DNA from: Nitrospirota bacterium
GTDB taxonomy: Bacteria > Nitrospirota > Thermodesulfovibrionia > Thermodesulfovibrionales > SM23-35
Assembly: GCA_040754395.1 (NCBI GenBank)
Contig: JBFMCL010000028.1
Coordinates: 1 to 38,339 of the forward strand
Direction: 5' to 3'
Length of the DNA stretch: 38,339 nucleotides
The translations under genes were made by a program, and so were the position numbers. Under the pieces are notes generated by a model. The model had not been told where the DNA came from. It made no database searches and saw only the letters and a list, made by a program, of their open reading frames with translations. Position 1 is the first letter of the stretch. Every line of letters starts with the position of its first letter. Positions 1-38,339 of the stretch are shown here, piece after piece.

Positions 1-390
1 CATCCCGTTTGAGACAGCTACAAGGGCGTTGTTCCGCTTCATGCCAGTTGCAAACGCATTCATGTCATCAGAGGGAAATATGGCAACCTCGGGCATTCCT
101 ATGCCCGCCCTGGAAGCAAGTTCTCCTATCGTTTTGACGAGCCAACGCTCTGTTTCACTTGCAGGCGAAGTGATCACCTGCGCCCTTGTAAGTCTCTTTG
201 CGCTCCACTTCGAGAGCGCAAGGCTTATGAAGGCTCCGCCCATGCCGAATACTGCTGCAAAAATCAGCAGCGATTGATAATTCAAACCGTACGGTGTTAT
301 ATAAGGTTCGACACCGAGCACTCTCAGCACTATGCTCAATACTATCAATATCGCGATGTTGGTGATCAAGAAATACATTACTCTGCGCAT
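1..390 (-). CDS. htpX: HtpX membrane metalloprotease, N-terminal part
   Basis: The first 130 codons of a zinc-dependent membrane protease of the HtpX (M48) family, which degrades misfolded membrane proteins. The gene runs off the left edge, so the HEXXH zinc site lies outside the window. Visible are the start MRRVMYFLITNIAILI, a hydrophobic segment at about residues 7-25, a second at about 38-60, and the family blocks SKWSAKRL, ERWLVKTIGELA and MNAFATGMKRNNALVAVS, which align with E. coli HtpX in order. The start is the ATG at 388-390, with GGAGGG 5-6 bases upstream. The protein could also be an HtpX paralogue, but the N-terminal match is strong. Confidence 0.9.
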   Translation of the reverse strand, partial: MRRVMYFLITNIAILIVLSIVLRVLGVEPYITPYGLNYQSLLIFAAVFGMGGAFISLALSKWSAKRLTRAQVITSPASETERWLVKTIGELASRAGIGMPEVAIFPSDDMNAFATGMKRNNALVAVSNGM

Positions 391-414
391 TGTTCCCTCC
401 CATGAATAGTGGCT

Positions 415-690
415 TCAGTCAAGCGCCCTCAACAGGTCTCTCAGTTCTCTGCTTTGACCTTCCACCATATGTATCCTCTCAGGCAAACCATCAATCCTCA
501 GCAGTTCCGCCAATACCTTCGCATCTACCTTATCAGTCTTCCTCTTCGTCTCCGCTATCAGCTTTACTTTATTCGGATTGACCACATATACTTCAATTCC
601 AATTCCTTTAAGCGTGTCGAAGATCCATCGCGTCTGACTTCCGTTTCTATTGCTACGAACTCTATCGTTTTAAGTATAGCAAAAACAGAA
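415..690 (-). pseudogene. IS110-family transposase fragment, frameshifted
   Basis: Decayed piece of the DEDD N-terminal domain of an IS110-type transposase, wedged between htpX and mgtE. One frame reads WIFDTLKGIGIEVYVVNPNK and then ETKRKTDKVDAKVLAELLR, the classic IS110 block containing the KTDKVDA motif, and stops at a TGA at 415-417. The preceding residues (KTIEFVAIET) are in a different frame. Restoring one G near position 650 would give the family-typical VAIETGSQTRW, so a single-base deletion is the likely lesion. No C-terminal half and no clear terminal repeats are present. The left boundary with mgtE (stop at 697) is approximate. Confidence 0.75.
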
Positions 691-696
691 GGAACT

Positions 697-2052
697 TCAT
701 TGCAGCGCAGTGCCGAGAAGCCGCGTGGCAATTGAAAAATAGATGAGCAACCCCGCGACATCAGCTACCGATGTTATCAGCGGATTGCTTACTACTGCCG
801 GGTCCAGGCCAAATTTTGTTATCATAAAAGGAAGCACCACCCCGATGAAGTTCGACACAAAAACCAATAAAACCATTGCAAGTCCGACTATCAGCCCGAT
901 TTCGGGACCACCCCTGAAGAGGCCGAGTATCGAGCTTGCAACCCCCATGGTGACTCCTAAAAACCCTGCCACGGTCATCTCTCTTCCAAGCGCCCAGAAC
1001 CATTGGCCAAGTTTGATGTCGCCTGTTGCGATAGCGCGGACCATGAGAGTGGATGATTGTGCTCCGGCATTTCCTCCCGTAGCGATGAGGAGCGGTATGA
1101 AAAATGCCAGTGCGATCGTAGAAAGCAGTACCTCTTCATAAGCAGCGATTACGCTTGATGCAACCAGGTTCACGATGAGCAATACCATAAGCCAGACGAT
1201 CCTTTTGCGGTAGAGGACCCATATGCTTGATTCACTGTAGCTCGTTTTAAGAGGCTCTACTGCCGCCACTTTGTGAAAGTCCTCGGTGGCCTCTTCCTGT
1301 GCAACGTCCATTACGTCGTCGACTGTCACAATGCCGAGCATGACCCCTTCCGAATCTACAACGGGCAGCGCGACCAGGTCATAACGCTGTATCATTTTAA
1401 CCGCCTGCTCACGGTCTTCAAAAGCTGAAACACTCACAAAGGTGTAATCCATGATACCGCTCACGGGGTCATCCGGCTTCGCGAGAATAAATTTCCTTAA
1501 GCTCAGCGCATCCAAAAGCACCCACGAATCGTCCGTGACATGCACAACATTAATTGTCTCGCTGTCCTTCCCTTTTAGGCGGATATGTTCAAGTGCCTGT
1601 CCGACGGACCAGTTGGACCGCACAGCCACGTAGTCCGGTGTCATCAGCCTTCCGACACTTTCTTCGGGATACCCGAGCAACTGAAGGGTCTCCCTGCGGT
1701 CATCCGGGTTGAGCAAATTCAAAAGCCTCTGAATTGCCCGCCCTGGGAGCTCTTCAAAAAATTGTGCCCTGTCATCCGGACTGAGATTCGATAATATCTG
1801 TTGTGTCTCCTCATTCGTCAACTCTTTTAAAAAAGTGTCCTTGTCCTGAGACTCCAGATAAGAGAAGATTTCCGAAGACAATTGTCGCGGGAACATCCGG
1901 AAGATGAGAACGCGATCCGGTTTCTCGATACGCCGCAGCATATCGGCTATATCAGGGGCCGGCAATTCAGAAAGTAGCCCACGGAGCTCCGCCCAGTCGC
2001 GCTTTTCGATCAATTCCTTAATCCTCGAGTTCAGTGCATCTTGATCTGTCAT
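697..2052 (-). CDS. mgtE: Magnesium transporter MgtE
   Basis: Mg2+ channel/transporter of the inner membrane, 451 aa, the usual length for MgtE. Domains in order: an N-terminal helical domain (about residues 1-120) with repeated LSPDD/LNPDDR motifs; two CBS domains (about 125-250), the second ending VMLGIVTVDDVMDV; then five hydrophobic segments containing ATGGNAGAQSSTL, the family signature. The CBS and N domains sense cytosolic Mg2+ and gate the pore in the family. An 18-codon upstream extension exists, but AGGAGG sits 6 bases before the ATG at 2050-2052, so that start is chosen. It follows pyruvate kinase by about 70 bases and may share its transcript. Confidence 0.93.
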   Translation of the reverse strand: MTDQDALNSRIKELIEKRDWAELRGLLSELPAPDIADMLRRIEKPDRVLIFRMFPRQLSSEIFSYLESQDKDTFLKELTNEETQQILSNLSPDDRAQFFEELPGRAIQRLLNLLNPDDRRETLQLLGYPEESVGRLMTPDYVAVRSNWSVGQALEHIRLKGKDSETINVVHVTDDSWVLLDALSLRKFILAKPDDPVSGIMDYTFVSVSAFEDREQAVKMIQRYDLVALPVVDSEGVMLGIVTVDDVMDVAQEEATEDFHKVAAVEPLKTSYSESSIWVLYRKRIVWLMVLLIVNLVASSVIAAYEEVLLSTIALAFFIPLLIATGGNAGAQSSTLMVRAIATGDIKLGQWFWALGREMTVAGFLGVTMGVASSILGLFRGGPEIGLIVGLAMVLLVFVSNFIGVVLPFMITKFGLDPAVVSNPLITSVADVAGLLIYFSIATRLLGTALQ

Positions 2053-2119
2053 GCCGTTCACCTCCTTTTGTGATATGCAGAGTGCGATCCCTATCCATAT
2101 AAGCAACGTGTCGTAGGCA

Positions 2120-3586
2120 CTAACCCTCCATCCTTCTGTTGTCTGATCGAGTCGTTATGATTCTCAGCGAGTCGACACCAGCCATCTCCCCGGCAAGTGT
2201 CCCTTCGACAAAGATCAGCCGGTCATCTTCTTTAGCAAATCCCGATTTCTCCATGAATTCCATAATCGCATCTAGCCGGGTTCCCGTTTCACGTTCCAGG
2301 TAGATAGGGGAGACCCCATATGACAGGTTGAGAAAATTGTTCAAAGCTTCGTTGCCGCCGAATAAAAGTATCCAGCAGTCAGGTTTGAATCTGGATATCA
2401 GGCAAGGGGCGGTTCCGTTTTGCACCGGAACAATTATATAATGAATCTTTAAAGCCTGCGCGGCTTCAACTGCATTGAGCGAAAGGACATCTCCATGCTT
2501 GGATTCACCGCGGCTCGCCCCTTTTCTGAAGTAAGCGTGCAAATCGGAGAGATCATTAATGGCTACCCGTTCCCGCTCGGCTGAGGATACAATTTTGGCC
2601 ATCATTTCGACTGATTCAACCGGATAACGCCCGATTGCGGTTTCTTCAGAAAGCATGACAGCGTCTGTTCCGTCCAAGACCGCATTCGCCACGTCGGACA
2701 CCTCGGCGCGGGTTGGCCGGATATTTTCCGTCATTGTTACCAGCATTTGGGTTGCCGTTATAACCGGACGTCCCAATAAATTTGCCTGATGGATCAGTTT
2801 CTTCTGCACTGCCGGAACATCCTCCAGGGGAATCTGCACCCCCATGTCACCGCGGGCAATCATGATCGCGTCTGCTGCATCGAGTATTTCGTCGATGTTA
2901 TTGATTGCTTCTGCCCGTTCAATTTTTGCCACTACATGGACAGACTTCCCTTTTTTTCCTGTAAACTCCCTCAGCTTCATAATGTCATCCGCAGATTCCA
3001 CGAATGAGATCCCAAAGGTATCAATTCCCTCAGCCAGAGCAAAATCAACGAACATGAGATCGCTTTCCGATACCACATCTGTAAATATCTTTACACCCGG
3101 AAGATTTAATCCTTTATGGGAAAGTAACGGGCCGCCGATAATCGTACGGCAGAAGACTTCATCTGCCGATATCTTTTCTACCTTTAATTGTATAAATCCG
3201 TCGTTGAGGAAAATAAGGCTTCCCGGTGATACGCTTTCAGGCAGTCTCTTGTATTCTACGGGTATGCGGTCAGGAGTTCCAAGGATGTCTCTAATGGTCA
3301 GAATTACCTTATCCCCTTTTTCCAATAAAAGTGAGTCATCCCGGAGTTTTCCTATGCGGATCTTTGGGCCGGGAAGATCAACCATAATCAGACAATAACG
3401 CTGGAGTTTGACCGCTACAGCGCGGATACGCCGGATATCCTCCTTATGCGTTTTTAGAGTACCATGAGCGAAATTGAGCCGTGCCACATTCATTCCCTTC
3501 TTGACCAATTCCTCCAGAACAGCCTCAGAACGGGAGGCCGGCCCTATGGTACAGACGATCTTAGTTTTATGATCCGGTAAGTTCAT
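2120..3586 (-). CDS. pyk: Pyruvate kinase
   Basis: Converts phosphoenolpyruvate and ADP to pyruvate and ATP, the last step of glycolysis, in the cytosol. It has 488 aa, the normal length. The TIM-barrel start TKIVCTIGPASRSEAVLEEL is followed by the inserted B domain (about 80-170), the active-site block KIERAEA (221-227) and metal-binding ARGDMGVQIPLE (244-255). Next come PTRAEVSDVANAVLDGTDAV and SEETAIG, and a C-terminal allosteric domain from about 350. The C domain is moderately divergent (QNGTAPCLISRFKPDCWILL). The start codon lies inside the 3' end of a short aldolase relic, so translation may be coupled to that remnant. The gene belongs to a carbohydrate cluster with glgP and pfkB. Confidence 0.93.
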   Translation of the reverse strand: MNLPDHKTKIVCTIGPASRSEAVLEELVKKGMNVARLNFAHGTLKTHKEDIRRIRAVAVKLQRYCLIMVDLPGPKIRIGKLRDDSLLLEKGDKVILTIRDILGTPDRIPVEYKRLPESVSPGSLIFLNDGFIQLKVEKISADEVFCRTIIGGPLLSHKGLNLPGVKIFTDVVSESDLMFVDFALAEGIDTFGISFVESADDIMKLREFTGKKGKSVHVVAKIERAEAINNIDEILDAADAIMIARGDMGVQIPLEDVPAVQKKLIHQANLLGRPVITATQMLVTMTENIRPTRAEVSDVANAVLDGTDAVMLSEETAIGRYPVESVEMMAKIVSSAERERVAINDLSDLHAYFRKGASRGESKHGDVLSLNAVEAAQALKIHYIIVPVQNGTAPCLISRFKPDCWILLFGGNEALNNFLNLSYGVSPIYLERETGTRLDAIMEFMEKSGFAKEDDRLIFVEGTLAGEMAGVDSLRIITTRSDNRRMEG

Positions 3587-3707
3587 AGCAATTTTCCTCT
3601 TTGCTGCTTATCAGGTACAAATTCTCTTTGGGAACTTTGGGTTGATGTTGCAGTAACGATTTGGCGTCGGAACCAATCAGCTTTTCTATGTCGTTAATTC
3701 TCAACAT
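3567..3707 (-). pseudogene. N-terminal remnant of class I (DhnA/FbaB-type) fructose-bisphosphate aldolase
   Basis: A 46-codon ORF beginning MLRINDIEKLIGSDAKSLLQ and continuing HQPKVPKENLYLIS. It aligns with the start of E. coli FbaB (DIAQLLGKDADNLLQH...IPSDQLYLPG). After about 35 residues the similarity ends and the frame runs into the pyruvate kinase start, stopping at 3567-3569. It keeps a ribosome site (GAGGAGG, about 10 bases before the ATG). The catalytic lysine and the rest of the barrel (about 300 aa) are gone, so it cannot be an aldolase. It may persist as a leader peptide that delivers ribosomes to pyk. Identification rests on a short match. Confidence 0.55.
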
Positions 3708-3722
3708 AATAACATATCCTCC

Positions 3723-5456
3723 TCAGCGGCTAAAATAGGCATTGAGCACATATTCCTGCATCATCCTGTGGGTATTGAAGAACGAACCGTTGATGGCGAT
3801 GGAGTAGATCATCACGTCGACGAACCGCTCCCGGTCGCGGTAGAAGAGGGGAACAATGGCCTGTTCCATTTTGTCGTACAGGGTCGCAACATCCAGAGAG
3901 TGGTCGCGATTTTCTCCCTTTCCCCGGGCGATATCGCCGATGGACCAGCCGGTCAACCCTTCGATATGCCCCTCGATCCACCAGCCGTCCAGCACGCTCA
4001 GGTTGGGAACGCCGTTGAGAGCTGCTTTCATCCCGCTGGTTCCCGAGGCCTCCATTGGAGGCTCGGGGGTGTTCAACCAGATGTCGACCCCTGAGGTTAT
4101 CATCGCCCCCAGCGTCATGTTGTAATCCTCGAGGTACGCGATCTTGATATCGTTTGCGAGGGCTTGCTTCGCCCGGAAAATCCGCTTGATGAGTTCCTTT
4201 CCACCTTGATCCCGCGGGTGTGCCTTGCCGGCATAGATCACCTGGATTTTGCCGGTTTCTGCAGAAATCCTCCTCAGACGGTCCAAGTCATGGAATAGAA
4301 GGTCGGCTCTTTTGTAGGTCGTGGCCCTCCGGGCAAAGCCGATGGTCAGCACGTTCTCATCCATCCCGGCGCCGGTTTCCCTGTTGACAAAGCCAATCAG
4401 CCTTTTTTTGGCTTGCATATGGGCATCCCACACCTCCTGCTTCGGAATGCTCAGGGCATAGCGAAGGCTGAAATTGTCCTGTTGCCAGATGGGGATATGC
4501 CGATCGAAAAGTTCCCGGAACGGTTCCGAGACCCAGGTGGCCGCATGAACGCCGTTGGTTATCGCCTCGATGGAATAGCCGGCGAACATCAGCCGGGAGA
4601 CCTCTCCATGTTTTTGGGCCACCCCGTTGACATAGCTGCTCAGGTTGAGGGCCAGATAAGTCATATTCAGAATGTTCCCCTCGTAAAGTACCCCATCTAT
4701 TCCAAAGAAATCATCCCTGTCTCCGATCACTTTTCGTGCGAGATCGATGGGAAACTTATCGTGCCCGGCAGGAACAGGGGTATGCGTCGTAAAAACACAT
4801 TGTTTCCGCACTGCTTCCGCGTCGTCTTTAGCAAGCGATCTCCTGCCGGCCCTTTTCGCCTCCTCGTCCAGCAGCTCAAGCGTCAGGAGAGCTGCGTGCC
4901 CTTCGTTCAGATGGAAACTTTGGATGTTCTCATAGCCCAGGGCGCGAAGCATCCTGACTCCGCCGATGCCCAGAATCACTTCCTGCGACAGTCGGTAGTG
5001 TTCGTCCCCGCCGTACAGGGATTGAGTCAGTTCGCGGTCCCATTCCGAATTCTCGGGCAGATCGGCGTCCAGGAAATAGATCGGTGCTCTAAAGCCACCA
5101 ACCCCCTTGACTTCATATCGCCAGGCCCGAAGATGAACGGTTCGCCCTTCTACGAGGACCCATACTCTCCGGGACTCCTCGTGAAGCAGTTCCTCGACTG
5201 CCCATGGCGAAGGTTGTTCTTCCTGCCAGCCATCCGGCAGGAGTTTCTGTCGGAAGTACCCTTTGCGGTAGAGTAGCGTGACCGCAACCATAGGAACCTT
5301 GAGATCGGCCGCGGAGCGGATCGTGTCTCCGGCCAGCACCCCCAAGCCACCGCTGTAAGTGTGAATCTTCTCATCAATCCCTATTTCCATTGAGAAATAG
5401 GCGACTGTCCGCTGTTCGTTCGCTTTCTGAACCATATTGACCCCCTGATTCTTCAT
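3723..5456 (-). CDS. glgP: Alpha-glucan (glycogen) phosphorylase, short form
   Basis: Phosphorolyses alpha-1,4-glucans to glucose 1-phosphate; cytosolic and PLP-dependent. At 577 aa it is the short bacterial/archaeal form, not the roughly 800-aa E. coli GlgP. Seen: substrate/phosphate region [65 protein letters not shown], and the PLP loop [14 protein letters not shown] with the likely Schiff-base lysine at 477. The first ATG (5454-5456) has a poor ribosome site. An internal ATG seven codons later follows GGGGG by about 6 bases and may be the true start (570 aa). It lies between pfkB, 8 bases upstream, and the aldolase remnant. Feeding of G1P into glycolysis is inferred from this context. Confidence 0.92.
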
Positions 5457-5464
5457 AATAAAAA

Positions 5465-6403
5465 TTAGTCAGCCTCTGAAATCATTTCCTGATACAGCCG
5501 CACGGTATCTTCCCTCCGGCACAGCTCCGAGCCCGGGGTCATGACAGCGGCAGCTCCGGCTGCCATCCCGAACAGTACGGATTCCCGCAGCGGTTTCCCC
5601 TGGGCAAGGCTCAGGACCATACCGGCCACCATGCTGTCTCCGGCCCCGACCTTGCTGACGATCGGCACGGTAGGCGCCGATATATGTTCGGCAGTATTCC
5701 CGGAAGCCAACAAAGCGCCTGCAGCGCCGAGAGAAATGACCAGCACTTCGCAGCGGCCGCTTTTTACCATCTTTCGGGCCTCCGCCTTTATCTGCGATTC
5801 CTCTTTGATATCTTTCCCTATCAAGTCTTTGAATTCACGAACATTCGGCTTAATGAGATAGACGCCTTCCTGCAGCGCCAGATTCAGGGCTTTACCGGAA
5901 GCATCAACGATTACTCTCACCCCATTGTCTTTGCCGCTGCGTGCCACCTGTGCGTAAATGTCATCCGGCAGACCCGGAGGAAGACTTCCGCTGGCGACCA
6001 GGTAATCGGGTTTGGGACTGATAGCGGACAGCTCATGGAGACATCGTTTCCATTCCTCATCGCGAAAAATCGGTCCCGGCATACCAAAGCGATATTGTTG
6101 TCCCGTGGATTCATCGAGAATAACAAGATTCTCCCGGATCATTCCCTCTATGGGAAGCGACCTGTGGATTATGCCTTCCCGATCCAGCAGGTCTGTCAGC
6201 CTGTGTCCTGTCAGTCCACCTGAGGGAAAGAGAAGCAACGATTCTCCTCCAAGCTTTTTTATCGCCCGGGCAACATTAACGCCCCCTCCTCCCGGTTCAA
6301 AACGCGGAGCTTTGCAGTAGAGCTTCCGTTCCGCAATAACATGATCAACACTCGAACTCTTGTCGATTGCAGGGTTCATCGTAAAGGCAATTATTTCTTT
6401 CAT
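5465..6403 (-). CDS. pfkB: 6-phosphofructokinase, PfkB (ribokinase) family
   Basis: ATP-dependent sugar-phosphate kinase, 312 aa, close in layout to E. coli PfkB (Pfk-2). The start [15 protein letters not shown] is followed by the substrate loop [14 protein letters not shown] (35-48), which matches Pfk-2 almost exactly. [11 protein letters not shown], the sugar-lid region, [26 protein letters not shown] and the ATP/catalytic signature [12 protein letters not shown] follow, with the catalytic base Asp256. GGAGG lies about 8 bases before the ATG. A 1-phosphofructokinase or tagatose-6-phosphate kinase is possible, but the FEPGGGG-type loop and the neighbours (pyk, glgP, gap remnant) favour fructose 6-phosphate. 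It is 8 bases upstream of glgP and presumably in one operon. Confidence 0.88.
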
Positions 6404-6478
6404 TGAACACGCCTCCGTTTATTTGTCTTACACTGTCGGAGTCAGACTCAGACCGCCCCCATAACGAAACGAGACAGC

Positions 6479-6627
6479 TTACTTCACCTGAAGTGTGGAG
6501 ACAACTTCCCGAACGCCATCGGTTTCCAACGCAAGCATCATCGCTTTTCCGAGAACTGCTTGAAAGCTGAACGACCTATTCTTCCGAAGCCGTTGATTCC
6601 CACTCTGATTGTTCTCTTTTTAGCCAT
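6479..6627 (-). pseudogene. GAPDH N-terminal remnant (gap) joined to an unidentified tail
   Basis: Begins with a good ribosome site (AAGGAG) and ATG at 6625-6627 and reads MAKKRTIRVGINGFGRIGRS, the NAD-binding start of glyceraldehyde-3-phosphate dehydrogenase with the GxGxxGR loop. The frame ends after 29 codons at 6538. A shifted frame then continues as AFSFQAVLGKAMMLALETDG and VREVVSTLQVK to a stop at 6479, and this tail is not recognised. A functional enzyme needs about 330 aa, so this is a relic of a deletion that removed nearly all of gap. It sits just upstream of pfkB, where a glycolytic operon would be expected to carry gap. Confidence 0.7.
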
Positions 6628-6699
6628 GATTGCTCTCCTTTCTCTTTTACTAATCGTGTCATAAGTATGAAGTCGTTAATTATAAAAGCCCTCCTGACC

Positions 6700-6740
6700 C
6701 CTGGTCGCCTTTGGCGCCGCCAGAGGCGGGTAAACTCCCT
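6700..6740. other. Hairpin-forming intergenic sequence
   Basis: The interval 6628-6806 contains no gene. Around 6709-6731 lies an inverted repeat with two roughly 10-base GC-rich arms, one mismatch and a 3-base loop (minus strand CGCCTCTGGC...GCCAAAGGCG). It lies downstream of the lactate dehydrogenase-like gene in the direction of transcription. It lacks a clear T-run, so it is only a weak candidate terminator or mRNA-stabilising hairpin. Confidence 0.3.
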
Positions 6741-6806
6741 TTGTTAAATCCCGAATGCCTTGCGGACTCTTTGGAATAAGCGACCGAACCGCGATATTCT
6801 ACCCTC

Positions 6807-7814
6807 TCATTTCCTTGCAACCACATTCCCGGCTTCGCCCTTCATAAAAGAAATAATATTCTCTACTGTTGTATTCAGAATGCGTTCGACAGCCTCGCGC
6901 GTGTTGAATGCGCTGTGAGGGGTAATGATCACGTTGCGCAGACGCAAAAGAATGTGGTTGGCCAGCAGGGTATCTAAAACGCACTTTTTCCGGTACACCG
7001 AATACAGCAATTCCGCCTCTTCACGGATAACCGACTCGTCGGGCAGCACATCGAGACCTGCCGCAGCTACCTTGCCGTCGCCAATCGCTTTTACAAGTGC
7101 TTTTACGTCAACTATATCACCCCGGGCGGTATTGATCAAGACAACACCGTCTTTCATCTTTGCAAACGCCTTAACGGAAATAAGATTGCGCGTCTTCTCA
7201 TTGGAAGGGACGTGAAGGGTTATGATATCGGAAGTCGCAAAAAGCTCATCCAGTGTCAGATAGCGGAACCCCAGACTGGATGCCATTTCCTCGTCCTGTT
7301 TCACGTCAAAGGCCACGACATTCATGCGGAACCCCTTGGCTATTTCGATAACACACCGGCCTATGCTCCCTGTTCCGATAACGCCCAGTGTTTTGCCGAG
7401 CAGATCGAATCCCTGGAGGCCCGTCTGGGAAAAATCCCCCCTCCTCGTCCGGTCGACTGCAGCAATCAGATTGTGGCTTATTGCCAGAAGAAGTCCAAAT
7501 ACATGCTCTGCGACTGTATTGTCTCCGTATACAGGAACATTACAGACTGTTATACCATTATCTTTGCAGTAATCAAGATCGATATGATCGAAACCGGTTG
7601 ACCGGGTGGCGACCAGTTTCAGGTAAGTCAGATTTTTAAGAACTTCAGCGGAAAGATCCGAGTAGATAAAGGGGGCAACGACTTCTGCATCCGCATACTG
7701 CTTTACGTTGTCCTTTGTAAGCATGTCACCCACAAATATGATTTCATGTTCATCTCCCAGTCTGTCAAACGAAGGGCGTTCCCATTCCTCCACCTCAAAA
7801 ACAACGATTTTCAT
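6807..7814 (-). CDS. D-lactate dehydrogenase-like NAD-dependent 2-hydroxyacid dehydrogenase
   Basis: Cytosolic oxidoreductase, 335 aa, interconverting a 2-oxoacid and a D-2-hydroxyacid, probably pyruvate and D-lactate. Seen: NAD-binding GVIGTGSIGR (residues 145-153) followed by the Asp of AFDVKQD (170), which indicates NAD rather than NADP. The catalytic triad of the family can be placed as Arg231 (NTARGDIVD), Glu260 (DVLPDE) and His300 (ITPHSAFNTREA). The start at 7812-7814 has AAGGAGG about 7 bases upstream; a 30-codon upstream extension has no such support. It lies about 200 bases downstream of lactate permease, which supports a lactate role. Glyoxylate or hydroxypyruvate reductase specificity cannot be excluded. 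Confidence 0.85.
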   Translation of the reverse strand: MKIVVFEVEEWERPSFDRLGDEHEIIFVGDMLTKDNVKQYADAEVVAPFIYSDLSAEVLKNLTYLKLVATRSTGFDHIDLDYCKDNGITVCNVPVYGDNTVAEHVFGLLLAISHNLIAAVDRTRRGDFSQTGLQGFDLLGKTLGVIGTGSIGRCVIEIAKGFRMNVVAFDVKQDEEMASSLGFRYLTLDELFATSDIITLHVPSNEKTRNLISVKAFAKMKDGVVLINTARGDIVDVKALVKAIGDGKVAAAGLDVLPDESVIREEAELLYSVYRKKCVLDTLLANHILLRLRNVIITPHSAFNTREAVERILNTTVENIISFMKGEAGNVVARK

Positions 7815-8016
7815 CAGCGGACCTCCTTTCCGGGAAAACCCGGAAGATTCAAAAGTTTTGTGTCTTACTTGCTCTGATATAACTGTCGTGTCATTTCTAT
7901 CCATTTGCTGCCTGTCATTTCGAGCGCAGTGCTCAAAATAGCATGCAGGGGTTTGGCTATTAGTTTCTCTATTAACTTTTTCATATGACTTTTTACATTT
8001 CCGGGAAACTTCCAGT

Positions 8017-9570
8017 TCATCGTGTCAGCCAAATTGCCAGTAGTCCGCCCAAAAGCGAATAGACCGAACATGCCAAAATTGTTTTCCCCAGTATCTTTCC
8101 CTCCTGGCCGGCCAGACCTACCGTAGCCCCTCCGGCGATAATGTTATGCGGGCAGATGATGTTGCCTACTGCTGCCCCGAAACCCTGCGCCCCGATCATG
8201 GTGAGAACAGGAAGGCCAAGATTCCGCGCAACCGTCTGCTGGAAATCGGTAAACAGAATATTTGAGGCTGTGGCCGAGCCGGTTACAAATGTTCCCAGCA
8301 CCCCGACCATTGGAGAAAGAATCGGCCAGAAACTTCCCGCTGCATGGGCGGCTCCTGCAGAGAGAGAATCGATCATACCCGAATGAATCATGATACGGGA
8401 AAGACTCAGCATGGCAACAAGAGCAATTGTTACCGGCAGGAGCTTTTTGATGGACTGGGAAACAGCCGCTTTCATATCAGCTTGTCCTGCACGCTGCACG
8501 AGTGCGCCGGCAACAAACCCCACAAACAGCATGGTTCCGGGGTGATAAAAAGGCTCGAACCTCCCGTGAAACGTATCGAGCAGAGTCCATTCCCACGCAA
8601 AAGAATTGAGCACCTCTCTGACCCCAGGTATAAGACGTGTTATGAGGATAAGCGATACGAGAATCCAATAGGGGGCGGTCACACGCAATAATTTCCCCCG
8701 TGATCCCCTGATATCTTTTGCCGGCGGTCCATTTTCAGACTGTTTGTTTCCACCCCCGGCGATTTTCAGTATGGCAACAAAACCCAATCCCCCAAATAAG
8801 GCCCCGCCGAGCGTGGGCAACTCCGGACCGACCCATCTTGAGATTCCAAAAAACGGGAATAGAAAGAGGACAGCGGCAAGAAAAGTCCAGACCCATATAT
8901 GACCTGAAGCGTCTTTCCTGACTTGCATGGACTTTGTAACCATAAACATCGCAATTAAGATCATGACCCAGCCCAGAATCCCATGGTACAAACCTGTAGC
9001 TCCGGACAATTCGAGTCCGTCAAATCCTGTTGAAGCAATCTGCGGCAGAATCGGGGTTCCGACAGCTCCGAAAGAAACTCCAACCGAGTGTCCGATTAGG
9101 GCCAGCGCCACTGAGTCAACCGGACGAAACCCCATGCTCACAAGAAAGGGCGCGGTCAGGGCGACAGGCGTCCCAAACCCCGCCAAACCTTCGATGAACA
9201 GGGCGAAGAACCAGAAAATCAAGAGAGCTGCGATTCGCGGATCTGTTGACAGAGACGCAGTTTTCAACTTCACGGTATCGATTGCTCCGGTATGAACCTG
9301 CAGATGATGAATGCAGAGAGCGGGAAAGATGATCCATAAGATGGTGGTTGAGGTGAATACCGCTTCAGAGAGAGCGCCCCCCATTGCCGCAACTGTTCCG
9401 ATATTACCGTAAACGTCGCTGCCGAAGCCGAAAACCAGCCAGGACAGGAGAACCGTCACGAACAAACCGATGACTCCGGCTCTGGCAGCAGACCACCTGA
9501 ACACGAGCATGATCACCATAATGGTTATAACAGGCAGAATTGCCAGAATCCCCTGCGTTGCGAGGTTCAT
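8017..9570 (-). CDS. L-lactate permease family transporter
   Basis: Integral inner-membrane lactate/glycolate:proton symporter of the LctP/LldP family, 517 aa, with about 12-14 hydrophobic segments. Family blocks seen: FIEGLAGFGTPVALTAPFL, ALIGHSVGVSFGAVGTP, the long loop at about residues 270-290, VTGSATASNILF and a C-terminal GAAVGNIICPHNII. It starts at 9568-9570 with an ATGA overlap on the Na/Pi cotransporter gene, so it is translationally coupled to it. Its substrate is inferred from family and from the D-lactate dehydrogenase-like gene downstream. It is the last gene of the overlapped chain that begins with the octaheme cytochrome. Confidence 0.9.
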   Translation of the reverse strand: MNLATQGILAILPVITIMVIMLVFRWSAARAGVIGLFVTVLLSWLVFGFGSDVYGNIGTVAAMGGALSEAVFTSTTILWIIFPALCIHHLQVHTGAIDTVKLKTASLSTDPRIAALLIFWFFALFIEGLAGFGTPVALTAPFLVSMGFRPVDSVALALIGHSVGVSFGAVGTPILPQIASTGFDGLELSGATGLYHGILGWVMILIAMFMVTKSMQVRKDASGHIWVWTFLAAVLFLFPFFGISRWVGPELPTLGGALFGGLGFVAILKIAGGGNKQSENGPPAKDIRGSRGKLLRVTAPYWILVSLILITRLIPGVREVLNSFAWEWTLLDTFHGRFEPFYHPGTMLFVGFVAGALVQRAGQADMKAAVSQSIKKLLPVTIALVAMLSLSRIMIHSGMIDSLSAGAAHAAGSFWPILSPMVGVLGTFVTGSATASNILFTDFQQTVARNLGLPVLTMIGAQGFGAAVGNIICPHNIIAGGATVGLAGQEGKILGKTILACSVYSLLGGLLAIWLTR

Positions 9571-11204
9571 TCTTCATTCCTCATCAAATCTTCCATTTGC
9601 GTCTTCTCCTCTGCTACAGGCGCATCTTCATTGTTCCGTCCCCCGAGATAATTGCATATGCGCCATGCATGATATCCGGCGCGGTTAAGCCATCTCATCG
9701 CGTCAAGTATATTTAGCGCCAGAGCAGGTTCCCCGTTGCCGCCGGCGGTCTGTCTGAGAACAGCGGCTCGTCCCTGCTGGTGCATTTCCGACAACTCCAT
9801 CGACTTCCGTTCAAGAATCTCCAGCCATTCCGGCGGCATGTGTCCACGCAATCCGTTTTCCGAGACCTCCAGAATCTCCCGGCAAAGTGCTATCTCCGTT
9901 TGAAGATGCTCATAAGCCCCCGTCTTTCCCAAAACAGAAGGCGGATAAAGATAAGGCCGAAGCCGCATAAGATGATCTATGGCATGCATCTGGGCCAGAC
10001 TGGAATGCGACAATGGCTGGTCCTCTGCCACAGGAGGAATCCTTGCAAGAAAATCTTGCGTCTTATCAAGCGCCTGCTCTAATTCCGTGCTGTAAAAACC
10101 GGATACGCCTTTCCCGGGATCGCCGAGCCTGCCGCGAATAACGCCGAACATTTCACAGGCTGTCTCGCTCAGGGCGCGGCGCGTGGCCTCAAGCGCCACA
10201 GCGGGAACATTCAGGACCGCAGCATCGAGATGACGCGTCAGTTCCGGTCCTTCCTCGGGCAAAAGACGCTCTATCCATCGTGAGAATTGATCAACAAAGG
10301 GCAAAAATAATACTACTCCTACCGCAATGAAGGAGGTATGAAACGCTGCAAGACTTGTCGCACCGGGCTCGAGTTCCATATGTATCTGCGCCCATCCAAT
10401 CACACGCAAAAAAACAGGAAGCATCATCAGGGCAATAATACCTGTAATAACATTGAACATCACATGCGCCAGCGCAGTGCGCCTTGTTGAAACACCCGCT
10501 CCTATAGAGGCCAAAACGCCGGTTACCGTCGTTCCGATCGCTGCTCCGATAACCAGATATGCTGCCTGCTCGAAGTTTATCGATGCGGTATGCAACGCCG
10601 TCAAAGTGGTTGCGATTGCGGCACTTGATGACTGCATTACAACCGTCATGGCGATTCCGATAACAACCATGAGTATATGCCTGAACACCCCTGCGGACGG
10701 AAGTTCGGCGAGATTGAAAACACCGGACAGCCCCTGCATACCGTCCTGCAAAGTTTCTATTCCGATGAAAATCAGTCCGAATCCCGCCAGCGCGAGCCCG
10801 AATGATTTCCATCTGCCGCGTGCCAGTAATTTTATAAATGCCCCGACGCCGACCAGGGGCAATGCATAGAATCCTATACTCACCTTCAGACCGAGCACCG
10901 AGACGATCCAACCAGTGCTGGTCGTTCCGAGACTCGCTCCGAGAACCACGCCGACCGCCTGCGGGAAAGTCAGCAGTCCGGCGCTGACGAACCCGATTAC
11001 CGCAACAGTAGTTGCGCTCGATGACTGAACTATCGCCGTAATAAGGGCTCCGGAGGTAAAAGCCTTAAACGGTCTTCCGGTAAACCGGACCAGGGCGGTG
11101 CGCAGGGCATCCCCGGCAAACGACTTTATCCCGTCTGCCAGCAACACCATCCCCATAAGGAACAGTCCGATGCCGCCCAAAAGTTTGAAGACCAGGACTG
11201 TCAT
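9567..11204 (-). CDS. Na+/phosphate cotransporter family protein (NptA/YjbB type) with PhoU-like tail
   Basis: Membrane transporter of 545 aa. It carries the duplicated family signature QSSSATT (60-66) and QSSSAAI (191-197), each followed by a hydrophobic helix and a GxxxGTT motif (GASLGTTSTGW, GAAIGTTVTG). The first 310 residues hold about eight membrane segments. The C-terminal 230 residues are soluble and helical, resembling the PhoU-like domain of many bacterial Na/Pi proteins. Such proteins take up or export phosphate with sodium; direction and ion are not visible here. Both ends overlap neighbours by 4 bases (ATGA): with lactate permease at 9567-9570 and with the truncated antiporter at 11201-11204. 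Confidence 0.88.
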   Translation of the reverse strand: MTVLVFKLLGGIGLFLMGMVLLADGIKSFAGDALRTALVRFTGRPFKAFTSGALITAIVQSSSATTVAVIGFVSAGLLTFPQAVGVVLGASLGTTSTGWIVSVLGLKVSIGFYALPLVGVGAFIKLLARGRWKSFGLALAGFGLIFIGIETLQDGMQGLSGVFNLAELPSAGVFRHILMVVIGIAMTVVMQSSSAAIATTLTALHTASINFEQAAYLVIGAAIGTTVTGVLASIGAGVSTRRTALAHVMFNVITGIIALMMLPVFLRVIGWAQIHMELEPGATSLAAFHTSFIAVGVVLFLPFVDQFSRWIERLLPEEGPELTRHLDAAVLNVPAVALEATRRALSETACEMFGVIRGRLGDPGKGVSGFYSTELEQALDKTQDFLARIPPVAEDQPLSHSSLAQMHAIDHLMRLRPYLYPPSVLGKTGAYEHLQTEIALCREILEVSENGLRGHMPPEWLEILERKSMELSEMHQQGRAAVLRQTAGGNGEPALALNILDAMRWLNRAGYHAWRICNYLGGRNNEDAPVAEEKTQMEDLMRNEE

Positions 11205-11593
11205 GAAACACCTTTCGTTTGGCGGCTTTCTCCTGCGGCAATTCTTTCTGCAGCATCTCTGGCAGAATCGACGAAGGGTGACAGTATAAGATCAGCTCCA
11301 GCCTTCTCAAGCATTTCACTATCATAATCCGTATAAGATACAACAGCTTTCCGGCCCTGATATCCATGATGTTTTACGGCATCAAGCAGCGACAGGTTGA
11401 TGTCGAGCTGAGGAATGGTGCTGACTATCCATTGCGACCAGCTTAACGGCAAAACAGACGGGCCGACGAGAATTCCTACAATTATATAGGCGACAATAAG
11501 TGGCTGGCGCATACGGAGGATCAGCGCGCTCACCACCGAAGCGATTAAAAGCAGGACTGCTATTTCGTGGAACATGTCTTCAAATAAGATCAA
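11201..11593 (-). CDS. Internally deleted Kef-type cation/proton antiporter (fusion remnant)
   Basis: 130 aa. Residues 1-55 are the first two membrane helices of a CPA2/Kef antiporter (LLLIASVVSALILRMRQPLI then VAYIIVGILVGPSVLPLS). Residues from about 65 look like the end of a TrkA-N/RCK domain: LLDAVKHHGYQGRKAVVSYT, then DSEMLEKAGADLILSPFVDS and ARDAAERIA. Normal proteins of this family have about 10 more helices and a full nucleotide-binding fold, roughly 400 residues, between these parts. The joint preserves the frame and both ATGA overlaps with neighbours, so the operon is still coupled through it. Ion transport by this product alone is unlikely. It may survive only as a translational bridge, or as a small regulatory membrane protein. 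Confidence 0.7.
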   Translation of the reverse strand: MILFEDMFHEIAVLLLIASVVSALILRMRQPLIVAYIIVGILVGPSVLPLSWSQWIVSTIPQLDINLSLLDAVKHHGYQGRKAVVSYTDYDSEMLEKAGADLILSPFVDSARDAAERIAAGESRQTKGVS

Positions 11594-13242
11594 TTGCTTT
11601 TTCTCCCTGGAGCCATCGCTTCACTAATAATTCTGATTCCCTTTTGCGACTCATCAATAGAGCGCGTTAAGGATTCCCTTGCTGCCTCCGGATTATGGAA
11701 GCCGTCGGAGTTTTCCGCAGTCCACCATTCCCACAGAATATGTGCCCTGAGATGTTGGTCCTGTGCTTTCTTGATTGTCTCTTTATCCACCCCCCCTTTT
11801 TTTGCCTCAACAATCTTATCAATGAGTTCAGAGAGCCAGAATTCCGCCTTCCTCATCCTTCCCTTCGTATATGCCTTTATAGAGTCGATTGCATAGGTTG
11901 CCATCTCCTCCGTCCATAAGGGATGGCATTTCAGGCAGGTTTCCTTGAGATGAACTCTCGGGGTTAAAGGCACATGCGAGGTATAAATCTTCCCGGATTC
12001 CGGATTCTTTATCTTTGGCGCGTGGCAATCATTGCAACCGGCTCCTGCCCTTGAATGTTTCGAGTTGTAATAAGTCTCGGCTTCGGGGTGCTGCCCTTTC
12101 CAGAGAAGTCCGCCGGTAAGCGCATGCTGAAAGTCAAGAAAAGCGGTTTTATTCACATAATGTTCATAAAGATCAAAGACCTCTTTATAGGGGATGTGGT
12201 TTGTCCTCCTGTCCTCCATTGTGACGGTATATTGAGAAATATCGGGATTTCTGAGGTCATAGCCGGGGTTGCAGGTATACTCCACATGGCATTGACCGCA
12301 TTGAAGCTTTGTGTCATACCTGTCAAGCAGTGCTATCTTCCTCGTATACCCTCTCATACCCATTTCCACAATCTGTATCTCTGTCCTGTTCGGATCCTTA
12401 TGCCACAGTGTATCCTGCTCAGGTCTCGCGAGGGCATCGATTAATGCATCCATCACAATCCGTGGTTTTGCGGCATGCGGGTCGTGGCAGTGATAACAGT
12501 TTATTCCGTGCTGTAAAGTCCTTGCGAGTTCGACCACATTGGATGTCCTCGACCATTTTGCACCCTTTCCCGGGTCCCCCATATAAGCCCAATTAAGAAT
12601 GTGGTCCTGGGACTTGCACTGGAGGCAGACAGGATTTGCAGCTGCCGCGCTTTGCGGTATAAAAGTTTTATGTTCTCCGGTTTCAGGATATCTGTCCACA
12701 AGCACATCCCATGCTTTTCCTTTTTCAAGAATATACTGCCAGCCGTTCCTGCCCTGGAACCGTCCTCCGTATGCCCTGTCAACTGCAAGGTGATCGATAA
12801 GCATCCACAAATGCGGGCGGGTCAATGCATGTTCTTTGGTAAAACTGTGTCCCATCATAATCCTGTCCCAGAAGGGGTTTGGCGCCCTGTTTGTAAGCTG
12901 GGATTTTTCATCCCTCGCGGGTCTGTGGTAAGAGCCCTTCATAAAACTGTTATATTGCTCCCCGTGACATTGGCCGCAGGTTTCCCACGAGGTGTCTGTT
13001 GCAGGCCTGTTTGCGGGGCCTGGAGCTGCCGCATGCTTATCGAGTCCGCTGTGGCATGAAGAACAATTAACTGCTGTATGCTTGCCAGACATATGAAGGT
13101 TTTTGACAACGCCGTGGCATATATAACATGTATTAATGTCAACCGGTTTTGCCGCAGCCGGTTTTCTTTCGGCATAGACGCCGAAATAACCTCCGGCAAT
13201 AATGAAGAAAACCGCAAAAATCAAATGCACTTTCCTGATCAT
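11590..13242 (-). CDS. Octaheme c-type nitrite reductase (ONR/NrfA-like)
   Basis: Periplasmic multiheme cytochrome, 550 aa with a signal peptide (about residues 1-24). It has eight heme motifs in order: CXXCH at 39, 60 and 89, CXXCK (CLQCK) at 206-210, then CXXCH at 249, 315, 403 and 436. One lysine-ligated heme at position four with three extra N-terminal hemes is the signature of octaheme nitrite reductases such as that of Thioalkalivibrio; NrfA has five. The block CGQCHVEYTC contains Tyr322 and Cys324, the Tyr-x-Cys spacing that is crosslinked in the Thioalkalivibrio enzyme, and HPE (385-387) matches the NrfA catalytic His. The enzyme would reduce nitrite, possibly hydroxylamine or sulfite, to ammonia or sulfide. 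GGAGGG precedes the ATG. No NrfH-type quinol donor is adjacent. Its stop overlaps the next gene (ATGA). Confidence 0.9.
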   Translation of the reverse strand: MIRKVHLIFAVFFIIAGGYFGVYAERKPAAAKPVDINTCYICHGVVKNLHMSGKHTAVNCSSCHSGLDKHAAAPGPANRPATDTSWETCGQCHGEQYNSFMKGSYHRPARDEKSQLTNRAPNPFWDRIMMGHSFTKEHALTRPHLWMLIDHLAVDRAYGGRFQGRNGWQYILEKGKAWDVLVDRYPETGEHKTFIPQSAAAANPVCLQCKSQDHILNWAYMGDPGKGAKWSRTSNVVELARTLQHGINCYHCHDPHAAKPRIVMDALIDALARPEQDTLWHKDPNRTEIQIVEMGMRGYTRKIALLDRYDTKLQCGQCHVEYTCNPGYDLRNPDISQYTVTMEDRRTNHIPYKEVFDLYEHYVNKTAFLDFQHALTGGLLWKGQHPEAETYYNSKHSRAGAGCNDCHAPKIKNPESGKIYTSHVPLTPRVHLKETCLKCHPLWTEEMATYAIDSIKAYTKGRMRKAEFWLSELIDKIVEAKKGGVDKETIKKAQDQHLRAHILWEWWTAENSDGFHNPEAARESLTRSIDESQKGIRIISEAMAPGRKSN

Positions 13243-13354
13243 ATTCCCTCCTTTAAATCAGAAAAATTAACTACAACGTTCACAGAAAACTGTATCCATG
13301 CCATGGGAAGACTCTCCCTGAAAACAAGCAGAAAAATCTTCTTCCTCTGTGGTT

Positions 13355-13639
13355 TCATTTCTCTTCCTTCACTACATGAAGCTCCATCTTCACTTCTGCC
13401 AGTTCTCTCTTGAGTCTGTAATTCTCCATCTCCACTTCGGTCAGCGGCTTCTGTGTCTTGCCTACTTCAGCAAGCTTCCCGATTTTGTGGGCCTTGACCC
13501 AATAAGTTATTGTCAATGGAGCTAATGATAATCTGCGGCCAACCTCAGGGATACTCAACCCGCCTTCTGTGATTAACTTTACCGCTTCCTCTCTGAACTC
13601 CTTTGTGTATTTACCATTTGGAATCCTCTGCTTTGCCAT
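13355..13639 (-). pseudogene. IS3-family transposase OrfA, truncated
   Basis: A 94-aa helix-turn-helix protein: GKYTKEFREEAVKLITEGGL, IPEVGRRLSLAPLTITYWVK, then a leucine-zipper-like EMENYRLKRELAEVKME. This is the usual OrfA layout. The expected ending (about ERDILKKAAAYFA) is replaced by ELHVVKEEK and a stop, so the OrfA/OrfB frameshift region and all of OrfB are gone. The ribosome site GGAGG lies about 9 bases before the ATG at 13637-13639. The residual OrfA could still bind the surviving end but cannot transpose. Confidence 0.75.
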
Positions 13640-13690
13640 CTTGACACCTCCGTCTCTGTATTTTACCCAACTTTGGTGTCCACTTTTTCT
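13355..13690 (-). mobile_element. IS3-family element remnant (orfA plus one end)
   Basis: Remains of an IS3-group insertion sequence. The OrfA reading frame (13355-13639) is preceded by an end-like sequence on the minus strand, AGTGGACACC (13675-13684), resembling IS3-family termini. OrfB, the DDE integrase, and the other terminal repeat are missing; beyond 13355 the sequence becomes the upstream region of the octaheme cytochrome. It marks the left boundary of the accessory island and may contribute promoter sequence to the cytochrome operon. Confidence 0.7.
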
Positions 13691-13738
13691 ATCCTACCTC
13701 AGTTTCTACCGTTTTATATATGTTCTATCACGTTTTTG

Positions 13739-13981
13739 TCACGTTCGTATCCTGTAAGCATCGAAGAGGAAATTGACTGATACAGGAATACCTTTCTGAC
13801 TGATCCTCGCGGCGATTATACTTACAACATCTTCTCCCTGATCTGTGCATGCTTCCGAAATCATCTGGCCGACTCTGAAGTTCGTCTCTGCGATCTCATA
13901 GCTTTTCTTTGAGCCGGATTTCAAAAGCTTTGCGATCTGCTCTAAAAGCTCATCGGTTTCAGGCATAAATGTTCCTTTCAT
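13739..13981 (-). pseudogene. DUF1016 N-terminal domain-like fragment
   Basis: An 80-codon ORF with a helical sequence (ELLEQIAKLLKSGSKKSYEI, NFRVGQMISEACTDQGEDVV, ISQKGIPVSV, FDAYRIRT). The arrangement of a first helix, a 'vGxmIse' helix and a final Tyr-Arg helix is like the N-terminal DNA-binding domain of DUF1016/YhcG proteins, which normally continue into a PD-(D/E)XK nuclease domain. Here the frame stops straight after that domain and no nuclease follows. The likely start is the internal ATG at 13966 (MPETDELLEQ); GTTCCTT is all that precedes the upstream ATG. Function unknown; probably a broken gene. Confidence 0.4.
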
Positions 13982-14045
13982 GATTATTAGTGATTATTGG
14001 TTTAAATTACTGATACGTAGTAAACGATAATTATTTGGCGTCAGG

Positions 14046-14120
14046 ATGTCAGAAAAAGACGAAGAGAAAGACGTAAGAACACCTGAATTATTTAGGGGAA
14101 AAAAGGGTATGAGGTTTTAA
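14046..14120 (+). CDS. Possible 24-aa ORF, unknown
   Basis: A plus-strand ORF reading MSEKDEEKDVRTPELFRGKK GMRF with AGG just before the ATG. It is charged and has no recognisable domain. It may be the remnant of a small antitoxin-like protein next to vapBC, or chance. It is the only coding-like signal in the interval 13982-14149. Confidence 0.15.
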   Translation: MSEKDEEKDVRTPELFRGKKGMRF

Positions 14121-14149
14121 TCTTTCGGGAAAGAACCTTTAACAATAAA

Positions 14150-14620
14150 TCATTCGGCAAGCTTTAAGTCTTTAAAATATGTCCCATAGAATCCGCGGTC
14201 TCTGGTCAGTAAAAGTTTGGCATGAACAAGAGCATGGGCACCTATTATGAAATCACTGATAATATGCTGCCTGAATTTGACAGCGGATTTACATTCAGGA
14301 CAGGTAACAGGGATAGCTTTGCCGCAATGGGAGCACTCTAAAGCAATCTTTTTGTTTCTGGCATACTCTTTCCATGCTTTTCCCGCACGGTATAATATTT
14401 CTTTGTTAGAGGGCATCAGCCTTATTCCCGTGTCTGAGAAAAAATCGTGCAATTCCTGCTCATCTGAAAATTGAGAGGCTAACTCGGCGTATACAAGCTC
14501 ACATATGATAAGCTGACCCTTTGACAGGTATTCATTAAGTATTTCTTTCGAGGACGTCAAATGAGCCTCATCAGGTATCAGTATGTCAAGTAAGATATTG
14601 GTATCTATCGCTGTTATCAT
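14150..14620 (-). CDS. vapC: VapC-type PIN-domain toxin with a zinc-ribbon-like insertion
   Basis: Predicted endoribonuclease toxin, 156 aa. PIN motifs: AIDTNILLDIL (Asp6), ELVYAELASQF (Glu45 or nearby), ISDFIIGAHAL (Asp123) and LLTRDRGFYGTYF (Asp141), so the four-acid Mg2+ site looks complete. Unusually, between the helical part and the third acid lies CSHCGKAIPVTCPEC (Cys 96, 99, 107, 110), two CxxC pairs that could bind zinc. The start overlaps the antitoxin stop by 4 bases (ATGA, 14617-14620), the standard vapBC order. The toxin would be held inactive by the upstream protein; its RNA target is unknown. Confidence 0.85.
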   Translation of the reverse strand: MITAIDTNILLDILIPDEAHLTSSKEILNEYLSKGQLIICELVYAELASQFSDEQELHDFFSDTGIRLMPSNKEILYRAGKAWKEYARNKKIALECSHCGKAIPVTCPECKSAVKFRQHIISDFIIGAHALVHAKLLLTRDRGFYGTYFKDLKLAE

Positions 14621-14844
14621 CTGCCCCTCAGTTCATCAGTTATTGCATCAGATTTTTTACCCTTAAGTGTTTTCAGTTTTCCAACCCATTTATCAAAAGG
14701 GGATTCTTGAACTGCTTTTTTAATATAAAAAATACCGTTTTTTTCAACAAAACTTATCCCCTCTCCCGGTTCAATTCCGAGCTTATCCCTCACTTGCTTG
14801 GGGATTGTTATCTGTCCTTTGGATGTAACCTTTGCCGCCAGCAT
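14617..14844 (-). CDS. vapB: AbrB/MazE-type (VapB) antitoxin
   Basis: DNA-binding antitoxin of 75 aa. The SpoVT/AbrB fold occupies residues 1-48: LAAKVTSKGQITIPKQVRDK then LGIEPGEGISFVEKNG. The C-terminal tail (ESPFDKWVGKLKTLKG, DAITDELRGR) is the expected toxin-neutralising segment. A GTG two codons upstream is open, but AGGAGG lies 5 bases before the ATG at 14842-14844, so the ATG is the start. It is followed by vapC with a 4-base overlap. An inverted repeat over the promoter indicates autorepression. Confidence 0.9.
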   Translation of the reverse strand: MLAAKVTSKGQITIPKQVRDKLGIEPGEGISFVEKNGIFYIKKAVQESPFDKWVGKLKTLKGKKSDAITDELRGR

Positions 14845-14855
14845 AAACACCTCCT

Positions 14856-14908
14856 GTAAGGAATATAATCCTTACTTTCATTGTAAGGATTATAAATAAA
14901 TTTGTCAA
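14856..14908 (-). promoter_or_regulatory. vapBC promoter with overlapping operator repeats
   Basis: On the minus strand a -35 TTGACA (14903-14908) and -10 TACAAT (14880-14885) are separated by exactly 17 bases. A perfect 12-base inverted repeat, TATAATCCTTAC (14864-14875) and GTAAGGATTATA (14883-14894), with a 7-base spacer, covers the -10. A third half-site GTAAGGA lies at 14856-14862. This is a typical operator for AbrB-type antitoxin autoregulation. Confidence 0.8.
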
Positions 14909-15136
14909 TTATTCTCATTGACATATAAAAGATCCTATTTTTCTTTCTGCTTGATTTCAATATTTTATAGATTAATAGATTTTCAGTGGACGTGAGGATG
15001 ATGTCATAGACTCCATAGGGTAATGAACGAGGCTGAAGCATATTGACGATATTGACAAGTATGTGCAACGATCATTTTCGCACGACCAGCCAATTCGGAG
15101 ACTTCCATTAAATTGGGGACAACCCCCTTATTACCA

Positions 15137-15532
15137 TTATACATTGATTAAAGATTTAACTTCCCTAACGAATTCTTTTCCCTTTTGAAGCCAGTCTTCC
15201 ACTTGTTGTTTTTCAAAACGAACAAGTTCAATATAGTCACCTCTCTGGCGGGCTTCAAACAACTCATCGTAAAGTTGTCCATGCTCACGGCTCACTTGTC
15301 CTGGTTTAACAAGATATTGGTGAAAAGCGGACCTCACCCCGGAGTGCTTGCTGAATCTGAGCTTATGCTGGAGTAAGATAGCGCTGACTGCGTAGAAAAA
15401 TGCATAATAAATCCGATTTACAGAAAATGAAAAACGGCCTGCCTTTAATTCATCCTCAGCAGCCCCGAGAGAATCTTCAGCCTTTTCCATCCAGTATTGA
15501 ACCACTACCTTTAAATTCTTTTCCTCATTCAT
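15137..15532 (-). CDS. HEPN-domain protein of a HEPN/MNT toxin-antitoxin pair
   Basis: 131-aa all-helical HEPN protein (COG1895-like): YWMEKAEDSLGAAEDELKAG, then RFSFSVNRIYYAFFYAVSAI, then KHSGVRSAFHQYLVKPG. The block NRIYYAFFYAV and the HSGVRSAFH segment are family hallmarks; R67 and H71 could form the R-x-n-H ribonuclease motif. In such pairs the HEPN partner is the toxic RNase and the nucleotidyltransferase silences it by AMPylation. Its start overlaps the MNT stop by 4 bases (ATGA at 15529-15532). The stretch 14909-15136 downstream holds no recognisable gene. Confidence 0.85.
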   Translation of the reverse strand: MNEEKNLKVVVQYWMEKAEDSLGAAEDELKAGRFSFSVNRIYYAFFYAVSAILLQHKLRFSKHSGVRSAFHQYLVKPGQVSREHGQLYDELFEARQRGDYIELVRFEKQQVEDWLQKGKEFVREVKSLINV

Positions 15533-15897
15533 AGCGGAACTCCTTCCTCCTCAATAAAGCTATGGATTGGCAGGAGAGAAAATATATCGCTCTCCCATTC
15601 TTTTTCCGACATTATGAGAGCGCTTATGTTAGTTCCAAATGCAAGGTTAATGTCAAAAACCTTATGAATGATCTGTCGTCTTATATCTTTAGAAACATCA
15701 CAGGGCAGTAAGACCAGAAGATCGAGATCGGATTCCTCGTCCGCAAGACCTTTTGCCTTAGAGCCAAAGAGCTTGAACTTCGCATTCGGCCAGGACACCC
15801 TCATATCCGACATGAGTTTAATCAAGGCGTCCTTTTCGGATTCTGAAAAAATTCCTTTTGCAGCCAGGGATTCCGCCGTTTTTCCCTCTATCGACAT
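15529..15897 (-). CDS. MNT-type minimal nucleotidyltransferase (antitoxin)
   Basis: 122-aa nucleotidyltransferase of the MNT group. The pol-beta signature GS-x10-DxD is exact: Gly45-Ser46, then Asp57-Leu-Asp59 (FGSKAKGLADEESDLDLLVL). In characterised pairs MntA transfers AMP to the HEPN toxin. The N-terminus has a helical extension (LAAKGIFSESEKDALIKLMS). AAGGAGG lies about 6 bases before the ATG at 15895-15897. It is the first gene of the pair; its promoter probably lies within the relic-rich DNA upstream. Confidence 0.87.
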   Translation of the reverse strand: MSIEGKTAESLAAKGIFSESEKDALIKLMSDMRVSWPNAKFKLFGSKAKGLADEESDLDLLVLLPCDVSKDIRRQIIHKVFDINLAFGTNISALIMSEKEWESDIFSLLPIHSFIEEEGVPL

Positions 15898-15927
15898 ATC
15901 ATACCTCCTTATAATTTCACTCTTTTC

Positions 15928-16047
15928 TTACCTCAACAAACTCCTACGCAATCTCAATCTCCTGTTTTTATCTGAGAAATATATCTGTTCTCTTTTCATA
16001 ATCTCAAGCTTTATTTCAGACCAGAAACCGATTTTATCGAGTTTCAT
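15928..16047 (-). pseudogene. Truncated tcmP-like gene start, copy A
   Basis: A 39-codon ORF starting MKLDKIGFWSEIKLEIM, which matches the N-terminus of three-Cys-motif partner (TcmP) proteins, usually about 250-400 aa. After residue 17 the sequence is basic and unlike the family (RRLRLRRSLLR). Its ATG overlaps the stop of an upstream tail in an ATGA. Positions 16006-16047 are one copy of a 42-base direct repeat shared with two other sites. A gene-end-like sequence (GAGATTGAGATTGCG, minus strand, near 15945-15960) lies inside it out of frame. Confidence 0.55.
16006..16047 (-). repeat. 42-bp direct repeat, copy A
   Basis: Encodes MKLDKIGFWSEIKL. It is equal in length to the copies at 16309-16350 and 17711-17752 and differs from them at only a few positions. 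All three run from the ATG/GTG start to the same AAGCTT, after which the sequences diverge. Confidence 0.85.
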
Positions 16048-16121
16048 TGCTTCCCTTCTACAATCTTAATAGCCTGCCCTCTATATAATGTGCCTGTCTT
16101 CTTTTTGTTATTAATTCCCCT
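16044..16121 (-). pseudogene. C-terminal gene tail ending AIKIVEGKQ
   Basis: An open frame without its own start that ends GTLYRGQAIKIVEGKQ and stops at 16044-16046, overlapping the copy A start. The final residues resemble Eco57I-type methylase endings (EIEIIEG). The preceding NNKKKTG resembles the end of DUF5131 (Gp37/Gp68) proteins, known partners of TcmP. A short palindromic sequence, CCCCTCT...AGAGGGG, lies at 16116-16133. Only a vestige; the parent gene is not identifiable with confidence. Confidence 0.35.
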
Positions 16122-16155
16122 CTATCAAGAGGGGATTAAGGGGTGTGTCTTCTCC

Positions 16156-16275
16156 TCATAAAATGTCAATTTGCGGTGTCTGACCCCGCAGGTTTTTCGT
16201 CTCTTTACCCTTATGTATGCGCTCTTTTATCTCTTTGAAAAATGTCTTGTATTCGGCGGTTACTATAACTGACAT
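16156..16275 (-). pseudogene. DUF1016-like N-terminal fragment
   Basis: A 39-codon ORF, MSVIVTAEYKTFFKEIKERI followed by HKGKETKNL and an unrelated end. The first 20 residues match the start of DUF1016/YhcG-family nucleases (xEYxxFLxxIKxRI). GGAGG lies 6 bases before the ATG, and the start abuts the stop of the copy B ORF without a gap. The remainder of the gene (about 300 residues) is missing. This is the second DUF1016-like fragment in the island, the other being at 13739-13981. Confidence 0.4.
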
Positions 16276-16350
16276 TCATTTCCTCCCTTCAACTATTGCA
16301 ATCTCACCAAGCTTTATTTCAGACCAAAAACCAATTTGATCGAGTTTCAC
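16276..16350 (-). pseudogene. tcmP-like start fused to a methylase-like end, copy B
   Basis: A 24-codon ORF starting with GTG: VKLDQIGFWSEIKL, the 42-base repeat, is joined directly to GEIAIVEGRK, which looks like the last residues of an Eco57I-type methylase (compare PEEIEIIEGH in the intact gene at 19623). It appears to be two gene ends left after loss of everything between. The GTG overlaps the stop of a short upstream tail (EIMIEGKM, stop at 16347-16349). Confidence 0.5.
16309..16350 (-). repeat. 42-bp direct repeat, copy B
   Basis: Encodes V/MKLDQIGFWSEIKL with a GTG start. It is the second of three copies of the same gene head; see 16006-16047 and 17711-17752. Confidence 0.85.
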
Positions 16351-16489
16351 ATCTTCCCCTCTATCATTATTTCCCCCCTCAGAAAATTTATCCTTTCACT
16401 TTTACAGTTTCGCTCTCAGTCTCCACCGTCCACTGCGCGTCGGATAATTTCCCTGTTTTTTTGTCATCTTTCTCTTCTATGGGACTCCC

Positions 16490-17413
16490 TTATTTTTTAG
16501 CGTAAAGACAATGGCTGTTATCAATTTTAGCTTGGTCATTAAAAAAATCTGGCAGGTATTTTACAGCCCAATCCTCTTCCGCCATGTCAAACGGTTTTAT
16601 GTAATACGTTTCATCAGGTTTTGTCACGAAACGGTTTTCTCCATGCTTCCAATGGATTGCGCCATATCTGACGAAGGGGTTAAACCTATCTGAAGAAAAA
16701 TCAATCCGCGTTTCTCCTTTGAGTCCAATCTCAAACTCCTTTGCCTTTTCTATCAGTTGAAGAGCCTTCGGAGTCAAGACCGCTCCCAGCCATTCCTGCT
16801 CCTTCTCATAACGGGCAGCATCTACCAACGCGGAACTCACCATGACCTCCCCATCTTTATAGAAGTCCCCACCCCCGATTGCTCCTCTTAGAGGAAATCT
16901 ATTTCTCATGGCGACTGCCATAACCATCGAGCAAGTTCCAAGAAAGACTTCCAAAGAGCCGGAGAATAGCGGGTGCCGATTGGTATCCACCACAATAATG
17001 ACTGCGTCGGACAGAATCCAGTGGTCGAGTTTCACAGCAAGGATATCAGCTCCCGCATAACTCCCTGTGTTCATGAAAAACGTACTTATTTTGCGTATGG
17101 CTTCTTCGATAGGAGTTTTTTCGATAAAGGAAGAATAGCCTATGATGTCAAAGAAACCAACGAGTGTGTCATGGTAGTAGACAATCACATCGTTCTTTTT
17201 CAGATAATACGTGACGACCTCATGTGGATTACCATTGAACTTATAGAGGATGTCGTCAAGTTCTTCACGCGAGACCTGTAAAATATCTTGCCGATTCCTG
17301 ATGGTCACATCCAATCGCTCGGCTGAGGAGTCAACTCTTGCACGCTCAACCTGCCTAAATTGCTTGAATACTTCTCCCCATACTTCGATTGAATATGTAT
17401 ATTCTGTACCCAT
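16490..17413 (-). CDS. Class III nucleotidyl cyclase-like protein, orphan
   Basis: 307 aa. The central part reads VGFFDIIGYSSFIEK (metal-binding Asp89 candidate), WILSDAVIIVVD (second Asp136), then PLRGAIGGGDFY, VSSALVDAARYEKEQEWLG. This is the order seen in divergent adenylate/guanylate cyclase-fold proteins, including the cyclases of Pycsar-type defence. No membrane segment or sensor domain is evident; residues 1-80 are a soluble N-terminal region of unknown fold. The ribosome site is weak (TTGAG directly before the ATG). Its frame stays open for 33 codons after the stop, to 16388. No effector gene (TM or TIR with a cyclic-nucleotide-binding domain) is adjacent, so cyclase activity and a defence role are inferred. 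Confidence 0.6.
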   Translation of the reverse strand: MGTEYTYSIEVWGEVFKQFRQVERARVDSSAERLDVTIRNRQDILQVSREELDDILYKFNGNPHEVVTYYLKKNDVIVYYHDTLVGFFDIIGYSSFIEKTPIEEAIRKISTFFMNTGSYAGADILAVKLDHWILSDAVIIVVDTNRHPLFSGSLEVFLGTCSMVMAVAMRNRFPLRGAIGGGDFYKDGEVMVSSALVDAARYEKEQEWLGAVLTPKALQLIEKAKEFEIGLKGETRIDFSSDRFNPFVRYGAIHWKHGENRFVTKPDETYYIKPFDMAEEDWAVKYLPDFFNDQAKIDNSHCLYAKK

Positions 17414-17477
17414 CTCAATTAGATGCCTTCACATAAGCTCTCAGCATTGCAGCGAACGCTGTTTAAAAAATAGAATT

Positions 17478-17613
17478 TTAATCTTTGTTAGTCTCACCCT
17501 CCACAATCTCAATCTCCTCCGAGGTGAGGTCGTATAGCTCATAGACCATTTTATCAATCTGGTGTTCAAGGACGGGGGGCTTCTGTTGCTGTGTTGCTGT
17601 TAATTTCGATTAA
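17478..17613 (-). pseudogene. C-terminal remnant of an Eco57I-type methylase
   Basis: An open frame without its own start reads KLTATQQQKPPVLEHQIDKM then VYELYDLTSEEIEIVEG and stops at 17478-17480. It matches the end of the intact methylase in this island (VYDLYGLTPEEIEIIEG) but is a different, diverged copy. Everything upstream is lost. It lies just upstream of the cyclase-like gene. Confidence 0.65.
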
Positions 17614-17674
17614 TTAGAACCGTCCCCGATTCCCTGCGATAAGTTAACTTAGTTAACAACATGTCCCCTATTTT
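17614..17674. repeat. REP-like palindromic segment bounded by GTCCCC
   Basis: Contains GTCCCC twice (near 17622 and 17663) and an inverted GTTAAC-TTA-GTTAAC core (17643-17657). The boundaries and GGGGAC motifs recall short repeats mobilised by REP-associated tyrosine transposases; no such transposase is in the window. Confidence 0.35.
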
Positions 17675-17710
17675 GCTCTCTCGTCCCTTTTGGCACTCAT
17701 TAATAATCTT

Positions 17711-17752
17711 AAGCTTGATTTCAGACCAGAAGCCGATTTGATCGAGTTTCAT
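17711..17752 (-). repeat. 42-bp direct repeat, copy C
   Basis: Third copy of the gene head encoding MKLDQIGFWSEIKL, directly at the end of the UvrD-like helicase gene. Confidence 0.85.
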
Positions 17753-19614
17753 AAGCCGATATCCTGCAAAAATTCTGATAGACCAACTCTACTATAGGTT
17801 TTCCCTTCTCTTTTAACTGTCCCTATACTTGCAGTATGATGGCCTTTTGTTTGCCTGAATGGTAAATACCGGCTCCAACTTATAGCCAAAGTCTTTTTAG
17901 CCCTTGTAATGCCAACATAAAGCAAACGTCGTTGTTCTTGCTTGTGTTCATGGTCAGTTAAATGAACTGAACGATTCTTGCCTGGGATGTTGCCATCATT
18001 ACACCCTAAAATAAAAACGTGATCAGCTTCTAATCCTTTAGAAGCCATTAGGGTCATTACTCTAATTGTGTTATCATCAAAATGCAGCGTTCTTGTGTAA
18101 TCAGTAAACTTTGAGTAAAGACTTTTGATCGTATCATCGGCTTCCTTAAGAGAAAATAATATTTGCCTAATTTCTAAAAGTTCTTGAACAGAATCTGGGA
18201 ATAAATCATCCAGCACCTTTTCGATAGAAACCTCATTTTTGTACGAATCAACGATTCCTTTAAGTCTGATCAGTTTCCCGCACACATGATGGACTCTTTT
18301 CTTCTTTTTATCAAAATCATTTGGATTAACAGATTGAACTGCATTTTTAAGTCCACCATATTTCTGTTTTATTTCCTTAATCTCATTTGCAAAATGATTG
18401 TCGTCTCCCACTCCTAAATAAGCTCTGATATGTAGCAAACCATCTGGATTAGCAATAATGCCTAAAAGCGATATACTTTCTGCTTCTCTATCTGTGAACG
18501 CGTCTTTAACTGCAAAGCGAAATACAAGATTCCCCTGCATATGATCGTTTTCTCTCTTAGCAGTGGCGAATTTCACAAAATCTATGCCTAATTTCTTCCG
18601 AGGGGCCAAAACAAGAATATCTTTCGGCGAGGCGCCGGAGTTCAATCTCGAATCAACTAATGTCAGTATTTCTTCGAACTCTTCATCTTGATATTGTTTC
18701 TGAAATAATTGGACTTCACCAGTCATAGCATTAGGAAGAGGCTTTAACCTTTTTTTTGTCGGATCAGATTGTATAAGTAGTTTATTTGCGAGATCGAGTA
18801 TTTTTGTGGAGCATCTTCCAGAAAAAGGCAAGGCATGATTTTCTGTACTATCTTTGTCAGCAAATTTAGTGATCCCGACGGGATATGCGAACTTAAAACT
18901 GTAGATAGATTGATCTGGATCACCAACTACCACCAGAAGCTGTGATGATTTTGCCAGTATTTCGATGAACCTCTGCTCTAACTCATTCAGATCTTGATAC
19001 TCATCGACAAAAATATATTGAGGTTCAGCAATAAATTCAGAATCTATTTTAGTAGCCAGATCAACAGCATGATAGGCTATTTCCTCCATCATGGCTGCTT
19101 CCTGCTCACTAAGCCAATTTAGGATTGCTGCTTTAAATTGTCTTTTTTCATCATCCTCATTAAATACATCATCGTGCGGTTTGATGGCCCAACCAGCACT
19201 GAATTCGTCAAGCATTATTCGCAGTTTCTTCTTGTCTTTTTGTGGGAATATCAATTTGAGATCAGAAATCATTATCTTTTTTTCGAAATCCAGGATTATT
19301 GAGTTAACTCGTTTTCTAATTTCATGATTGTCTTCAGTCAATAAAAAGGACAAACAGAAGGAATGTAACGTTGAAGCTCTTGGCACTTTTTCCAGACTCT
19401 TAACCTTATTCTGAAGATCAATCGCTGATAATCTCGAAAATGTCAGAAGGAGCACATTTTTTGGTGCTACGTTTGAATCTGTAATTATTTGTTTGGCTTT
19501 AGGAATTAAGATACCAGTTGTCTTGCCGCTTCCGGGACCGGCAATAACACAAATTCGTTTTGCGGTTGAATTTAGGATTTCATCAAATTTTCTGCTATTA
19601 TTGATCTCTTCCAT
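17749..19614 (-). CDS. UvrD/Rep-like superfamily 1 DNA helicase
   Basis: 621-aa ATP-dependent 3'-5' DNA helicase. Motifs: Walker A AGPGSGKTTG (25-34), LLTFSRLSA (Ia), VDEYQDLNELEQRF (II, 203-216), VVGDPDQSIYSFK (III, 229-241), VMTLMASKGLEADHVFILG (V) and RRLLYVGITRAKKTLAIS (VI). It is shorter than UvrD (about 720 aa), with reduced 1B/2B insertions, and no fused nuclease is seen. It starts 8 bases after the methylase stop and is more AT-rich than the glycolytic genes at left, consistent with acquisition by transfer. Position in the operon suggests that it processes DNA in a restriction-type system. A housekeeping repair helicase is less likely given the context. Confidence 0.88.
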   Translation of the reverse strand: MEEINNSRKFDEILNSTAKRICVIAGPGSGKTTGILIPKAKQIITDSNVAPKNVLLLTFSRLSAIDLQNKVKSLEKVPRASTLHSFCLSFLLTEDNHEIRKRVNSIILDFEKKIMISDLKLIFPQKDKKKLRIMLDEFSAGWAIKPHDDVFNEDDEKRQFKAAILNWLSEQEAAMMEEIAYHAVDLATKIDSEFIAEPQYIFVDEYQDLNELEQRFIEILAKSSQLLVVVGDPDQSIYSFKFAYPVGITKFADKDSTENHALPFSGRCSTKILDLANKLLIQSDPTKKRLKPLPNAMTGEVQLFQKQYQDEEFEEILTLVDSRLNSGASPKDILVLAPRKKLGIDFVKFATAKRENDHMQGNLVFRFAVKDAFTDREAESISLLGIIANPDGLLHIRAYLGVGDDNHFANEIKEIKQKYGGLKNAVQSVNPNDFDKKKKRVHHVCGKLIRLKGIVDSYKNEVSIEKVLDDLFPDSVQELLEIRQILFSLKEADDTIKSLYSKFTDYTRTLHFDDNTIRVMTLMASKGLEADHVFILGCNDGNIPGKNRSVHLTDHEHKQEQRRLLYVGITRAKKTLAISWSRYLPFRQTKGHHTASIGTVKREGKTYSRVGLSEFLQDIGL

Positions 19615-19622
19615 ATTTTTAA

Positions 19623-22600
19623 TTAATGCCCCTCTATAATCTCAATCTCCTCCGGCGTGAGGCCGTAGAGGTCATAGACCAGCCTGTTGATTTCCGCTTC
19701 GAGACAGGGAGCGTCAGGACTATCGCGATTCTCAAGAATTTTCTGGACGCATTCGATAATGAGGTTTTTTTGATTATCGGAGGCCAACGCTACCGGAAAG
19801 TGTTGCATAAAAATAGCACTCGGTTCAAAGAACCCCCCTCTTAAAAGTGGCAGGGTTGAAAAAAACCATCGGGTCGCGAGCTTTGAATTAAGAACAGCCA
19901 ATAAGTAAAGATCATTAGTAGGGATAATGAAGCATTTCTGATTTGTCAAAATTCCGGTTGTGTCAAAAGCAAAAATGTTTGTCTTAGTAATATTGGGATA
20001 AATAATCTTCGTCTGCTGAAATTCTTTATAGTAGACGCATGACCTTAATTCCCACCAAAATTTTCCTTGGTCGTCTCGCTTAATAAGTTTGTCTTGCCAC
20101 TGCGACAGGTGTTTATAGATGGCAGGATAAGCCTGGGCAAATATTTTCTTTGCCTTTCCTTCAGTTTTTTCATCTGACCATTGCCAATGATGATTGGCAC
20201 TACTCGGGATATTTATGACATACAGTCCTGCCCATTCCGCCTTCCATTTTTTTATGTCCTTTCCACGCAGCCATGGCTTGATAAGTCCTTCACTCTTAGG
20301 GTCTTCTGAAATGAGCAGTTGCTTGGTTCTTTCGTCTATAACAAAAGCCTCATTAAGACCTGTCAATATGCCCCGATAAAACCGTCCCTGCACATATTTA
20401 CCAAGAGGTGTTCCAACCTTGCGCAGCTTTTCCATCAACGCTAAAACCTCGGTTCTTTCAAGATTCCAGCCTTCTTCCTTCAACGCTGAAACAGGCATTG
20501 GGAATCCGATGATTGACAGGGTTTCTTCCAACCGTTCCAATTGAGCCGCATCGGTAAATGTTGCGGCAAGTAATTCCGTTTTTGTAGGGGCAACCCTGTG
20601 TGGTTGCCCTTCTTTTGGTGGTTGTTGATTAATCAAATCAGGGCGGCCACATAGGGCCGCCCCTACAAAAGGCATTTTCTCAACCAATATTATTGACGGA
20701 TACGTCGTTGCGTCGAATATCGGGAGGTCGCAAAAATCTATGATTACCTTCGGCTTGACTTCAGTCGCAAGCAGCTTTCGGGTATTCTTGCCGTAGCCGG
20801 CCCGCATAAATTTGTTCGGCGCTATGAAGCAGAGATGACCACATGATTTAAGCAGATCGATTCCTTTCTTATAGAAATAAGTATAAATGTCTGCCGTTCC
20901 GCAATAGAAATCGCCGAATTCCTTCTTTAGCTCCGGTTTCAACTCCTTGATGGTTTCGTGGCGTACGTATGGAGGATTCGCGAGAACAATGTCGAATCCT
21001 TCATTTTGATGAAAAACTTCGCTGAAATACACCTTAAAGTCAAAATGCTTGTCATTATTCGTGATCTCGCTTATGAGGTTGTCGATGTCTTCTTTAAACT
21101 GGATTTTCTTTCTTGGATTTGTTTCTTCAAAATATTTCCCTTTAAGTCTTTCGAGTTCCTTAAGTTCTGCATGGTGGAAAAGAATGTTTACAGTCGAAAG
21201 GGAATCTCCGCAGACGATTTTATAATCAAGGTTCGGCAAAGGCTTTATGGTCTTGAAGTCATCTTCATCAACAACAAGAGAGAGCCAAAGCCGGAGTTTC
21301 GCTATATCTACGGCACCCGGGTCAATGTCAACGCCGTAGATCGACTCCTGGATAGCATGGCGCTTAAAATTATACGGAGTCCTACTTCTACTTTCTCCAA
21401 TGTATGTCGTTAATGTTTCTCTTGCCCGAACAATCTCATGCATTATGCCGACGGGAAATGCCCCTGACCCGATGGCCGGGTCACAAATTTTTATGGCTGC
21501 CAGCTTGTCATCAAAGAGTTCCGCATTGTTTCGGATGCTCTCAGGCATTTTGTAGGCATATGATTTTGTTCCTTGCTCTTTCGCAAGATCGTTGTTTATT
21601 GCAAAATCGCCTCTTCTGATAAAGGCTTCAATGTCTTCACGAGGTATCAACTTATTAGATTCTGCTTCGCTTGTTCTGTGCGTCATGCCGGCTTGTCCGG
21701 CATCCTTCTGTAACCCCTCCCGTCCTCCCCTTAAGTTAAGGGGAGGTGAAGGTGGGGTTATGGACGAAGAAGAGACATCTGCCGTGTCGTCGATATTGTC
21801 ATTTATTGACGTGTCGAGATAATTGATGAGGCTTTCCTGGCACATGTAGTGGACAATCTCACGGGGTGTGTAATAGGTCCCTTTTGATTTTCGGTCTTTG
21901 ACCTCAAGCAGGTTCTCGAAAACCTTTCCGAGCATTTCAGGGTCAACGGCCACTTCTCTTTCAAGCGGTTCGTCTTCCCGGACGGTAAAATTGTAAAGGT
22001 CAAAGGTATCGAGGATCTCTCTGACGGTCTCGTTCTTAAGAAGAATATCTGTCTCTTCCCAGTTGTAACCATTAATCGGCTCAAACAAGCCGCCGTTCAG
22101 AAAAGGGATCTTGCAGTTGAACCGGCTGTAAAACGATACTTCTCCTCTGTCTATTGCAAGGGCTTCATAGAACAGAGGTTCGAGAATATCATCGAAGAAA
22201 TTATCGTAGCTTACGATCTCTTTCTCAAAAAGCCTCCGCATGAAGTTTCTCGGTCCGGTACCCCATGTCCTGTCTTTACCGACACCCAGCCAGCCCTTTT
22301 TCTGAATGAAATAAAGGAAAACAATCTGGCCGAGGAGCTTTTTGGCAAAATTGGCAGTGTCAATATACTTGCTCTCGAATTCTGTCTTTATTTTTTGGTC
22401 AATGGCAACTACATTATCCAGCTCGTCTTTCACTTTCAGGAAAAGGTCTTTATACCTGTTAAAAAATTCTTTGGTTATAGACTCGATGTTAAAGGCATGT
22501 TCGATATCTGCAAGTGTCGGATTATTCCTGTCATCTTCCAGAATGGGGACAAGTTGCTGCTGGGCGGTGTGGTTCGGCTCGTTACTGCCGACCAGAAAAG

Positions 22601-23057
22601 AGTATCTTCTCGCAGGGGTTAAATCTTCCTTAACCTTGACCTTGCCGCTCTCTGTCTGTATTGTCCTGTAATCCATGCGGACGAATGAAAAACGCCAGTC
22701 TTCCAGCCCGTCAGTACAGAAAGCGACTATTGCCGCGTCCTTCTCCCCGCGATTCTTCAGATAGTGGGCCACAAAGTTTCTCTGCATGGTTCGGGCACGC
22801 TCAAGCGATGATTCTTTCTTTAAATAGACGACTAAAACGTCGAGTTCGGTCTCTCCGGGATCAGTATATTTACCGATTCTCTTATACTGTCTTATATGGT
22901 CTTTGAAAGCATCGGGAATATACTGTCCGTAATATGCAAAGGCTTTTGACTCATCCAGCTCATTAAAAAGGTTCTTTGTGAAAAGCCTGAACCTGTCCTC
23001 ATCAAAAGAATTATTGAATGTCTCCTGTATTAATCTGACCGCTTCATGTCTGTTCAT
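19623..23057 (-). CDS. Eco57I/PglX-type DNA methyltransferase (possible type IIG enzyme)
   Basis: 1144 aa, N6-adenine methyltransferase type. Residues 1-160 contain ETELDVLVVYLKK (69-81), a PD-(D/E)XK-like strand pair, and DAAIVAFCTDGLEDWRFSFV. Residues 370-410 carry the linker EVKDRKSKGTYYTPREIVHY. Motif I is CDPAIGSGAFPVG (525-537), then GVDIDPGAVDIAKLRLWLSL, and motif IV ANPPYVRH (693-700). The C-terminal third is a TaqI-like specificity region ending EIEIIEGH. Two stretches, residues about 432-466 and 798-826, are encoded by palindromic repeats inserted in frame. It starts 1 base after the helicase stop with a poor ribosome site, so it is probably translationally coupled. It could act alone as a type IIG enzyme or as the modification subunit of a multi-gene system. 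Confidence 0.88.
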   Translation of the reverse strand: MNRHEAVRLIQETFNNSFDEDRFRLFTKNLFNELDESKAFAYYGQYIPDAFKDHIRQYKRIGKYTDPGETELDVLVVYLKKESSLERARTMQRNFVAHYLKNRGEKDAAIVAFCTDGLEDWRFSFVRMDYRTIQTESGKVKVKEDLTPARRYSFLVGSNEPNHTAQQQLVPILEDDRNNPTLADIEHAFNIESITKEFFNRYKDLFLKVKDELDNVVAIDQKIKTEFESKYIDTANFAKKLLGQIVFLYFIQKKGWLGVGKDRTWGTGPRNFMRRLFEKEIVSYDNFFDDILEPLFYEALAIDRGEVSFYSRFNCKIPFLNGGLFEPINGYNWEETDILLKNETVREILDTFDLYNFTVREDEPLEREVAVDPEMLGKVFENLLEVKDRKSKGTYYTPREIVHYMCQESLINYLDTSINDNIDDTADVSSSSITPPSPPLNLRGGREGLQKDAGQAGMTHRTSEAESNKLIPREDIEAFIRRGDFAINNDLAKEQGTKSYAYKMPESIRNNAELFDDKLAAIKICDPAIGSGAFPVGIMHEIVRARETLTTYIGESRSRTPYNFKRHAIQESIYGVDIDPGAVDIAKLRLWLSLVVDEDDFKTIKPLPNLDYKIVCGDSLSTVNILFHHAELKELERLKGKYFEETNPRKKIQFKEDIDNLISEITNNDKHFDFKVYFSEVFHQNEGFDIVLANPPYVRHETIKELKPELKKEFGDFYCGTADIYTYFYKKGIDLLKSCGHLCFIAPNKFMRAGYGKNTRKLLATEVKPKVIIDFCDLPIFDATTYPSIILVEKMPFVGAALCGRPDLINQQPPKEGQPHRVAPTKTELLAATFTDAAQLERLEETLSIIGFPMPVSALKEEGWNLERTEVLALMEKLRKVGTPLGKYVQGRFYRGILTGLNEAFVIDERTKQLLISEDPKSEGLIKPWLRGKDIKKWKAEWAGLYVINIPSSANHHWQWSDEKTEGKAKKIFAQAYPAIYKHLSQWQDKLIKRDDQGKFWWELRSCVYYKEFQQTKIIYPNITKTNIFAFDTTGILTNQKCFIIPTNDLYLLAVLNSKLATRWFFSTLPLLRGGFFEPSAIFMQHFPVALASDNQKNLIIECVQKILENRDSPDAPCLEAEINRLVYDLYGLTPEEIEIIEGH
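20580..20671. repeat. Dispersed inverted repeat inside the methylase gene
   Basis: Two arms of about 30 bases (20581-20610 and 20640-20670), each itself quasi-palindromic (GTAGGGGCAACCCTGTG... and the complement of GTAGGGGCGGCCCTATG...), are separated by about 30 bases. The insert encodes VGAALCGRPDLINQQPPKEG and QPHRVAPTK without breaking the frame. It is of the type found dispersed in intergenic DNA. Confidence 0.75.
21660..21764. repeat. Composite palindromic repeat inside the methylase gene
   Basis: Contains a perfect 23-base palindrome with a 1-base centre (21724-21746, arms CCTCCCCTTAA/TTAAGGGGAGG). Next to it is a 7-base inverted repeat ATGCCGG-CTTGT-CCGGCAT (21685-21703). It encodes TPPSPPLNLRGGREGLQKDA and GQAGMTHRTSEAES in frame, at a surface-linker position before motif I of the methylase. 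Confidence 0.8.
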
Positions 23058-23058
23058 C

Positions 23059-26000
23059 TCATGACCCGGTAGTCTTCAAATACTCGGACAATATCACTTC
23101 TCTTCTGTCATGCCCGATTTGCTGGGCGGGCGGTGACACAGACAAAATGGTCGTGGGGAGATTCTTTTTCAATATGGCAAGCACTTTGAGAGGGACAATT
23201 TCTTTTTCGAGTTCATTTTTGAGACGTTTGCTGGTATTTTTAGGGATTATTCCATTTTCAAAGGCTTTCAAAACTGACCTCAGAAAATCTTCATCTTCTT
23301 CAGTAAAACCAGAAAACTTCTGCAAATCTTTCACTTTAAGTCGCTTTATGATATAACTTTCGTTTGAACTACTCGCTGGATGACCCTTTTCAGCAGTCTC
23401 ATCGGACGTTGCCTGATCAAATGCAGCCTTGTTAAGGTCAAGGAATGAATAAAAGGTTTTAGGAATAGTAGTTTTTGAAGTTGCAGGGTCACACTTGAAA
23501 AGATCAACCGCCTCAAAAAAGGTTAATTCGCGTGCAGCAGAAGAATCTGCAAGGAAGAACTTTTTCAGTTTCCCCTTCCTGAAAAAAGTAACCAGATTAT
23601 CTTCTTTCTTTCTCTCAATCTCCCGGCATGTTCGGGCCTTCTTCGGAAGACGTTTAATTCTTTCGAACAGGGAAGTGTTCTTATCACGGATATTACGGAG
23701 CAGATGAAGGTACTCGAGCTCGGATCGCTCCTCCTCATCTTCACCCTGGAACGTTTTCTTGTCACTCAAACGCCTGTAGATGAAGTCGCCAAACAGCTCA
23801 TGGGTGGAGATTTCTTCCTCTTCGGTAAGATACTTTGCATCTTCCCCGAGAGTGTCGTGGAATGCCTGTATCTTAGCTTTTATGTTTGCTTCCAGCCCAA
23901 GGTGCATGTCTGACTGTGCAGTCGGGAAAAAGTTAAAGATATTTATCACCTTGTGCTTTGTACCGACACGGTTTACCCTGCCTACCCGCTGCAATATACG
24001 AGTGGGATTCCACGGGAGATCGTAGTTAATCACCGTATTTGATCGGTGCAGATTAATTCCTTCAGCAAGGATATCTGTCGTAATCAGTATATTGATATCA
24101 TCTTTCTGCGGTTTGTTCTTGGGGGCGAAGTTTTCTTTAATCAGGTCACGGGCAATCGGTATACTCTTTTCGTCATCTCCATAAAGCCCGCCCACACTGG
24201 AGTAGAAAAGAACTCTTAAAGGCAGATGTTTATTTAATTTTTTAAAAAGGTATTCACCAGTCTCTTTTGACTCCGTGAATACAACAAGCTTGTTCTCTTT
24301 TATAATGAGATTCTCTTTCAGTTCGTTGATGAATTTTTCGAGCTTCGGATCTGAGTCTATATCGCTCCACAGTTTTTGAATGTTTTCAAGTAAAGTGAGG
24401 TCTCTCTGGAGATTGCGAAGGAATTCTACGGTGAACTCCGGGGATTCGTATTTCTGCACCCTGTCCAGATCCACAAGCTTCAACAGTTCTTCTTCATTAT
24501 CCGAGTCAAGGAAATCATAAACATTCACCTTCTTGCTGATGTAAACGGTTCCCTGCTGATACATATCGATAAATTTCCGGTAAGAATCGACAAAGCGTAC
24601 CAATGTTTTCTTAAAGGCATGGAAACTACTCTCCAATCGTTTTACGAGGATGCCCTTCATGAATCCTCCGATATTCCGTTGGGACTGGAGTTCAAACTCA
24701 GAAACCGGCGTCTTCAAATAGAGCAACGGTGTATATCTGGAGTAAGAAAAATCCTTCAAAAGGGTTATAGTCCTGCTGAAAACATTGCCGGTCTTCTCGT
24801 CAAAGGTATAAATAATGCGTTTTGGATCATCCAGTTCAGGGAAAGAGACACCCTGTTTCTCCATATCTTCACTGAAGTATTTCATGACTTCAGTGCGTGT
24901 CCTGCGGACCATAACGAATTTAAGAATTTTGTCTCTCACTTCCTTTGAGACAAGCTTTATTGTTTCGATATATTCGGGCTGATTCTTCTGATATCTGTTT
25001 ATTCTCTTCTTTAATGACCCAAAGAATTTCTCCAGGTTCTGGACGCCCGGGATAGTGCTTTTCTTAGGCACCTGAAACAGCTTCAGCTGGCTGTAAATGT
25101 CGTCAATAGTATTATTTAATGGTGTTGCCGAAACGAGGATGACCTTCTTGCCAAAACAAATCTGATGGAGTTTCTCGTATCCAAGGGTCACCTCATTTCT
25201 GAACCGATGAGCTTCATCGATAAATATATAATCAAAGCGTTCTGCTCCGCTCTTTATGATTTGGTCGAGCTTGCCCAGAGATTCAACCTTGTAGCCTCTT
25301 ATCCCGAATTCAAAAAAAGTATCATGCCAATAATCCTCAAGAACCGGAGGACATATGACGAGGATTTTTCCGGGAAGCTGCTGAGCGAGAAGTGCGGAAA
25401 TATACGTCTTGCCCAAGCCGACGACATCGGAGAGAAATACTCCGTTATAGGCATCCAGTATCTTTTTTGCTGAAACTACAGCCTGCTTCTGGTATTTCAT
25501 ATCGAGAAAACCTTCGGGAAGATAGCTTTCAAAATCCTCATCTATATTGATATCTTCCTTGAGATATTCATAAAGGAACTTCAGATAAAGTTCATAGGGG
25601 GTGATATAATCATTCAGCCAGGTTCTTGCATTTATCGTCTCCACATATTCCCTGGAGATATCAACAGCATCTTTCCACAAAGCTTCAAACTTGTCGAGGG
25701 CATACTTAACGTCAGCGCTATTTTTTAGCTCAACATTAAATTCGAGGTTTTCAATCAGACCGGATTCTGAAAAATTACTGGAACCGGTAATCACTCTTCC
25801 ATAGTCACGGTCCTCTTCAGAGAACCTGCTTATATAGACCTTTGCATGGATTTTTGAGCTTGGATAGGCTTTGATTTCGAGTTTTTCCGACTGCAAAAAT
25901 TCGATGAACTTTCTTACACCTATCTCAGTATCATACGTATCCTCAGAATGTTCCATTTCAGTGGCAAGATCTTCGGAGAATACTTCCTTTGTCCGTTTGT

Positions 26001-26253
26001 GAGATTCGAAATCAAGTTTCCCTTTAGATTTTGAGGACTCAATGATTTCAAAAGCGGTTTTATCAATATTGATACCGACAAGGATTCTTATCTTTTCTAT
26101 CGTTTCAAAGGATTTGTAGAGGTGGAAAAAACCGCTTGTCCGGAAATATCCGACAAGAACATCAAAAAACTGGACATCCTTCAGGGTTTTCCTGAATCTG
26201 TCAAGGATAGTAGCGCCCGGTTCGTTAGTAAAGAAGGTCAAATCATCATGCAA
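23059..26253 (-). CDS. PLD-nuclease/SNF2-type helicase fusion
   Basis: 1064 aa. Residues about 15-200 form a phospholipase D-like nuclease domain with IHAKVYI (His136, Lys138) and TGSSNFSESGL (156-166), a single HxK motif. An SF2/SNF2-type helicase core follows: DVVGLGKTYIS (Walker A, 276-286), FIDEAHRFRN (344-353), LVSATPLNN, and in the C-terminal half LVVFTESKETGEYL, TTDILAEGINLHRS and QRVGRVNRVG. Such proteins translocate on DNA and couple this to cleavage. The only in-frame start is TTG (26251-26253), with GGGAG about 9 bases upstream. It is the first gene of the helicase-methylase-helicase run and is separated from the AbiEi-like gene by about 130 bases with no other gene. Restriction subunit or DISARM-like role is inferred. 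Confidence 0.85.
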   Translation of the reverse strand: MHDDLTFFTNEPGATILDRFRKTLKDVQFFDVLVGYFRTSGFFHLYKSFETIEKIRILVGINIDKTAFEIIESSKSKGKLDFESHKRTKEVFSEDLATEMEHSEDTYDTEIGVRKFIEFLQSEKLEIKAYPSSKIHAKVYISRFSEEDRDYGRVITGSSNFSESGLIENLEFNVELKNSADVKYALDKFEALWKDAVDISREYVETINARTWLNDYITPYELYLKFLYEYLKEDINIDEDFESYLPEGFLDMKYQKQAVVSAKKILDAYNGVFLSDVVGLGKTYISALLAQQLPGKILVICPPVLEDYWHDTFFEFGIRGYKVESLGKLDQIIKSGAERFDYIFIDEAHRFRNEVTLGYEKLHQICFGKKVILVSATPLNNTIDDIYSQLKLFQVPKKSTIPGVQNLEKFFGSLKKRINRYQKNQPEYIETIKLVSKEVRDKILKFVMVRRTRTEVMKYFSEDMEKQGVSFPELDDPKRIIYTFDEKTGNVFSRTITLLKDFSYSRYTPLLYLKTPVSEFELQSQRNIGGFMKGILVKRLESSFHAFKKTLVRFVDSYRKFIDMYQQGTVYISKKVNVYDFLDSDNEEELLKLVDLDRVQKYESPEFTVEFLRNLQRDLTLLENIQKLWSDIDSDPKLEKFINELKENLIIKENKLVVFTESKETGEYLFKKLNKHLPLRVLFYSSVGGLYGDDEKSIPIARDLIKENFAPKNKPQKDDINILITTDILAEGINLHRSNTVINYDLPWNPTRILQRVGRVNRVGTKHKVINIFNFFPTAQSDMHLGLEANIKAKIQAFHDTLGEDAKYLTEEEEISTHELFGDFIYRRLSDKKTFQGEDEEERSELEYLHLLRNIRDKNTSLFERIKRLPKKARTCREIERKKEDNLVTFFRKGKLKKFFLADSSAARELTFFEAVDLFKCDPATSKTTIPKTFYSFLDLNKAAFDQATSDETAEKGHPASSSNESYIIKRLKVKDLQKFSGFTEEDEDFLRSVLKAFENGIIPKNTSKRLKNELEKEIVPLKVLAILKKNLPTTILSVSPPAQQIGHDRREVILSEYLKTTGS

Positions 26254-26385
26254 GGTAACATTCTCCCTTTATGAAAAATGAGACTGTTTCGGACCAGCCA
26301 AGCACTATGGTACCTATTCGATACATGCAAGATACCTCTTCTTCTCCACCCTCCCAACTATGATAGACCCATTATCAAAATAATC

Positions 26386-27468
26386 CTACCATATGGGCTT
26401 GATCCTCTGTTCGAATATTGCCTGTGCCGCTTCCTCGCCTCTTCCTTTATAACTCTTCAGATCAAGATAAAGTTGAATATCTGAGACAACACTAACGCCT
26501 TGTATGTTTTGAAGTCTATAGAAGATGCCTTGGTCATACGGCTGAAGCAGGGTTATGTTGGTACCGGTTTGCACTTTCTTTAGTTGCAAGGTTTTTTCGA
26601 TATCCTCGATATTTCCGTCAATATAGCAAAACAATCTCATAAACCTTACAAAAGGCGCAACCTTTTTTGCGCCGGAAAACAGAGCAAGGCCGTAGCGATA
26701 CTTCCTTTGTTCACATTCTTTTTTAATCGCAGCCTCAAGCTGATTTTCGGAAAGCCTGGAATAATAAGAAAAACTCTGGTTCTTCTGATAGGAATAATTG
26801 CTAACCCATTGGCTTAGCATTTCTTCTGGCTTCACAAGGTAGAAGCTTTTATTTTCTTCTTTGATCCATTCTTCAGCCAGAAGAGCTTGCTTTACCCGCG
26901 AGGTCAACCCTATGCTGATGCCAGCTTCCTGAGACAAGCCCTCGACGAACCATCTCTTTGAGGGATCTGCCAGGAGCACCCTTAAAATTCTGCTTGATTT
27001 TGGTGAGAATACGGACTTCGAAATGCGCATCACAGGAAAGGGATTCGATCTGCCGCTTCTATCAACAAAGATGTTCTTAAACGACAAGAAAGCATTCCCT
27101 GCGAGATCAATACATCCTATCCCTGACTCTTTGCATATCTGTCTGCTTATGTCGCTGAGATAGGGAGCAATCAGTATTCCATATGAATCCTTAAAACTTT
27201 GGAGATCACTTTTAAGCTGAGCAATTGCTATCCTCACAAAACGAGGCTCGCCTTGCGATTTCATTGCTATAATAAATTTTGCCGGCTTACCTGAAATAAG
27301 CGCGTCCAGCATGAAATCGATTTCTCTATTATCTACTCTGACATTAACTTTTGTTTTCTTTAACTTAATGAAAGGAATTTCGTAAAGAATAGCCTCTATG
27401 CTTTCTTGAGCTTTGTTGAGTAGATCCTTATCCGAGAATTGTTTCACTGATAGTATTTGTTTCACCAT
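26386..27468 (-). CDS. AbiEi-like winged-helix protein with a nuclease-fold N-terminus
   Basis: 360 aa, resembling proteins annotated as type IV toxin-antitoxin AbiEi-family antitoxins. The N-terminal 135 residues look like a PD-(D/E)XK fold: NREIDFMLDALIS, then FIIAMKSQGEPRFVRIAIAQ where the usual ExK reads AxK, so catalysis is doubtful. A second block is YGILIAPYLSDISRQICKE, then IGCIDLAGNAFLSF. A winged helix follows at about 150-215 (FSPKSSRILRVLLADPSKRW, ISIGLTSRVKQALLAEEWIK), then a C-terminal domain of unknown role. The ATG at 27466-27468 lies inside a 20-base palindrome, suggesting autoregulation. No AbiEii-type nucleotidyltransferase partner is adjacent. It may regulate the defence operon downstream. 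Confidence 0.7.
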   Translation of the reverse strand: MVKQILSVKQFSDKDLLNKAQESIEAILYEIPFIKLKKTKVNVRVDNREIDFMLDALISGKPAKFIIAMKSQGEPRFVRIAIAQLKSDLQSFKDSYGILIAPYLSDISRQICKESGIGCIDLAGNAFLSFKNIFVDRSGRSNPFPVMRISKSVFSPKSSRILRVLLADPSKRWFVEGLSQEAGISIGLTSRVKQALLAEEWIKEENKSFYLVKPEEMLSQWVSNYSYQKNQSFSYYSRLSENQLEAAIKKECEQRKYRYGLALFSGAKKVAPFVRFMRLFCYIDGNIEDIEKTLQLKKVQTGTNITLLQPYDQGIFYRLQNIQGVSVVSDIQLYLDLKSYKGRGEEAAQAIFEQRIKPIW

Positions 27469-27505
27469 ATGGTGAAACTATAATATATAGTGAAACATAA
27501 GTCAA
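27459..27505 (-). promoter_or_regulatory. Promoter and palindromic operator of the AbiEi-like gene
   Basis: A perfect 20-base palindrome GTTTCACCATATGGTGAAAC (27459-27478) contains the start codon. A further half-site GTGAAAC lies at 27490-27496. On the minus strand -35 TTGACT (27500-27505) and -10 TATAGT (27477-27482) are 17 bases apart. Transcription would begin within a few bases of the ATG, giving a leaderless or nearly leaderless mRNA. Confidence 0.7.
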
Positions 27506-27610
27506 GTAGTCTTACTCAGGAAAACCTTTTTCTAATAATATCTACATACACTATCGAGGTAAGTGCTTGATTTACTGAGATAACTCAGCAGCTTCCTGAT
27601 GTAAAAATTA

Positions 27611-27640
27611 TGACATTTTTATGACACTGAATGTTATACT
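27611..27640 (+). promoter_or_regulatory. Possible promoter of the tRNA-Gly gene
   Basis: TATACT at 27635-27640, with TGACAT at 27611-27616 18 bases earlier, lies 20 bases before the tRNA. The -35 match is modest. Confidence 0.4.
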
Positions 27641-27660
27641 ATCCCGTAAGTCCTTGATTT

Positions 27661-27735
<75 letters not shown>

Positions 27736-27770
27736 TCCTCACAGCAGATACAGAATTCATATACCGGGAA

Positions 27771-28343
27771 TTATTGTGTGTTGCCCAATGCCTTCCTGAC
27801 ATGATATACCCTCTGAATAACAGTAATATGCGTAAGAATCATCATAATCCAGAGCACAGGAACGATCCACCCGGTAAACGCAGCAAATGCAAGGAGAATT
27901 ATCCTTTCAGTTCTTTCCATAATGCCGGTATTGCATGATTCTCCGAGTCCCTCAGCCCTTGCTCGGGCATAGCTGATAAGAAATGCACCTACCAACGTTC
28001 CCAGGCTGAGAAAAGAGCCTGTATGACTGTCGTTTGCTGCGAGATACCATGCAAAAGAAAGAAAAAGAAAGGCGTCCGAATACCTGTCAAACACGGAATC
28101 AAGAAATGCCCCGAATTTTGTTTCCGTACCGCGGGTTCTTGCGGCAATCCCATCAAGCATGTCGAAAAAACCGCCGCACAGAATGAGAAGTCCGCCCAGT
28201 GTTAAGTTCTTCGGAATGACAAAAGCAGCCGCAATCGTTACAAGAAATCCGATTACTGTAAGACTATTCGGGCTGAGGGGAATCTTCTGTACTAGATGTC
28301 CGAGGGGTTTGTCAAGGAAATGACCAAGTTTTGCACTAAGCAT
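27771..28343 (-). CDS. CDP-alcohol phosphatidyltransferase (likely phosphatidylinositol-phosphate synthase)
   Basis: 190-aa inner-membrane enzyme with about six hydrophobic segments. The catalytic motif DxxDGxxARx8GxxxDxxxD is complete: Asp61, Asp64-Gly65, Ala68-Arg69, Gly78, Asp82 and Asp86. It transfers a phosphoalcohol to CDP-diacylglycerol. Its ATG directly follows the stop codon of the inositol-phosphate synthase gene with no gap, so inositol 1-phosphate is the likely acceptor, giving phosphatidylinositol phosphate. Phosphatidylglycerol-phosphate synthase (PgsA) is the alternative, but context argues for the inositol lipid. Confidence 0.88.
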   Translation of the reverse strand: MLSAKLGHFLDKPLGHLVQKIPLSPNSLTVIGFLVTIAAAFVIPKNLTLGGLLILCGGFFDMLDGIAARTRGTETKFGAFLDSVFDRYSDAFLFLSFAWYLAANDSHTGSFLSLGTLVGAFLISYARARAEGLGESCNTGIMERTERIILLAFAAFTGWIVPVLWIMMILTHITVIQRVYHVRKALGNTQ

Positions 28344-29447
28344 TTACCTCTCTATTTTTCCCATGATGAATGCTTCAACCATGTCTCTTGCCTTTTCATC
28401 CGGAAACTGTTCCATGGGATGCTTCATGAAATATGCTGACGGAGATGTCAAAACTCCCCCTATCCTTCTGTCTCGTGCAATCTTGCAGCAGCGTATCGCA
28501 TCAATTACAACGCCGGCGCTATTGGGAGAATCTTCCACAGAGAGCCTCATTTCCAGATGAATCGGCACGTTTCCGAATATCCTGCCTTCCATTCTGAGAA
28601 AACAGATTTTATTGTCCATGAGCCAGGGAATATAGTCAGAAGGACCGATATGGATGTTTTCATTGTGAAGAGGAGTATGCAGCTGAGATTGTACAGCCTC
28701 TGTCTTGGATATCTTTTTTGATGTCAGTCTGGTACGGTTAAGCATGTTCAGGAAATCCGTGTTCCCGCCTACATTCAATTGGTATGTATTGTCTACTTTC
28801 ACACCCCTGTCTTCAAAAAGCTTTGCGAGGGTCCTGTGAATTATTGTTGCACCAATCTGGCTTTTGATATCGTCCCCTATGAGAGGAATGTTTCTCTTTT
28901 CAAACCGTTTTGCCCATTCTTTACTGGACGCAATGAAGACAGGAACACAGTTTATGAGGCTCGTGCCTGTTTTCAGGCATGTTTCTGCATAAAAAGCTGT
29001 AGCCTTTTCAGAACCAACCGGAAGATAGCTCAGCAGGATATCCGCCTTGCTCTGAACGAGAACCTTTGCAACATCACAAGGTTTCTTTGTTGACGGGATA
29101 AACCGCCGGGATTCCGGATAATCCTTCATATGTTTCGAGACACCGTCCTGTATATTTCCCATCATAACGGTTACCGGTATATCGGGAAGATTCCTGTCTA
29201 TCATCTTTGTGCAGTTCGGCTGTGCGAAGACTGCTTCATTCAGAGGCTTGCCAACCTTCCTTTTATCGATATCGAATGCGGCTACGAATTCGATATCATC
29301 AGGACGGTAACCTCCAAGGTTGTAGTGCATGAGGCCGAGGCTGCTTTCAGGGTGGCCTTCACCAAGGGTTTTATAGTATTCAACTCCCTGAATTAAGGAG
29401 CTTGCACAGTTTCCTATTCCGGCCACGGCGACTCTTATCTTACTCAT
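28344..29447 (-). CDS. ino1: myo-Inositol-1-phosphate synthase
   Basis: Converts glucose 6-phosphate to inositol 1-phosphate with NAD as cofactor; cytosolic. It has 367 aa, the length of the compact bacterial/archaeal type rather than the roughly 510-aa eukaryotic form. Seen: the Rossmann start KIRVAVAGIGNCASSLIQGV, FVAAFDIDKRKVGKPL, GDDIKSQIGATIIHRTLAKL, VGGNTDFLNML and SPNSAGVVIDAIRCCKIA. The start at 29445-29447 is chosen over an upstream ATG because AGGTGA lies about 7 bases before it and the Rossmann strand begins right after. It is followed without a gap by the CDP-alcohol transferase, forming a two-gene inositol phospholipid pathway. Confidence 0.92.
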   Translation of the reverse strand: MSKIRVAVAGIGNCASSLIQGVEYYKTLGEGHPESSLGLMHYNLGGYRPDDIEFVAAFDIDKRKVGKPLNEAVFAQPNCTKMIDRNLPDIPVTVMMGNIQDGVSKHMKDYPESRRFIPSTKKPCDVAKVLVQSKADILLSYLPVGSEKATAFYAETCLKTGTSLINCVPVFIASSKEWAKRFEKRNIPLIGDDIKSQIGATIIHRTLAKLFEDRGVKVDNTYQLNVGGNTDFLNMLNRTRLTSKKISKTEAVQSQLHTPLHNENIHIGPSDYIPWLMDNKICFLRMEGRIFGNVPIHLEMRLSVEDSPNSAGVVIDAIRCCKIARDRRIGGVLTSPSAYFMKHPMEQFPDEKARDMVEAFIMGKIER

Positions 29448-29454
29448 TAGGAAT

Positions 29455-29865
29455 TCACCTTTTCTGGATTCTTTTGTAGAGAAGCATAATAAGGTCTTCA
29501 AGCCTTATGTTGAATTCTGTTAAAAGGGTTTCCATCGATTCTTCACAAGAGGAAACAAATCTTTTCCATATCCTCTGGACAGTATCCTTGTCAAGATCGG
29601 ATGCGTTTGCAACTTCCCTGTAACTCATGCCTTCAAGGAGATGAAAAATAACCTCCTTTATTTTTGATTCATTTGTATGGAGTCCGAAGAACAGGGTATT
29701 TCGTCTTTCAGAGAAAGTAAAATTGCAGGTTTTGCATTTAAGAAGCCTTCTTCTATCCTTTCCATACTTGTGATTCAGGACAATATTTCCAAGCCCTCTT
29801 TTCCCGTGGTCACCACAGGTTTCGTTGGGGCAGAAAAAATCATTCACCTCAGCAATATTTTGCAT
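29455..29865 (-). CDS. Zinc-finger/HTH protein derived from an IS1-like transposase
   Basis: 136 aa. Residues 11-50 form a zinc ribbon with FCPNETCGDHGKRGLG and LKCKTCNFTFSERRNT. Residues 60-105 form a helix-turn-helix (ESKIKEVIFHLLEGMSYREV, SDLDKDTVQRIWKRF). This is the N-terminal half of IS1-type transposases; no DDE catalytic domain follows. It ends 7 bases before the inositol-phosphate synthase start, has no terminal repeats around it and is an intact frame. It therefore looks like a retained DNA-binding protein, possibly a local regulator. The ribosome site is weak, and a decayed transposon is the alternative. Confidence 0.7.
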   Translation of the reverse strand: MQNIAEVNDFFCPNETCGDHGKRGLGNIVLNHKYGKDRRRLLKCKTCNFTFSERRNTLFFGLHTNESKIKEVIFHLLEGMSYREVANASDLDKDTVQRIWKRFVSSCEESMETLLTEFNIRLEDLIMLLYKRIQKR

Positions 29866-29948
29866 GCAGATTTATATATCAAATCTTCTCAGAATGTCAA
29901 GAAAAAATCAATGAAATGGGGACAAACTTAAGGATGCATGATAACGTA

Positions 29949-31019
29949 TCAGCCGGCTTTTATGCCCAATTTTTTGTACAGCATAGGGAAGTCAACATTC
30001 TGGGCAACAAGGTTCATGCCCCTGTCGACCTTGCCTTTTTCCCTTAACCGTAAACGAACAGACATTTTTTCAAGTTTTTTGGCGATGCTGAAGGTATCTT
30101 CCCGCACTACAAGGAGGGGAATGTCTTTCTGTTCGGCACGGGAAAGAATAATCTCCCCGGGGTATAGTTCTCCGGTAAGAATCAGACATACAGATCCCGA
30201 CTCAATTGCCGAAAGCTGGATATCTGCCCGGTCTCCTCCCACAATGACAGCATTGTTTCTGGTTTTCTTGAAATACTCACTTGCCTTGTCAACCTGCATT
30301 GCACCGATCAGGAAATGCTCCACAAGATTGCCGAGCTTATCATGGCAGCATAAAACCTTTCCCCCGAGCATTTCATTTAATTCTTCAACAGTGATCGACC
30401 CCACTATAGAATCATGGGGCAGTATTCCAAGAATATCCACGCCCTTTCTTTTGAGAAAGGGGATTGCGTATTCATCAGCGCTTTGCTTGAGTTCTGCGGT
30501 CACTTTATTCAGAATAACGCCGAGAAACCTGTCTTTGAGATCCTTCTTTGCCTGAAGGACATAATCGACAATATATTCACCTTCATATTTCACGACGATA
30601 ACAGCCTTCGCATCAAGCCTCTTAATGACATTTATGCCCTGGAGCCCGAGATAACTCCCGGTATATATGCTTCCATATCCCCCGATCAGCATGAGGTCTT
30701 TATTTTTGCAGACCTGATGAAACGATTTGACTATTTTTGGCAAAAGCCCTTTCATATCCTTAAGATAGCTTTTGACCGCCAGCTCCTGCGTCAACACCAC
30801 AGGACATATTTCGGATATTGGGTCTTTCAGATCAAGCGCCCTGTAAATGCGCCATGCATCGTTGTCGGTAAGCGTGTTATCAACTTTAATGGGAAGAATG
30901 CCAACAGGTTTTATATACCCTACCTTCAGGCCGTCTTTCCTGAATTTATTTCCCAGTCCCATGGTTATCAGGGTTTTGCCTGTGTATCCTGATGTAGAGC
31001 CAACATATAAAGAAACCAT
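29949..31019 (-). CDS. BioD-like/DRTGG-domain protein (Pta N-terminal-like)
   Basis: 356 aa. The N-terminal 200 residues are a P-loop dethiobiotin synthetase-like domain: YVGSTSGYTGKTLITMGLG (Walker A), GYIKPVGILP and DLMLIGGYGSIYTGSYLGLQ. Residues from about 215 are a DRTGG domain (GNLVEHFLIGAMQVDKASEY, VIVGGDRADIQLSAIESGS). The same pair forms the N-terminal part of long phosphotransacetylases, but the catalytic Pta domain is absent. The ATG at 31017-31019 is 1 base after the acyl-CoA synthetase stop and uses AGGAGG inside that gene's last codons; a GTG three codons earlier lies in the ribosome site. Its pairing with an ADP-forming synthetase suggests a regulatory role in acetyl-CoA/acetate metabolism, by inference. 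Confidence 0.82.
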   Translation of the reverse strand: MVSLYVGSTSGYTGKTLITMGLGNKFRKDGLKVGYIKPVGILPIKVDNTLTDNDAWRIYRALDLKDPISEICPVVLTQELAVKSYLKDMKGLLPKIVKSFHQVCKNKDLMLIGGYGSIYTGSYLGLQGINVIKRLDAKAVIVVKYEGEYIVDYVLQAKKDLKDRFLGVILNKVTAELKQSADEYAIPFLKRKGVDILGILPHDSIVGSITVEELNEMLGGKVLCCHDKLGNLVEHFLIGAMQVDKASEYFKKTRNNAVIVGGDRADIQLSAIESGSVCLILTGELYPGEIILSRAEQKDIPLLVVREDTFSIAKKLEKMSVRLRLREKGKVDRGMNLVAQNVDFPMLYKKLGIKAG

Positions 31020-31020
31020 T

Positions 31021-33117
31021 TCAATCACCTCCTATGGTAAATCGAGCATCTACGGCTACTGCACCTTTTCCCCTTTCCTTAACAAGAAGGGGATTGATAT
31101 CGGCTTCGATAATCTGCGGAAAATCAGTCGCCATCTGCGACAGGAGCAACAAAGATTTTTCAATGGCCCCGATGTCCGCTTCTGCTTCTCCTCTGACACC
31201 TCTCAACAGGGGAAATGTTTTCGTTTCCCTGATCATTTCATGTGCATCTTCCTGGCTTAAAGGGACAATCCTGAACGAAATATCCTTCAGTACTTCAACA
31301 TAAATACCGCCGAGACCGAACATTATCATATGACCAAATTGCGGATCTTTCGTTATCCCCATGATAACTTCTTTCCCTTTCGGTATCATCTCCTGAATGA
31401 TAACCCCGTAAATGTGGGCATTCGGCATGAGGTTCCTGACCCTTGTGGTAATATCAAAAAAGGCATTTTCGACATCTTTCCTGCTGTTCAGATTGATCCT
31501 CACGCCACCAATATCACTTTTATGGCTGATTTGGGGAGAAAGTATTTTCATGACAACCGGATACCCTATCCCCTTAGCAGCTGCGACAGCATCCTCAGGT
31601 GTCCTGGCAACAAGACCCCTTGGCTGTGAGAAACCATATGCCCTGAGAATATCATGTACTTCCATATCGTACAGACGGTCCCGGTTTTCATTTTTTGCAG
31701 TTTCGAATACGTTTACCGCTTTTTCTTTCAATCCTTCGTATGGGTGAAATGTCTTATCCGGTCTGTTGATCCACAGGTGGTACCGGTACATCACGTTCAT
31801 CGCTGAAACCATATCCTCCGGAAAACTGTAGTTCGGGACGCCGAATTTCAGAAGAGTTTTGGCAGCAGCATCAATGCTCTTCTTCCCCATGAATGAAGTA
31901 AGAATGGGCCGGTCTATCAGGCGGGATATATTGACGACTGCAAGGGCTGTGGCCTCGACATCGACAACTGCGGTCGGTGACAGGAGCACCATTATGCCGT
32001 GCATCCTTTCATCCTTAAGTACCGTATTAAGGGCCTTTTCGTACCTGTCGGCCCCTGAGTCGCCCAGGATGTCAACCGGGTTATAAAATGATGCCACCGG
32101 TGGAAGAAACGATCTAAGCTCATCCACAATATTCTTGTATAGCGGTATCAGTTGCAGGTCTGATTTGTCGCAGGCATCTGCAGCAAGAATTCCGGGACCT
32201 CCGGAATTCGTAATAATCGCTACATGCGGTCCCTTTGGCAACGGCTGATTGGCAAATGCAAGTGCATAATTGAAAAGTTCATTGACATTATGTGCCCTGA
32301 TAATGCCGCTCTGCCTGAAGGCAGCATCAAATGCAGCTTCTCGGCCTGCAAGTGCTCCGGTATGGGAAGATGCCGCCTTTGCTCCTGCGCCGGTTGTGCC
32401 GGATTTCAGTATGATAAGCGGTTTTTTCTTTGAAACCTCGGCAGCAACCTCCATGAATTTCCTGCCGTCGCTTACTCCCTCAATATACCCCAGAATTACT
32501 TTTGTATTGTCATCCTCAGCAAGTGCCAACATGATATCCGTGTCAGATATATCTGCTTTGTTCCCCATACTGATGAATTTGGAGAAGCCGATTTCATCAG
32601 GAAGTGCACGGTCAAGAACCGCAAGGCAGAGCGCACCAGACTGGGAAAAAAACCCAATGCTTCCCTTCGCAGGCATGCCGGCTGCAAAAGAAGCATTCAC
32701 CTTGGAGTGAGTGTCGATCATCCCGAGGCAATTTGGACCGATAAAGCGTACACCTGACTCTGCCGATTTGCGGATCAGCTCACTCTCAAGCCTTGCTCCC
32801 TCAATGCCGCTCTCTTTAAAACCGGCAGTAATGATGATAGCAGAATCGATTTTCTTTGCACCGCATTGTTCGATCACATCTATCACATTTTTTGAAGGCA
32901 CCACAATAACTGCCAGATCAATGCTTTCAGGAACATCCTGAAGAGAAGGATACGCCCTTCTTCCCAGAATCTCTTCTGCACCCGGATTGATGGGATATAC
33001 ACTTCCGTCGTATCCATACTGAATGATATTTTTCAGAATATCATAGCCTACCTTACCCGGGGTTCTTGAGGCACCGATAACAGCTATTGATTTTGGTTTA
33101 AAAAAATTATTGAGCAT
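31021..33117 (-). CDS. Acetate-CoA ligase (ADP-forming), fused alpha-beta subunits
   Basis: 698 aa. Makes ATP from acetyl-CoA (or other acyl-CoA), ADP and phosphate. Order: CoA-binding domain (FFKPKSIAVIGASRTPGKVG), succinyl-CoA-synthetase-like domains with FIGPNCLGMID, FFSQSGALCLAVLD and the phospho-histidine loop AASSHTGALAGRE (His252). The ATP-grasp beta part starts at about residue 480 (EVHDILRAYGFSQPRGLVAR, GYPVVMKILSPQISHKSDIG, GLGGIYVEVLKD, EADINPLLV). The alpha-beta fusion is common in bacteria and archaea that gain ATP from acetyl-CoA. Its last codons carry the ribosome site of the BioD-like gene. Protein acetyltransferase (Pat/YfiQ) homologues are similar, but no GNAT domain is present. 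Confidence 0.9.
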   Translation of the reverse strand: MLNNFFKPKSIAVIGASRTPGKVGYDILKNIIQYGYDGSVYPINPGAEEILGRRAYPSLQDVPESIDLAVIVVPSKNVIDVIEQCGAKKIDSAIIITAGFKESGIEGARLESELIRKSAESGVRFIGPNCLGMIDTHSKVNASFAAGMPAKGSIGFFSQSGALCLAVLDRALPDEIGFSKFISMGNKADISDTDIMLALAEDDNTKVILGYIEGVSDGRKFMEVAAEVSKKKPLIILKSGTTGAGAKAASSHTGALAGREAAFDAAFRQSGIIRAHNVNELFNYALAFANQPLPKGPHVAIITNSGGPGILAADACDKSDLQLIPLYKNIVDELRSFLPPVASFYNPVDILGDSGADRYEKALNTVLKDERMHGIMVLLSPTAVVDVEATALAVVNISRLIDRPILTSFMGKKSIDAAAKTLLKFGVPNYSFPEDMVSAMNVMYRYHLWINRPDKTFHPYEGLKEKAVNVFETAKNENRDRLYDMEVHDILRAYGFSQPRGLVARTPEDAVAAAKGIGYPVVMKILSPQISHKSDIGGVRINLNSRKDVENAFFDITTRVRNLMPNAHIYGVIIQEMIPKGKEVIMGITKDPQFGHMIMFGLGGIYVEVLKDISFRIVPLSQEDAHEMIRETKTFPLLRGVRGEAEADIGAIEKSLLLLSQMATDFPQIIEADINPLLVKERGKGAVAVDARFTIGGD

Positions 33118-33195
33118 AGGAAAATATTATCGGAACTATATATCATTTTCAAGTTGTTTTTGTCCGATACTATTGTACGGTTATGGATTGCGCAG

Positions 33196-33537
33196 TTACC
33201 CTCCGGATCGCTTGGGATTGTAGCCCATTCGCTGCAGCATCGAAAAGATACTATCCCGGTGGTCACCCTGAATTTCAAGGATATCGCCTTTCATCACGCC
33301 GCCAGTCCCGAGTTTTGTCTTCAACTGCCTCATCAGAGATGTCATGTCTTCCAGGGTTACCTGAAGACCTTCTATCAGCGTAACCGACTTTCCTCCCCGG
33401 CCCTTCCGTTCGAGCCGGATAATGACCTTCTGCCGCGAGGGAAGAACGGTCGGGAGAGAAGCTTGTGTGAAATCATCCTCTCGGCGTGAAATCACGTTGC
33501 CGGTGCTGTAGACGAGTCTTGATTTTTCGTGCGACAT
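33196..33537 (-). CDS. yciH: SUI1/YciH-family translation factor
   Basis: 113 aa, similar to bacterial YciH and archaeal/eukaryotic initiation factor 1 (SUI1). Conserved blocks: VIIRLERKGRGGKSVTLIEG, LKTKLGTGGVMKGDILEIQG and DHRDSIFSMLQRMGYNPKRS. Members influence start-site selection at the ribosome. The frame is open for 87 codons upstream, but that part overlaps the divergent MBL gene and is not conserved in type, so MSHEKSRLVYS (ATG at 33535-33537) is the start; no clear ribosome site is seen. It is divergent from the MBL-fold gene. Confidence 0.88.
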   Translation of the reverse strand: MSHEKSRLVYSTGNVISRREDDFTQASLPTVLPSRQKVIIRLERKGRGGKSVTLIEGLQVTLEDMTSLMRQLKTKLGTGGVMKGDILEIQGDHRDSIFSMLQRMGYNPKRSGG

Positions 33538-33615
33538 GATGCATTGTAGCACATAAACAGCTCTGCCTGCATTTCTTTCTTGTAATCCTTTTCTGACATA
33601 TGAGAGTATATCTCC

Positions 33616-34377
33616 GTGATCGCAATCTCTCTTCAATCCGGCAGCAACGGTAATTGTATTTATGTCGAGGCGAACGGAGTCCGGCTTCTTTTTGATGCAG
33701 GAATCTGTGGCATTAGGGCAGAGAGAAGAATGGACGTCCATGGCCGTGACATCCGCGCTGTCGATGCACTGATAATATCCCATGATCATACTGACCACAT
33801 CCGTTATGCAGGGGTATATCAGCGAAAATATGGCATTCCGATTTTCATAACGCCGAAGACACTCGAAAAAGCGGGAACGGGAGACAGTCTCGGAAAGATA
33901 AAGAATATCAACTACTTTCGTTCAGGTGAAAAACTGTTTTTCGGCAGTGTAACTGTCCAGACAATTCCTACACCTCACGATGGCGCTGATGGGTCTGCCT
34001 TCGTAATATCCTCCGAAGGCAGAAGGCTCGGCATCCTGACAGATCTTGGACACGTATTCAGGGATCTTCCCGAAGTGATTTCCTCTCTTGACGCGGTGTT
34101 TCTTGAGAGCAATTACGATCCTGCGATGCTGGAGAACGGGACATATCCTTATTTTCTCAAAGAGCGCATCAAAGGACCGAAAGGGCATCTTTCCAACAGG
34201 GAAGCTGCGGAACTGCTCCAGTCCGGAGAAAAGCTTCAATGGGTTTGTCTGTCACATCTTTCCGAGAATAACAACGATCTACGCATTGCATTAAAAACAC
34301 ATGCACAGATTGTGGGGCGCAGAATCACTTTCTATACTGCCAGCCGCTTTACGTCTTCCGGAATACTCAAGGTGTAA
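33616..34377 (+). CDS. MBL-fold metallo-hydrolase (YycJ/WalJ-like)
   Basis: 253-aa cytosolic metallo-beta-lactamase-fold hydrolase. Seen: the YycJ-type start SLQSGSNGNCIYVEANG, LLFDAGICG, the metal motif SHDHTDH (55-61), IPTPHDGADGSAFVIS, ILTDLGHV, VFLESNYDPAML and the C-terminal SHLSENNND. Family members act on DNA or phosphodiester substrates as nucleases or phosphodiesterases and are linked to DNA-strand processing. The start is GTG at 33616-33618 without a strong ribosome site. It is the only full protein gene on the plus strand in the window. Confidence 0.85.
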   Translation: MIAISLQSGSNGNCIYVEANGVRLLFDAGICGIRAERRMDVHGRDIRAVDALIISHDHTDHIRYAGVYQRKYGIPIFITPKTLEKAGTGDSLGKIKNINYFRSGEKLFFGSVTVQTIPTPHDGADGSAFVISSEGRRLGILTDLGHVFRDLPEVISSLDAVFLESNYDPAMLENGTYPYFLKERIKGPKGHLSNREAAELLQSGEKLQWVCLSHLSENNNDLRIALKTHAQIVGRRITFYTASRFTSSGILKV

Positions 34378-34481
34378 CAGGCACATCCGAAACTCTGGTG
34401 AATGCATCATTGCATGGCACTTATCCTGTAATGCATGATATCTTGGAGTGCATGCCCAATGTAGCGGAACCCGGCACTTTT

Positions 34482-34673
34482 TCATTCAGATTTCTCCGAT
34501 TCTTTATCTCCAAGGAAGTTCACAAGAAAATTTGCATCTTTTGGTGTCAGGTCAAACTTCAGGCATGCCTCGCCGATCAGTTTTGACAGGCTTGCATCAG
34601 GTTTTTCGAGACGTTCATCAGATATCCACTTCACCGCCCTTCTCAATTGTTCTCCCTCAGGCAGAATGCTCAT
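34482..34673 (-). CDS. Small conserved-looking hypothetical protein
   Basis: 63 aa: MSILPEGEQLRRAVKWISDE, RLEKPDASLSKLIGEACLKF, DLTPKDANFLVNFL. It is acidic and helical, with no known domain. AGGAGG lies 8 bases before the ATG at 34671-34673, and it follows recO by about 20 bases, so it is probably expressed with recO and era. The strong ribosome site and codon pattern suggest a real gene; function unknown. Confidence 0.7.
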   Translation of the reverse strand: MSILPEGEQLRRAVKWISDERLEKPDASLSKLIGEACLKFDLTPKDANFLVNFLGDKESEKSE

Positions 34674-34693
34674 TATCACTACCTCCTGTATTT

Positions 34694-35452
34694 TTATTTC
34701 ATCGGCTGCTTTCCGGTAATTGTCAGCGTTTGTGCATATTCCTCTGTTTTCAATGGTTTCGCAAGAATATATTTTATATGCATATTCATGATATCCGAAA
34801 GTTCAGCAAGGAGCATCTCCGTGGGTTTTATGCGTCCCACCTTTGCGGTGTCCCATGTGAGGAGATCCTTGTAAAAACGCAGCACAGCGGGAGATATCCT
34901 TAACGGCGGAGCCATTCCCCGAGAACAGATTTCGCACAGGATCGAACCATGCGAAATATAGAAACTGTAGCCGGTCTTCCCGCACCGTCCGCAGGAATCG
35001 AGCCCGGGTGAAAACCCTGTGAAATGGAGCAGCTTTATTTTATAGTGACATGTCAGCAAATGTGTATCAAAACCCTTTTCGACAGCCTGCAGGGTATGCA
35101 GCAGCAGGGTATATGCCTTTTTGTTCGCGTCTCTTTCGGGAACAAAACTGATGGTCAGTTCTATTATCCCGGAAACCTTCAGAAAGCAGTCCAGGTTCTC
35201 CCTGATTGATTGAAAGGGATGAATGATATCTGACTGAGTCAGTTTCGGGAGAGCGGTATCTTCCCTGCCCCAGAAGGCTATTTTTGCATAGGTCAGAGGT
35301 TCAAGGCTGCTCCCGAAACAGCTTTTGAATTTGCGGGGGCTTTTTGCAAAAAGCTTCAGAATTCCCAAGTCGGGAGTCATAAACGTGACAATGAGATCTG
35401 CTTCGCCGAATGGAAAGGTTCTCAGGACAATACCTTCGGACCTCTTGATCAT
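34694..35452 (-). CDS. recO: DNA repair protein RecO
   Basis: 252 aa. Mediates RecA loading in the RecFOR recombination pathway. The N-terminal OB-fold (EGIVLRTFPFGEADLIVTFM, GILKLFAKSPRKFKSCFG) is followed by a helical domain and a zinc site with CGRCG (154-158) and CEIC (173-176). The start at 35450-35452 shares its A with the stop of the upstream gene (TAATG), so it is translationally coupled; a 15-codon upstream extension lies inside that gene and is not RecO-like. Confidence 0.92.
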   Translation of the reverse strand: MIKRSEGIVLRTFPFGEADLIVTFMTPDLGILKLFAKSPRKFKSCFGSSLEPLTYAKIAFWGREDTALPKLTQSDIIHPFQSIRENLDCFLKVSGIIELTISFVPERDANKKAYTLLLHTLQAVEKGFDTHLLTCHYKIKLLHFTGFSPGLDSCGRCGKTGYSFYISHGSILCEICSRGMAPPLRISPAVLRFYKDLLTWDTAKVGRIKPTEMLLAELSDIMNMHIKYILAKPLKTEEYAQTLTITGKQPMK

Positions 35453-35904
35453 TACATGATATTCCCGAAGTCTTCGGGTTTGAGATTTTTGAGCCACTCC
35501 TCGAGTTCGTCGGAGCTTTTTTGGGTCATGACATTTTCTTCCACAAAAATAGGTGCGTTGACCCTTAAGGCTACTGCTACGGCATCGCTCGGCCTGGAGT
35601 CTATAAGAGTCTCCTTTTTCCCGTCGTTCAGGCAGAGCAGCGCGTAATAGGTGTTGTCCTGTATTTCTGTAACGATTATCTTTGTTATTTTGATCTTCAG
35701 GCCGTCGGTAATGTTCTTGATGAGGTCATGTGTCAGAGGCCTCGGTGTATCGACTTTTCCGAGTGCAAGCGCTATTGAATCAGCTTCCGGCTTGCCGATC
35801 CAAATCGGGAGTGTACCGTTGCCGTTAATCTCCTTCAGGAGAAGGATATACATGTTGCTGCGGGGATCAAACAGCATTCCTTCAACCCTCATCTGGACCA
35901 ACAT
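35452..35904 (-). CDS. Bifunctional nuclease family protein (DUF151)
   Basis: 150 aa, BFN/DUF151 family. Seen: VEGMLFDPRSNMYILLLKE, GTLPIWIGKPEADSIALALG, RPLTHDLIKNI, YYALLCLNDGKKETLIDSRP, SDAVAVALRVNAPIFVEENV, the family blocks in order. Plant and mycobacterial relatives have RNase/DNase activity or bind regulators; the function here is inferred only from family. It lies 3 bases downstream of era and shares a base with the recO start. Confidence 0.9.
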   Translation of the reverse strand: MLVQMRVEGMLFDPRSNMYILLLKEINGNGTLPIWIGKPEADSIALALGKVDTPRPLTHDLIKNITDGLKIKITKIIVTEIQDNTYYALLCLNDGKKETLIDSRPSDAVAVALRVNAPIFVEENVMTQKSSDELEEWLKNLKPEDFGNIM

Positions 35905-35907
35905 TTT

Positions 35908-36807
35908 CTAGTACCCCAGTTCCTTCAGAAGATGGTTATTATTTCTCCAGTTTTTCCTGACCTTAACCCATAGCTCGAGGAAGACCCGAGTGTTCAGAAG
36001 CCTTTCTATATCTGACCTTGCCAGAATGCCGACAGACTTGAGTTTCTCGCCTCGCCTACCTATTATTATAGCTTTTTGTCCTTCTCTTTCAACATATATA
36101 TTGCAGCTGATTGAGATGAGTCCGTCATCCCTTTCCTGCCACTTGAGCACTTCGACCGCTGTAGAATACGGAAGCTCTTCTTCCGTTGCATACATGATCT
36201 TTTCCCTGATTATCTCTGATACCATAAACCGTTCGGCTTGTTCGGTAATAATATCGTCAGGATAGTATTTGGGACCGGCAGGAAGACAATCGTACAGTAA
36301 TTTCATCAGAATGCTTATCCCATCCCGCTTGGTTGCCGAAACGGGTATGATTTCTTTGAACTGACTGTATTTCCTGAAGTATTCAATGACCGGAAGAATC
36401 TCCTGCTTCCTTACACTGTCTATCTTGTTTATCAGGAGCATGACAGGATGCTGAACCTTGCTGAGCAGATCAAACACCGCCGAATCAGCCCTTTCCGGCA
36501 TCCGCGGTTCAACCATGTATAAAATGACATCCACTTCGAGAAGGGCTTCCCTTGCTGTTCTCACCATCGCTTCTCCAAGCCTGTTCCTTGGAATGTGAAT
36601 GCCCGGGGTATCGATGAAGATTATCTGTGCATCGGGAAGATTTTTTATTCCAACGATTCTGTTTCTTGTAGTTTGGGGTTTCGGGCTCACGATAGCGACT
36701 TTTTCTCCAAGGATAGCGTTCAGAAGTGTGGATTTGCCGACATTTGGTCGTCCGATTATCAAAACATACCCGGAGCGGAAAACACTCTTTGTATCGTTCT
36801 CTGTCAT
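35908..36807 (-). CDS. era: GTPase Era
   Basis: 299-aa ribosome-assembly GTPase that binds 16S rRNA near its 3' end. G1 GRPNVGKST (19-27), G2 PQTTRN, G3 DTPGIH (66-71), G4 NKID (127-130), G5 SATKRDG, and a C-terminal KH domain with the signature VEREGQKAIIIGRRGEKLKS. Length and order are normal. It heads the run era-bfn-recO-small ORF, all closely spaced. Confidence 0.95.
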   Translation of the reverse strand: MTENDTKSVFRSGYVLIIGRPNVGKSTLLNAILGEKVAIVSPKPQTTRNRIVGIKNLPDAQIIFIDTPGIHIPRNRLGEAMVRTAREALLEVDVILYMVEPRMPERADSAVFDLLSKVQHPVMLLINKIDSVRKQEILPVIEYFRKYSQFKEIIPVSATKRDGISILMKLLYDCLPAGPKYYPDDIITEQAERFMVSEIIREKIMYATEEELPYSTAVEVLKWQERDDGLISISCNIYVEREGQKAIIIGRRGEKLKSVGILARSDIERLLNTRVFLELWVKVRKNWRNNNHLLKELGY

Positions 36808-36917
36808 ATCTGCCTTTCTCCCTGTTCCCGACGGCTCTGCGCTCTTTTTTCAAAGCAAGGACACATGATGCGTGTGAAAAGACATGAGGGAATATCCGGT
36901 AAAAAACCCGTGCTCAG

Positions 36918-38111
36918 CTACTGCTGTAATTTGCTCAATGCCTCTTTAATCCTTTCGACTCCTTTTGTTATTTCTTCAAGAGTTGTTGCATATGATAACC
37001 TGATGCACTTATCATTACCGAATGCTGCTCCGTGTACGAGCGCAACCTTTGCCTGCTCAAGAAGGTACAAAGCCATATCTTCGGAGGACGATATCTTCAG
37101 GGATCCTGCAGACCTGCCGTATACCCGTGAAGCATTCGGGAACACATAAAAAGCCCCTTTTGGTGTCAGACAGCTGATTTCCGGGATTGCATTAAGTTGA
37201 CTTACAAGAAACTTTCTTCTCCTGTCAAACTCCTTGACCATGGTTGTGATGAAATCCTGTGGACCGGTAAGCGCTTCGACTGCTGCCTTTTGCGCCACCG
37301 AAGTCGGGTTGGATGTCGACTGGCTCTGGATGCTTGTCATTGCCTTGACTATTTCTTTCGGACCTCCTGCAAACCCTATTCTCCATCCTGTCATGGCATA
37401 GGACTTTGAGAGGCCGTTCACCACGATAGTCTTTGCCTTAATCGCAGCGTCAAGTGATGCAATGCTAACATGCTGAAAACCTTCGTACGTCATTTTTTCG
37501 TAAATCTCGTCAGATACTGCAATCAGGTTATTTTTTAGGACAACTTCGGCGATACCTTCAAGGCTTTTTCTGTCATATGTCATCCCTGTGGGGTTTGATG
37601 GAGAGTTCAAAATTAGTGCTCTTGTTCTTTTTGTGACAGCATCCTGAAGAGCGTCCGGTTTGACCATGAAACTGTCAGTTTCATAGGTCTTCACAAAAAC
37701 CGGCACACCGTCATTCAGAAGTACCTGATCGGGGTATGATACCCAGTAGGGAGCAGGGACAAGAACCTCATCTCCCGGGCTCAAGATCGCCTGGAAAATA
37801 TTGTAAAGGCTGTGTTTCGCCCCGCATGAAACAATAATCTCGTCACGGTTGTACGAAAGGTTATTATCAATCCTGAACTTCTCGATAACCGCGTCCTTCA
37901 GGGGATCAATTCCCCCTACAGGGGTATATTTGGTAAACCCGTCCCGTATGGCTTTGATTGCGGCTTCCTTGATGTTATCAGGAGTATCGAAGTCAGGTTC
38001 ACCTACCCCGAAATTCACAATATCTATTCCTGATGCCTTCATCGCTTTTGCTTTCGCATCCATTGCGAGTGTTGGTGATGGTTTGATCTTTCCCGACCGT
38101 TCAGAAAGCAT
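36918..38111 (-). CDS. Aspartate aminotransferase, class I
   Basis: 397-aa PLP enzyme that interconverts aspartate and oxaloacetate with 2-oxoglutarate/glutamate. Seen: FGVGEPDFDTPDNIKEAAI, KYTPVGGIDPLKDAVIEKF, PAPYWVSYPDQVLL, LNSPSNPTGMTYDRKSL, VSDEIYEKMTYEG and the PLP-lysine block LSKSYAMTGWRIGFAGG (Lys236). It has the features of subgroup Ib bacterial enzymes, some of which also accept prephenate. AGGAGG lies 9 bases before the ATG at 38109-38111. Confidence 0.93.
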   Translation of the reverse strand: MLSERSGKIKPSPTLAMDAKAKAMKASGIDIVNFGVGEPDFDTPDNIKEAAIKAIRDGFTKYTPVGGIDPLKDAVIEKFRIDNNLSYNRDEIIVSCGAKHSLYNIFQAILSPGDEVLVPAPYWVSYPDQVLLNDGVPVFVKTYETDSFMVKPDALQDAVTKRTRALILNSPSNPTGMTYDRKSLEGIAEVVLKNNLIAVSDEIYEKMTYEGFQHVSIASLDAAIKAKTIVVNGLSKSYAMTGWRIGFAGGPKEIVKAMTSIQSQSTSNPTSVAQKAAVEALTGPQDFITTMVKEFDRRRKFLVSQLNAIPEISCLTPKGAFYVFPNASRVYGRSAGSLKISSSEDMALYLLEQAKVALVHGAAFGNDKCIRLSYATTLEEITKGVERIKEALSKLQQ

Positions 38112-38166
38112 GAGGTAAATCCTCCTTAGTATTTAGGGTGCAAATTTTTTGAATTTTACCACAACG

Positions 38167-38195
38167 CCTATAAAGAAAACTATTTTGCACTTCAA
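38167..38195 (-). promoter_or_regulatory. Possible promoter of the aspartate aminotransferase gene
   Basis: Minus strand TTGAAG (38190-38195) and TATAGG (38167-38172) with a 17-base spacer, about 55 bases before the start codon. The match to consensus is moderate. Confidence 0.4.
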
Positions 38196-38217
38196 TGATT
38201 TCGTGTATACTTTCATT

Positions 38218-38339
38218 AGTGTCCGGTAAATATTTATAAATATCGGTCTGTTCTTTATACTTGTTGGAAAATAGTGGTGACCAAACCCTATACCAGCAAG
38301 GAGGAACAGACCATGAACAGAGTATACACGATATTCTCG
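38218..38339 (+). mobile_element. Left end of an IS4-type insertion sequence
   Basis: The sequence from AGTGTCCGGTAAATATTTAT (38218 onward) leads to a transposase start and looks like an IS terminus. The element continues beyond the window, so its other end and target duplication cannot be seen. Confidence 0.55.
38313..38339 (+). CDS. IS4-family transposase, first nine codons
   Basis: ATG at 38313-38315 preceded by AAGGAGG about 8 bases upstream; the visible residues are MNRVYTIFS. This resembles the start of IS4-family transposases with a DUF4372 N-terminus. Identification is limited by the short visible part. Confidence 0.55.

Follow-up and report, generated by a model that had tools for sequence, protein, structure and literature searches.

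Genes and flanking features of the locus

The window, by which we mean the whole 38,339-nucleotide stretch of Nitrospirota DNA analyzed here, carries a series of genes on its minus strand. Two of these, which we treat as the core, encode a PLD–SNF2 helicase of 1064 residues with a TTG start (23059–26253; PLDc_2, SNF2-rel_dom, and Helicase_C in Pfam) and, after a gap of 1 base, a methylase of 1144 residues (19623–23057; Eco57I and TaqI_C). Behind the methylase lies what we will call cargo: a UvrD-like gene 8 bases away (17749–19614; 621 residues; UvrD-helicase and UvrD_C), a gene for a conserved cyclase-like protein of 307 residues (16490–17413), and a toxin–antitoxin pair of an MntA-like nucleotidyltransferase and a HEPN protein (15137–15897; NTP_transf_2 and HEPN in Pfam). 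An AbiEi-like gene (26386–27468; 360 residues; AbiEi_2, E 6e-14) lies 132 bases upstream of the helicase gene. A sequence-only reading had given the open reading frames and spacings of the helicase, methylase, UvrD-like, and AbiEi-like genes, and its coordinates match ours. The genome is 99.96% complete, and the absences of PglZ, MZB/DUF1998, and DUF499 reported below were tested across all of it.

The same reading had counted the AbiEi-like gene, with an operator of its own, among the components of a defense system. Membership finds no support: among the loci listed, genes 67–75% identical to it lie upstream of the helicase in only three close relatives of the window (L040, L039, and L077). 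The gene appears instead to be a clade-specific flanking regulator or accessory. The AbiEi identity itself holds for the C-terminal half of the protein, to which the match is confined, but not for the N-terminal half, which resembles a degenerate PD-(D/E)XK domain; relatives have D51 ... E68-V-K70 there, and the window has alanine at position 68. The gene sits between the PLD–helicase and a tRNA-Gly with no adjacent AbiEii and so is not an AbiE toxin–antitoxin system. An overlapping inverted repeat (27440–27497; 31 nucleotides, 74% complementary) is indeed present at the start of the gene and is a candidate operator.

An obligate helicase–methylase pair

Homologues of the helicase occur in roughly 20 phyla, both bacterial and archaeal; a single scan of the genome collection gave at least 523 loci, of which the best 80 were taken. 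Among 90 homologous loci with at least 1.5 kb of contig downstream of the helicase, the methylase follows on the same strand in 85; the two genes lie within 60 bases of each other in 49 of 93 cases. Conversely, 32 of the 35 methylase N-terminal domains in 396 genomes of the phylum have a helicase nearby, the other three being truncated frames. No third conserved gene was found upstream of, between, or downstream of the two among the neighboring-gene families of the loci examined. Helicase and methylase are essentially an obligate pair, a two-gene system. Consistent adjacency across distant genomes had been set beforehand as the test of the proposed compact multi-gene system, and it is this pair that shows it; the UvrD-like and AbiEi-like genes drop out as components. 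The pair is widespread yet unnamed as far as could be found: PADLOC-DB 2.0, NCBIfam, and the papers searched, a scope that excluded REBASE and many subscription papers, contain no named system that matches it exactly, and the literature yielded analogues but not the pair itself. Nothing points to carriage of the system by phages: scanning with the helicase gave no matches in viral contigs and only two partial matches in phage records.

The helicase is the predicted restriction and translocation subunit. Pfam, PADLOC, and NCBIfam place an HKD/PLD nuclease at residues of about 1–200; a Swi2/Snf2 motor follows at about 240–810, and a conserved C-terminal region comes after the motor. Residues H136, K138, S158, N160, and E171, as well as the helicase motifs, Walker included, are invariant across 71 loci. 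In the AF2 model (pLDDT 78.8), the motor part resembles INO80/ISWI with Z of about 20. Against the PLD anti-phage protein model NF042964, the protein scores 160 bits with a cut-off of 1100 and thus is not a full-length member of that family.

The methylase is the predicted specificity and protection subunit, a predicted gamma-class N6-adenine methylase with an N-terminal partner domain, an Eco57I catalytic domain, and a TaqI_C-type target-recognition region. Its motifs D526PAxGxGxF and N694PPY are conserved in 71 loci, and its closest solved structures are CamA and M.BseCI. The N-terminal domain (residues 1–165; 22563–23057; AF2 pLDDT 85) has a PD-(D/E)XK-like layout with no conserved (D/E)XK. 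D73 is present in 85 of 91 homologues and the E78–K80 pair in only 17 of 92, and position 78 is tyrosine in the window; R89, R93, W121, R122, and S124 are nearly invariant in the homologue alignment. With this domain, Foldseek returned nothing below 0.001, a search of the PDB with its sequence profile found no match, and VIA gave Z scores of up to 5.7, with the PD-(D/E)XK nucleases SSO0001 (5.3) and LHK-Exo (4.3) among unrelated folds. With no conserved (D/E)XK in the methylase, the HKD domain is the only conserved nuclease left, although the E78–K80 minority may carry a second. We propose that the N-terminal domain docks the methylase to the helicase.

Evolutionary distances fit this proposal. 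Those of the N-terminal, middle, and catalytic regions of the methylase correlate with those of the helicase (Spearman 0.57, 0.53, and 0.37, respectively; 0 of 500 permutations). The target-recognition region (residues 800–1095; 19773–20660) is hypervariable, and its distances show no such correlation with the helicase (Spearman 0.08); its mean identity is 22%, versus 47–62% for the other large domains. Both properties are expected of a restriction–modification system that swaps its specificity, and the region is exchangeable. An inverted repeat inside the methylase gene (20580–20670) was considered as a dispersed element and rejected, as it occurs once in the genome.

Cargo behind the methylase

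The slot behind the methylase holds many different defense genes at other loci. Depending on the host, these include short Argonaute–SIR2, reverse transcriptase, Fic, Schlafen, UvrD, or cyclase genes; AlbA_2, YhcG, and KilA-N/Bro-N genes are also inserted at such loci. Fic, AlbA_2, YhcG, and KilA-N/Bro-N genes are likewise inserted in Type I operons. The UvrD-like protein of the window is a UvrD/GajB-like SF1 helicase with intact catalytic motifs. UvrD-family genes follow the methylase at about 3 of 85 other loci (Pfam matches in 3 of 70 downstream genes), and at none of the 85 are they of the window's type. The only close homologue in 396 genomes (88%) sits in a different operon, in genome G004, behind a DrmD-like helicase and a DrmMI-like methylase. 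Thus, the earlier suggestion that UvrD degrades or unwinds draws no comparative support, and the distribution of the gene points to an exchangeable passenger outside the core. We also considered UvrD as an orphan GajB of Gabija and discarded the idea, as no GajA (OLD/TOPRIM) is adjacent, the flanking genes being those for the methylase and the cyclase-like protein. The cyclase-like gene has relatives, 67–70% identical, directly behind the methylase at two loci (L081 and L137). Its 307-residue product matches no Pfam, PADLOC, or PDB profile; from the motifs FFDIIGYSSFI, LSDAVIIVV, and LRGAIGGGDFY, we take it to be class III cyclase-like.

The junctions of the cargo carry duplicated gene ends, all on the minus strand. 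The methylase 3' end itself (19630–19681, direct repeat D2), which precedes UvrD, recurs with 87% identity between UvrD and the cyclase-like gene (17497–17548). A third fragment (15943–15963, repeat D5) precedes the MNT–HEPN pair and is 90% and 81% identical to the other copies, although at only 21 nucleotides it could be a chance match. Three truncated copies of the 5' start of a PDC-M41A gene are also present: one overlapping the UvrD stop (17710–17765, repeat D1), one 88% identical (16308–16363), and a third (16005–16060). The complete gene (273 residues) stands behind the same UvrD type in G004. Of 72 loci compared, 10 have the methylase 3' end repeated on the far side of the cargo.

One reading of this turnover, which we advance tentatively and rate somewhat below even odds, is that helicase–methylase restriction operons serve as loading docks: defense genes would enter at a fixed point behind the stop codon of the methylase (or helicase) by recombining at the conserved gene end, duplicating the 3' end in the process. 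The swap of specificity and the swap of cargo may then be one event. If true, this would explain why one restriction core has different cargo in different hosts. The junction pattern would also offer a concrete and testable route for the addition of defense genes to a restriction operon when the cargo itself carries no integrase gene, where the usual answer goes no further than "defense islands."

Proposed mechanism and relation to known systems

We consider it likely that the locus encodes an ATP-dependent two-subunit restriction–modification system with exchangeable passenger genes. The methylase would use its target-recognition region to read a short DNA sequence and methylate an adenine there, protecting the host, and the HKD–SNF2 protein would dock on its N-terminal partner domain. 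At an unmethylated site on incoming DNA, the HKD–SNF2 protein would translocate by ATP hydrolysis and cut with the HKD active site, presumably to the detriment of phage. As each chain has one HKD motif, cleavage would involve either dimerization or two complexes colliding. The genes behind the methylase gene, for UvrD, the cyclase-like protein, and the toxin–antitoxin pair, would be loaded there as cargo; UvrD might assist in degrading or unwinding restricted DNA, but the core would work without it. The system had been called modification-dependent; modification-guided is the better term, since methylated DNA would be spared as in restriction–modification, and we see no indication of a Type IV enzyme attacking modified DNA. 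A different action, such as abortive infection or a replication block, could also apply.

Other accounts of the same genes have to be weighed against this one. A three-gene defense along the lines of the sequence-only reading, in which UvrD is essential and processes DNA cut by the PLD–helicase, seems unlikely to us. It would accord with the close, same-strand spacing of UvrD and methylase, with the G004 operon, where the same UvrD type also appears attracted to a helicase–methylase pair, and with ARMADA type II, which combines an Snf2 helicase, a PglX-like methylase, and a GajB-like UvrD (PMC12458937). However, every other PLD–helicase locus examined lacks a close UvrD homologue, and apart from the 3 UvrD-family matches the slot is filled with unrelated genes; in the window, what follows the UvrD gene is the truncated start of a foreign gene and the repeated methylase 3' end. 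It is quite improbable that the methylase works on its own as a Type IIG restriction enzyme, with the PLD–helicase as a mere defense-island neighbor. The match to the PADLOC model PDLC03596 (REase_MTase_IIG; E 6e-284), the near invariance of D73, and the E78–K80 pair of some lineages would fit such an enzyme, but the pairing is obligate in both directions, the (D/E)XK residues are unconserved and are missing in the window, and the N-terminal domain evolves together with the helicase.

We give least credence to the idea that the pair is what remains of a DISARM or BREX-related (Hma) system after loss of the ATPase or DUF1998 subunits. The SNF2 part does match DrmD, HmaA, and BrxHII models and the methylase the DrmMI model, and Type-2 BREX-related (BR)/Hma systems carry an HKD-nuclease–Swi2/Snf2 fusion and an N6-adenine methylase, with restriction–modification-like logic proposed (PMC12839542). 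Yet the best scores for known families fall far below their cut-offs (146.7 bits for DrmD, NF038317, with a cut-off of 610), the DrmMI score is low, and the PglX/BrxX models give the methylase 70 bits (NF033451, cut-off 400) and 53.5 bits (NF033452, cut-off 500). Moreover, the pair holds together as a two-gene unit at about 90 diverse loci, which does not look like recent loss. The separation from DISARM and BREX that had been claimed is supported. The whole genome lacks PglZ (PF08665), the BREX marker, and MZB/DUF1998 (PF09369; DrmB, YprA), the marker of DISARM class 1 and ARMADA type II. It also lacks DUF499, the AAA+ ATPase that defines Type-2 BREX-related/Hma systems, which nearly always have a DUF3780 gene as well (PMC12839542); DUF3780 is not among the 25 commonest neighboring-gene families of our loci. 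In 29 paired genomes, PF09369 occurs in 12, never near the pair, and DUF499 in 4, where it lies over 0.5 Mb from the pair or on a separate contig. The fusion is common to Hma and the window, as is a predicted adenine methylase, and DUF499 belongs to Hma only. DISARM class 1 (drmD, drmMI) likewise has an SNF2-like helicase beside an adenine methylase, but the window has no drmB and no separate drmC, and its HKD domain is fused to the helicase.

At present, annotation tools report a generic helicase and, separately, a lone "Type IIG" methylase. Should the two form a single restriction system, methylome motifs assigned to such methylases would acquire a partner that restricts, and the tools would need models with a rule for the pair. 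Like the window's methylase, Type IIG single-chain enzymes have an N-terminal region and a TaqI_C region along with an Eco57I-type methylase, but here the N-terminal domain lacks conserved nuclease residues and a partner gene is obligate. The CglI/NgoAVII endonuclease is of the PLD type. These systems have a separate nuclease and helicase in an R2H2 complex, as well as a separate methylase, whereas in the window a single chain carries both nuclease and motor, and the methylase appears to hold the specificity; they perform ATP-dependent restriction with methylase, restriction nuclease, and helicase (PMC4267653, PMC5737866). SauUSI is a further ATP-dependent PLD-type nuclease (PMC7913695). In Prevotella intermedia, an SNF2/RAD54 helicase gene lies upstream of Pin17FIII, a methylase that alone makes m6A at GGYGAB (PMC5608340). 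The helicase of the P. nigrescens counterpart (L164) has an HKD motif and is about 30% identical to that of the window, and an invertase and inverted methylase fragments suggest that this locus is phase-variable. The Prevotella loci are a distant subfamily, and the sequence link to them rests on P. nigrescens rather than on the published P. intermedia operon. As in ATP-dependent restriction–modification systems generally, a motor-nuclease and a methylase are encoded together in the window. The likeness extends to Type I systems in the exchangeable specificity region, but the nuclease is HKD rather than PD-(D/E)XK, there is no HsdS, and recognition and methylation appear to be combined in one Eco57I-type chain.

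A widespread helicase–methylase pair

The sequence-only reading had proposed a defense system of four components: a PLD–SNF2 helicase, a methylase, a UvrD-like helicase, and an AbiEi-like regulator. The four genes do lie on the minus strand where it placed them, at 17749-19614 (UvrD-like), 19623-23057 (methylase), 23059-26253 (helicase), and 26386-27468 (AbiEi-like), with gaps of 8, 1, and 132 bases, and domain searches return the claimed domains (UvrD-helicase and UvrD_C; Eco57I and TaqI_C; PLDc_2, SNF2-rel_dom, and Helicase_C; AbiEi_2, respectively). As a system, the helicase and methylase hold together, but the other two appear to be passengers.

We queried 396 genomes of the same phylum with the PLD–SNF2 protein, retrieving and mapping the neighborhoods of its matches. 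A helicase profile, run against bacterial and archaeal genomes with each species represented once, found at least 523 relatives; analysis was carried out on the best 80. Once loci known to be identical were dropped, 109 remained. The methylase lies downstream of the helicase on the same strand in 85 of the 90 loci whose contig extends at least 1.5 kb past the helicase. In reverse, the methylase N-terminal domain is present in 35 of the 396 genomes, and in 32 of these the helicase or its remains are adjacent or within ∼1.5 kb; the exceptions (G173, G389, and G032) are truncated frames. The proposal that these two genes form one system is supported, and the pair is real and widespread. The genes directly upstream share no common family, and therefore no further gene is a constant part of the set. 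Many of the loci come from metagenome assemblies. Two of them, L086 and L087, resemble one contig stretch placed in an archaeal and a bacterial bin, with equal match coordinates and identity, which is probably misbinning; taxon labels are therefore approximate, and archaeal occurrence rests on L125, L153, and L154.

Residue conservation was scored over the 71 loci in which both core genes are complete. Invariant throughout are the HKD residues of the helicase (H136, K138, S158, N160, and E171), its motor residues (K282, T283, DExH 346-349, AT 376-377, Q755, R756, and R759), and D526 and NPPY 694-697 of the methylase. In the predicted helicase structure (pLDDT 78.8), residues 233-817 match Swi2/Snf2 remodelers (Z ∼20); the closest solved structures to the methylase are CamA and M.BseCI. 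The methylase N-terminal domain is modeled confidently (pLDDT 85) with a PD-(D/E)XK-like layout, and fold searches with it gave no decisive match. Of 92 homologues, only 17 combine Glu and Lys where an ExK motif is expected, and residue 78 there is Tyr in the window; this leaves the HKD site as the pair's one conserved nuclease.

Exchangeable specificity

Mean pairwise identity of the methylase is 50% over residues 1-165, 62% over 190-415, 47% over 500-790, and 22% over the target-recognition region (800-1095). Between-locus distances in the first three segments follow those of the helicase (Spearman 0.57, 0.53, and 0.37, values attained in 0 of 500 permutations), and those of the target-recognition region show no correlation (0.08). 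This pattern, in which the recognition part appears to be swapped and the part that would contact the motor is retained, marks out a restriction-modification system, and the pair is probably a single machine of this kind.

Directly before the target-recognition region, the window methylase gene carries a 36-nt inverted repeat in frame (20580-20670, residues about 797-828), of which the genome has no other copy. Another odd insert, PPSPPLNLRGGREG, falls at residues about 434-447, and relatives have similar inserts. A distant pair in Prevotella nigrescens (L164, NZ_CP082843.1, 7871-19494) has inverted methylase fragments, a 47-base inverted repeat (13474-13520 and 16165-16211), and an Mpi-type invertase gene; its specificity is likely phase-variable. 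In P. intermedia, an SNF2 helicase gene lies upstream of a methylase that, expressed from a clone, yields m6A at GGYGAB (PMC5608340).

Passenger genes and their junctions

The genes around the pair lie in a region (13300-27468) of 37-44% G+C, against 51% in the left flank and 46% in the right, in which domain searches also identify more genes of defense type, namely an MntA-like nucleotidyltransferase and an accompanying HEPN protein, a PIN protein, and an IS3-type transposase fragment. A tRNA-Gly(CCC) gene (27661-27735) stands at the island border, with neither an integrase nor a repeated tRNA end in the stretch examined.

The UvrD gene is cargo rather than a system component, as its single close relative in the 396 genomes, in G004, belongs to a different operon in a genome without the pair's helicase. 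That operon (L161, G004 contig C3, 887-11665) adjoins an integrase and encodes a 987-aa DrmD-like helicase (E 1.6e-199), a 1316-aa DrmMI-like methylase (E 2.6e-83), UvrD, a 273-aa PDC-M41A protein, and a radical-SAM (SPL-like) protein. With no drmA or drmB in the stretch read, it is another compact helicase–methylase operon. Nucleotide similarity to the window is 89% over 17715-19652, a segment made up of exactly the UvrD gene, the last methylase codons on one side of it, and the opening codons of the 273-aa gene at its other side. The window holds three truncated starts of this gene and, after UvrD, the methylase 3' end once more (17497-17548, 87%).

Such copies recur. When methylase pieces were sought within 6 kb downstream at 72 loci (score at least 40), the last 120 bases were found again in 10. 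The preceding 120 recurred at 2 loci and three internal pieces at 0, 0, and 1; the upstream side gave 0 and the reverse strand 1. Cargo starts at or beside the methylase stop, and the copy often begins soon after the cargo stop codon, at a distance of 8 (L135), 14 (L134), 48 (L137), or 54 bases (L081); in the window it is 201 bases. The copies could also be the leftover of a lost tandem operon, and in L043 and L067 they sit further out. In five loci of one lineage (L048, L049, L051, L053, and L054; five species, one genus), a Fic gene separates helicase from methylase, and part of the helicase 3' end is repeated between Fic and methylase.

Elsewhere, the slot behind the methylase holds OLD-like ATPases, short Argonaute with SIR2, reverse transcriptase, nSTAND3, McrBC, GmrSD, KAP, and others; Fic, Schlafen/AlbA_2, NYN, YhcG, KilA-N/Bro-N, HicA, HepT, or TumE is inserted between the core genes at some loci. 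A conserved protein of 307-316 aa, matching no family model, occupies the slot at three loci (window, 16490-17413; L081, 6062-7012; L137, 15544-16485). Its motifs are class III cyclase-like, and it may be a nucleotide-signal defense cyclase (Pycsar-like), with no obvious effector.

The AbiEi-like gene fares no better as a component: it precedes the helicase only in the window and three close relatives (67-75% identity), is missing at other loci, and in two of those three is separated from the helicase by another gene (Fic in L039). The best reading of it is as a flanking accessory or passenger. In the N-terminal half, its relatives retain D51 ... E68-V-K70, but residue 68 of the window protein is Ala, as though a nuclease-like site had been lost.

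Relation to named systems

Among curated models compared with the whole helicase, none reached its cut-off (DrmD, 147/610 bits; PLD anti-phage protein, 160/1100). The closest PADLOC model is C3a139 'HKD+Snf2' (196 bits), and the 40 diverse helicase homologues scanned all gave comparably modest hits to it and to several other helicase families; PADLOC would call the methylase alone, as Type IIG. DUF499, MZB/DUF1998, and PglZ were found nowhere in the genome, and across 29 genomes with the pair, DUF499 (in 4) and MZB (in 12) never lie near it. With these low scores and absent or distant markers, the pair falls outside the named families tested; judged from its genes, it would work like an ATP-dependent restriction-modification system. 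Its breadth, so far without a name, is one point of interest, and the cargo junctions are the other. In its components the pair is close to Type-2 BREX-related systems (PMC12839542), and its logic is near that of Type I, CglI/NgoAVII (PMC4267653, PMC5737866), and SauUSI (PMC7913695).
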